From a virus: DNA of 40,662 nt. Location: positions 1 through 40,662 of IMG/VR virus record IMGVR_UViG_3300044980_000059, one strand, 5' to 3'. Each line of letters begins with the position of its first letter. Positions within the stretch are counted from its first letter, which is position 1. The notes under the pieces are model-generated. The model made no database searches. It had not been told where the DNA came from and was given only the letters and a program-made list of their open reading frames with translations. Positions 1 through 40,662 of the stretch are shown piece after piece. Position numbers and translations under genes: made by a program.

Positions 1-2
1 GC

Positions 3-425
3 TGCTCGCGCTGCTCATACTGCTTATACTGCTCGGGCTGCTCGCGCTGCTCGGACTGCTCGGACTGCTCATACTGCTCGGGCTGCTCGGGCTGCTCGCG
101 CTGCTCGGACTGCTCGGGCTGCTCGCGCTGCTCATACTGCTTATACTGCTCGGACTGCTCGGACTGCTCGGGCTGCTCGCGCTGCTCATACTGCTCGGGC
201 TGCTCGGGCTGCCCGCGCTGCTCATACTGCTCGGACTGCTCGGGCTGCTCATATTGCTCGGACTGCTCGGGCTGCTCGCGCTGCTCATACTGCTCGGGCT
301 GCTCGCGCTGCTCATACTGCTCATACTGCTCGGGCTGCTCGCGCTGCTCGGACTGCTCGGGCTGCTCGCGCTGCTCATACTGCTCGGGCTGCTCATACTG
401 CTCATACTGCTCATACTGCTCGGCA
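3..425 (+). repeat. 9-bp tandem repeat coding for Cys-Ser-X, left block
   Basis: There are 47 in-phase copies of a 9-bp unit, TGC-TCR-NNC. The units fall into a few alleles: TGCTCGGAC (CSD), TGCTCGGGC (CSG), TGCTCGCGC (CSR) and TGCTCATAC (CSY). Single-transition derivatives are TGCTTATAC (CLY, twice), TGCCCGCGC (CPR, once) and TGCTCATAT (once). The final unit (CSA) leads into unique sequence. A higher-order Gly-Arg-Tyr run (27 bp) recurs several times, which points to growth by unequal duplication of blocks. Confidence 0.97.
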
Positions 426-746
426 ACCAAGGTAGGCGAAGTGGCGGACTCCGCGCCTGAAATTCCGGTCATTCCCGATATTCACAAACGCATCTATGGG
501 CGCGTTTCGCAGCCACATGCGCTGGACATGAAGACGTGGCACTCCTGTGAGACTACACACTGCCGCGCTGGCTGGGTCGTCCATGAAGCCGGGCGAGCCG
601 GCTATGCGCTGGAGAAATTCCACGACACGGCGCTTGCTGCGATGCTGATCTATCGCGCCAGCGGCTATGAAATCAACCCATCACGCTTCTACGATCCGGC
701 CGATTTGGCTTTGGCCGACATGAAGCGACTTGCTGAGCAGGAGTGA
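3..746 (+). CDS. Cys-Ser-X repeat protein, C-terminal part (runs in across the window start)
   Basis: This frame is open from the first bases of the window to the TGA at 744-746 and has no start here; its N-terminal part is at 40459-40662. It begins with 47 consecutive Cys-Ser-X tripeptides (X = Asp, Gly, Arg or Tyr) up to about base 425. A non-repetitive C-terminal domain of about 105 residues follows. It contains a Trp-His-Ser-Cys...His-Cys-Arg-Ala-Gly-Trp core and ends in an acidic helix. I recognise the combination of a short N-terminal domain, Cys-rich tripeptides and this C-terminal domain as a recurrent phage protein of unknown function. A GTG at 441 could start the C-terminal domain alone, but nothing favours it. 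Metal binding or a beta-solenoid fold for the repeat is inference. The next gene follows with an AGGAG motif that overlaps this stop region. Confidence 0.8.
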   Translation, partial: CSRCSYCLYCSGCSRCSDCSDCSYCSGCSGCSRCSDCSGCSRCSYCLYCSDCSDCSGCSRCSYCSGCSGCPRCSYCSDCSGCSYCSDCSGCSRCSYCSGCSRCSYCSYCSGCSRCSDCSGCSRCSYCSGCSYCSYCSYCSATKVGEVADSAPEIPVIPDIHKRIYGRVSQPHALDMKTWHSCETTHCRAGWVVHEAGRAGYALEKFHDTALAAMLIYRASGYEINPSRFYDPADLALADMKRLAEQE

Positions 747-751
747 TTGCC

Positions 752-1144
752 ATGTCTACCGTCATTCACCCCGATCCGAAGCAGTTGGTCGCCATGGCAC
801 CGCTTATCGGCGACCCGCAGTGCGTCGAAGCGATCGTCGAACGTGCCGAATCGCATGACACACTGGTCAAGCGCCTCGCAAAAGATCGCTTCAAGGCGCG
901 CATTACGAATCTGGACCCGCTGGAGATCATACAGGGGCTCGCCAGCTGTACGGTACGCAAGCATGGCGCGCTGCTGCGTGCGGCCTTCCAAGAGTCCGCT
1001 GAAGCGTTTGGCGACGCCCTGATGAGTATCGTGGTGCGCGAGATGGAACTGCAGAGCGAGATTGAGGCCGCAGAAATTGCGTTGCGCATCGAAGGCGCGC
1101 AGCCGAAGCCAGTGCGCGTGTTCCGGATCGTAGGAGAGGTTTGA
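752..1144 (+). CDS. conserved-looking small protein, unknown function
   Basis: A 130-residue protein. The ATG at 752 is chosen over a GTG at 743 because AGGAG lies 8 nt upstream of it. The sequence is mostly alpha-helical and charged, with no Cys pair or membrane span. The central part (residues about 30-110) alternates acidic and basic helices, and the end is a short basic beta-like stretch. It lies between the Cys-Ser-X protein and a 74-residue protein, within the early operon. I do not recognise the family. Confidence 0.75.
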   Translation: MSTVIHPDPKQLVAMAPLIGDPQCVEAIVERAESHDTLVKRLAKDRFKARITNLDPLEIIQGLASCTVRKHGALLRAAFQESAEAFGDALMSIVVREMELQSEIEAAEIALRIEGAQPKPVRVFRIVGEV

Positions 1145-1145
1145 C

Positions 1146-1370
1146 GTGGCCGCCTTCCATCGCATGGTGCGCATCACCATCGAGCAGATGACCGAGCCGA
1201 AAGACGTGATGCTCGGCCAGCTCGAAGTCCCTTCGTTTCTCGTCGTTGGTGATCTGACCGGCAAGGTCGAAGCTTATTTCGCTATCGCGTTCGGTGCGCA
1301 TATCCAGTTGCCGATCAACGAGCGCGAACTCGAAGCGTATTTCAAGGCGCAGCGCGCGGAGGCTATGTGA
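1146..1370 (+). CDS. small early protein, unknown function
   Basis: 74 residues from a GTG start at 1146, one base after the previous stop; an AGGAGAGG motif about 8 nt upstream supports it. The sequence alternates short beta-like stretches with a C-terminal helix (residues about 55-74) and looks like a small globular alpha/beta protein. The stop overlaps the GTG start of the next gene. No family recognised. Confidence 0.7.
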   Translation: MAAFHRMVRITIEQMTEPKDVMLGQLEVPSFLVVGDLTGKVEAYFAIAFGAHIQLPINERELEAYFKAQRAEAM

Positions 1371-1705
1371 GCACATTCTCTATCGATGACGCTCAGAAAT
1401 TGGTCGCGCTCGTGCATGAGGCAGTCGGAATGATGGAACCGTATTACAGCCAGTGTGGCGCCGGAGATCGCATTCTAGAAGAGCTTGCGCCGTTTGAGGC
1501 GAAGCTGCCATATTTCGAGCACGTCGTGCCATGGAAAGCGGGTTGCCTTGCATGCGGAAAGCGCTTCTATAGCGCGCAGTCTACGGCGCAGCATATGCAT
1601 AGCAAGCACCCACAACAGTTCACTAGTAAGCAGGCTTACGCGGAGATGCGCGAATACACCAAAACGTGGCCTACCAAAGCCGCTTATTTATCGCGCGAGG
1701 TTTGA
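1367..1705 (+). CDS. small protein with a C2H2-type zinc finger
   Basis: 112 residues from a GTG start at 1367 that overlaps the preceding stop. Residues 60-81 match the classical C2H2 finger pattern: Cys60-X2-Cys63, twelve residues, His76, with His78 and His81 as the second ligand candidates. An aromatic (Phe67) lies after the second Cys as in canonical fingers. The N-terminal 50 residues are helical and acidic. Nucleic-acid binding is plausible from the finger, but a single finger may also serve protein contacts. The gene is in the middle of the early operon, 1 nt before the next gene. Confidence 0.75.
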   Translation: MSTFSIDDAQKLVALVHEAVGMMEPYYSQCGAGDRILEELAPFEAKLPYFEHVVPWKAGCLACGKRFYSAQSTAQHMHSKHPQQFTSKQAYAEMREYTKTWPTKAAYLSREV

Positions 1706-1706
1706 G

Positions 1707-2009
1707 ATGACACGCTACATCATCGAAGGCGTCTGGACCGGCTATGTGTCAAGACAGCAGAGAGTCGTTCACCGCACGGTTCACGACGGTGCAGAGAAGA
1801 AGCTGCGCGCATGGGCCGAAAACGCTGGCTCGATCAGCTATACGGATGGCACGCGTCTGATTCTGTCAGTGCGTGACTGCAAGCCGCGTGAGCGTGTCGA
1901 GCAGATCCACGGCTATACAAGCCTTATTAAGGATTGCGCATATTACGACGTATCGAGCGTAGACGACCTGATCGCAGCGAAGAATGCCGCGCGTAGCAAG
2001 GTGGCCTGA
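1707..2009 (+). CDS. small early protein, unknown function
   Basis: 100 residues, ATG at 1707 immediately after the previous stop, with a GCGAGGTTTGAG ribosome-site region. Residues 1-60 look beta-rich (alternating hydrophobic and polar); residues 80-100 form a helix with Ala and Lys. There is no Cys cluster and no membrane span. The next gene starts 1 nt after its stop. No family recognised. Confidence 0.7.
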   Translation: MTRYIIEGVWTGYVSRQQRVVHRTVHDGAEKKLRAWAENAGSISYTDGTRLILSVRDCKPRERVEQIHGYTSLIKDCAYYDVSSVDDLIAAKNAARSKVA

Positions 2010-2010
2010 C

Positions 2011-2196
2011 ATGCGCCCCTACCTCTTCCACCGTCTCACTCGCCGCGTCATAGGCGAGCCGCGCACACCGGTCAGAGATTTGACCAAGCGCGAGTGCCGC
2101 GCGATCGACTTCGCCTATGGTGCGCTCGCGGCCCTGTCAATGGTCTGCGCGTTTGCTGTGATTTTCCTGCTACTGACCTGGAGGCCGGAATGCTGA
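2011..2196 (+). CDS. small single-span membrane protein
   Basis: 61 residues. A basic N-terminal half of about 35 residues is followed by one clear hydrophobic segment (residues about 38-57: alanine, leucine, valine, phenylalanine rich). The likely topology is N-terminus inside. The stop overlaps the start of the next gene by 7 nt. It is the first of several one-span peptides in this operon; its role is unknown. Confidence 0.65.
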   Translation: MRPYLFHRLTRRVIGEPRTPVRDLTKRECRAIDFAYGALAALSMVCAFAVIFLLLTWRPEC

Positions 2197-2555
2197 AACA
2201 TACCCCGGGGCCGTGGAAATTTGAGACAGTTCTAACATCTGTTGGTCATTGCCACAAGATCGGTCCTTTCCCATGGAAGCATGACAAACAAAATCACGCT
2301 TGCATCTACGTGAACTACCCAAATCACGATGGGCGCGGATTGTTCGAGGATGAATTAGCAGCTAATGCGAGGCTCATCGCCGCTGCGCCCGATTTGCTCG
2401 AAGCATTAAAAGATTTGAAAGTCCGGTATGAGTCCCTTTTCAATATTTTCGCTGTGAAAACCTATTCTCCTTCGAGCGATTCCAGCTCCGATTTGGAGCT
2501 TGCGCTCACCACGTGTAATCGAGCAATCGCTAAAGCCACCGGAGAACCGTCATGA
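2190..2555 (+). CDS. HTPGPW-type phage protein, unknown function
   Basis: 121 residues; ATG at 2190 with GGAGG 5-6 nt upstream. It opens with the motif His-Thr-Pro-Gly-Pro-Trp, and near residue 70 has Asn-Ala-Arg-Leu-Ile-Ala-Ala-Ala-Pro-Asp-Leu-Leu-Glu-Ala-Leu. These two signatures define a very widespread small phage and prophage family without known function. The gene is visibly richer in A+T than its neighbours, a mild hint of separate acquisition. Its TGA overlaps the next start as ATGA. Confidence 0.85.
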   Translation: MLKHTPGPWKFETVLTSVGHCHKIGPFPWKHDKQNHACIYVNYPNHDGRGLFEDELAANARLIAAAPDLLEALKDLKVRYESLFNIFAVKTYSPSSDSSSDLELALTTCNRAIAKATGEPS

Positions 2556-2635
2556 GCCGCGTACTCGACTGGGTTATCGCGATCGGCTTCGGAATCTATC
2601 TAGCGTGGCTCGCCGCGGAGGGCATTGGGCGATGA
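2552..2635 (+). CDS. 27-residue membrane peptide
   Basis: A very short frame. It is supported by a 4-nt ATGA overlap at each end (2552-2555 with the gene before, 2632-2635 with the gene after), which is the packing style of this operon. Nearly the whole peptide is one hydrophobic segment. Function unknown. Confidence 0.5.
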   Translation: MSRVLDWVIAIGFGIYLAWLAAEGIGR

Positions 2636-2871
2636 AAGATTTCGGCCAATGGCTGCGCGACGCGCCAATCCTCGTAGAGCCGCCCCTCAGTGATGCCGAG
2701 GCGCACATATTGGAGTTGGAGGAAGCGGGAGTTATCAACGTTCTGGCAGACGGCTTATTTGAGGCTCGTTGCCGCCGTTGCGGTGAATGGACCGAATTGC
2801 CGGTCGGCCCCGCCGAGATTGATGTTGACTACCAACACTATTGCGGCGGATCGCCAAGGTGCTGTCCATGA
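2632..2871 (+). CDS. small Cys-rich protein, possible zinc ribbon
   Basis: 79 residues starting MKDFGQWLRD. The N-terminal half is acidic and helical. The C-terminal half has a Cys-X2-Cys pair (in RCRRCGEW) and a later Cys...Cys-Cys cluster, together a possible zinc ribbon, though the second pair is not canonical. The ATG at 2632 is set by an ATGA overlap; the stop overlaps the next ATG in the same way. Confidence 0.7.
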   Translation: MKDFGQWLRDAPILVEPPLSDAEAHILELEEAGVINVLADGLFEARCRRCGEWTELPVGPAEIDVDYQHYCGGSPRCCP

Positions 2872-2972
2872 AACACCTCTTTCGCTGGCTCGACCATAAC
2901 CCGCTCATTGCGATGGTTGCAGGCTCCGCCGTCGCTTTCCTGATCCTTTACTATTCGCGAGGCTTTTTGTGA
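2868..2972 (+). CDS. 34-residue single-span membrane peptide
   Basis: Starts MKHLFRWLDH and is followed by one hydrophobic segment (residues about 12-29), positively charged before it, so probably N-terminus in the cytoplasm. It is bounded by ATGA at the start and overlaps the GTG start of the nuclease gene at its end. Function unknown. Confidence 0.55.
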   Translation: MKHLFRWLDHNPLIAMVAGSAVAFLILYYSRGFL

Positions 2973-3898
2973 ATGCACCTGACTTCATTCCGCCTCTGGA
3001 AAACGGCTGTGGCCTCCACGAGGGGTTGGACATTGAGCGCTATCACGCTATGCATCCGATTTCGAAGACCGGTCTCGACGACCTGAACAGATCGCCGGCA
3101 CATTACTTTGCATGGCATCTGGATCCAGAGCGTCCCGCGCCGCCGGTACGTGCTGGCCAACTAGAGGGCAACCTTACGCATTGCGCCGTGCTGGAGCCTG
3201 ATGAGTTCAGCAAACGCTATGCGACTGTGCCAAAGGGCGCGCCGCGTCGGCCCACCGAGGCGCAATGGAACGCGAAGAATCCATCCGAAGACAGCATCGC
3301 GTCGATGGACTGGTGGCGGGAATTCAACGAACGCACGAACAGCGCGACGGTCGTCACAAACGACCAGTATGAAGTTGCGATGCGTCAGGCCGATTCGATT
3401 CGCGCGCTGCCGGAGATACAGCAGTTCTTGACGAAAGGTAAATCCGAAGTCTCGGCATTCTGGACTGATCCGGTAACCAGCGTTGAATGCCGCTGCCGGC
3501 CCGACTGGGTTTATCAGGCATCACGCTCGTCGGTCGTTCTGCTTGACCTTAAAACATTCAGTAGCGCGGCACCTGACGAGTTTCGCCGGCAGTGCGCGCG
3601 CAAACGCTACCACGTGCAAGACACGTTCTATTCCGGTGGATTTAGTCAGGCTGCTGGCGTTGACGTGGAAAAGTTCATCTTTGTCGTCGTCGAAACTGAG
3701 TGGCCGTACGCAGCCGCCTCGTATGTACTCGGCAACGAAAGTCGGGAAGAAGGCTATCTTGAATGCCGTCGCCTGCTGGACATCTACGAGGAATGTCTTC
3801 GTACCAAAAAATGGCCGGGATACGCGGACAAAACGACCCAGATTGATCTGCCACCGTACGCCTTTACCTCTCAGGAAGTGGAGATTTCCTATGTCTGA
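2969..3898 (+). CDS. RecE-like PD-(D/E)XK exonuclease
   Basis: 309 residues from a GTG at 2969, with AGG about 7 nt upstream; no in-frame ATG fits better. The N-terminal region (residues 24-80) has the Tyr-His...Ser-Lys-Thr-Gly-Leu-Asp-Asp-Leu opening and a His71 followed by Ala-Val-Leu-Glu-Pro-Asp-Glu-Phe, typical of the RecE/exonuclease VIII C-terminal family. The catalytic core is Glu160, Pro-Asp at 178-179 and Asp-Leu-Lys at 193-195, with a downstream Gln motif. Such enzymes degrade one strand of duplex DNA 5' to 3' and work with a single-strand annealing protein. No RecT- or Beta-like partner is recognisable; the next two genes are candidates by position only. Confidence 0.88.
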   Translation: MNAPDFIPPLENGCGLHEGLDIERYHAMHPISKTGLDDLNRSPAHYFAWHLDPERPAPPVRAGQLEGNLTHCAVLEPDEFSKRYATVPKGAPRRPTEAQWNAKNPSEDSIASMDWWREFNERTNSATVVTNDQYEVAMRQADSIRALPEIQQFLTKGKSEVSAFWTDPVTSVECRCRPDWVYQASRSSVVLLDLKTFSSAAPDEFRRQCARKRYHVQDTFYSGGFSQAAGVDVEKFIFVVVETEWPYAAASYVLGNESREEGYLECRRLLDIYEECLRTKKWPGYADKTTQIDLPPYAFTSQEVEISYV

Positions 3899-4676
3899 CA
3901 TTACCGACCTGCGCGGCACTATTGTGCCGAAGTCGGACCAGCTCAACGCCGAACAGTTGCTGGCCGGTGACACGACCATCACTGTAACCGACGTGCGCAT
4001 GGGCAGCGAGGACCAGCCCGTCATTCTGCATTACGAGAATGACGAGGGGCGCCCCTATAAGCCGTGCAAGACCATGCGCAAGTTGCTGATTTTTGCGTGG
4101 GGAGAGGATGGGCGCCAATGGGTCGGCAAATCCATGACGCTCTACAACGATCAAGCGGTGCGCTTCGGCGGCATGGTTGTCGGCGGAATCCGCATCAGCC
4201 ACCTGAGCCACATCGAGCGCGAGATATCGCTTTCGCTGACGGCGACAAAGGGCAAGAAAGCGCAGCATACGATCCTGCCGCTTGAGGTCTTGACGCTTGA
4301 TGATGTGCTCAAAGCCATTGCGACGGCGACAGATCGCAATGGCATGCATGCCGCGAAAGCGAAAGCGATAAAGCTCACTGGCGAGAAGGATGCCCAGCGT
4401 GCTCAGGATGCATATAACGCGCGCATGAAAGAACTGCGCGGTGGTGCAGCCAGCGCCAAGACCAAGCAGCAAGCCGACCGAGTGCCAGAAGATCAGACGT
4501 TCTTCAGCACGCTGACTGTCGATCAGGTTATCGCCGAGATCGGCAAAGCAACCGATGTCGATGTGCTTGATCTCGCCATGGATGGTTTCCGCAGCGAGGG
4601 CCATTTCACTCCGGAAGAAATAGCGACAATCGATTCCGAATATCAGAGCCGCCGCGAGCAACTGCTCGGCGCGTAA
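3891..4676 (+). CDS. conserved phage protein next to exonuclease, unknown function
   Basis: 261 residues; ATG at 3891 overlaps the exonuclease stop by 8 nt. Residues about 25-130 are a compact beta-rich domain with conserved-looking stretches (VTDVRMGSEDQP; GKSMTLYND; VRFGGMVVGGIRISHL). Residues 140-190 are helical and basic, and residues 200-261 form a helical C-terminal domain. I recall similar proteins beside phage nucleases but know no demonstrated activity. Given the place next to a RecE-like nuclease, ssDNA binding, annealing or nuclease control is a reasonable inference, not an identification. Confidence 0.75.
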   Translation: MSDITDLRGTIVPKSDQLNAEQLLAGDTTITVTDVRMGSEDQPVILHYENDEGRPYKPCKTMRKLLIFAWGEDGRQWVGKSMTLYNDQAVRFGGMVVGGIRISHLSHIEREISLSLTATKGKKAQHTILPLEVLTLDDVLKAIATATDRNGMHAAKAKAIKLTGEKDAQRAQDAYNARMKELRGGAASAKTKQQADRVPEDQTFFSTLTVDQVIAEIGKATDVDVLDLAMDGFRSEGHFTPEEIATIDSEYQSRREQLLGA

Positions 4677-4692
4677 CGACAAAACCCGCTTC

Positions 4693-4714
4693 AAATTATT
4701 CCCGAAATTATTCC
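4693..4714 (+). repeat. 10-bp direct repeat before the ribosome site
   Basis: AAATTATTCC occurs twice, at 4693-4702 and 4705-4714, in the 48-bp gap between two genes, immediately before the AGGAGG of the next gene. It is A+T rich in a G+C-rich genome. It may be a protein-binding or mRNA-level control site, or a chance duplication. Confidence 0.5.
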
Positions 4715-4724
4715 AGGAGGTCTC

Positions 4725-5360
4725 ATGCTTTCCATCGATCACCAGTTGGTCCGCATCAAGAAAGTAACCGGCGTCGAAGAATTCAAGGGCGACAAGCGCG
4801 ACTACGGCTGCTCCGTGCGCATCGAATGGGTTGCGCCGAACATGATCCTCGACGAGTTCGACCGGCACGCGCGCACCGCTTTCTATGAGCGCGACACTGG
4901 CAAACCGGGCGTGAGCGCTGAAGGCCAGGGAGAACTGTCCCTGCCACGTCAGGACGTGGACCTCACCAAGCGCAAATGCGTGAACATCGTGACGCCGCTG
5001 CACTTCGTCAAGGAACTGGATGGCTACACGATCATCTTTCACCGCGGCGCGACCGAGAAGTCCGAGATCAAACTGACCGAGGTGAAGCTCGACGATTTCA
5101 CGGCTGATCCGCATGACGGTGGATCTTGCCTGATGGGTTGCAACGCCTACATGAAGCCTCCGGTTGAGCAGCGCGGCTATATTGACCACATGAGTAAGAC
5201 CGAAATTGAGATCACGCTGACGCCTCCGCAAGCCACACAGATTGATTTGGTCGACAAGGCTAAAGGCAAGAAGAAAACAGCAGCCGAGAAGATTGCGGCC
5301 GAAGGCGATCCGCTTGCTGGCAGCGATCTGGCACAGGATGATACGCGCATCAACGCATAA
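4725..5360 (+). CDS. conserved phage protein of the recombination cluster, unknown function
   Basis: 211 residues; ATG at 4725 with a strong AGGAGG 5 nt upstream, the best ribosome site in this cluster and a sign of high expression. Residues 1-165 form an alpha/beta domain; the last 45 residues are a Lys- and Ala-rich, then acidic tail, reminiscent of the acidic C-terminal tails of ssDNA-binding proteins, though no OB-fold signature can be asserted by eye. It follows the RecE-like nuclease and its neighbour and is ended by a hairpin at 5373-5397. A role in DNA recombination or replication is inference from context. Confidence 0.75.
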   Translation: MLSIDHQLVRIKKVTGVEEFKGDKRDYGCSVRIEWVAPNMILDEFDRHARTAFYERDTGKPGVSAEGQGELSLPRQDVDLTKRKCVNIVTPLHFVKELDGYTIIFHRGATEKSEIKLTEVKLDDFTADPHDGGSCLMGCNAYMKPPVEQRGYIDHMSKTEIEITLTPPQATQIDLVDKAKGKKKTAAEKIAAEGDPLAGSDLAQDDTRINA

Positions 5361-5372
5361 CCAGCCGTTGCA

Positions 5373-5404
5373 GGCACCTCGGATTGGCCGAGGTGCCGGC
5401 TTTC
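5373..5404 (+). terminator. probable intrinsic terminator
   Basis: A perfect 10-bp inverted repeat, GGCACCTCGG (5373-5382) and CCGAGGTGCC (5388-5397), encloses a 5-nt loop ATTGG and is followed by GGCTTTC. The stem is G+C rich and lies 13 nt after a stop codon. The T-run is short, so it may be a weak or partial terminator letting some transcription reach the methyltransferase genes. Confidence 0.65.
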
Positions 5405-5446
5405 AAGGCCCGCTCGCACAGGGGCTGCTTTTTGATTCGGTGACCT

Positions 5447-5521
5447 ATGAACAGCAGCGACTGGGTATGCATTGCGATAGCTCTGTTGTTCGGGTTCTGT
5501 GCGGTTGTACATTTTCTTTGA
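5447..5521 (+). CDS. 24-residue membrane peptide
   Basis: Starts MNSSDWVCIA and is almost entirely one hydrophobic segment. It fills the gap before the cytosine methyltransferase, whose GTG start lies 8 nt after its TGA; the ribosome site of that enzyme overlaps this stop. Its own ribosome site is weak (GGTGA). Placement fits the other tiny membrane peptides of this operon, but evidence is limited. Confidence 0.35.
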   Translation: MNSSDWVCIAIALLFGFCAVVHFL

Positions 5522-5528
5522 GGTGAGA

Positions 5529-6878
5529 GTGAAATTCGGAAGTGTCAGCAGCGGGATCGAAGCAGCAAGTTGCGCCTGGAATGAACTTGGCTGGCGCGCG
5601 CAGTTCTTTAGCGAGATCGCGCCGTTTCCGTCTTTTGTACTCGCCCACCATTACCCGGATGTGCGCAATCTAGGTGATATGACCAAATTTAAGGAGTGGC
5701 CCGATGCAGCTATCGATCTTCTCGTCGGAGGAACTCCCTGCCAATCATTCAGCGTCGCAGGACTACGAAAGGGACTGGCAGACCCGCGTGGCAACCTCAT
5801 GCTTACCTATCTTGCCATTGCTCGCCGCTACGCTCCCCGCTGGGTGGTCTGGGAAAACGTCCCCGGTGTCCTGTCGTCAAACGGCGGGCGGGATTTTGGC
5901 ACCTTCCTCGGCGGCCTGGCAGAACTCGGGTATGGGTTCGCCTACCGCGTTCTTGACGCTCAGTTCTTCGGCTTGGCCCAGCGACGCCGCCGTGTGTTCG
6001 TTGTCGGATATCTTGGAGACTGGCGACGTGCCGCAGCAGTACTTTTTGAGCGCGAGAGCCTGCTCGGGCATTCTGCGCCGGGCCGCGAAACGGGGAAAGG
6101 AATTGCCCCCACCCTTAGCGCGCGCACTAAAGGCGGTGGCGGACTCGGAACCGATTTCGAGTGCGATGGTGGATTGATTCCTGACGTAGCACGCGCGCTC
6201 ACCACGTCTAACCAGCGCATCGATGCGGAAACCGAAACGCTGCTGGTCGCGCACTCTCTGCGCGCGGAAGGCTTTGACGCCAGCGAAGACGGAACCGGTC
6301 GCGGTACACCGCTCGTTCCGGTTGCGTACAGCATCATGCCGCAGAACAGCGGAAAAGATTATAAGGCCCGTCATGTCGAAGTCGCACAGCCGTTGATGGC
6401 GGGTGGGCCTGTTGGGGGTAATCAGGGCGGCGACTATATCGTTCAGCCGATTGCATTCGACTGCAAAGCATCAGGTCAAAACGGTTTCGGCATCGGCGAA
6501 ATAGCATCCACGATGCGCAGCATGGGGCATTCAAACTCGCATCAGAACGGCGGAGGGCATCTTGCTATCGCCGTGAACATCCGCGGGCGCGATGGCGGCG
6601 GTACTGCTGAATTGTCTGGTGATATAGCGACTGCGTTGCGCGCCAGCCAAGGCGGTGGAGACAAGTTGCACGCGCTGACTGACTCTGCCGTGCGCCGCCT
6701 GACGCCTCTTGAGTGCGAACGTCTTCAGGGCTTCCGCGACAACTACACACGAATTATTGTGCGCGGCAAGCCAGCCGCCGATGGCCCGCGCTACAAGGCG
6801 CTCGGTAATTCGATGGCTGTACCTGTGATGGCCTGGATTGGGCGACGCATTCAGCTTGTCGAAGCCTTAGCCGCCTAA
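5529..6878 (+). CDS. DNA cytosine-C5 methyltransferase
   Basis: 449 residues from GTG at 5529 (GAGGTGA just upstream); family members begin with the same Lys-Phe-Gly-Ser motif, which supports this start over an ATG 30 nt earlier. Motif I is at residues 3-14 (FGSVSSGIEAAS). Motif IV is Gly-Gly-Thr-Pro-Cys-Gln with the catalytic Cys71. Motif VI is Glu-Asn-Val at 109-111, motif VIII is Gln-Arg-Arg-Arg-Arg at 151-155, and the C-terminal Gly-Asn-Ser of motif X precedes the end. A long Gly-rich region (about 185-390) between motifs VIII and IX is the target-recognition part and is typical of phage enzymes of this type. It transfers methyl from SAM to C5 of cytosine, probably protecting phage DNA from host restriction. 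The recognition site cannot be told from sequence. Confidence 0.95.
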   Translation: MKFGSVSSGIEAASCAWNELGWRAQFFSEIAPFPSFVLAHHYPDVRNLGDMTKFKEWPDAAIDLLVGGTPCQSFSVAGLRKGLADPRGNLMLTYLAIARRYAPRWVVWENVPGVLSSNGGRDFGTFLGGLAELGYGFAYRVLDAQFFGLAQRRRRVFVVGYLGDWRRAAAVLFERESLLGHSAPGRETGKGIAPTLSARTKGGGGLGTDFECDGGLIPDVARALTTSNQRIDAETETLLVAHSLRAEGFDASEDGTGRGTPLVPVAYSIMPQNSGKDYKARHVEVAQPLMAGGPVGGNQGGDYIVQPIAFDCKASGQNGFGIGEIASTMRSMGHSNSHQNGGGHLAIAVNIRGRDGGGTAELSGDIATALRASQGGGDKLHALTDSAVRRLTPLECERLQGFRDNYTRIIVRGKPAADGPRYKALGNSMAVPVMAWIGRRIQLVEALAA

Positions 6879-6895
6879 CCACTAACCAGTGCGCT

Positions 6896-7069
6896 ATGCC
6901 GGAAGGGCAGAAGTCGGTTCTGGCTGAGTCGCCGCAGGTCATTTGCATAGATGAACTCGAGCGATTTGAGAAGTGGTTCAAAAATCAATGGGGCATTGTG
7001 GATGCAGAATCCGCAACCTACAAAACTCAATTGCTTGCATGGCGAGCAGCCATTAAGGATAAGAAGTAA
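6896..7069 (+). CDS. 57-residue protein, unknown function
   Basis: ATG at 6896; the stop TAA directly abuts the ATG of the methyltransferase at 7070. Tryptophan-rich helical C-terminal half (residues 24-57), acidic centre. No good ribosome site is visible upstream, so start assignment is uncertain, but the tight junction with the next gene supports it. No family recognised. Confidence 0.55.
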   Translation: MPEGQKSVLAESPQVICIDELERFEKWFKNQWGIVDAESATYKTQLLAWRAAIKDKK

Positions 7070-7582
7070 ATGAAGACAATTTTGGACCCATGTTGCGGCA
7101 GTCGGATGTTCTGGTTTGACCAGCGGCAACCTGACACAGTATTCGGCGACGTTCGTTCGGAGACTGTCGTCGTCACGGATCGCACACGTGGCGTCGAAGA
7201 TGGCACTCGCACGCTAACGATTGCCCCAGATGTTCTGATGGACTTCCGCGACCTACCATACCCGAATGATTCGTTCAAGCTTGTTGTGTTTGATCCGCCT
7301 CACCTCGTTCGCGCCGGACCAAGAAGCTGGTTGGCTGCGAAATACGGAAAGCTCGGACAAGATTGGCGCGATGATATCAGCAGGGGATTCGCGGAGTGTT
7401 TTCGCGTGCTAGAAAACCATGGAGTGCTGATCTTCAAGTGGAACGAAACACAGGTCAAGGTCGCTGAGATTTTGGCCCTAGCAACGCAGTCGCCGCTATT
7501 CGGACACAAGTCCGGCAAGAGGTCCGATACGCATTGGATCTGCTTCATGAAAGTTGCAGCCGACCCGGAGCATAAAGCATGA
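7070..7582 (+). CDS. SAM-dependent methyltransferase, probably DNA-acting
   Basis: 170 residues; ATG at 7070 with AAGGATAAGAAG upstream. Residues 6-17 carry a SAM-binding motif I variant (DPCCGSRMFWFD). Residues 75-78 are Asp-Pro-Pro-His, the catalytic motif IV of amino-methyltransferases (DPPY/NPPY class with His in place of the aromatic). The C-terminal part has a Trp-Asn-Glu-Thr beta segment. The short form with DPCCGSR is a known small phage and prophage methyltransferase group. It lies directly behind a cytosine methyltransferase, so DNA N-methylation is the favoured role, but RNA or another substrate is not excluded. Its stop overlaps the next start as ATGA. Confidence 0.82.
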   Translation: MKTILDPCCGSRMFWFDQRQPDTVFGDVRSETVVVTDRTRGVEDGTRTLTIAPDVLMDFRDLPYPNDSFKLVVFDPPHLVRAGPRSWLAAKYGKLGQDWRDDISRGFAECFRVLENHGVLIFKWNETQVKVAEILALATQSPLFGHKSGKRSDTHWICFMKVAADPEHKA

Positions 7583-7793
7583 CTAACCTGACTGATGAAC
7601 AACGCGTTGCCCTCACTTGGGCTATCAGCGAAGCACGTCGAAAATCGATCATGGGAATAAGCCGGACTGCGATCCGCAAGACGCGGCGATGCGATCTCGC
7701 TTCGCTGCACTGTGGGACAGCCTCAACGCCGAACGCGGCTATTCGTTCGAGAGCAATCCGTGGGTATTCGTGATTTCTTTCCGGAGAATCTAA
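7579..7793 (+). pseudogene. small gene split by an apparent frameshift
   Basis: The start (ATG 7579) shares ATGA with the upstream stop, and a stop in another frame (TAA 7791-7793) shares TAATG with the downstream HNH gene. Neither frame spans the whole interval: the first frame reads MTNLTDEQRVALTW then loses sense, while the -1 frame from about 7645 reads DHGNKPDCDPQDA...RFAALWDSLNAERGY and ends at 7791-7793. One added base near the AAAA run at 7641-7644 would give a coherent 71-residue acidic protein. The cause may be a real one-base deletion, a sequencing error, or less likely programmed -1 frameshifting. Without the shift, the first frame encodes 64 residues ending at 7773. Confidence 0.6.
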
Positions 7794-8356
7794 TGCACAA
7801 CAAGCCGCACACAGAAGAGGCAAAGGCGAAGATGCGAACTGCGCGGCTCGGAAAGCCTGCCACGTGGAAGCATCGCCAAACGAAGGAAGTCGACGGCACG
7901 ACACTTTATCGATGCGGCAGATGCGCTGAATTTTTCCCTGCGGGCGGATTCTACAAAGATAATCGCACCCTGCTCGGGCTAAAGTCAGAATGCAAAAAAT
8001 GTCACAGTGCTACAAACATTGCGTCGCGCGATCTCAATAACGCTCGAAGGATAAACGCCGCATACATTGCTCGCGCTCGCGCGGCCGATCCGCAGAAGTT
8101 TAGGGATCGCGAGCGGAAGGCCAGCCAGACCAGGCCTAAAGACGAAAAAGTTTTCGCGCGGAACGAGTTAAACAAGGCCGTGAAGCGCGGCGATGTCATC
8201 AAGCCGAAGATGTGTGCGGCGTGCGGCGAAGAAAAGCGACTCACGGGCCACCACGACGACTACGCCAAACCGCTTGATGTTCGCTGGCTTTGCTACCCCT
8301 GCCATGGCAAAGAACATCGCCACGACATAGCGCGGGAGGGCGTATGCAATACCTGA
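7793..8356 (+). CDS. HNH-type homing-like endonuclease with zinc-binding motifs
   Basis: 187 residues from ATG at 7793 (TAATG overlap). Residues 6-20 (HTEEAKAKMRTARLG) match a NUMOD3-type DNA-binding motif found in mobile nucleases. A four-Cys site (Cys41, Cys44, Cys67, Cys70) follows. The C-terminal module has Cys141-X2-Cys144, His153-His154, the stretch DYAKPLDVRWLC, Cys167-X2-Cys170 and His175, a treble-clef HNH-like core common in phages. It likely nicks or cuts DNA; a free-standing homing role or a packaging-associated role are both possible. The stop region overlaps the next small gene. Confidence 0.82.
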   Translation: MHNKPHTEEAKAKMRTARLGKPATWKHRQTKEVDGTTLYRCGRCAEFFPAGGFYKDNRTLLGLKSECKKCHSATNIASRDLNNARRINAAYIARARAADPQKFRDRERKASQTRPKDEKVFARNELNKAVKRGDVIKPKMCAACGEEKRLTGHHDDYAKPLDVRWLCYPCHGKEHRHDIAREGVCNT

Positions 8357-8481
8357 TCGAACCCGGCAAAACCTGCAGCCACGGCATCCCCTGGCACGAA
8401 GACTGTCCGCAGTGCGCCCTCGTATCTGCGCGAGAAACCGTTCGCCACTGGGGCGAAATGACGAGGATCAGCGAATCATGA
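8344..8481 (+). CDS. 45-residue Cys/His protein
   Basis: ATG at 8344 lies inside the end of the HNH gene (GGAGGG just upstream). Contains Cys-Ser-His-Gly and, eight residues on, Cys-X2-Cys, which could bind one zinc. The stop shares ATGA with the next gene. Function unknown. Confidence 0.6.
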   Translation: MQYLIEPGKTCSHGIPWHEDCPQCALVSARETVRHWGEMTRISES

Positions 8482-8816
8482 AAAACCGCACCATCACACC
8501 CGATCAGATCCTCGACATGCTCCGCAGCGCTTCGATGGCATTGCGCGAGATGGTTCGGGAACTCCACGTCGATGAGGAAGCGCTGCACGCGCCTATTGCG
8601 GAGCTACTGTCCAAGGGCCGCATCCGTGTCGGCGGCGTGCGCGAGGTTCGATACATGTTCGTGCGCGACTCGTCGAAGAAGAAGGCCAGGGAACGGCTCA
8701 CGACTTCCATCGCCGAGCCGCCAGCACCGCCGCCGCTGAAGGGCGAGATCACGGGTTATACGGCGGAGATGCGACAGAGGGTTGAACTGGCAATGCTAGG
8801 CCGCGGGAGAAGCTGA
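8478..8816 (+). CDS. last gene of the plus operon, winged-helix-like, unknown function
   Basis: 112 residues, ATG at 8478 (ATGA overlap). Residues 6-62 (ITPDQILDML... then a beta-hairpin at GGVREVRYMFV) have the helix-helix-helix-wing pattern of small DNA-binding domains; this is by eye and tentative. A Pro-rich linker (PPAPPP) is followed by a short C-terminal helix. The last 21 bp overlap the converging peptidase-like gene on the other strand. Confidence 0.65.
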   Translation: MKNRTITPDQILDMLRSASMALREMVRELHVDEEALHAPIAELLSKGRIRVGGVREVRYMFVRDSSKKKARERLTTSIAEPPAPPPLKGEITGYTAEMRQRVELAMLGRGRS

Positions 8817-9239
8817 ATCAGCCCTCACCAGATCCGCCAGCGCATTTGGATCGAATCTCCACGGCTCCGCGATCCCGGCCGCATAGCAGCATGCCTCCGA
8901 ACAGAAATACTCGCCGGGATCGCCGATCACAGGACGCCAGATGAAGCCGAACAGGCCGAGGTAGTTGTACTTGGCGCCCGCATGCGCTGCGAACCATTGG
9001 AGGGCCTGAGTTTCATCGCCCGGCCCTTCGAAAATATCCCATTGTTTCGGGCTTAGGATCTGATTGATCGCGATGCGCACGCCGGTTCCGGGTAGCGAAG
9101 AAGCGATGTCATAGAGGTCACCATTCTGCCCAAGGATGGCTTCGACATGCGAGTAGGGGCCATGCATCCATGTCCGCACGGCCCAATCGAACAGACCGCG
9201 CCAGCCGCTTTGTCGACCGCGATAGAAGGCATATTTCAT
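8796..9239 (-). CDS. permuted papain-like cysteine hydrolase (YiiX/NlpC-P60 type)
   Basis: 147 residues; ATG at 9239 overlaps the previous stop by 4 nt. The order of conserved residues is His31 (YSHVEAIL) first and Cys113 (EYFCSEACCYAAG) late. That is the circularly permuted NlpC/P60 (YaeF/YiiX) arrangement, with Glu33 nearby. Members are probable amidases or peptidases on cell-wall or lipid-linked substrates. As the last gene of the lysis cluster it may aid wall degradation or act in the virion. No signal peptide. Confidence 0.75.
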   Translation of the reverse strand: MKYAFYRGRQSGWRGLFDWAVRTWMHGPYSHVEAILGQNGDLYDIASSLPGTGVRIAINQILSPKQWDIFEGPGDETQALQWFAAHAGAKYNYLGLFGFIWRPVIGDPGEYFCSEACCYAAGIAEPWRFDPNALADLVRADSASPAA

Positions 9240-9814
9240 TGCTTGCTCCCGGGTGACTGATTGGCCGGCGGTGTCGATTTCGCCAGCAGATCGTTGACCT
9301 GGGTGGTATCACTGGTGCTACCGAACCAAAAATGAACCACCACGAGCCACACGGTACCGAGCGTGCCGGTAGCCGAGTAGATGAGTGCCTTGCTGGCTTC
9401 CGGTACTGGCGCGCAGAAGAGGCCGATCAACAGCCCGAAAAAGCCGACCGTAATCACGAACGTGAGCCATGCAGGTACAACCGACTTGTTCGTCGTCTGC
9501 ATGGATCGAGCACTGACCGTATCCTGCACCTTCAGACTTGCCAACGTCTCGGTATCCTTGAAGCCTGCCTGCGCCATAGCGACCGCATAATCCTGGTCTG
9601 CCTTGCGCATATCCGTGAGTTGCTGAGGTGTTGCGCCAGCAATGGCGGCGGCAACGCTATCCAGACGCTCTGAGGTGCTCGCTGCAGGCTTCGGAGTCAG
9701 TCCGAACAGATTCTCCAAGGCAGTCACGCCCGTGCCCGCCAGCGGGCCGCCAATCACACTGGCGATGGTCGGCGCCAGGTTCTCTACCACGCTTGCCACA
9801 TCGCTCCAGCTCAT
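9236..9814 (-). CDS. holin-like membrane protein
   Basis: 192 residues starting MSWSDVASVV; ATG at 9814 is set by an ATGA overlap with the endolysin gene. An amphipathic Gly/Ala-rich N-terminus (residues 1-40) is followed by a helical cytosolic-looking region (50-115). Two strong membrane segments follow (about 115-137 and 145-165), then a polar tail. Position between endolysin and the last gene of the lysis cluster, plus the membrane topology, suggests a holin or holin partner; no family-specific motif makes this certain. Confidence 0.6.
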   Translation of the reverse strand: MSWSDVASVVENLAPTIASVIGGPLAGTGVTALENLFGLTPKPAASTSERLDSVAAAIAGATPQQLTDMRKADQDYAVAMAQAGFKDTETLASLKVQDTVSARSMQTTNKSVVPAWLTFVITVGFFGLLIGLFCAPVPEASKALIYSATGTLGTVWLVVVHFWFGSTSDTTQVNDLLAKSTPPANQSPGSKQ

Positions 9815-10293
9815 GCTGCACCTCGAATCAGGTTTTCCGCGATACGCCGCGCCCATCCGCGACCGAATGGTGGCCAGTTGGAAAGAGACGCCATGTATTC
9901 CAGCCGGCTCGCGTCGAATCGCATGATGATCTTCAGCGGATCGCTATTACGCACAGCCCCGATAGTTTGAGCGCCGATCACGCCGTCCGCAGTGACTCCA
10001 GCAGCCTGCTGCAACCAGCGCGCCGGTTCCCCGCCGTTATAGGCCGCATCGAATACCTGAAAGCCGATGCGCGGATCAAACTGATCGCATTGGTACGGAT
10101 CCCAGTACTCTGTCTTGGCGATCTGCCTGGCGAATTCCTGCGGCAGTTCCCGCATGTCGCCGGCGTAACCGTGCGCGCGGGCAACGCGCTCAGTGACGCC
10201 CCACATCGTCGCGCCTCCAGGATCGTTCGGGTTGTCGACATAGCCGCCTTCGTTGCCAAGCAGCGCCTCAAATGCATCGTCAAAAGCGGACAT
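9811..10293 (-). CDS. endolysin, glycoside hydrolase family 108
   Basis: 160 residues; ATG at 10293 with a near-perfect TAGGAGGT 7 nt upstream. Residues 15-34 hold the family signature Glu-Gly-Gly-Tyr-Val-Asp...Asp-Pro-Gly-Gly-Ala-Thr...Gly-Val-Thr with catalytic Glu15. The C-terminal half contains the putative peptidoglycan-binding helix bundle (DGVIGAQTIGAV) usual in this family (about 150-190 residues). It cleaves the glycan backbone of peptidoglycan (muramidase). No signal peptide or anchor, so it should need a holin to reach the wall. Confidence 0.93.
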   Translation of the reverse strand: MSAFDDAFEALLGNEGGYVDNPNDPGGATMWGVTERVARAHGYAGDMRELPQEFARQIAKTEYWDPYQCDQFDPRIGFQVFDAAYNGGEPARWLQQAAGVTADGVIGAQTIGAVRNSDPLKIIMRFDASRLEYMASLSNWPPFGRGWARRIAENLIRGAA

Positions 10294-10301
10294 GCGACCT
10301 C

Positions 10302-10658
10302 CTAAACGATCCTGCAGGGAATGAGCGAATTCTCATCGTGCAGATACACGGCACACACCCGATGCCATCCATCGGCCACCAGCAGTTTCTCTGGCGAGCG
10401 CACGAGCAGGATGGGCGAGAGCTTCTTGCCGTCCTCGATCTTTTCGAGATCGTGCTCCACGTGGCTATTTCTTTCGGTCAGTGGCGTGAGGCCGCTCGCG
10501 CGCACGATGTCTTTGGCCTTGTATTCGACCGTTTCCGCGAGCCTGAGCGCATGCACGAAGTCACCGGCCACGATGACCGGATAGTGCAGCGACAGGTACG
10601 AAAGCGCGGCGGTGTAGTCGTGCTGCTCCGGCTCATCGAGCCATTCAATCTTCTTCAT
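10302..10658 (-). CDS. ParB/sulfiredoxin-fold-like protein
   Basis: 118 residues, ATG at 10658 (GAGGAAGC upstream). The C-terminal half (EDGKKLSPILLVRSPEK, then VADGWHRVCAVY and PCRIV) matches the ParB-like nuclease core in which a basic and Gly-His-Arg-like motif binds nucleotide or DNA. Close relatives are common stand-alone bacterial and phage proteins of unknown role. Its location inside the lysis cluster is odd and gives no functional clue. Confidence 0.75.
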   Translation of the reverse strand: MKKIEWLDEPEQHDYTAALSYLSLHYPVIVAGDFVHALRLAETVEYKAKDIVRASGLTPLTERNSHVEHDLEKIEDGKKLSPILLVRSPEKLLVADGWHRVCAVYLHDENSLIPCRIV

Positions 10659-10818
10659 GCTTCCTCCGCCGCAACATGACCCACACGCCGACCACGCAAT
10701 ATGCTATGGAAGCGAACGAAGCCAGATTCGAGATCGTCAGGTCGTTTGAAATATGCCCGATCACGATGCCGACCCAAGGCGGCAGCATCGAGAGGATTGT
10801 AGTGTGGTGGTTTCCCAT
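10645..10818 (-). CDS. putative small holin
   Basis: 57 residues starting MGNHHTTILS; ATG at 10818 with GGGGAAG upstream. One clear membrane segment (about residues 30-49) follows a moderately hydrophobic N-terminal stretch (10-24), and the protein ends in a strongly basic and acidic tail (MLRRRKHEED). Size, charge pattern and position just ahead of the endolysin fit a class II or III holin. The 192-residue membrane protein downstream is the alternative holin. Confidence 0.6.
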   Translation of the reverse strand: MGNHHTTILSMLPPWVGIVIGHISNDLTISNLASFASIAYCVVGVWVMLRRRKHEED

Positions 10819-10841
10819 GGCTTCCCCGTTTTTTCTGTGTA

Positions 10842-11954
10842 TTAACGGCGCCGGCGGCCGTAAATCCATCCGAATGCAGCGTTCGTCGAAACAGCGAAAT
10901 TAGACTGAACAACCAGATATACCGGGGTTGTGGAGGCGAATCTCTCTGTTACGCATCCTGCTGAAGATCCTATCGAGATTCCCGCAGCGACCGCATATGG
11001 AAGGTTGACATATGTCGTGTTTGCAGTAAGCGTGGGAATCGTAGCTGAAGTCAGGCTTATGGCTGTTGCAAAGGCTGCTTGTGTAGTGGTACCCGCTGGG
11101 AGCGTAACAGTCTCTCCACACACATCCCAGTCCCCAGCAGTCAACGAAATGGAGGTGACATTGGCCGGCACTGTGCTGGATATGCTGACGGCCGATCCGC
11201 CAGTGACGGTGCTTTGAATGATCTCGCCTACACTGCCTGCGGACGGCGCGTTATTCGTCGTTGTGCCAACAATACCTGCAGTTTGACTGGGCGTGATCGA
11301 TCCTCCAGTCGTCAAATCCCCGCCATCGTCGACAGTGATTGTCGCGCCGCTTCCCGCATTGTTCAGGATGCGAAAGCTTCCATTGAAAACCTGAAGATAT
11401 TTGTTGGGCGTCGTTGATCCATTGCCCTCCAGTTCAATGGCAGCACCCGTAGACGTATTGCTCGTGGCATTAACGATGATCGTGCTGCCTGACGTTGCGG
11501 CATTCGTGATGCCCAGGACACCGCTCAATCCATCCGTCAGGATGATGGCGCCGGTCGAGTTCGAGACAGAAATTGGACTGTCGGTATAGGTTCCCGACAC
11601 ATAGCGAGATAGCTGGAATGTCGACGACGAAGAGGGATTCCCCCACGACCAGCGATTCGATCCATTCGACTGAAAATTCAGATTCGTCTGGTTTGACCCA
11701 CTCGTATCATTCAGCGTGAGCGCTGCATTGCTATAACTGACGCTCACTGCGCCGGTGAATGGCGCCCCCGACAGCAATGCGCATCCTGAGCATGCCGAAG
11801 GAACCCCCCACCCCGGCGCGCTGGTTGGGCCGGTCGATACGACTGCCTGACCGCTAGTCGAACCGGTTGGATTCAAAAGTTGGACCGGCAATTCGGTCGC
11901 GCCGAATGCAACCGATGCGCAGAGCGCGAAAAGCGAGGCAAGGAGGCGTTTCAT
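10842..11954 (-). CDS. tail-fibre-like protein with signal peptide
   Basis: 370 residues; ATG at 11954 with GAGGAT upstream, 9 nt after the tailspike stop. Residues 1-19 look like a secretion signal: Met-Lys-Arg, a Leu/Ala-rich core, then Ala-Phe-Gly-Ala. The body is Ser/Thr/Gly-rich beta sequence. The C-terminal 140 residues contain the LTAGDWDVCGE motif found in C-terminal domains of phage fibre proteins and end in four arginines. Gene order and composition suggest an adhesin or fibre component. A cleavable export signal on a virion protein is unexpected and is taken up separately. Confidence 0.75.
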   Translation of the reverse strand: MKRLLASLFALCASVAFGATELPVQLLNPTGSTSGQAVVSTGPTSAPGWGVPSACSGCALLSGAPFTGAVSVSYSNAALTLNDTSGSNQTNLNFQSNGSNRWSWGNPSSSSTFQLSRYVSGTYTDSPISVSNSTGAIILTDGLSGVLGITNAATSGSTIIVNATSNTSTGAAIELEGNGSTTPNKYLQVFNGSFRILNNAGSGATITVDDGGDLTTGGSITPSQTAGIVGTTTNNAPSAGSVGEIIQSTVTGGSAVSISSTVPANVTSISLTAGDWDVCGETVTLPAGTTTQAAFATAISLTSATIPTLTANTTYVNLPYAVAAGISIGSSAGCVTERFASTTPVYLVVQSNFAVSTNAAFGWIYGRRRR

Positions 11955-11963
11955 TTTTGATCC

Positions 11964-14168
11964 TCAGGTATTAAAGGCGATGGAGATGTTTTGCGAATCG
12001 GTCGCTGTGCCAGCCTGATTCACGCATGCAAACGAGAATGCGCTGGCCGTCTGACTCATGATCGTATAGCTGATCGAATCGTTTCCGGTGCGGTCCAGAC
12101 TGATATGCGGAACGTAAGCGGCGCTCGGGAATGCCTGGTTAAACGTGACCGTATAAGCTCCGGTTCCTGTGCGCGCCAGTGTGCAGCCTTCCAGCACGAT
12201 TGCGGAAAGCGTCGCGCCGTTGAACAATGCCTGCGCCTGTGCGCGGCCTGAGAAGAATGGCTGAGGCAGCGACGTTGTTTCGTTCCATGTGTTGCCGCCA
12301 TTATCGATGAAACGAACCGCTGATGAACCGCCGACCCAGAACGGTCGCGCGGCAGACGGTACATAGCTGCCGGCCGAGAAGAACTGGTTACCTTCGAGCA
12401 GGACCGTCACCGGGCCGCCGCCGCTCGATGTGATCGAAATGTTGTTGTTCGTGTAGAACGAACTCTGCGCCCGAATGAACAGACACCCGCGGATCAGGAC
12501 AGTGAGCGGCGAAGAAGTCGGATTGTCGATCGAGATATCGGCGATGCCTGCGTTCTCTTCGAAGTAGCAGTTATCGAAGACAATCGGCCCCGCGTTGCCA
12601 TACGCACTGACTTCGGCGACGACAGCGCCTGTTGCATTGTTTGCCTGCGTACCACAACTCTCGAACGTGCAATCGCGAAACGAATTGTTCGAACCGACCG
12701 CGATGCCATAGACGCCGGCCAGCGTGTTGTTCTGGAACGTGCACGCATCGAAATTGATCGCATTGCATGCGCCCTGTGCATTCGTCGTGAGCTGCACGCC
12801 ATACTGGTTATATCCGAAGATGCACTTCGAGACCTTGCCTGTGTAGCAGCTTTGCAAGTTCAGGCCGATGGTCATGTACTGGATATAAATATCCTCCAGC
12901 TTGAACCATGCCTTGTTCTGCATGTAAATGCCGCTATTGATCGCCGGGTTATAGGCATTGTTCTGCAGCGTGAACTTCGAGAGGGTATCGAGCCCGAGCA
13001 GTCCTTGGCCGGCCCCGGCCGTGCTGCCACCAGTCATGGTGATGGCATAGCCGGTACCCGAATAACCGAGGATCGTATTGGCCTGACTTTCACCATAGAC
13101 CGAAATGCGCTGCGACGGCGCGCCGGGGATCGGAAATCCTGACGCGCTGTAGTTGACCGTGATGCCGGTGGCGAACAGATACTGGCCCACCGGCATCTTG
13201 TAGGCGTTCAGGCCATTACTCCAGATCAACTGGAGCGGCACAGAATCGTCCGTGGTGTTGTTCGCTGCCGCAGCGAAGTCCTTGGCATTCAACGATCGAG
13301 AGAGACGCGCCTGAAGCGATTCCGCAACGGCCCCAGTGATCGGCGCGGTATAGGAAATCTTCATGCTCTGGATGCCAGCGCCGGAGGCCACGGATGCGTC
13401 AGTGACCGTACCGACACCGGGCGTCCCAATCGTCGCCGTTGTGCCACCCTTTACATAGACCTCTTGCACGCCCACCGGGATTGGGGCATTGAACGTCAGC
13501 GTGTAATTGTTCAGGCTGAACGTGTCTTCGCCTTGCGCGGCCGAATCGAAATTCACCCACAGATTGGACTTCGCGCCATAAAAGCCGACCAGCGTCAGGC
13601 TCGTGCTGAAGCCGGGAGCGAACTGATTGGTTCCTGCAGCCGCCATTGACTCGGCACCGACCGTCTGCGACGTGCTAACAGTCCACGAGGTACCGGAGCC
13701 GGCCGTGATCGTCGTGCCGGTTGTCACGCCAGAGCCGAAGAGCGTTTGGCCGATGGCAATCGTGCCGGTCACACCGCTGACGGTCAGCGTGTTCCCGGTG
13801 ATCGAGCCAGTAAAGGTCGGACCCGCCAGAAATGGCCCTTCGTCGGTCATCTGGCCGGTTGCTTCAGCGCCTTCGGCGGTGACGTTCTCCGCGACCCAGA
13901 TCTGGTTGCCATGCGAATCGGACAGCGTGATCGTGTAGGTCACACCGGTTTGCAGGAAAAGCTGGCTTGAGATGCCCGAAGAATTCGAAATTTCGCCGCG
14001 CGAGTTTAGCGGAATAGGGTTGGGCAGAGGCGTCGCGCCCATCGAGTCCTGAAAAGCCGGATAGTTGACGCCCCCTACCTGAGTCAGGAGACTGCCTCCC
14101 ACGTTCATCTGACCGGCATTGTTCAGGAACTGAAGGATCAGCGGCGGCGCGAGCGCAACAGTGCTCAT
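11964..14168 (-). CDS. tailspike with beta-helix (pectate-lyase-like) domain
   Basis: 734 residues. Residues 1-100 are a particle-binding-like domain with the NPIPLNSRGEI motif. Residues about 115-180 are a small beta insert (TVSGVTGTIAIGQ). Residues 183-245 are a beta module also present in the 20326-21129 protein. From about residue 290 a tailspike-type start (SLNAKDFAAAANNTTDDS) leads into a right-handed parallel beta-helix rich in Asn and small residues. The last 90 residues are a jelly-roll-like tip. Such spikes bind and often cleave surface polysaccharide. The substrate cannot be read from sequence. Confidence 0.9.
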   Translation of the reverse strand: MSTVALAPPLILQFLNNAGQMNVGGSLLTQVGGVNYPAFQDSMGATPLPNPIPLNSRGEISNSSGISSQLFLQTGVTYTITLSDSHGNQIWVAENVTAEGAEATGQMTDEGPFLAGPTFTGSITGNTLTVSGVTGTIAIGQTLFGSGVTTGTTITAGSGTSWTVSTSQTVGAESMAAAGTNQFAPGFSTSLTLVGFYGAKSNLWVNFDSAAQGEDTFSLNNYTLTFNAPIPVGVQEVYVKGGTTATIGTPGVGTVTDASVASGAGIQSMKISYTAPITGAVAESLQARLSRSLNAKDFAAAANNTTDDSVPLQLIWSNGLNAYKMPVGQYLFATGITVNYSASGFPIPGAPSQRISVYGESQANTILGYSGTGYAITMTGGSTAGAGQGLLGLDTLSKFTLQNNAYNPAINSGIYMQNKAWFKLEDIYIQYMTIGLNLQSCYTGKVSKCIFGYNQYGVQLTTNAQGACNAINFDACTFQNNTLAGVYGIAVGSNNSFRDCTFESCGTQANNATGAVVAEVSAYGNAGPIVFDNCYFEENAGIADISIDNPTSSPLTVLIRGCLFIRAQSSFYTNNNISITSSGGGPVTVLLEGNQFFSAGSYVPSAARPFWVGGSSAVRFIDNGGNTWNETTSLPQPFFSGRAQAQALFNGATLSAIVLEGCTLARTGTGAYTVTFNQAFPSAAYVPHISLDRTGNDSISYTIMSQTASAFSFACVNQAGTATDSQNISIAFNT

Positions 14169-16804
14169 TATGGATTCCCCTTTGCGTTCTTCGTTAACTG
14201 GTTCAGCGGCACGCTTTTCAGGCCAGCGCCTAGCTCAAGCGATTTGCCGACTTCTTTTGCGTTAGCGCGGCGTGCGAGGGCTTCGCGCGTCCATGTGCCT
14301 ACCGGCACGCCATGCGCTGCGACATTGGCCGCGCCTTCGGCTGCGGATTTGGCGGCATTGGCTGCTGAAGCGACAAACGTGTTGCTGTTGTTCACATAGC
14401 TGCCGCGCGGCTGTTCCTGCGTGTAGCGCGCCACGTTGCCCAGCTTCTCGACGGTTTGCGAAGCATCGGGACCGAGTACGATGCGCGTCTTGTCGCCGAG
14501 GTTCTGGATGGCCTTGTTGAGTCCTGCCTGACTGATATTGCCGGTGCCGGTACGCAAATCCACGCCGGCCTGCTGCCGGATATGATCCATCAGTGCCGAT
14601 GCCACCAGCTCCTGATTGACCGGATCGTTGGACAGGTTCTGCATCATGTTCTGCACGTTTGCCGTCTTGCCCCCGGCGATGTACTTGCGCGCGAAGTCAT
14701 CAGCCAGCGGAGAGGGCTCGCCAACGGGCGTAATGTCGTTCACAGCGGCCTTGTATGCCGGATCCGCATCCATCGCCTGAAATCGGGCGCGCGCGCTTGC
14801 CTGAGCCGTTTTGTAGGCCGAGAAGGCATCCACGCCGGCGGCGGACGGATCGAGCCGCGAATTGATTATGCTGTCGCGTAACGCGCCGATATCGTGACGC
14901 ACTGAGCCATCCGTGGCGCTGCGCATTGCGCCCGAGAGCGTCTTGTCGATATCCATCAGGTCGCCGACATTCATCGGGCGAACATTCGAGCCGTTGACCT
15001 CAAAGCCGGCCGGCAGGGACACCTGATTGGCAGCCGCGTCGCGAAAGATCTGTTGCACATTGGCCGGCAGCGCATTGAAGCGGGTTGGGCCGATCTGTGA
15101 GGCGAAATCTCGCATCTGTGGCGCCGCATTCACAATGGCGGGCGCACCATCCGCGCCGCGTGCGTGCGCATACTGCTCGGAAATCTGCTGCGTGATTGGC
15201 GCGTCCATCTGCTTGTAGGCGTCAACAAGCGCCTGCCCAGTCGGCGCACCAGATGGCACATTGACATTGGGCGAAACCTGATCGCGCAAAGCAGTAAGGT
15301 TGTCCGCGATCTGCCCGTTCTGGACATTGAAGCGCGCGGCCAGTTCGGGATTTTTGCCGCGGGCATTCATTTCCTGCGAAAGCAGATTCACATCGCCGCT
15401 TGCCTGGCCGGCGGTGAGTTCGACCGGCACCGGCAACGAGCCGGCTTCAATGTGGCGGCCGGCCGCGACCGGATTAAGGGTGCCGGCCTGTTCCGCAGAG
15501 GCAATCTTCTGGACCAGGGAATCGGGAACGCCTTCGGCAGCGGCCTGCTGCGCGAACGAAGCACCCGCCGCACCTACGCTACCGCGGCCGGCATTGACCG
15601 CAGCCGCTTGTGTCTGAGTAGCGGCAAGATTGGCCGCTGCCTGCTCTTCCGGCGTCCTGAGTCCTGTTGCGACGCCCACAGCATTGCCGAAGTCGCTAGC
15701 GGTCTCGCCGGCCGCGCGCGCCGCATTTCCAACGGCTCCGGCTGCGCCGCGCGCTGCACCCGCGACCGCCCCCGGAATCTGCGAAACGAGGTGCGCCGCG
15801 CCGGGAACCACGGCCTCAACCGCCTGCCCAGCGAGCGGGATACCGGCTTTGATCGCGCCGGGGGCGGCCAGCGCCAGCGAGCCAGCCATATTGCCAACGT
15901 CCTGCGCTGGCAGACCGGTTGCGCCAGCGACCGCATTCACGCCTTTGTTGACGATGCCGCCAACGGCCTGTTGCGCGCGCTGCGTTATCTCGTTCTGATA
16001 TTCAGGTGTGTTCGTCACGCCAAAGGCATTGCCGACAGGATGCACTGCGCCGCCGAACTGCGCGGCCTGCGCGCTCGCTTCTTCAGGCGTCATGCCCGAG
16101 GCGCGCGCAAGTGCATACGTCCCTTGCTGCGCCACCGCGCCGGGAGCACTGAGAACGGTATCGGCCAGTCCGGCAGCAGAACGGCCAAGGCCAGAGAGAA
16201 AGCCGCCGGCCGGTGCCTGCTGGCCGGGCTGTTGAGGCGGTGTCACAGCCGGCGTTTGAGTTGCGCCTTTTGCGCCCTGCTGAAGTGTCGAGAACAGATC
16301 CGACATCGGCCCGGCTGGGGCGGCGGGTTGCGCGCCGGCATTCGACTGTCCCGGCATCGTAGGTTCGGCCGGCACGCCGTTCATGGCCTTGGCGATATAG
16401 GCGGTAGGGTCGGCAGTCTTGAAGCCGCCATAGGCCTTCAGCGCGCCCTGATAGGTGCCACCGTTCTGCTGTTTGAGTTGCTGGATGTAGTAATCGGCCG
16501 CCGCACGCGACTGCTGCGGATCGAATGGATCGAATTTGACGCCCTGACCGCGCAGCATCGCAACGGTCGAGGGCGCGAACTGATACGGGCCCATGGCCTG
16601 TGTCGTCTTGTTGACCGCGAGCGGATTGCCGCTGCTTTCCTCGTCCTGCAGATTATCGAGCAGCTGCGGCGGCGTCCCATAGCTCTTGGTCGGATCGAAA
16701 CCGGTCGCCGCAGGCGCGGCAGATTGCGGCGACGCAGCGGCAGGAGCGGCACTCGGCGGCGCATTGGGATTGCTGCTCTGGATCGTAGCGAGCAGGTCGT
16801 CCAT
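14168..16804 (-). CDS. ejection protein with lytic transglycosylase domain (P22 gp16 position)
   Basis: 878 residues, start overlapping the previous stop as TAATG. After an Ala/Pro-rich N-terminus, residues 48-130 form an SLT-type lytic transglycosylase domain: catalytic Glu in DEESSGNP, then AMGPYQF and the helical ADYYIQQL. The remaining 700 residues are Ala/Gln-rich helices with a Gly/Ala-rich, membrane-active-looking stretch (about 290-370). It is the last and longest of three consecutive ejection-type genes, as gp16 is in P22. It probably enters the periplasm on infection, opens peptidoglycan and helps form the DNA channel. Confidence 0.85.
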   Translation of the reverse strand: MDDLLATIQSSNPNAPPSAAPAAASPQSAAPAATGFDPTKSYGTPPQLLDNLQDEESSGNPLAVNKTTQAMGPYQFAPSTVAMLRGQGVKFDPFDPQQSRAAADYYIQQLKQQNGGTYQGALKAYGGFKTADPTAYIAKAMNGVPAEPTMPGQSNAGAQPAAPAGPMSDLFSTLQQGAKGATQTPAVTPPQQPGQQAPAGGFLSGLGRSAAGLADTVLSAPGAVAQQGTYALARASGMTPEEASAQAAQFGGAVHPVGNAFGVTNTPEYQNEITQRAQQAVGGIVNKGVNAVAGATGLPAQDVGNMAGSLALAAPGAIKAGIPLAGQAVEAVVPGAAHLVSQIPGAVAGAARGAAGAVGNAARAAGETASDFGNAVGVATGLRTPEEQAAANLAATQTQAAAVNAGRGSVGAAGASFAQQAAAEGVPDSLVQKIASAEQAGTLNPVAAGRHIEAGSLPVPVELTAGQASGDVNLLSQEMNARGKNPELAARFNVQNGQIADNLTALRDQVSPNVNVPSGAPTGQALVDAYKQMDAPITQQISEQYAHARGADGAPAIVNAAPQMRDFASQIGPTRFNALPANVQQIFRDAAANQVSLPAGFEVNGSNVRPMNVGDLMDIDKTLSGAMRSATDGSVRHDIGALRDSIINSRLDPSAAGVDAFSAYKTAQASARARFQAMDADPAYKAAVNDITPVGEPSPLADDFARKYIAGGKTANVQNMMQNLSNDPVNQELVASALMDHIRQQAGVDLRTGTGNISQAGLNKAIQNLGDKTRIVLGPDASQTVEKLGNVARYTQEQPRGSYVNNSNTFVASAANAAKSAAEGAANVAAHGVPVGTWTREALARRANAKEVGKSLELGAGLKSVPLNQLTKNAKGNP

Positions 16805-18318
16805 TACTGGACGCTCCCGGTATTCGAAAGCTGCTGGAGTGCCTGCGCCTTCTTCATCATCGCGTTATAGCCAGGCGAGTTCAGGCCGCCTAGCTGCTTG
16901 ACGATAGCCTGCTGCTCCGTTGAATCGCCCGACTTGATCGCGTTGTAATACTTGAAGATGTTCGGGTCGAAATTTGCGCCCCACTGCTGGTCGAACTGGC
17001 GCTTGGCAATAACGCCTTTGGCCGGATCGGCCGCGATTGCGCGTTCCAGACCCGGCTGATAGGCCTGCACGCCGGTTGTCAGGGCGTCGTTCAGTTTCGT
17101 CACTTCCTTGATTGCCGCTGGCGTGTAACTGAGCGAACCATTCGCCTTGATCTGCGCATCGAGACCGGCATTGGTATTTGGACCCATCGACTGCGCGGCT
17201 TGCAGAGCAGAACGTTCGAGGCCTTTGCCTACCAGGTCATAGGCAGTCGCCGCATCGGAATTGGCGTCAAGGCCGAAGACGCTCAAGGCGTTACGCGCCT
17301 TCTGGCCGAGTGGGCCGGTGGCCGCCACATTGTCGATGTTCTGCAGCACAAGCTGATTATTCGTGTGCGCGGACGGTGCGTTGGCATAGGCCTGCCGTGC
17401 CTGTTCGCGCTCGGCGGAGAGGCCGGGAATTGCCTGCAGATCGCCAGGCGATGGGTTATAGACGTTCTGCGTCGGCGGATTCGTGACGCCTGTAATCTGT
17501 CCATTGCCGCCGCGATTGACCACAGCGAGGCCGCCCGATACAGGATTCGTCGTGAGTTGAGAACGCTCGCCGAGCGGAATGCCTTGCGCGATTTCAGGGC
17601 CAACCGGCCCGACCGGAGTAGCCGATAGCGGGTTGATATTCGACACCTGCACGCCGCCATTGGGCCCGGTCGAAGTGATCAACTGGTTTCCTTGTTGCGC
17701 AGCCGTAGTCGCGGCCGGCTGCAAAGCCTGCACACCTTTGCGGAGAATCTGGTTGCGCTGGTCCGGCGATGCGTTGGGGGGAATCGAGCCTACCGATTGC
17801 TTCGTGCTGTTGACGAAGGGCGCCAGATCGGGGTTCTGCTGCGCGAGCGTATCGAGGCGCGACATTACACCTGATGTATCCGGCTCACCGATGCCGGACG
17901 CCAGCACGCCGCTCACCGCCGCGCGCTGATCGTTCGTGAGCTTCAATGCGTCCGAATGATAGTTGTTGGCGTTATCCAGCGTCTGGATGATGCCTTGCTG
18001 CACAGCCTGTCCGGTGATTGGCAAATACTTATTGGCGAACTTGCTCACCGCCGGATAGTTCAGCGTGCCATCGGGATTCTTGATCGGATTCCCATCCGGG
18101 TCTTTACCGGACGAGAGCGCGCTCTGATAAAGCTGCCGCTCGTCGAGCTGCTGCTGTGCGCTTTGCGCGGTGCCGGCCCCAACCTGCAACTGCTGTTGCC
18201 CGAGCTGCAACTGCTGCTGCGCATTGGCGATGCCGAGAATGCCCGACAGACTCTGGATGGTCTGGTTGGGATTGGGCGGAGTGATCTGGTCCGCAACGGG
18301 ATTTCCGAAGTCCGGCAT
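16804..18318 (-). CDS. ejection protein (P22 gp20 position)
   Basis: 504 residues; it begins 2 nt after the gp7-like stop and ends in TAATG with the transglycosylase gene. The N-terminus is Gln-rich coiled coil (residues 25-65), followed by Ala/Asn/Gln-rich helices with few aromatics and no Cys. Composition, length and position between the gp7-like and gp16-like genes match internal head proteins injected with the DNA. No enzymatic motif seen. Confidence 0.75.
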   Translation of the reverse strand: MPDFGNPVADQITPPNPNQTIQSLSGILGIANAQQQLQLGQQQLQVGAGTAQSAQQQLDERQLYQSALSSGKDPDGNPIKNPDGTLNYPAVSKFANKYLPITGQAVQQGIIQTLDNANNYHSDALKLTNDQRAAVSGVLASGIGEPDTSGVMSRLDTLAQQNPDLAPFVNSTKQSVGSIPPNASPDQRNQILRKGVQALQPAATTAAQQGNQLITSTGPNGGVQVSNINPLSATPVGPVGPEIAQGIPLGERSQLTTNPVSGGLAVVNRGGNGQITGVTNPPTQNVYNPSPGDLQAIPGLSAEREQARQAYANAPSAHTNNQLVLQNIDNVAATGPLGQKARNALSVFGLDANSDAATAYDLVGKGLERSALQAAQSMGPNTNAGLDAQIKANGSLSYTPAAIKEVTKLNDALTTGVQAYQPGLERAIAADPAKGVIAKRQFDQQWGANFDPNIFKYYNAIKSGDSTEQQAIVKQLGGLNSPGYNAMMKKAQALQQLSNTGSVQ

Positions 18319-18320
18319 TT

Positions 18321-19157
18321 CTAGCTCCCCGCCGCGAGCAACCCATTCGTGCCCTGGGCAGTACCGTTGAATTCACTTCCGCTGGAAAGTCCACTGGAAG
18401 CCGAGTTGGCATTCAGGATACTGCTGAGCGCGATCGAATTGCCCACGCCACTAATGCCGCCGCTCAGGGCGTTCGCGGAGCCGATCGTACCGGCCGCCTG
18501 CGACGCGCCCGCACCGGCAATCGCCTGCGCAGTGCCCGTGCCGAGTGTTGCACCCGCAGAGCCGGTATTGCTCGCCGCGTTCTGGCCGAGACCGGCGATT
18601 GCGGAGAGGCGCCCAAAAATACCCTGCTGCTGCGATTCGAGCGAATTGAGGTTGGTGCTGTACTGGCTCTGCGCCTGATTGAAGTAGTTGTTGTAATACT
18701 GCTCGGCATTGCCGGTGGCATAGTTCGTCAGCGCCTGCAGCGCAGGCCCGGACAACGCACCGACATTCGGCGCGATCGCATTCTGCGTCTGCTGCAAGCC
18801 CTGACTTTGCGAGAACTGATAGCCCGGCGAGCTCGTAATGCTTGACGGATTGAACGAAAACGGCCCGAGCGTCTGGTTCAGATAACCGCTCGGCAAGCCA
18901 TTCACACCCGGCCCAGGCGTCAAGCCAAGCAAGTCAGATAGCGCGCCAGTTGCATTCACGCCTGCCGTCATGAACGGCTGTTCCTGCTGCGTGATGGTAT
19001 TGAACTCGTTTTGCTGGATCTGGGCGGCCTCTTCCTGTGCGCCTGCCTGAGTATTGGCGGCGCTCGTCGCGGCGTTTGAGCTGATCAGCGAACTGCCGAC
19101 TGAGGCCGCGGCCCCGGCAATCCCAATGATGGCCCCGGCAGAAAGACCTGCGCTCAT
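18321..19157 (-). CDS. ejection/DNA-transfer protein (P22 gp7 position)
   Basis: 278 residues from ATG at 19157 (ATGA overlap with the SET gene). Residues 4-35 are Gly/Ala-rich and membrane-active-looking. The centre has the SPGYQFSQSQGLQQTQNAIA...GALSGPALQAL and YYNNYFNQAQSQY patterns typical of phage DNA-transfer proteins with a helical lipid-interacting core. The C-terminus is Gly/Ala/Ser low complexity. It is first of three ejection genes and presumably leaves the virion early during infection. Confidence 0.8.
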   Translation of the reverse strand: MSAGLSAGAIIGIAGAAASVGSSLISSNAATSAANTQAGAQEEAAQIQQNEFNTITQQEQPFMTAGVNATGALSDLLGLTPGPGVNGLPSGYLNQTLGPFSFNPSSITSSPGYQFSQSQGLQQTQNAIAPNVGALSGPALQALTNYATGNAEQYYNNYFNQAQSQYSTNLNSLESQQQGIFGRLSAIAGLGQNAASNTGSAGATLGTGTAQAIAGAGASQAAGTIGSANALSGGISGVGNSIALSSILNANSASSGLSSGSEFNGTAQGTNGLLAAGS

Positions 19158-19984
19158 GATGCCTCCTTGACTGGCTTGAACCCCGCGCCATTCACGCTCA
19201 TGGCCTGTCGATAATCCACGGTCAGTTCTTCGCCGCGGCGGATCACGCATAGCGCGCGCGCATCTAGGTCGCCGTTGTCGCGAAGCACAAATTCAACATT
19301 GGGACGGCATGAATGATTAATGAAGCGGCCGGCCGGCGTGCGCTTTCCATCGATCCTGACCGGCGCAAAGTCATCGGATTGATCGATCGTCTTGCGCGCA
19401 AACATGCCGAGGCCAGCGATTGCCGAATCGCGGACTTCTACTGCCTCAACCCATTCCGGGAACGGCGCCCGATCGGCTTCGTTTTCCACAAGCCGCATGA
19501 CGAATCCTTCCGTTAGGCCATATTCGGTCAGGAAACGCTGATAGTCGTCGCGTGCAAGCTGCGCGAGCATCTGGACGTTCTGCGCTCCGCCGATCAGTTC
19601 TGCGCTGGTCGATTCGGTGATCTCTTCGATGAGCTGGTCAATGTCCGTGACATTCGTGACGTGGTAGGTGGTCCAGACCGTTTCCTCGATCGCATAGCCG
19701 ACGCGCTTGGCGCCAGCCTTGGAGACGATCGTACAAGGCGCGGCAAGTTCGCGCATGCCTTCATCGGTCGAGACAACAATGCGGCCCTTCGAGACCGTAC
19801 ACAGATGCTCATGGCGATGCACGGCGCCAGTGATCACCACGCCCGCTGGGATGGTCATCTCGCGTGCGGCCATGCCGGGAGCGAAATAATGGCGCACAGG
19901 ACAATCGACCTGCGGCAGCTTCTGGATTTCGCGCTCGAGCCGCTCAACAGCCTCGCGATCCACGCTTTTCGCCACGGCATTCAT
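19154..19984 (-). CDS. cupin-SET domain fusion protein, probable protein methyltransferase
   Basis: 276 residues; start and stop are both fixed by ATGA overlaps. Residues 28-112 form a small cupin-like beta barrel with His56-X-His58-X-His60 and a later His108 as metal-ligand candidates. Residues 115-170 are helical. Residues 180-262 form a compact SET domain: Gly-Leu-Gly-Met-Phe (191-195) for SAM, Arg-Phe-Ile-Asn-His-Ser-Cys-Arg-Pro-Asn (220-229), and Glu-Glu-Leu-Thr-Val-Asp-Tyr (252-258) with the catalytic Tyr. All three core SET motifs are intact; the I-SET insert is very short and there is no Cys-rich post-SET. SET enzymes methylate lysine in proteins. It lies where P22 has gp14, immediately before the ejection genes, so virion assembly or injection into the host is possible (inference). 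Confidence 0.85.
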   Translation of the reverse strand: MNAVAKSVDREAVERLEREIQKLPQVDCPVRHYFAPGMAAREMTIPAGVVITGAVHRHEHLCTVSKGRIVVSTDEGMRELAAPCTIVSKAGAKRVGYAIEETVWTTYHVTNVTDIDQLIEEITESTSAELIGGAQNVQMLAQLARDDYQRFLTEYGLTEGFVMRLVENEADRAPFPEWVEAVEVRDSAIAGLGMFARKTIDQSDDFAPVRIDGKRTPAGRFINHSCRPNVEFVLRDNGDLDARALCVIRRGEELTVDYRQAMSVNGAGFKPVKEAS

Positions 19985-20316
19985 TGAATCACCACGCCGG
20001 AAACGGTGAGCGTGACGGAGCCCGCGACGCTGGCGAAAGCATGGAGCTGATAGCCGGTAGGGATAACTACGCCCGCAAGTTCTGGCGAAACGTAGGTTTC
20101 GCCCGGGGCAAGAGTGCGCGCGTTGATCATGGTCAGAACTCCGAGTGCTCCGCCGGAAGTGATGCCGGCAGTAATGGTGATTGCACTCGCTGCGGTGTTG
20201 CAGAACACCGCACGTCCGATTTGCCCAGACGTGTTCGTACCCGGAGAATACACGTTCGCATCTGCCGCGCCAAGATCCACGGTCAAAAGCAGTAAGGCGG
20301 GTGTAATTGTGGTCAT
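19981..20316 (-). CDS. small virion-region protein, unknown function
   Basis: 111 residues; ATG at 20316 with GAGGAATTGCG upstream. Thr/Ala/Gly-rich beta protein with no charge clusters or Cys motif, resembling small stabilisation or decoration proteins. Its stop shares ATGA with the cupin-SET gene, suggesting coupled expression. No family recognised. Confidence 0.7.
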   Translation of the reverse strand: MTTITPALLLLTVDLGAADANVYSPGTNTSGQIGRAVFCNTAASAITITAGITSGGALGVLTMINARTLAPGETYVSPELAGVVIPTGYQLHAFASVAGSVTLTVSGVVIQ

Positions 20317-20325
20317 CGCAATTCC

Positions 20326-21129
20326 TCACGAAGGAAGGAACGCGACTGTCGGCGCGCTCGAATAAATGATCTGGACCTGATCCAGACGACGCAGCGGGAC
20401 CAGTCCGCCGCTGGTTGATCCGGCCACCGCGCCGCTCGCGCCTTTCACGAAGACATTCACGGTGCCAACAGGAATCGGCGCGTTGAATGTCAGCGTTGTG
20501 CCACTGAGGGTGTAGGTGTTTGCGCCCTGCTCTCCAGAATCGAATGCCACCCACAGATCGGCTGCGCTGCCATAGTCCTGCGACAGCGTTAGAGAAGTCG
20601 ATACGCCGTCCGTGAAATCGACGCCCGCTACGAAGCCCGGCTGGCCGCCAGAACCCTTCTCATCGGTGAAAGTCGAGATCGCGGTGGTGCTGCCGGAAGT
20701 AATGCCGGTGGCAACCGAAACGCCTTGCCGGATGATCGTCACTGCCGAAACTGTACCGCCTGTGACCGATAGCACGCCGTTCGCGAGCGCGGTATAGGTG
20801 AAAGGCGATGCCCCGGGCGTGACGGACTGCACGGGTTGCGCGGCCGGAACAGGATCCTGAAGTGGCGTATTGGCTAGCAGCGCACTCAGGTTCCCGATCT
20901 TGCGAAAGGCCTGCGGAATGTCTGCCGTTTGCGCGAACAGGTTGTTTGCGTCGAGAGAATCGTAAGGGGACGCTGGCGTTCCGCCGCCCGATTGCCCAGT
21001 TCCAAGAACTGCCTTCGAAATGTTGTACGCCCACAGATACCAGTTGATATCCATGTACTGGGGCTTGTTTCCCGGGTTCGCAATGAGCGGCACGCTCTGC
21101 TGCGGGATCAGGTCGGGAAGGCCGCTCAT
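20326..21129 (-). CDS. virion protein sharing a beta module with the tailspike
   Basis: 267 residues; ATG at 21129 (ATGA overlap with the gp10-like gene). The N-terminal 90 residues (MSGLPDLIPQ..., MDINWYLWAYN) look like a tail-binding helical segment. Residues 100-160 are a beta repeat. Residues 170-235 (STSLTLSQDYG, DLWVAFDS, TLTFNAPIPVG) closely match residues 183-245 of the tailspike at 11964-14168. It occupies the position of the P22 tail needle gp26 but does not show the needle's coiled-coil pattern. Probably a tail or fibre-adaptor protein. Confidence 0.7.
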   Translation of the reverse strand: MSGLPDLIPQQSVPLIANPGNKPQYMDINWYLWAYNISKAVLGTGQSGGGTPASPYDSLDANNLFAQTADIPQAFRKIGNLSALLANTPLQDPVPAAQPVQSVTPGASPFTYTALANGVLSVTGGTVSAVTIIRQGVSVATGITSGSTTAISTFTDEKGSGGQPGFVAGVDFTDGVSTSLTLSQDYGSAADLWVAFDSGEQGANTYTLSGTTLTFNAPIPVGTVNVFVKGASGAVAGSTSGGLVPLRRLDQVQIIYSSAPTVAFLPS

Positions 21130-22757
21130 GCTGCGCTGAACGCCTTGAGAGTCGCGCCCACCAGATCGCGGTTCACCGGATCGATGACCTCGATATCCAC
21201 CACGTTATCCCGGCCCCAGCCGAGCTTTCGCCACATCGTGCGCGTGCGGTATTGACCGATCTGACCCATCGGCGCATAGAGAGGATCGCCGAATGTATGG
21301 CCGCCATCGCGCGAGAGATGCAGTTTGCACTGCGGGTTCGAGCCCATGCCACTCGCCGGCGCCTGTCCGACATTGAAGTCTAACTGCAGGCTCTGCATCA
21401 AAACGCGGCCGCGCTGCCCCTTATCCCACACGTGCGGCGCGCGGCGCTTGGCAAGCAGCGGCCATCCCGCATCGGTATAGGAATTGCGTGTGAGCCAGTA
21501 AATAGCGCCGTTCTCATAGTCGCCGGTGATCCGCATACCGGCGAAGTTCATGTAACAGTTCGAGCGCTCGCGATGAAACGCCTTGGCATAGGGATCATAG
21601 GACGCGCGCTTGTGCAGGAGACCCGATTGCCCGTCATACACCCACGTGACATCTACGGTCGGAAAGGTCAGCACATAGAACTCGTGCGTATCTTCCTGAT
21701 AGGTGTAAGCGATGGCGTCGTCGGTGACCGGATAGGTCGCCACCTCTTTGCCAAACGATGGCGTCGAGACCACTGTGTCCTGGAATCCCTGCGTCAGGAT
21801 GATTACGTTCTCGCCGCGCTCGGACCGTCCGAACCACATCAGGCCTTCCTGCCCCTGCGTGCCGAAGCGCGAGACCGAGTGCTTTGCCTTGCAGCCCGCC
21901 TGAATGAGCGTGCCTACAATGCGCTGAAATGCGAACGTGGCGCCCACCCCACCCGGCGCGCCGCCCGCGTTGTACCAGATCTCCGTGGTCTTGTCGCCAA
22001 TCAGCCAGAGCAGTTCCTTGTTCTCCATCACGGCCACGAGATTGTCGCTCGCTGCATCCTTCAATGCGAAAAAGAGCGCGCTGAAGGTCAGGCCATACTC
22101 TTCCGCATTGGAGTAGAAATCCTGCGTACCGGGCTTGTTGAAGATCCACCAGCCGTCGATATAGGCAACCGTATCGGCTCCGAGGAAGTTGGGATCGGTG
22201 ATCTGTGCGAATTTCTGCGTCGAGATGGTGTAGTAGTAACCGTAGGGGCCGTCCACAATGACCGCAGTGTTCCCCTGATTGTTGTCGCGGATGCATACCG
22301 GGCCACTGCTCGTCAGGAGCGTGCCTACCGCCTTCAGCGAAAGCGTCGGCCAGGTGTTCGAGGTCTGCGTCGCCGTGATCAGGTAGCACGTGTTTCCGAT
22401 GACAACGAGAGCGGTGCTATCGACCGTCGCGCCAGCGCCACCGGTATCCTCATTCGCGGGAAGCTCCCAGAAGCCGCGCACGGGCAGCGCCGGGCCGGAA
22501 TAAGGCATCGGCCATACGGTCTGCGTGTTTGTGAATCCGGGTGCGCCAGCGCCTGCCACCGGAGCGACAGCGAGCTGCGTCAGGCCGGGTGAGCCGAGAA
22601 GACCAAGCACTTCCTTGGAATTGCCCGGGTCGATTTCGGGATACCAGTTGATCGACATCTGGTCATCCTGGATCGGGTTCGGCGCGGCGTCGTAACCGCC
22701 GACAATTCCGAAGTTCCCGAACATCGCCAATGGGCCGGGATTTTCACCTGAAGGCAT
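21126..22757 (-). CDS. P22 gp10-like packaged-DNA stabilisation (tail hub) protein
   Basis: 543 residues. Opens with the family pattern MFGNFGIVGGYD...DDQMSINWYPE followed by LLGSPGL. Central beta-propeller-like strands carry ENKELLWLIGDKTTEIWYNAGG and GLMWFGRSERGENVI. The C-terminus has the LHLSRDGGHTFGD motif. In P22 this protein closes the portal-gp4 channel and carries the tail. The length is slightly above P22 gp10 (472). It directly follows the gp4-like gene with shared stop/start bases, as expected for this module. Confidence 0.88.
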   Translation of the reverse strand: MPSGENPGPLAMFGNFGIVGGYDAAPNPIQDDQMSINWYPEIDPGNSKEVLGLLGSPGLTQLAVAPVAGAGAPGFTNTQTVWPMPYSGPALPVRGFWELPANEDTGGAGATVDSTALVVIGNTCYLITATQTSNTWPTLSLKAVGTLLTSSGPVCIRDNNQGNTAVIVDGPYGYYYTISTQKFAQITDPNFLGADTVAYIDGWWIFNKPGTQDFYSNAEEYGLTFSALFFALKDAASDNLVAVMENKELLWLIGDKTTEIWYNAGGAPGGVGATFAFQRIVGTLIQAGCKAKHSVSRFGTQGQEGLMWFGRSERGENVIILTQGFQDTVVSTPSFGKEVATYPVTDDAIAYTYQEDTHEFYVLTFPTVDVTWVYDGQSGLLHKRASYDPYAKAFHRERSNCYMNFAGMRITGDYENGAIYWLTRNSYTDAGWPLLAKRRAPHVWDKGQRGRVLMQSLQLDFNVGQAPASGMGSNPQCKLHLSRDGGHTFGDPLYAPMGQIGQYRTRTMWRKLGWGRDNVVDIEVIDPVNRDLVGATLKAFSAA

Positions 22758-23755
22758 CAGCGGTACCCTCCGTGGGTGATCCAGCCGCCATCAGGCCGGT
22801 TCCCGCGCACCAACTCACGGTCATATTGCGCCACGTTCGCCGGCCGCGCGTTGAGTGCCTTGATGTAATCGCTGGCCTCTTTCGCCATCTTCATCAGCAT
22901 GGCCGGAATCGTCACCGGACTGACGTACTCGACCCAGATTTCGCGCGCGAGCAGCCATTTCAGCGCCCGGTTATAGCCCTGCGGCATCACGATGATCTGA
23001 TTCAAGGTGAGATTTTCCAGGATCGTATCCGTGAACAGGTGGCATTCCACGCTGTTCCCCGGCGTCTGATAGACGTTCAGCAGACCGTACGGGAACTGGT
23101 TGTTGTACCAGGCGACGGTCGGCCACGGACCTGGCTGTGCCTTGTACAGGAACTGGTTGTACTGCGTTTCCGTCGCGTAGACGTCAAGCGTGAAGTCAAG
23201 GGCATTGAAGCGCGTGTAGCCGTGCGTGATGCGCAATGGCCTCGGAATCGGCAGGTCGCCCGGGATCGTATAGCTGATGCTGTCCAGACCGGTCGAATTG
23301 CCGATCGCATTGGCCGACATGGTGATCGTGTTCGAAGTGAACGAGAGCACAGTCGCATTGGCCGGGATCAGCCCCTGCGTATCGCTCAGAATCGAGCCCG
23401 AGGCGACCTGATATGCCGGGTTCTGGCCAGCAACGAGCTGCGGCGGGAAGTTCGTGATGCCAGTGATCGTCGGCGAACCGGATGTCAGCGTACCGGTGAA
23501 CGGCGGCAGGCCGAGCAGTTCGTTCGTTGGATTGCCGACCTTGTAGAGCCGCTGTTGCGCGGTCCACGACAGGATGTTTTCCTGCGAACCGAAGATGAAT
23601 TCCTTGTCCGTCGAGAGCGAATCGAGCAGATCGTTCAGTGTTTCGAGGCAGTCCGTCTCGTCATAATCCGCAAGCTGCTCGCCGGACTGATACGAGTTGA
23701 TCTTGCGCAACGCGCCCTTGATGATACCCAGCGCCGTGGTTGTGCCGATAGTCAT
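22757..23755 (-). CDS. P22 gp4-like head-completion protein with an inserted beta domain
   Basis: 332 residues; P22 gp4 is about 166. Residues 5-60 (ALGIIKGALRKIN...DCLETLNDLLDSL) and the C-terminal region (LKWLLAREIWVEY...LMKMAKEASDYIKALN) match the helical gp4 family, which binds below the portal. Residues about 85-165 are an inserted Thr/Ser/Gly beta domain of an Ig-like or adhesin-like look (LTSGSPTITGIT, ANATVLSFTSNTITM), absent from P22 gp4. No lysozyme motif seen. Confidence 0.82.
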   Translation of the reverse strand: MTIGTTTALGIIKGALRKINSYQSGEQLADYDETDCLETLNDLLDSLSTDKEFIFGSQENILSWTAQQRLYKVGNPTNELLGLPPFTGTLTSGSPTITGITNFPPQLVAGQNPAYQVASGSILSDTQGLIPANATVLSFTSNTITMSANAIGNSTGLDSISYTIPGDLPIPRPLRITHGYTRFNALDFTLDVYATETQYNQFLYKAQPGPWPTVAWYNNQFPYGLLNVYQTPGNSVECHLFTDTILENLTLNQIIVMPQGYNRALKWLLAREIWVEYVSPVTIPAMLMKMAKEASDYIKALNARPANVAQYDRELVRGNRPDGGWITHGGYR

Positions 23756-23764
23756 TTCAACTCC

Positions 23765-24622
23765 CTAGCAATGCGTCACGACGCCGTTGACGGTAGCAAA
23801 GCTTGAGCTGGGCGTGCCAGTGCATGTGACGCCGCCGGGAAGGGCGCCAACTACCGGCCAGAGCCCGGTTTCGCCATCGGTCTGAAACAGGATCGAGGTT
23901 GAATTGCTGGTGCCTTGCGGAAGAACGTAACCGGTGCCTGTCGTGCCATCAGCCCCATTGCTCAGATAGAGCGTGACCGTAAATGCTCCGGTCGTGTTGT
24001 TGATGAAACTTGGACGACGCGATGCCGTGTTGTAAGTGCCATTTGCGATGATGAACGTGACATTGCTGGTGAGCGCGCCGGTGAAGATCACGTTCCGGTC
24101 GCCCGGCGGAATCGGCGTCGCCATGATCTGGGCGCCGTTCGTATAAGCAGTGCCGCCATACAGAATCTGCGCTGCGGTTACCGTTCCCCCACCGCCGATC
24201 GAGGTAATGCGCAGCGTCGCATCGTCATTGCCACCAGCGAGAGTAATCAGATCGCCAACCGCGTAGCCAAGGCCCGGCACCGCGATCGTCAGGATGCTCT
24301 GGATGACACCACCAGACGTAAAGACCACTGGCGAGAAACCGGAACCTAGCGTCGCCTGGTTATATGTGCCTCCTGCCAGCGTCAGAGGAACAGTCTGCGT
24401 GGAACGGATGATCTGCTGGTTCGCGAAGGCATCGGTTGCAACCAGCGTCGTGTTATCGGTCGTCGGCTGGGTGGTTGCATGCAGCACGCCGCCAGTAATA
24501 CATGGCGAAGCAATGGCGGCATTGAGATTCGCTGCAGTCAGGATCGTGTCGGGAGAAAACGTGCTGCATTGCGCCCAGGTGAGAGAGGGCAAAAGCAGCA
24601 ACAGGGCGAGGAATTTTTTCAT
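23765..24622 (-). CDS. virion-region beta protein with a signal peptide
   Basis: 285 residues; ATG at 24622 (ATGA overlap). Residues 1-18 are a textbook export signal: Met-Lys-Lys, a seven-residue Leu/Ala core, and Trp-Ala before Gln-Cys. A DTILTAANLNAAI motif common in phage fibre-like proteins follows. The rest is Gly/Thr-rich beta sequence, and the C-terminus (GGVTCTGTPSSSFATVNG) ends in Cys. It sits between coat and gp4-like genes. Whether it is exported, or the leader only mimics a signal, cannot be decided here. Confidence 0.72.
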   Translation of the reverse strand: MKKFLALLLLLPSLTWAQCSTFSPDTILTAANLNAAIASPCITGGVLHATTQPTTDNTTLVATDAFANQQIIRSTQTVPLTLAGGTYNQATLGSGFSPVVFTSGGVIQSILTIAVPGLGYAVGDLITLAGGNDDATLRITSIGGGGTVTAAQILYGGTAYTNGAQIMATPIPPGDRNVIFTGALTSNVTFIIANGTYNTASRRPSFINNTTGAFTVTLYLSNGADGTTGTGYVLPQGTSNSTSILFQTDGETGLWPVVGALPGGVTCTGTPSSSFATVNGVVTHC

Positions 24623-24954
24623 CCGAGTCGGCTCGCATCGAGAACGAAAGGCTCGCCCAGGTCGTCAAGCATCGCTTGCCCGAGCAGATAGGTGGATTCG
24701 ACCGGACCGTCTGTGCCGACCGACATTGGGTAGCTGGAGATCGCGAGGATCGCCGGGTCATTGGGATTCATGCTGGTCCCGAACGCCGGGGTCTGCTCGA
24801 TGATGTAGCCGGGAAGCTGGGTGGTCTTGACCCAGCTCATCGTGACTGGATCAGTCTGGAAATACCCGAGCGGCACGACGCGAACGCCGGCCGCTACCAT
24901 GTACGCAAGAGCGTTCTGGATTTGAAGACCGACTACGTTCGGCATCGTCGGCAT
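24619..24954 (-). CDS. small protein with PASTA-like domain
   Basis: 111 residues. Residues 4-75 follow the PASTA pattern: MPNVVGLQIQNALAYMVAAGV, then a Tyr/Val strand, then EQTPAFGTSMNPND, then ILAIS. PASTA domains bind cell-wall muropeptides or act as structural spacers. In a phage virion module this may be a small surface or tail protein contacting the wall. The last 35 residues are acidic. Confidence in the fold is moderate. Confidence 0.65.
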   Translation of the reverse strand: MPTMPNVVGLQIQNALAYMVAAGVRVVPLGYFQTDPVTMSWVKTTQLPGYIIEQTPAFGTSMNPNDPAILAISSYPMSVGTDGPVESTYLLGQAMLDDLGEPFVLDASRLG

Positions 24955-24963
24955 AAACCATCC

Positions 24964-25326
24964 TCAGGAAATCCCGTTGCCGCGCAGGAAGCGCACATTG
25001 CCGCTCGTGGCGCCGGTGTTGAGGATAACCGTCACATCGGTCGTGTCGGCCCGCACGGTGACGATACGGAAGGTTCCCGGGGGCACGCCGACGCCATTAC
25101 TCAGCGTCGCCGCGCCGACATTGGCATCCCCAAACTGGCAGAACGCCCAACCATTCGTCGTGTTCTCGATGCAGATCGATGAGTTGGCGTCATCGCCATT
25201 CGGATTGCCAGGCAGTGCGGTTGCTGCGCTAGTCGTTGTCGATGCGGCCACCACCACGGGGGCCGATTGCTCGGCCCCGCCGGGTCCAGTGAAGCCAAAC
25301 AGCGGCTGGAAGGGAGTGGGCCACAT
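24964..25326 (-). CDS. small virion-region protein, unknown function
   Basis: 120 residues, Thr/Ala/Val/Gly-rich; starts MWPTPFQPLF. A beta-sandwich-like look with a CIENTTNGWAFCQFG segment containing two Cys that could pair. It could be a decoration or head-surface protein given its place a few genes behind coat. The next gene starts 10 nt downstream with an AGGAT ribosome site. No family recognised. Confidence 0.68.
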   Translation of the reverse strand: MWPTPFQPLFGFTGPGGAEQSAPVVVAASTTTSAATALPGNPNGDDANSSICIENTTNGWAFCQFGDANVGAATLSNGVGVPPGTFRIVTVRADTTDVTVILNTGATSGNVRFLRGNGIS

Positions 25327-25329
25327 GGC

Positions 25330-26070
25330 TTAGCTCGGCGTGCGCGGTACGGTGTACCACGAACCAGCAAGTACGCACGTGAAAGTGGTCGAGGTTTGAG
25401 CAGGCAGACTCAATGCAGCATTGGCCGAACCGCCATTGATCTTCTCGCTTCCCGTGCCGCCAGCACTCGGGAAGACGTTCACAGCGAAGCCGCTGACGTT
25501 ATGAACGGTCAATTCCAGCCCCGGAACCGATGCAGGCAACGTGACTGATCCAGCAGCTGCACCGGTGACGTTTGTCAGCAGAGTCGTGACAGGCGTTCCT
25601 GATGCTTGCGTGTTCGTCGCGTTGGATGCGATCTGCGCATTGCTGAACGTCTGCAGCCCAAGCGACAATGCAAAGCCGCTTGATAAGCCTTCGCTATACC
25701 ACTTTCCACCCACCGGCGAACTATAGATGACCATGGAATTGGACATCTGCGATACGCCGGTGCCGAAAGCCTGATCATCAATCGTATCGATGCCACCAGC
25801 GTAATTCCCGAAAACCTGCATTGGGTTCGCGCCGTGATTGATCACCAGCAATTCGAGGCCGGGCGTGGCCGGCGGAAGCTGGATTGAATCGCCGGCCGTC
25901 GCCACGGTCGTGATGCGGACCGTCTGTGATGTGATCTGGAGGGCGTTTTGCTGCCCCCCGCCCGCGTTCGCAGTCAGCGCATCCAGCGACGACTCGAGGA
26001 AGTAATCGCCGGGCTGAAACGCCACATTCCCGGCGAAGACGCCATAAGCGCGCCCAAGAGGCAGAGCCAT
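25330..26070 (-). CDS. virion-region protein with two tandem beta domains
   Basis: 246 residues; ATG at 26070 with AAGGAGAAAC upstream. Two halves repeat one pattern: residues 43-127 with LPPATPGLELLVINHG and KWYSE, and residues 160-241 with LPASVPGLELTVHNVS and SWYTV. Each half looks like a small beta-sandwich, suggesting an internal duplication. Composition and position (two genes after coat) suit a capsid decoration or stabilising protein. No family name can be given. Confidence 0.7.
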   Translation of the reverse strand: MALPLGRAYGVFAGNVAFQPGDYFLESSLDALTANAGGGQQNALQITSQTVRITTVATAGDSIQLPPATPGLELLVINHGANPMQVFGNYAGGIDTIDDQAFGTGVSQMSNSMVIYSSPVGGKWYSEGLSSGFALSLGLQTFSNAQIASNATNTQASGTPVTTLLTNVTGAAAGSVTLPASVPGLELTVHNVSGFAVNVFPSAGGTGSEKINGGSANAALSLPAQTSTTFTCVLAGSWYTVPRTPS

Positions 26071-26082
26071 GGTCGTTTCTCC

Positions 26083-26490
26083 TTACCAGTCAAGCTGGTT
26101 GCCAGATGCGGGCGCAGACCAGTTCGGCTGGACGCGGAACACCGTCACGTAGTACGTGCCCGAGGGCGGCGTGAGCGAGCCGGCAGTCGGGTTGACGAAC
26201 TGAATCGTCAACTGATCGGCTGCGGATACCCACGTGCCGCCTTGCGTGACACCGGCGGTGCCGCTCGGCGGGGTAACGACCACGGTGTCGGTCGTCAACA
26301 GGCCAATGCCGGTTGCGGCAAAGTTCTGGATCGGCGCGCTTGTGGCCGCCACCGCCGAAGGCGTCAGCGTGATCGCGAAGCGGCCAACCTTCCACAGGTT
26401 ACCGACAGGACTTTGTACGGTATCTGGCTGGGTTGCGACGTTCGGCCCCGGATTCGAGCCGTCGACGTTTGTTACTGCGGGGAATGCCAT
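26083..26490 (-). CDS. small virion-region protein, unknown function
   Basis: 135 residues; ATG at 26490 with GGAGT upstream, 12 nt behind the coat stop. Thr/Pro/Val-rich beta protein with no Cys; the pattern SGTYYVTVFRVQPNW near the end suggests an Ig-like or sandwich fold. By position immediately after coat it may be a head decoration or tail accessory protein. Confidence 0.7.
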   Translation of the reverse strand: MAFPAVTNVDGSNPGPNVATQPDTVQSPVGNLWKVGRFAITLTPSAVAATSAPIQNFAATGIGLLTTDTVVVTPPSGTAGVTQGGTWVSAADQLTIQFVNPTAGSLTPPSGTYYVTVFRVQPNWSAPASGNQLDW

Positions 26491-26502
26491 GATGTCGACT
26501 CC

Positions 26503-27867
26503 TTAACCCGAGACACGAGCGCCGAGCGAACGGTAGAGGCTTGAGAATCCATAAGCCACGTCCATCCGGGTCGGTTCCGCATCGTTGTTGATGGTGTACT
26601 GCGTCGCCACGCGAATCGAAAGGCCTAGGTCCTCGTCGAATGCGCGGCTCGCCTCGACCGCAGTGCGCGGCAGCGGCAGATCCACAAAGGCCAGAGCGAA
26701 GGCGTCGCGATGGAAATACAGATTTTCCGTCGAGGCGGTACCAGCCGCAGCGCCGCCGTTGATCGTCACCGCCGGCGTGCCGGTGAATGCCGAGCCGGCC
26801 GCGCAGTTCTGGAACTGACCGCCGATGATCGCCACTTCGCCGATCGTCAGCGAAAGCGTGCCAGTGCCGCTGGAAGTGTAAAGGCCGGTCATCGCGTTGA
26901 AAGTGCCGGCCGCGAGCGTCGCGGGCGCAAAGTTCGGGCCACCAGGCGCGGCGGTACCGGTCATCTGCGCATAGCCACCCGGCGGCAGCACCACAAACTG
27001 CTTGAGCGTGTTGCCGTAGCGGCCACGGTTCTGCGGGTTCACCGGGTAGAGACCGGCGATCTGGATCGTGTCGCCCACATAGCATTGGGCGGCCGTGTTC
27101 GTCAGCCCGGTGATATTGAGCACGCCAGTTTGCGCCCAGCCCGAGGTCAGAAGGCCAGAGCCGGCGGCCGCAGTCGTCACACCAGCGAGCACCGGCGTAC
27201 CGGTCAGCGTGCCAGTCGTGTAGTTGGCGATGTTGGGATCTTCAAACCAGTCGGCGCCGGCGGTCTTCTTCGCAATCATGCCGGTCTCGAAGAAGTCGCT
27301 GATCTGCGCCTGCGGGTTATAGAGACCCTTGAGCGAATCGGCCATCGAGCTTGAGGCCAATGGATGCAGCACCGAGGTCGGAATCAGGCCCTTCGGCATG
27401 CCTTCCGAAGCCAGAATGGCACGCGCATCGGAGAAGGTCTTGAAGATCGTCGGCGTGGTACCAGGCGTACCCAGACGGTTCGCCGTGTTCTGCATCGCGA
27501 AATACGCGCCGTCCGAGTCAATCCGGTTGCCCACCGCGACGCAAGCTGGGTGAATGAAGCGCTCTTCGAAGTCGTCGATGTCCAACAGCATGTTGATGGT
27601 GTTGAACTGGATGTCGACGTGGAACTGGTACAGGATGTTGACCGGTACGTAGTTCTCCGTGCTGGGCTCGACGTTCAGCGCGGAACCGAACGTACCCAGG
27701 TAGCGCGGCGGGAGGCGAACGTTACACGTTGCGCCGATCTTGCGGCCTTTCTGGCCGAATTCCTTATCGTATTGACGGTTGAACTTGTCCGTCACCACGC
27801 ACATGTTCGCCAGAACCGGGAGTGCCCGATTGGTGATCTGGCTGATTGTGAGAAGCTGGTTTGCCAC
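26503..27867 (-). CDS. major capsid protein, P22 coat (gp5) family
   Basis: 454 residues from a GTG at 27867 (GGGGA upstream) giving MANQLLTISQ, the form typical of this family; a further GTG at 27885 would add six residues. The N-arm and E-loop region (NREYD-like NRQYDKEFGQKGRKIG, RLPPRYLG) is followed by HK97-fold strands. A large insert (about residues 210-380, Gly/Thr-rich) is in the place of the P22 I-domain. The C-terminal hallmark NLYFHRDAFALAFVDLPLP then leads to a basic beta end. It assembles the icosahedral head around the scaffold protein. Confidence 0.92.
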   Translation of the reverse strand: MANQLLTISQITNRALPVLANMCVVTDKFNRQYDKEFGQKGRKIGATCNVRLPPRYLGTFGSALNVEPSTENYVPVNILYQFHVDIQFNTINMLLDIDDFEERFIHPACVAVGNRIDSDGAYFAMQNTANRLGTPGTTPTIFKTFSDARAILASEGMPKGLIPTSVLHPLASSSMADSLKGLYNPQAQISDFFETGMIAKKTAGADWFEDPNIANYTTGTLTGTPVLAGVTTAAAGSGLLTSGWAQTGVLNITGLTNTAAQCYVGDTIQIAGLYPVNPQNRGRYGNTLKQFVVLPPGGYAQMTGTAAPGGPNFAPATLAAGTFNAMTGLYTSSGTGTLSLTIGEVAIIGGQFQNCAAGSAFTGTPAVTINGGAAAGTASTENLYFHRDAFALAFVDLPLPRTAVEASRAFDEDLGLSIRVATQYTINNDAEPTRMDVAYGFSSLYRSLGARVSG

Positions 27868-27935
27868 GGTATTCCCCAAGCGCACAAAGGCGCAAAGCGT
27901 TGCAAATGCGCAGCTTGAGGACCACCGGGGACGGC

Positions 27936-28961
27936 TTAGTGCCGCTTACGTGCGTTGAGATTCGTGCGGTTGCGCTTGGAGTAATCTTCGATGGCTTCCT
28001 GGATATTCATATCCTTCGAGTCTTTCGGATTGCCTGCGCTTCCATTTGTATCCAACGGCGTGATCACCGGGGCCGGCTTGCTGCGCGGCTTGCTCAGATC
28101 AATGTCTGTGTCTTTGCTCGGTGCGGCCTTGGCGGCCTTTCCGTCGGATGATGCGGTGCTCGACTTTGTGTCGTGTTGGGCAGTCGTCTGCCCGAATGGC
28201 GACAGCATACTCTCAATTTTTCCGATTTTCACCAGTTGCGCGCGAGGATTCATCTTGTGCAGCGCAATAACAACATCGGGATTCTTTGCAAGATAGTAGG
28301 TAATTTCAGCCACCATCTCAGATTCTTCGAGATACGTCGCGATGTCTGGCGGAATTCGATCCGCATCTTTGCGAGGATTATTAACGACCTCCTTGAAATC
28401 AGGGACTAGTTTGATTGCGGTACGAATTCGCTCCGAAGCAGTTTCGATCCGCTCTTGATATTTAAGCTTCGCCGCTGCTTCGCGGTCTTCCTGAGCCTTC
28501 TCGGCCAATCGCTTGTCCACATGAAACTGGATCATCGCATCTACATAGGCGGCCTCGTTGGCGAAATTCTCGCGCTTGGGTTCGGTCGGCGCAGCCGGTT
28601 GTTCGATCTTCGGCGCCGTCTTCGCCTTCAACTCGGCGTTCTCGCGCTCCAGATCGGCCGCGCGCTGCTCCAGCATGCGGCGTTCGTTGAACTGCGCGGC
28701 GGCGAACTCCTCGGCTTCCTTGCGCTTGCGATACTGCTTGCCGATGGTCTTCTGCATGCGCTCGGTCAGGCCTTCGCGCTCGGCAGCGGTCAGGCCATTG
28801 CTGTCCTCTTCGTCGTCTTCGGGCGGCGCCGTCTTCGTTTCCGGCTTGACTTCCGGTTTTTCGATATCCGATGAGGGCGCTTCCGGCGCAGGATCAAGCG
28901 TCACGCCTGCGTCGGCCAGGATGCCTGCGGTATCGGTGCTGTCGAGTACGGTAATGGTCAT
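27936..28961 (-). CDS. scaffolding protein (P22 gp8-like role)
   Basis: 341 residues between the portal region and coat, the usual scaffold position. The N-terminus is acidic and Pro-rich (residues 20-55). A long coiled coil follows (about 60-175: Glu/Lys/Arg-rich heptads). A segment with ARNIT-like helices carries RAQLVKIGKIESML (about 245-265). The C-terminus is basic (YSKRNRTNLNARKRH), like the coat-binding helix-turn-helix of P22 scaffold. It guides coat and portal assembly and leaves the head before DNA packaging. About 68 nt separate it from the coat start. Confidence 0.85.
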   Translation of the reverse strand: MTITVLDSTDTAGILADAGVTLDPAPEAPSSDIEKPEVKPETKTAPPEDDEEDSNGLTAAEREGLTERMQKTIGKQYRKRKEAEEFAAAQFNERRMLEQRAADLERENAELKAKTAPKIEQPAAPTEPKRENFANEAAYVDAMIQFHVDKRLAEKAQEDREAAAKLKYQERIETASERIRTAIKLVPDFKEVVNNPRKDADRIPPDIATYLEESEMVAEITYYLAKNPDVVIALHKMNPRAQLVKIGKIESMLSPFGQTTAQHDTKSSTASSDGKAAKAAPSKDTDIDLSKPRSKPAPVITPLDTNGSAGNPKDSKDMNIQEAIEDYSKRNRTNLNARKRH

Positions 28962-29344
28962 TACTTTTCTCCATTCGCCAAACGGTCTTTAAGGGCGTAT
29001 CCCAAGAGTGGCCAGATTTTCTGCACGGCATTAGCTCGGGCGATCTTCCGGCCAATCTCTGCGTCGAAATTCTCGGGCGATGCGCATGCGCTTTCGCCTG
29101 TCACCGTGAAGCCGTTGTGCAATATAAGCACGCAGAAGGTAAGTAAATCGAGAGAACCAGATTGAAGCACGCGGCTCGCTTCATTTGCGCCTGCTATGCC
29201 ATCTGCTGCCGTGAAATAATGTTCGCAGGCGATTGCCGCATCAATGTCCGCAGGCGTCACACGCAAAGCCGTCTTTCCATTGCGTTGGATCTCGTCTTCG
29301 ATTTGTTCATCGTCACTGCGTCGCGTCTGAGTTGCCATGTTCAT
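28961..29344 (-). CDS. N4 gp49 / Sf6 gp66 family protein
   Basis: 127 residues. The C-terminal region carries the full family signature NGFTVTGESACASPENFD...IGRKIA...AVQKIWPLLGY. The family is widespread in tailed phages with no proven role. ATGA/TAATG-type overlaps link it to portal upstream and scaffold downstream, so it is expressed with head proteins. Start ATG at 29344; Met3 is a possible alternative. Confidence 0.9.
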   Translation of the reverse strand: MNMATQTRRSDDEQIEDEIQRNGKTALRVTPADIDAAIACEHYFTAADGIAGANEASRVLQSGSLDLLTFCVLILHNGFTVTGESACASPENFDAEIGRKIARANAVQKIWPLLGYALKDRLANGEK

Positions 29345-31554
29345 TCCTGCTCTCCCGAAGGTTTTTGCTGCGCTGCGGCCCGATCAGCCGCCGAATTCAT
29401 GTTGTCGTTGTTCATCGAGGCGGATGCCATCGAGGCGTCATGCAGAAGTTGCTTTTCAAGCTGGGCGGCTTCATGGTTGCGGCCGGCAGTCGAGTCGATG
29501 ATCTTGCCGCCAGCGCGGATCTCTTCGACCTTGAGCGCCGTATCGGCGCGCGTCTCGGTATCGTGCGCCTTGACCACAGCCGCCATATGCGCCTTCTGGA
29601 TGCCGAACTTGACCTCCTGCTGGGCCGCCTGCAGCGCCTGTTTGAGCTGCGCATTCTCGTTCGCGAGCGATTGAACCACGCTCTTCGCGCGGCTCGACAG
29701 GCCATCCATGACCTTTTTCAGGCCTTCCGGGTTGTTGGCCTGAAGCCGATCGGCCAATTCCTGCATGTATGGATGATCGATCGAGCGGAAGACCAGATCC
29801 GCGCCCTGCTTGGCAATAACTTCGGCTAGCGGCGGAATCTTGATCATGTCCACGAGGTTCTGTGCACCTTCCTCACGCTTCGTCTCATAGCCCGGGCCGG
29901 TGTCCATCACCACGTCATAGGTGCCGACAGAGACATCGTTCTTGATCTGGTTGATGGACTCGCCTTCTTCACCACCATGGTCATTGATCTTGACCATCTG
30001 CGGTGTCGAATCCTCGCCGATGATTCGCTGCATGCGGCCAGGTTCGCTGTAGTAGACCGGAATCCATTCGGTCATCACGCGCCAGCATTGCGCAATAGCT
30101 TGGGTCAGGTGATCGTAGTACTGGAAGTGCGACTGATCGGATAGCCATTGGCGTCGGTTGATTGCCTTGCCCGACACAACGACACCTTGTTCGTCCTGAC
30201 CCGGCTCGTTCGGCATGCCCGCCACTGCCACGAGGTTCGAGCGCATGCCCTGCACGAATTCGCTGAAGCCTGCCTCGATCTGCGCGGGTTCCTGACGCGC
30301 GGGCGGCGGAATCATGATCGGCAGTGAGCCGGTCTCGATCACCACAGGCTTGTAGGTGAGCACCGAGTATGGCTTCTGGTTCGCATCATCCCATTCGGGG
30401 TGACCATCGAGCTGGCCTTCTGCCGCGACCCATGGTGCCTTTGGAGCAAGCCCCAGACGCTTGATCTTGGCGACCTCGCCGTAGTTGACCATGCGCTGTG
30501 GATCCATCATGGCGTCCACCATGCCGCGCCGGCGGATCATGCCGTCGATATCGACCGAGTTGCCGTCGACGCGGAATACGGGGATGTACTGGCCGGGGAT
30601 GATCTGGCGCTCCAGCATTACTAACCCATTGAGCCGGAACCACTCCACGCGACGCTTAACCGAATCGCGCTCGCTGATGATGCGTGCGCCTGCTTTTCCC
30701 AATACATCGACAGCATCCTCCAGCGCAACAACTTCGCCTGTTATGCGCTTGAGTTCGGACTGATAGAGCATGTGCTCTTTGCCGGCTTTGTTGACGATCT
30801 GGTAGAGCTTCTCCGGCACTTCCCGAATGCGGAAGTACTCGGCCAGCCGCACGTGCTCCTTGCTCTCCCAGTCGAGCCGTTCGCCATTGTGGTCGATATC
30901 GTTCCAGTTGACGTTCTTCGCGTTCGGATAGCAGCGCTTATACTCCTGCCGCTTCATCGGAGTCGAGATGATGCACCAGTTCTGATCGGCACCGCTGGGC
31001 ATGATGGCGCCCGGGTCCATGTAGACAGAAAAGATGTTCCTGATCGGCAGGATTCGCAGGTCCTTTCTAAAAGAGCGTGGCCCCTCGTACTCAGCCACGA
31101 GTCGGAAGTATCCCTCTCCAGCGTCCACCGCCCGCTCCGCCGCCAGATCATAAGCAATGTCCGCTTCTGACCGATATTCAACATGGCGACCGATTCCATT
31201 GATGATCTCCGCGAGTTCGATGTCCGCGCCATCTCCAACCGGGTGGCACTTGCCGCGCGGGCGCTGCTGCTTGATGTTGTTGACCACGCGCCGTACGAAG
31301 GCATCGGTGAGGTTGATCGTCAGTTCAGGCGAGTCCTCAGATGCGCTCGTGATGACATCGTGATCCCACTGGTCACCCTCGCGGAACAGCATCGCGGCTT
31401 TGGCGCGCTTGCGGTTCTCGGAATAGGCCTCAGTCGCGATCTTGAGCCGGTCTTTGGCTTCCTCCCAGATATCCTGATCGGTGATGGCCGCAAACTCGCG
31501 GTCCTCTTCAGTGCGCTGAACGGGCTGATTACCGCCGGTGCCTTCATCGGCCAT
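29341..31554 (-). CDS. portal protein, P22 gp1-like
   Basis: 737 residues, close to P22 portal (725). The N-terminal pattern (RLKIATEAYSENRKRAKAAMLFREGDQWD, then LTINLTDAFVRRVVNNIKQQRP) and the middle (YMDPGAIMPSGADQNWCI...GVVVSGKAINRRQ) match P22-like portals. The C-terminus is a long coiled coil (about 620-700) like the P22 barrel. It forms the dodecameric DNA gate at one vertex. ATG at 31554, 4 nt after the preceding small gene. Confidence 0.93.
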   Translation of the reverse strand: MADEGTGGNQPVQRTEEDREFAAITDQDIWEEAKDRLKIATEAYSENRKRAKAAMLFREGDQWDHDVITSASEDSPELTINLTDAFVRRVVNNIKQQRPRGKCHPVGDGADIELAEIINGIGRHVEYRSEADIAYDLAAERAVDAGEGYFRLVAEYEGPRSFRKDLRILPIRNIFSVYMDPGAIMPSGADQNWCIISTPMKRQEYKRCYPNAKNVNWNDIDHNGERLDWESKEHVRLAEYFRIREVPEKLYQIVNKAGKEHMLYQSELKRITGEVVALEDAVDVLGKAGARIISERDSVKRRVEWFRLNGLVMLERQIIPGQYIPVFRVDGNSVDIDGMIRRRGMVDAMMDPQRMVNYGEVAKIKRLGLAPKAPWVAAEGQLDGHPEWDDANQKPYSVLTYKPVVIETGSLPIMIPPPARQEPAQIEAGFSEFVQGMRSNLVAVAGMPNEPGQDEQGVVVSGKAINRRQWLSDQSHFQYYDHLTQAIAQCWRVMTEWIPVYYSEPGRMQRIIGEDSTPQMVKINDHGGEEGESINQIKNDVSVGTYDVVMDTGPGYETKREEGAQNLVDMIKIPPLAEVIAKQGADLVFRSIDHPYMQELADRLQANNPEGLKKVMDGLSSRAKSVVQSLANENAQLKQALQAAQQEVKFGIQKAHMAAVVKAHDTETRADTALKVEEIRAGGKIIDSTAGRNHEAAQLEKQLLHDASMASASMNNDNMNSAADRAAAQQKPSGEQE

Positions 31555-31558
31555 GCCA

Positions 31559-31687
31559 TTACCCTCCCAAATACATTAGCCTTGTTTGAGCGTATCCACA
31601 TTTATTGCAATAGCGCACTTGCCACTGTCCCTCAGGCGCGCCATATTGCTCCCAACGGGACCAGCTATGGAATATATGAAATCTCAT
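31559..31687 (-). CDS. 42-residue protein with Cys-X2-Cys knuckle
   Basis: ATG at 31687 with TAGGGAGT just upstream; stop 4 nt before the portal ATG. Starts MRFHIFHSWSRWEQYG, rich in His and Trp, and contains Cys-Asn-Lys-Cys-Gly. The His plus Cys pair could bind zinc. It fills an otherwise empty gap between terminase-side genes and portal. Function unknown. Confidence 0.65.
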   Translation of the reverse strand: MRFHIFHSWSRWEQYGAPEGQWQVRYCNKCGYAQTRLMYLGG

Positions 31688-31689
31688 GT

Positions 31690-31941
31690 CTACTCCCTAG
31701 CGAGTTGATTCCAATGAGCCGCGACTGGCTTCAGATATCGATCCGAAAAATCATCCATATTCATGGTCCGCCATTGCTGATTGAATGGCGATTCGACAAT
31801 TATCCCGAAACACGAATAACGCATGATTCCTTCCTCCTCTCCTTCTTCAGGCGGTATATATCGTAGCCAGAACGGCTGATCCATGATCGTTAGCCGAGCC
31901 AGCTCCCAACCTATTTGTTCGTCCGTAAGCAATGTCGTCAT
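31690..31941 (-). CDS. small acidic protein after terminase, unknown function
   Basis: 83 residues; ATG at 31941 gives an ATGA overlap with the terminase stop (an ATG four codons earlier is the alternative). It is rich in Asp and Glu, with several Trp and Tyr and a GEEEG patch. Similar short acidic proteins often sit between terminase and portal. No family recognised. Confidence 0.68.
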   Translation of the reverse strand: MTTLLTDEQIGWELARLTIMDQPFWLRYIPPEEGEEEGIMRYSCFGIIVESPFNQQWRTMNMDDFSDRYLKPVAAHWNQLARE

Positions 31942-33290
31942 GTCCGCATCCATCCATTGCCGCCACTGCGGCGAATGATTCGTTGTTGGGGTTCAGGCTT
32001 GATCTCTTCAGGCTTCGTGAGTTGCGGGAACAGGTCCGAAAAACCCCAGATCGCCGCATCGGCCCGGTTAGGCGAATTCTCGCCCATATAGCCATTCGTC
32101 GTCATGGCGCAGAGTTCATCCTCAAGCTCCTGAAATACGCCGGCCATGCGCATCTTGCCATTCTCGACCAGCGCGGATAGCGGCTCGGCGCGCACGACCT
32201 TGCCGCGTGATGCCCGCACTGGCCTGAATGGCGTATTCGGACGTGCCGCGCGGATCACGAAACCCACCATCGCGCCGCCGAAATTAACCTCTGCCACAAT
32301 CCGGTCGGCCTCCCAGCGTTCAAAGGCGTCAGTAGCCACCTTTCCCCATACTCCGGGTCCAGCTTTACAGGTAAGGTCTTCGAGTACATAACCATTCCCG
32401 TCGATTCCCAGACCACACACCACAATCCCGATTTCATCGTTATCGACGTTATCCGTGTCATCGGCACCAGAAGGGTCAACAGCCACGACGATGCGCAGCA
32501 TGTCGGGAAGTTCGCCGTCGATGTTGCGCCACTTCTCAAGCCATTCATCGCGGAACAGAGCATTCGGAGCTGCATCGCGAAAGTCTCCATAGAGAAAGCG
32601 CTTGCGCAGCCGCTCTGGGAGCGCCTCAAGCGTCTTGATGTAGGACTCGGACAGATTCGCCCGATTGTCGCCGGGGTTGATGCGGTAGAAGCCGTAATCG
32701 TTCGGATCGAGCTGGTGACGCGTCTCCGGGTCCTGCAGGAGCTTGAACATTTTGTATGTCCAATGGCCCTTGTCAGGCGGATTTTCGTCGTAGTACATCT
32801 TCAGGCGTAGATCCTGACCGGTCGCACGATCTAGCACCTTCTGCGCGAGACGCGTGGTAGCGATGTTTCGGCTGTTGTAGGGGATCTGGCTGCATTCATT
32901 GAGGAAGATGTCGGCATATTCGTTGCCGAGAATCTTCTCGACGCGCGCAGCGTCATCCAGACCGCCGAACCACATCTCACTGCCGCCCGGAAAGGTGGCG
33001 TACATATCTGACTTGTTGAGATCGTACTGAACGCCGGGGAAGCACACCGACATCACGGTCGGGAACGTGTCCAGAACGATCGACTGCTTGACGTGGCCCG
33101 CCCGGAAGCGCAACACCGCACCGCGTGAGCCAGGAGCCTTCAGGCGGCGTTGCACCTGCTTGCGTATGGTCAGGAATGTCTTGCCGGAGCGCGAGCCGCC
33201 AGCGAGCATCACATGCGTGGCAGGACCATTCAGGATCTCCTGGGCCTCTTCCTGTTTGGCGGTGAGCTTGAACTCATCGCTCACAAGCAT
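31938..33290 (-). CDS. terminase large subunit
   Basis: 450 residues. ATPase domain: Walker A GGSRSGKT at 31-38, Walker B ending YADIFLNE at 125-132, and coupling motif region near ATTRLAQ. Nuclease domain: VAVDPSGADD (Asp272), YVLEDLT near 304, and a late Asp in NRADAAIWG. All motifs needed for packaging motor and headful or site-specific cutting are present. A GTG at 33284 with better-spaced GGGG is an alternative start to ATG 33290. The circularly permuted look of the window fits headful packaging. Confidence 0.95.
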   Translation of the reverse strand: MLVSDEFKLTAKQEEAQEILNGPATHVMLAGGSRSGKTFLTIRKQVQRRLKAPGSRGAVLRFRAGHVKQSIVLDTFPTVMSVCFPGVQYDLNKSDMYATFPGGSEMWFGGLDDAARVEKILGNEYADIFLNECSQIPYNSRNIATTRLAQKVLDRATGQDLRLKMYYDENPPDKGHWTYKMFKLLQDPETRHQLDPNDYGFYRINPGDNRANLSESYIKTLEALPERLRKRFLYGDFRDAAPNALFRDEWLEKWRNIDGELPDMLRIVVAVDPSGADDTDNVDNDEIGIVVCGLGIDGNGYVLEDLTCKAGPGVWGKVATDAFERWEADRIVAEVNFGGAMVGFVIRAARPNTPFRPVRASRGKVVRAEPLSALVENGKMRMAGVFQELEDELCAMTTNGYMGENSPNRADAAIWGFSDLFPQLTKPEEIKPEPQQRIIRRSGGNGWMRT

Positions 33291-33474
33291 CCCCGCTTAT
33301 CTCAACGCGACCAGGCCCGTCTACGCGCGTCGGGCCATATGCACGAACACATTCAACCGTCACCGGCGCCCATTCTGCTTCTGAGCAAATGCAGTCCAAT
33401 GACCATACCTCGTAATTCATCGGCAAAGTCTCCAGGTGCTCGATAAGGTCCGCCACAGTGATTCTCTTACCCAT
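33274..33474 (-). CDS. small protein between terminase subunits, unknown function
   Basis: 66 residues; ATG at 33474 is favoured (GGGAG 8 nt upstream) over a GTG at 33483. Opens with the common pattern KRITVADLIEHLETLP, found at the start of many small phage proteins. The rest has several Cys and Asp residues. It overlaps both terminase genes, so the three are translated together. Function unknown. Confidence 0.72.
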   Translation of the reverse strand: MGKRITVADLIEHLETLPMNYEVWSLDCICSEAEWAPVTVECVRAYGPTRVDGPGRVEISGDACER

Positions 33475-33871
33475 GAATGTCACTCCCGTTCAGCACCAGC
33501 GCAATAGGCGCATCCGCATCGCCCGCATGGATTGTTCGATCACCGAAGCGTTTCGGGTCCATGCGTGACCAAGCCCATTTGCGCGCGTCCATGCGGTTAC
33601 GCGCCTTCTGCGGGTCGGGCTCGGTATCTGCGATATGGATCAGTTCCTCAAAGAATGTCTCCTTCTGATCCTCGCGCGCCTTGTCGTATTGAGCCTGCAG
33701 TTCAGGTGTCCGCTTGCGCCAGTCGTTGAATGTCTCTCGGCATGGCATGCCTGGCGTCGCGCATATTACGCGCAGACTTGACATATCGCCGCCGGCTGAA
33801 ATGCGGCGGCATATCTCATCAAATATGGCCTGAGAGAATTCGACGTGTGGGGCCGGTTTCTTCTTCGCCAT
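33467..33871 (-). CDS. terminase small subunit
   Basis: 134 residues; ATG at 33871 with AAGGAT upstream. The N-terminal helix-turn-helix-like region (FSQAIFDEICRRISAG...LRVICATPGMPCRETFNDWRKR) is followed by helices and the hallmark segment ARNRMDARKWAWSRMDPKRFGD seen in Sf6/P22-like small terminases. It recognises the packaging site and recruits the large subunit. A Lys-rich N-terminus fits DNA binding. Confidence 0.85.
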   Translation of the reverse strand: MAKKKPAPHVEFSQAIFDEICRRISAGGDMSSLRVICATPGMPCRETFNDWRKRTPELQAQYDKAREDQKETFFEELIHIADTEPDPQKARNRMDARKWAWSRMDPKRFGDRTIHAGDADAPIALVLNGSDIHG

Positions 33872-33872
33872 G

Positions 33873-34202
33873 TCAGTATCCTTCCCCGTTACGCACAGCC
33901 TCAAGCGTCGCGCGGCGGATTCTGTCTCTAGCGATGCGCTGCTCCTCGGCCTCGAAAGCATGCTTTGCATTGGCTCGCCACTCGGTTAGCCAATCGTCCA
34001 ACTCGGGATGACCATCATTGGAGTTCTGACCGCAAGGAAGGGGCCGTGCATCCACGTCGAACTGACGACCATCGATCATGGTGGTCCACCGACCGCGAAT
34101 ATCATCGTAATTAATGTTATAGATCCACATCTCGCGCATCCCATCAACGAATCGGCCTTGTGCGATACCATGTGTCGGCAATTTCAATCCTTCGGTGTCC
34201 AT
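33873..34202 (-). CDS. small protein, unknown function
   Basis: 109 residues, ATG at 34202 directly after the previous stop. The N-terminal half has short beta stretches (MREMWIYNINYDDIRGRWTT); the C-terminal 45 residues form one charged helix (AKHAFEAEEQRIARDRIRRATLEAVR), likely coiled coil. It ends 1 nt before the terminase small subunit. Somewhat A+T richer than neighbours. No family recognised. Confidence 0.68.
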   Translation of the reverse strand: MDTEGLKLPTHGIAQGRFVDGMREMWIYNINYDDIRGRWTTMIDGRQFDVDARPLPCGQNSNDGHPELDDWLTEWRANAKHAFEAEEQRIARDRIRRATLEAVRNGEGY

Positions 34203-34203
34203 C

Positions 34204-34440
34204 TCAATGCCCGCAGCACGGTTGAGTTTTGGAGCCGCAGGAGATGCAGGTCTTCATGTATGCGAGTTCGGCATGCACAAGGTCATCGACTCGTCCATGT
34301 GCCCATGGTTTCCAACTGGGCGGCGCGACATCCAGACTCTGCACCGTATGCTTTCTAACTCTCTCGAACTCCTCGGGCGTGTATCGTTCGAGATTCATCC
34401 GCACGCGCTGCTCAAGGTAAATTCTCGTTGCTTCGTCCAT
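34204..34440 (-). CDS. small protein with C-terminal Cys cluster
   Basis: 78 residues; ATG at 34440 with GAGGTGAGAG upstream. A helical charged N-terminus (residues 1-35) and a C-terminal Cys-X2-Cys...Cys-Cys-Gly-His cluster that could hold one zinc ion. Unknown function. Confidence 0.68.
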   Translation of the reverse strand: MDEATRIYLEQRVRMNLERYTPEEFERVRKHTVQSLDVAPPSWKPWAHGRVDDLVHAELAYMKTCISCGSKTQPCCGH

Positions 34441-34443
34441 CTC

Positions 34444-34758
34444 TCACCTCGCAAGCGGATGATGCCCAATGCGGGCATACCAGTCCGAGACGAAATCCTG
34501 CAGCTCGCCCGGGTTCGTGAACTTCAAGGCGCGGTGCTCTCGCTCGGGCGAATACTCTTCGCCATGCAGCACGACCGCGTAGAAGCTGCCGTAGTTGCGC
34601 ACGTTGAGTAGTTGGCCCTTGGTCCAGTCGGAGGGCGGCTCATTCGGCGCGCGCGGGACTTCGACCATCTCTGCTGATTCAGCCATTTCGACGGCTTCCC
34701 GCTCGCGCTCCGCCGCGCATGCTTTCTTCGGTCTAGGTCTTCCTGCTGGCCATCCCAT
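34444..34758 (-). CDS. small protein with AT-hook-like motif
   Basis: 104 residues from ATG at 34758, which overlaps the previous stop (TAATG). Residues 2-12 read GWPAGRPRPKK; the Gly-Arg-Pro core is that of AT-hooks, which bind A+T-rich minor grooves. An acidic helix follows (EREREAVEMAESAEM), then a beta-rich domain of about 60 residues. Possible DNA-binding accessory protein; tentative. Confidence 0.65.
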   Translation of the reverse strand: MGWPAGRPRPKKACAAEREREAVEMAESAEMVEVPRAPNEPPSDWTKGQLLNVRNYGSFYAVVLHGEEYSPEREHRALKFTNPGELQDFVSDWYARIGHHPLAR

Positions 34759-34934
34759 TATGACGCCACTCCTGTGATTGCATGAACGGCCAGCGGCTCT
34801 TGCCGCCAGCGCAGGATGCCGAAGTTGACCCAACCGGGCACGCGAATGACCATTTGCTGAGAGATTGGCTGACGGCGTGCGCCCTCAAACAGACGGACCG
34901 TGACAGGTAGATCGATGCCGTAGAGTTCTTTCAT
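34758..34934 (-). CDS. 58-residue protein, unknown function
   Basis: ATG at 34934 shares ATGA with the GroES-like gene; its stop overlaps the next ATG. Beta-rich small protein (LPVTVRLFEGARRQP, MVIRVPGWVNFGI). Overlaps at both ends make it credible despite its size. No family recognised. Confidence 0.62.
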   Translation of the reverse strand: MKELYGIDLPVTVRLFEGARRQPISQQMVIRVPGWVNFGILRWRQEPLAVHAITGVAS

Positions 34935-35362
34935 GCCCGTTGCTCCACAACGCCAGACACATCCGCCTCGCGACACAGCAGATGAGGTTTGCTGCCCCAA
35001 AGCACGGTCTGGAAGCTGTAGCCCGCCATGCGCCCGTCGATCTTCACCGCGCCCAGCTCGACGATATCTCCCGGCTTGATCTGCGTGGGCTGGAACGTCT
35101 TGCTGCGCCACATCTTGGTCCGCTTGCTCTTCTCGGGATGGTCGTAGCAAAGCGGATAATGGCCCGGTCCTACGGCCTTCACCAGACCGCGCAAGGGCTT
35201 CGTGTGCTCGATCACGGCCAGCACCTCAGAATGCTCGACATCGAGCGGCTCGACGACCAGGTAGTCGTGCATGGGCTTGATCTGAGCGTCCGGCTCAATG
35301 TAGGTGACCGAGTCGTAGCTCAGTTCGCCGCCGGTCCAGTCGGTCTTGAGGTTCACGCCCAT
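34931..35362 (-). CDS. GroES-like co-chaperonin protein
   Basis: 143 residues from ATG at 35362, which has GGGGGAT just upstream; an ATG four codons earlier is possible but lacks a ribosome site. Residues 30-128 resemble the GroES barrel: MHDYLVVEPLDVE at its start, GLVKAVGPGHY in the place of the conserved Gly-x-Val-x-Ala-Val-Gly-x-Gly strand, and KPGDIVELG later. GroES is about 95 residues, so an N-terminal extension of about 30 is extra. It might adapt host GroEL for folding capsid proteins, as other phage co-chaperonins do. The region matching the mobile loop is short (EHSEVLAVIEHTKPL), so GroEL binding is not certain. Confidence 0.75.
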   Translation of the reverse strand: MGVNLKTDWTGGELSYDSVTYIEPDAQIKPMHDYLVVEPLDVEHSEVLAVIEHTKPLRGLVKAVGPGHYPLCYDHPEKSKRTKMWRSKTFQPTQIKPGDIVELGAVKIDGRMAGYSFQTVLWGSKPHLLCREADVSGVVEQRA

Positions 35363-35526
35363 CGAATCCCCCATTGGCGACAGTAGCGCTCGATGCCCCG
35401 GATCGAATCGAACGCAATTTCATGGCCGGCATGGTTCTGGGTTGGGAAGAATCTGATAACCCAACCATCGCGCTCTGCGAAGATGTGCGGCTTCCGATGC
35501 GGTTCCGGAAAATAGCTAAGAGCCAT
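35353..35526 (-). CDS. 57-residue protein, unknown function
   Basis: Starts MALSYFPEPH at 35526 with AGAGGAA upstream, directly after the previous stop; ends within the start of the GroES-like gene. Aromatic and His-rich (IFAERDGWVIRFFPTQNHAGH). No family recognised. Confidence 0.62.
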   Translation of the reverse strand: MALSYFPEPHRKPHIFAERDGWVIRFFPTQNHAGHEIAFDSIRGIERYCRQWGIRWA

Positions 35527-35527
35527 C

Positions 35528-35872
35528 TCAATTCCTCTTGCGCGAGTAGTTCGGCTCTTTCGCCGTCTTGCCCGGCGTCGCCCCCTTCTTCTCGGCGACA
35601 TGTCCTGCCTCGGGCTTCTTGCTGCCGCCCGCGCTCTGATCTTCAGACTTCATGTTGTCGGCTTTGTGCGTGATGCCGCCCTTCGACAGGACCGTTTCGA
35701 GCATGTCAGCGTGCTCTTGATTCATCTCCATCACTGCCTTCTTGCGATTCTCATCGGCGTGGATCTCGGCAACCTTGCCAAGAGCGCGGAAGTCATCCTC
35801 GGCCTGCCAGCGACGACGCTGCTCCTTCTCTTCCTTCGTTTCCTGCGGGCGGCCCATTGTGTCACGAGGCAT
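35528..35872 (-). CDS. small highly charged protein, unknown function
   Basis: 114 residues; ATG at 35872 with AAGGGAGC upstream. Almost half of residues are Glu, Lys, Arg or Asp. Residues 10-65 form a probable coiled coil (EEKEQRRRWQAEDDF); the last 45 are disordered-looking (Gly, Ser, Lys). Could bind nucleic acid or protein partners. No family recognised. Confidence 0.68.
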   Translation of the reverse strand: MPRDTMGRPQETKEEKEQRRRWQAEDDFRALGKVAEIHADENRKKAVMEMNQEHADMLETVLSKGGITHKADNMKSEDQSAGGSKKPEAGHVAEKKGATPGKTAKEPNYSRKRN

Positions 35873-36074
35873 GATCGCTGCTCCCTTTCATGATTTCATC
35901 TCTGATCAAAGCTTGAATGTAAGCGGACATGGCTTGAAGTACCGTGCCAAATTCCGTCGGCTCCCCAAAGACATTGTTGCAGATCTCCACGTGGACCGAA
36001 TCATCGCTAAATTGCAATGGCTCATGTTTGTCCTCTGGGACGAAAGCAATCAACATGGAATATGCGCGAGGCAT
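35862..36074 (-). CDS. 70-residue protein, unknown function
   Basis: ATG at 36074 with GGGGAAG upstream, one base after the preceding TGA. Acidic, with the pattern SDDSVHVEICNNVFGEPTEFG in the centre and a C-terminal helix. Overlaps the next gene by 11 nt. No family recognised. Confidence 0.62.
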   Translation of the reverse strand: MPRAYSMLIAFVPEDKHEPLQFSDDSVHVEICNNVFGEPTEFGTVLQAMSAYIQALIRDEIMKGSSDHAS

Positions 36075-36075
36075 A

Positions 36076-36237
36076 TCACTTCCCCTTGGGCTTGTTGCAA
36101 TCGTTGCAGGCATCCGGCGACTTGCGGACAGCACCCGATTGCTGGCCCTGTGACTGGCCGTTCGAGTTGAAGTGACCGGCAGGCAGACGCTGATTCGACT
36201 GGGGCTGGACGGGTTTCTGGCTGATCTGCTTAGGCAT
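36076..36237 (-). CDS. 53-residue Gln/Asn/Pro-rich protein
   Basis: ATG at 36237 overlaps the previous gene by 8 nt, with AAGGAGCG before it. Polar and low complexity, ending in a Cys-Asn-Asp-Cys-Asn knuckle and a Lys-rich tail. Short gene supported by overlaps and ribosome site only. Function unknown. Confidence 0.55.
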   Translation of the reverse strand: MPKQISQKPVQPQSNQRLPAGHFNSNGQSQGQQSGAVRKSPDACNDCNKPKGK

Positions 36238-36388
36238 GACGACGCTCCTTGCGTGACTGCTCCTTGGCCTCTGCGTAACCGACCGCGAGCCGCTGGCGCT
36301 TGTTGGGGAATTTCTTCTCTTCGTGCTTGTTGCTTACGAAGCGTGAGATGAAATCGGAGAGCTTCTCGCCCTCTTTGCGTGCTGGCAT
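36230..36388 (-). CDS. 52-residue basic protein, unknown function
   Basis: Starts MPARKEGEKL at 36388 with AAGGAGAGC upstream. Lys/Arg/Glu-rich; the stretch EEKKFPNKRQRLAVGYAEAKE recurs in small phage proteins I recall near structural genes, without known function. The stop overlaps the next start. Confidence 0.62.
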   Translation of the reverse strand: MPARKEGEKLSDFISRFVSNKHEEKKFPNKRQRLAVGYAEAKEQSRKERRHA

Positions 36389-36411
36389 GATGCTCTCCTT
36401 GGGATGGCGAC

Positions 36412-36440
36412 GTAATACTACATTTAATGCCGGTTAGCAA
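36412..36440 (-). promoter_or_regulatory. weak candidate promoter
   Basis: On the minus strand TTGCTA (36440-36435) and TATTAC (36417-36412) are 17 bp apart, each 4 of 6 to the sigma70 consensus, in a 35-bp gap that breaks the otherwise continuous gene chain. Could give extra transcription of the genes from 36388 downward. By-eye match only. Confidence 0.25.
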
Positions 36441-36552
36441 GCTTGATGATCGGCCACAGCAGAAGCAGGCTGAAGGCCAGCACCAGCATGGGGCTGAGCG
36501 TGAAGGCCATCCATGCGATCAGCACGATGAGGCCAAGCCAAAAATAGGTCAT
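36424..36552 (-). CDS. 42-residue two-span membrane protein
   Basis: ATG at 36552 (ATGA overlap), with AAAGGAGT upstream. Almost wholly hydrophobic: two probable membrane segments (residues 3-17 and 21-36) and a short basic end. Could be a superinfection or lysis-related membrane peptide; no direct evidence. Confidence 0.62.
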   Translation of the reverse strand: MTYFWLGLIVLIAWMAFTLSPMLVLAFSLLLLWPIIKLANRH

Positions 36553-36644
36553 GATTCGACTCCTTTGATTGTCGCCAGCCATAACACCGCAATCAGCAGC
36601 GCGCCCGAGAGCGCACCGAGGAAGAATCCGGTTGCGAACGTCAT
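36549..36644 (-). CDS. 31-residue single-span membrane peptide
   Basis: Begins MTFATGFFLG and is one long membrane segment with a short Lys/Glu end. Both ends share ATGA with neighbours (36641-36644 and 36549-36552). Paired with the 42-residue membrane protein just downstream, suggesting they act together. Function unknown. Confidence 0.55.
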   Translation of the reverse strand: MTFATGFFLGALSGALLIAVLWLATIKGVES

Positions 36645-37117
36645 AGCCACTTCTCGATCGCATCGAGTTCCGTGTGAATGTCGGCCACGACCGACTGCTC
36701 GAAGCCGCGAATGCTCAGATGATGCTTGACCGCCGCAATGTGGCCCTTGATCGCGCTAGCGGCCGAACTTGCGACGCTGTTCGCGGTGCCAGTAGGCGTG
36801 GATGCAGGCGGCGCAGAGGGCGGCATGGCGGGTTGCTCTTCCGCAGCGGGCGCAGCGTTTGGGGCAGGCTCCGTGCTGCTCGGCGCGGCATCAGCGGTGG
36901 CGGCAGAAGCATCCGAACCAGCGGGTGTCGCAACCACACCAGCGGCAACACCGGCCTCCCCCGGCTGCGCGACCGCCGGCGCGTCGGGATGCATTAGATG
37001 CTCGACCTTCTCGGCCAGGTCATGCACGCCCTCTTCAAGGCGTTCGAGGATGGTCGGCTCGGCCGTTTTCTGCTCGGCTTCGATCTTTGCTGCTGCTTCG
37101 GCTACTGGGTCAGTCAT
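36641..37117 (-). CDS. Ala/Pro-rich protein with helical ends
   Basis: 158 residues; ATG at 37117 with TAGGAGC upstream. Residues 1-42 are a charged helix (AEAAAKIEAEQK...ILERLEEGVHDLAEKVEHL). Residues 45-115 are Ala/Pro/Ser/Thr low complexity, probably an extended linker. Residues 118-158 form a second helix with basic and acidic faces. Looks like a tether or scaffold between two partners. No family recognised. Confidence 0.68.
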   Translation of the reverse strand: MTDPVAEAAAKIEAEQKTAEPTILERLEEGVHDLAEKVEHLMHPDAPAVAQPGEAGVAAGVVATPAGSDASAATADAAPSSTEPAPNAAPAAEEQPAMPPSAPPASTPTGTANSVASSAASAIKGHIAAVKHHLSIRGFEQSVVADIHTELDAIEKWL

Positions 37118-37127
37118 GGTGATGCTC

Positions 37128-37475
37128 CTAGATGCGGGTGTTTTTGGTCAGTCGGATAATGTCATCGCGCGTAGCATAGAGGCGCGCGATCAAGGCATCC
37201 AAAGCTGTTATTGCAGGTACATCCGATGGCAGTCCCGTGCTATTGCAAGCCTCACCAACAGATTCCGGTATTGTTACTGGAAACAGCACGTCGCGCAGAA
37301 TGGCGATGCTATCCTGCAGCGCTCCCATTGCCGCGTGCGCCGTCTCTATAAGGTCCATGACGCCGGCGGGTGCAGGTGGCTTCGCTGTCGTATTTAACTG
37401 GTTCGCTTGTTGCGGGACCTTCAAACAGGCATCTTTCGCCTGACAAAATTGCCGTCCTTCGTAATACTCAGACAT
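37128..37475 (-). CDS. small protein, unknown function
   Basis: 115 residues; ATG at 37475 with AAGGAGAAGG upstream. Early Cys11 and Cys17, a Pro-rich stretch, then mainly helices (MDLIETAHAAMGALQDSIAILRDVLF and a C-terminal helix). Less G+C than neighbours. No family recognised. Confidence 0.68.
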   Translation of the reverse strand: MSEYYEGRQFCQAKDACLKVPQQANQLNTTAKPPAPAGVMDLIETAHAAMGALQDSIAILRDVLFPVTIPESVGEACNSTGLPSDVPAITALDALIARLYATRDDIIRLTKNTRI

Positions 37476-37501
37476 TTCCTTCTCCTTGGGTTGGTACTGC
37501 G

Positions 37502-37993
37502 TTAAATCAAATTCCGCTGCGCATACCGCGCGATCAGGACCGCATCCGCTCTGCCGTCATGCTTGGCCAGAGGACATACATCGCGACCGTACAGATGCCT
37601 CGCCAGCCGCAGCGATTGCTGCTTGGTGGTCTCGCTGGGCGTCGCCTTGATGCCGTAGATACCTTGCCATGTGCGAGGCGTCACGAAGGCCACATCGAAG
37701 CCGCTGAGCTCGCACACGGTGCAAATCACGGCCTTGGTGGCTTCAAGCGAGCCCATGGTCTGCACCGAGCCGCCGGCGAATGTGTTGAGCGCCTCCATGA
37801 CGATGATTGGAACTTCGTCGGCGGGAATAAGCTTGCGAAGAATCGCTTGGAGTGCCTTCGGGTCAATCTCATTACGCACCTTTCCGTTGCCCTCTTTAGG
37901 GCGGATTGGCATGTCATGCACCCAAATCAACCCGTTGTGCGTCAGAGCGGCGATTGCGCCTCGGATGCCCGGATCTATGCCGATGGTCAGCAT
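37502..37993 (-). CDS. RuvC-like Holliday-junction resolvase
   Basis: 163 residues from ATG at 37993 (CGAGGAGC upstream). RNase-H-like nuclease core: Asp7 in GIDPGIRGAIAAL, Glu67 in IVMEAL, and His145-Asp146...Asp150 in KHDGRADAVLIARYA, the spacing of RuvC acidic residues. Phage RuvC-like enzymes resolve branched DNA formed in replication and recombination before packaging. In the replication operon behind the O-like and loader-like genes. Confidence 0.85.
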   Translation of the reverse strand: MLTIGIDPGIRGAIAALTHNGLIWVHDMPIRPKEGNGKVRNEIDPKALQAILRKLIPADEVPIIVMEALNTFAGGSVQTMGSLEATKAVICTVCELSGFDVAFVTPRTWQGIYGIKATPSETTKQQSLRLARHLYGRDVCPLAKHDGRADAVLIARYAQRNLI

Positions 37994-38139
37994 TGCGCTC
38001 GCTCCTCGTAACCGCCAATGCCATTTAAACGCGTGGATACCGGTTCCATTTGGCTCGGTGAGGTATGGTTGATGGTCTGGTATGCGCGCACGCGCGCGGG
38101 CGTCGTGGTGGCCTGATCGCGGATGGGTTGGTCGGTCAT
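37987..38139 (-). CDS. 50-residue protein before the resolvase, unknown function
   Basis: ATG at 38139 shares ATGA with the previous stop; the TGA at 37987-37989 lies inside the resolvase start region, a 7-nt overlap. Polar, Thr/Arg-rich, no motif. Believed real because it fills the only gap in this operon segment with overlaps on both sides. Confidence 0.55.
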   Translation of the reverse strand: MTDQPIRDQATTTPARVRAYQTINHTSPSQMEPVSTRLNGIGGYEERAQC

Positions 38140-38456
38140 GCTTCGGTCTCCGTGAAGTGGGGCGCCGCGCTTTCAGGTCCAATGACCGGCGCGCCGTGGA
38201 TAGTTTGCTGGGTGCCAATCTCGCGCGTCAGCAGGATCAGGCCGTTTTCGAGCTGGGCATCGGCGCGGCCTTCGCGGCGTGCGAGCACGATCCGGTCAAC
38301 GGTGGCTTTCTGCTGATGCAGCATGGCTGTGATGGCGTCGTTCTGCCCCGGGTTAGCATTGTGGTGGCAGGGGCAGTACCACTTGCCCGAGACGCCGTAG
38401 ATGCCGAGCATTGGACACGCGTAGGCGGCGCAGAACTCCGAGGTTTGCTCACTCAT
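38136..38456 (-). CDS. small Cys/His-rich protein, possible zinc site
   Basis: 106 residues starting MSEQTSEFCA; the ATG at 38456 overlaps the previous gene by 8 nt. Cys9, Cys14, then Cys-Pro-Cys-His-His at about 28-32 could form a zinc site. The remainder is helical with a charged middle (DRIVLARREGRADAQLENGL). Probably a replication-operon accessory; function unknown. Confidence 0.68.
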   Translation of the reverse strand: MSEQTSEFCAAYACPMLGIYGVSGKWYCPCHHNANPGQNDAITAMLHQQKATVDRIVLARREGRADAQLENGLILLTREIGTQQTIHGAPVIGPESAAPHFTETEA

Positions 38457-39102
38457 GGGCTTCACCGCGTTTGGCGATTGATGCAGTGAGCTGGCGCAGG
38501 CGGGCGATATTTTCCTGAGCCAGCCCGGCGTCATAAGCGTTATCCGGCGCGCATAGGGACGGCACAGCCACCCTTACCGCTTCGATCTGCAGGTGACCAG
38601 CACGCACCGCCTCAAGCGCAGCGGCTTCGCGACGCGACGCATCGTGGCCGTACGACATGAACCAGACGGCCTTGCGCCCGGCCGCACGCGCTGCCTCGAC
38701 CAGCCGGTTGTACTTCGACGTGAACGCATTGCGCGCGCCGAATTCGTCGTTATCGACGTTGGATGCGATCGCGAATGCCTCGGCCATCTCCTGCGTCCAG
38801 CAAACCGTCTCAGCCTCATCGCGCGAGCGCACAGCGATTGCCCACGCTTCGCTGGCATCTGGCCGTCCGTCTTTCGACGCGTCGCCTTGCAGGTGCGCGA
38901 TCAGATCCGCAGGCTTCGGCGGGTACTGACCGCGCTGCGGATCGCTGATGTGCGCCGAGAACGCCTTGCGCACCTCGACCAGCGAGTACTTGCCCAACGC
39001 AGCGAAGAACAGCGAACGCGCGTCAGCAGTCAGCGACTTGCTGTGCAACGAATACGCGGCGTCGAGCACGCGTGCGAAGTTGTCGAAATCCTCAGGCTGC
39101 AT
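38449..39102 (-). CDS. replication-operon protein, probable helicase-loader analogue (lambda P position)
   Basis: 217 residues; ATG at 39102 overlaps the O-like gene by 11 nt. The opening PEDFDNFARVLDAAYSLHSKSL and the segment VRKAFSAHISDPQRGQYPPKPADLIAHLQG define a family common in proteobacterial phages directly behind O-like initiators (DUF6475-like, from memory). Position equals lambda P, which loads host DnaB helicase; that function is inferred from order, not from a known active motif. No Walker A motif, so it is not a DnaC-type ATPase. Confidence 0.72.
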   Translation of the reverse strand: MQPEDFDNFARVLDAAYSLHSKSLTADARSLFFAALGKYSLVEVRKAFSAHISDPQRGQYPPKPADLIAHLQGDASKDGRPDASEAWAIAVRSRDEAETVCWTQEMAEAFAIASNVDNDEFGARNAFTSKYNRLVEAARAAGRKAVWFMSYGHDASRREAAALEAVRAGHLQIEAVRVAVPSLCAPDNAYDAGLAQENIARLRQLTASIAKRGEAHE

Positions 39103-39976
39103 GGTCGACCTCCGATCCGAAAAGCAGTTGCTTGGCCTTGGCGTTCTCGCGTTCGTTGAACGCCTCTCGCGATTGCGCGGAGCCCGGCGAATCGCGCGCA
39201 GCCCTCACCTCGAACAAGCCGCGCCACGAATTCAGGGTCGATTGCTCAAGCACGGCACGTGGTCGGTGGCCGGCCTGCATGAGCTTTTCGAGTTTGGTCA
39301 CAGCGAGCTTCACAGCGTCATCGGTCAGCGGCGCCTTGATTTTTTTCCGCATTGCGACAAACGCAGTCCATGCGTCCTCGGGAATCCACTCGGGCAACTC
39401 GACGGCGGCGCGCGACGAACTTTTCGGATTCGCCTCGCGCGTGTTTTTCGGCTCCGGCTGCGGCTCTGGTTCAGGCTCTGGTTCTGGTAAAGGCTCAGGC
39501 TCAGGTTCTGGTTTTCGATACCCTTTGGCACTGGTATCGAAAGGGTTCGGGAAGGGTTTGAATTCGGCCAACTTATCCACAGAAAAACGAGGCTCGAACT
39601 CGGCTATAACGCCCGCCAGTATTGCCTTCACGTTGCTGCTGCCCGGAATTTGAGCAAAGAGCTTTTCAGAGGCACGCACCACATTGGGGTTCTCGGGCTG
39701 GTTCCACTTCAAAAACTTGTGGATAACTACCCATTCGGAACCCTTATCGAACGTTAGCCATACCCTTTGGGTAAGCTTTTCGAACCCTTCGAGAACCCTT
39801 TCCAAAGGCCACTTAAGGTCGTCAGAAACGTAGGCCAAGGGCACGCGAAAACATCCCAGCATGTTCGAATGTGGGCTCGTCAAAAGATAGGCCGCGAGTG
39901 TTCGACCGTCTTCGCCGGCATCCCGAATATCCTGGCTTGTCCAAAATGACGAGTGGATCTTGCCGTACTCACGCAT
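39092..39976 (-). CDS. O-like replication initiator with Pro-Glu linker
   Basis: 294 residues; ATG at 39976 with AGGTAAGG upstream. Residues 1-95 are a winged-helix region (KIHSSFWTSQDIRD, then GCFRVPLAYVSDDLKWPLERVLEGFEKL, WVVIHKFLKWNQPENP). Residues 155-177 are an almost pure Pro-Glu repeat linker. Residues 192-250 form the C-terminal domain common to phage replication proteins (LPEWIPEDAWTAFVAMRKK...LEQSTLNSWRGLF). It should bind the origin and recruit the loader and helicase. An origin may lie within the gene, as in lambda O, but no iteron array is evident. Confidence 0.82.
   Translation of the reverse strand: MREYGKIHSSFWTSQDIRDAGEDGRTLAAYLLTSPHSNMLGCFRVPLAYVSDDLKWPLERVLEGFEKLTQRVWLTFDKGSEWVVIHKFLKWNQPENPNVVRASEKLFAQIPGSSNVKAILAGVIAEFEPRFSVDKLAEFKPFPNPFDTSAKGYRKPEPEPEPLPEPEPEPEPQPEPKNTREANPKSSSRAAVELPEWIPEDAWTAFVAMRKKIKAPLTDDAVKLAVTKLEKLMQAGHRPRAVLEQSTLNSWRGLFEVRAARDSPGSAQSREAFNERENAKAKQLLFGSEVDHAA
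39446..39514 (-). repeat. short 6-bp coding repeat (Pro-Glu linker)
   Basis: Imperfect tandem 6-bp units coding Pro-Glu, within the replication gene, with a few Leu and Gln substitutions. Such tracts make stiff extended linkers and vary easily in length by slippage. Confidence 0.75.
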
Positions 39977-39985
39977 TGCCTTACC

Positions 39986-40060
39986 TCACGCGCCGCGAAC
40001 AATACCGACCGCACAGAGCACGATCAGGCCGAGCATATATCATGCGATGAACAGGCTCAC
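39986..40060 (-). pseudogene. tiny membrane ORF interrupted by TGA
   Basis: A GTG at 40060 overlaps the HTH stop as GTGA and reads MSLFIA, then TGA, then YMLGLIVLCAVGIVRGA and TGA at 39986-39988, 9 nt before the replication gene. Ignoring the internal TGA, it is a 23-residue membrane peptide like others in this genome. An ATG at 40036 could start the last 16 residues alone. It may be a decayed gene, or chance hydrophobic sequence in an 80-bp gap. Confidence 0.3.
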
Positions 40061-40302
40061 GCTGCCTCCGCTATTGATCGAGCGGCCAGACGTTGGGCGC
40101 GGCGCTCGGCCTTAGCCTTTCCGCGCATCACCAGCGCATGATATTCGGTCAGCTGGCACATCGTGACGTAACCCGGCCGGGTGGTGATACCACTCTTCAT
40201 TTCAGAGATGTAAGCCTTTGAGAGACCGGTGTGGTCGGCAATGTCAGTCTGGCGCTTGCCAGCCTGGAGAATCTCATTGATCAGATCCTGTGGGGATTTC
40301 AT
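40057..40302 (-). CDS. small HTH regulator (Cro/CII-like)
   Basis: 81 residues from ATG at 40302 with a perfect AGGAGG upstream. Residues 5-40 form a helix-turn-helix (LINEILQAGKRQTDIADHTGLSKAYISEMKSG) with the TGLSKAYISEMKSG recognition-helix pattern of XRE/Cro-type repressors. The rest is a short basic helix. It is the first gene of the leftward replication operon and faces the early promoter across about 150 bp, so it probably controls one or both divergent promoters. No phage CI-like repressor with a protease domain is present. Confidence 0.82.
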   Translation of the reverse strand: MKSPQDLINEILQAGKRQTDIADHTGLSKAYISEMKSGITTRPGYVTMCQLTEYHALVMRGKAKAERRAQRLAARSIAEAA

Positions 40303-40326
40303 TTGCTTTCCTCCTGTGTAGATCGC

Positions 40327-40355
40327 ATAGTAGTTCGTCAATGCTAAAAACACAA
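40327..40355 (-). promoter_or_regulatory. promoter for the HTH/replication operon
   Basis: On the minus strand, -35 TTGTGT (40355-40350) and -10 TACTAT (40332-40327) are 17 bp apart, leading to a start near 40320 and a leader of about 17 nt carrying the AGGAGG. Divergent from the rightward early promoter. Confidence 0.6.
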
Positions 40356-40390
40356 GTCTCATCTTTCATAAAAATATTCGGAGAAACGAC

Positions 40391-40419
40391 TTGCATTGTT
40401 CGTTCTGGCGATCTATAGT
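40391..40419 (+). promoter_or_regulatory. early promoter of the plus-strand operon
   Basis: -35 TTGCAT (40391-40396), a 17-bp spacer and -10 TATAGT (40414-40419), the best sigma70-type match seen in the window. The transcript would start near 40426, about 33 nt before the ATG of the Cys-Ser-X protein. The flanks ACGA...TCGT (around 40387-40404) form an imperfect dyad over the -35 that could be an operator for the HTH protein (inference). Confidence 0.72.
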
Positions 40420-40458
40420 TTATCCCATCGCAGCACCAAACAACCAGAGAGGCATCAA

Positions 40459-40662
40459 ATGGAAAAGACCTGGATCACCGACAACAATGGCAATCGCTGC
40501 TCAGTGGAATATTTTGGCTCGGAAGAAGCGGCGCGCGAAGCATTGCGCTCGCTTAAGGACTGCTCGGACTGCTCGGACTGCTCGGACTGCTCGCGCTGCT
40601 CGCGCTGCTTATACTGCTCGGGCTGCTCGCGCTGCTCGGACTGCTCGGACTGCTCGTACTGC
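40459..40662 (+). CDS. Cys-Ser-X repeat protein, N-terminal part (runs off the window end)
   Basis: ATG at 40459 is preceded by an AGAGAGG ribosome site and lies about 33 nt from the predicted start of the plus-strand early transcript, making this the first gene of the early operon. Residues 1-34 form a charged domain starting MEKTWITDNN. From residue 35 the protein turns into Cys-Ser-X tripeptides, 11 complete units before the window stops exactly at a Cys codon. It is the front half of the protein that continues at 3-746. Direct joining of the window ends does not keep the frame; 4+9n extra bases are needed to keep both frame and repeat phase. The complete protein therefore has at least 58 Cys-Ser-X units. 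Confidence 0.85.
   Translation, partial: MEKTWITDNNGNRCSVEYFGSEEAAREALRSLKDCSDCSDCSDCSRCSRCLYCSGCSRCSDCSDCSYC
40561..40662 (+). repeat. 9-bp tandem repeat coding for Cys-Ser-X, right block
   Basis: Eleven complete 9-bp units plus a final TGC, in the same frame and built from the same alleles as the block at 3-425. The last complete unit reads TCG-TAC, a Ser-Tyr codon pairing not seen in the left block, where Tyr units use TCA or TTA. It sits next to the contig end and could be an assembly or read-end error. The shared unit marks the two window ends as neighbours in the intact genome. Confidence 0.97.

Follow-up and report, generated by a model that had tools for sequence, protein, structure and literature searches.

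The cupin-SET gene and its neighbors

The window analyzed here is the whole stretch of 40,662 nucleotides that makes up positions 1 to 40,662 of the IMG/VR virus record IMGVR_UViG_3300044980_000059. On its minus strand, running from 19984 down to 19154, lies the gene for a cupin-SET fusion protein of 276 amino acids (P0001), recognized from its open reading frame and translation, Pfam SET, phrog_34170 and an AF2 model. The sequence-only reading had placed a gene at 19154-19984, which is correct, and the strand is the minus one, since stop codons interrupt the plus strand there. Immediately upstream, at 19981..20316 (-), a small protein of 111 amino acids is encoded, for which a family search returned no match and whose stop overlaps the cupin-SET start. 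Immediately downstream, at 18321..19157 (-) and preceded by a strong AAGGAGG, is the gene for a gp7-like DNA ejection protein of 278 amino acids, which matches phrog_598, the family of P22 gp7, at E 3.1e-25. Both junctions are confirmed as four-base ATGA overlaps, in line with the translational coupling that had been proposed on either side, and the position directly before gp7 is indeed the slot of P22 gp14.

The other ejection genes follow on the same strand. A gp16-like third ejection protein with an SLT transglycosylase domain is encoded at 14168..16804 (-; 878 amino acids; PF01464, E 3.5e-10), and between it and the gp7-like gene lies a gp20-like second ejection protein (16804..18318, -; 504 amino acids), which was assigned by position and for which Pfam and PHROG searches found no family match. 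On the other side of the cupin-SET gene are a gp10-like head closure protein Hc3 (21126..22757, -; phrog_578, E 3.2e-83), a P22-type coat protein (26503..27885, -; PF11651, E 1.5e-25) and a P22-type portal (29341..31554, -; PF16510, E 1.2e-128). Two proteins of the virion block, at 23765-24622 (-) and 10842-11954 (-), begin with signal-peptide-like N-termini (MKKFLALLLLLPSLTWA; MKRLLASLFALCASVAFGA), which are unusual among virion genes.

Close relatives of the cupin-SET protein were found in Paraburkholderia genomes; phages of this kind are therefore probably temperate in Burkholderiaceae, and the present one is probably a P22-like phage of Paraburkholderia. One Paraburkholderia MAG holds two cupin-SET copies of different subtypes, probably from two prophages, and what had been taken for an internal stop in a second Paraburkholderia copy proved to be the natural end of that copy.

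Two predicted domains and their conservation

Both the cupin and the SET fold are predicted with high confidence. The cupin barrel spans residues ~30-108 (19661..19897, -), as delimited by AF2 strands, and it is matched by RmlC-like cupin barrels in Foldseek (E 5e-7, prob 1.00) and by phrog_12032, named 'short tail fiber protein', at 9e-60; its Pfam cupin score is 14.1 bits, under the cut-off of 27.2. Behind it comes a conserved helical linker at residues 137-166 (19487..19576, -; AF2 helices 137-154 and 159-166), and column counts show that D147 within the linker and D171 just past it are invariant. The barrel had been described as carrying a His-x-His-x-His motif, and while the fold is clear and the motif is present in this protein, it is not a feature of the family: among 64 relatives, position 56 is Q in 33 and H in 31, position 58 is H, T or F in 17 each, and position 60 is mostly His, so that of the conserved metal-binding histidines of cupins His60 alone is retained family-wide. 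For this reason it is unlikely, judging from the aligned residues, that the cupin acts as a metal enzyme across the whole family.

The minimal SET domain follows at residues 180-262 (19199..19447, -). Pfam SET, PF00856, matches the protein at E 1.4e-10 with 42 bits (cut-off 22.4), and a profile built from the relatives matches the KMT2A SET domain at 1.3e-12. The three core motifs that had been read from the letters, GLGMF, NHSCRPN and ELTVDY, are all there, and the domain carries G191 and G193, N223 and H224, E253, and Y258. With 67 aligned sequences, AF2 modeled the whole protein at a mean pLDDT of 89.4 and a pTM of 0.57, with SET strands from residue 182. The C-terminal half, modeled alone, had a pLDDT of 92.1 and a pTM of 0.85. 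The low pTM of the whole against the high pTM of the half suggests two rigid domains in a flexible mutual relation. When the C-terminal half was compared with solved structures by Foldseek, the best 50 PDB matches were all SET enzymes, vSET included, while the whole model drew RmlC-like cupins and the MLL1 SET domain at rank 31.

With the SET domains of KMT2A/MLL1 and PBCV-1 vSET (PDB 7u5v and 1n3j/3kma) the phage protein shares the SET fold, the GxG, the NHS and the catalytic tyrosine; unlike them it has no histone link, is fused to a cupin and sits in a tail operon. It also differs from KMT2A in that the SET-I region is almost absent. Profile positions 74 to 82 align with KMT2A chain residues 44 to 87, leaving ~7 positions between the motifs where KMT2A has ~42 residues, and the post-SET region is a short C-terminal helix only, so the canonical SET-I/post-SET substrate groove is missing. 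Such a groove is usual in canonical SET enzymes rather than defining, and PBCV-1 vSET, which also is compact, is an active enzyme. In the phage protein the peptide groove would have to be formed otherwise, perhaps by the conserved pre-SET helices or by a partner protein.

Nothing that the sequence-only reading had named as refuting it was observed: a SET fold is predicted, the motifs persist in relatives, and the residues for SAM binding are retained. Among 64 distinct full-length proteins, S187, G191, G193, R215, N223, H224, N229, E253 and Y258 are invariant, which keeps the GxG, the Asn-His pair, the catalytic tyrosine and the SAM-binding residues, and D257 is kept in 63 of the 64. Median dN/dS is 0.081 in the cupin, 0.081 in the linker and 0.092 in the SET domain; these values show purifying selection, and the near equality of SET and cupin indicates, at the level of sequence, that the SET domain is kept for function. 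The invariant residues and the low dN/dS together imply that loss of function is not the rule. These observations bear on the alternative that the SET domain is non-catalytic, binding SAM or a peptide and contributing nothing but binding or structure to a cupin morphogenesis protein. Although it would fit that SET-I, which belongs to the substrate groove, is nearly absent and that cupin-only forms manage without SET, binding alone would hardly demand that GxG, Asn-His, Glu253 and Tyr258 be invariant in 64 distinct proteins, and the solved structure of vSET is a fold match; we regard this alternative as unlikely. The earlier reading of a plausible methyltransferase tied to the virion module is supported.

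Distribution and gene slot

In a first scan the protein was encoded at nine viral-contig loci with 57-98% identity and at a tenth with 35%. An alignment-based scan of contigs from uncultured viruses gave at least 290 relatives, and another scan of uncultured viruses at least 351 loci. Of the 50,697 sequenced phage records, 11 contain a match to this SET subtype. The statement that SET domains are uncommon in phages thus stands for sequenced phages, but not for uncultured viruses. A scan with the cupin of Variovorax phage VAC_51 returned only 2 loci, both distant.

The same architecture is found over the full length of phrog_34170, a family of no known function (E 3.9e-61 over residues 6-263) whose description does not mention SET and to which no function or study is attached. 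The best viral fold match of the SET half (TMq 0.74) is UniProt A0A6J5PTS6, 'SET domain containing protein [uncultured Caudovirales phage]', likewise with no function or study attached. Rhodoferax phage P26218 gp30 (AKA60333.1) and Pseudoalteromonas phage PH1 ANY29560.1 are cupin-SET orthologues in the same slot at 35-36% identity, with records that read hypothetical or tail-fibre-like and leave the SET domain unrecognized. Our literature search for cupin-SET phage proteins found none. What is already known is that phage SET domains are auto-annotated in databases, and that one was mentioned in passing, in an S. maltophilia phage (PMC9025141); the cupin-SET architecture, its spread, its slot and its modular gain and loss were not found described in the literature searched. 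The same minimal RTPxG..NHS subtype occurs as a stand-alone 99-amino-acid SET protein (phrog_28741) in cyanophages P-RSM6 and P-SSM7, which lacks the cupin and varies in genome position, and similar small SET proteins occur in cyanophages and in a giant virus (100 amino acids). A link between stand-alone SETs and the tail module was considered and dropped, for that of P-RSM6 lies near gp25/gp6 but that of the myovirus P-SSM7 lies outside the tail genes.

In the slot that separates the tail-tube/gp10 gene from the gene for the first ejection protein, the cupin is constant and the SET domain optional. An orthologous cupin without SET (PHROG 12032/24280, PHA00672) occupies the same slot in phages such as Thalassomonas BA3, Variovorax VAC_51 and Sphaerotilus R1; cupin-only forms are found there in Vibrio, Thalassomonas and Dickeya phages and in T7-like Krylovirinae, so that the slot is kept across P22-like and T7-like phages. 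One exception is Alteromonas phage R8W, in which the cupin-only gene is flanked by those for the RNA polymerase and the connector. Comparison of gene order, which had been suggested as a check, thus bears out a conserved cupin slot: ~80 loci with the SET domain lie upstream of a gp7-like gene, and when cupin-SET and cupin-only loci are pooled, the downstream neighbor is gp7-like in 84 of 99, often overlapping by 4, 13 or 16 bases.

A tree of the cupins needs 6 changes of SET state, though with few columns and long branches only the minimum of at least 2, forced by the starred branches, is safe. Pseudoalteromonas PH1, which has the SET domain, clusters with BA3 and Vibrio 41E34.2, which do not, at 99% support. 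On these sequences the SET domain is an optional module, gained or lost at least twice. Among the matches listed, the closest relative without SET (L036, 4809-5453) is 64% identical in the cupin region, and its reading frame stays open beyond the upstream end, so that a product of 214 amino acids with a possible extra N-terminal part could be made.

In P22 and T7 the corresponding slot, before the first ejection protein, holds morphogenesis-type factors, P22 gp14 (DUF2824, phrog_651) and T7 gp13 (PF11090, phrog_308), the latter a predicted scaffold protein. Both belong to different PHROGs and are unrelated in sequence to the cupin or to SET; that the cupin is a P22 gp14 orthologue was rejected, as hhalign gave its alignment a probability of 0.1. 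In one contig (L026, 4436-4984) a T7 gp13-family protein (phrog_308) lies directly upstream of the cupin-SET gene; it has a weak GNAT match, under the Pfam cut-off, and related genes in other phages are labelled acetyltransferase or internal virion protein. In four other loci (L089, L097, L099 and L101) a long downstream protein replaces the gp7-like one. In the first two, on siphovirus-like contigs, a lambda-J-like tail-tip gene (phrog_31) follows immediately after the cupin-SET gene (2140-3066 and 800-1648, respectively), which in L089 is preceded by a gene for a tail protein (phrog_2048).

The names of the cupin families point to another possibility, namely that the cupin serves as a short tail fibre or binds the receptor, with the SET domain as an accessory fold in it. 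PHROG entries are called 'short tail fiber protein' and 'tail fiber adhesin', but no experimental source for the names was found in the literature searched, the cupin shows conservation (dN/dS 0.08) and not hypervariability, and a SAM enzyme outside the cell would be useless, which together make an adhesin very unlikely.

Candidate substrates and a proposed role

A methyltransferase modifying a virion protein had been suggested from the letters, and this is plausible for a protein in a virion module, but the coupled neighbors are poor candidates. Both genes flanking cupin-SET, 18321-19157 and 19981-20316, encode entirely lysine-free proteins (278 and 111 amino acids), whereas the gp20-like protein has 19 lysines, the gp16-like 27, the coat 10 and the portal 39. 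The gp7-like protein therefore cannot be a side-chain lysine substrate in this phage and was rejected as such, as was the 111-amino-acid protein; and because gp7 is lysine-free in a few other SET-bearing phages too, the nearest neighbor is not a general lysine substrate. A search for conserved lysines in relatives of gp20 and gp16 had alignable homologues in numbers of only 14 and 17, too few.

We propose, at what we judge an even prospect, a late-made protein-lysine methyltransferase that is held by its cupin near the tail and ejection machinery and methylates other virion proteins during assembly. The cupin half would be a morphogenesis or tail-interface protein, encoded by many short-tailed phages in the same slot, and the SET half an optional enzymatic module. 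Made late in infection, the protein would act as a SAM-dependent enzyme tethered by the cupin to the growing tail/ejection complex, where a SET domain lacking most of SET-I would present an open peptide groove and could methylate other virion proteins at one lysine or several. Candidate substrates would be the gp20-like and gp16-like ejection proteins, or tail or coat proteins, and not gp7; methylation may tune the assembly, stability or unfolding of virion proteins for ejection. The catalytic activity, the timing, the substrate and the benefit are all what we infer from the following evidence.

The SET fold with its catalytic residues, the low dN/dS of the SET domain and the late-operon, translationally coupled position favor this reading. 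The late-operon position, the conserved slot and the move to another tail module, seen in the SET-bearing branch beside the lambda-J-like tip gene, together favor action on virion proteins during assembly. By analogy, so does the slot in T7, filled by gp13, and the gp13-family protein beside cupin-SET. The lysine-free immediate neighbors and the P-SSM7 SET protein outside the tail genes argue against it, and the many same-slot cupin orthologues without SET mean that methylation is not generally required for this assembly step.

Alternatively, as had been raised at the outset, the cupin could pack the SET domain into the particle, to be co-ejected with the pilot proteins and to methylate a host protein early, with HU, EF-Tu, RNA polymerase or a defence protein as candidate targets. 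T4 Alt, which acts on a host protein with ADP-ribose early in infection, is a precedent. The gene adjoins ejection genes and the SET domain is optional on a possible virion protein, both of which fit such an effector, and in Cellulophaga early phage infection raises host protein methylation (PMC13288928). One SET-bearing branch, however, lies in a siphovirus-like tail module that lacks P22-type pilot proteins, and a virion-carried enzyme acting on the host, while possible, is rather unlikely, and less likely than action during assembly.

Lysine-methylation chemistry does occur in phages, which also favors action on virion proteins: the first report of methyl-lysine in virion proteins dates from 2026 and concerns phages encoding no known methyltransferase, and no phage enzyme was assigned to it (PMC13288928). 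The cupin-SET family, with hundreds of viral loci, would be a phage-encoded candidate enzyme for virion lysine methylation. It presents a eukaryote-like SET enzyme shrunk to ~80 residues, which a conserved tail/ejection-slot protein carries as an optional module. Stated most broadly, that a cupin-tethered minimal SET methylates tail or ejection proteins in building the ejection machine, or a host protein after ejection, is a tentative claim, which we place slightly short of an even prospect. If true, it would make cupin-SET, as far as the literature searched shows, the first protein methyltransferase encoded by a phage to be given a role in the virion. Cultured phages with known hosts carry cupin-SET, which makes phage protein methylation testable by one point mutation (Y258F).

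The same phage carries a second methyltransferase, a C-5 cytosine DNA methylase at 5499-6878 (+; PF00145, E 9e-49).
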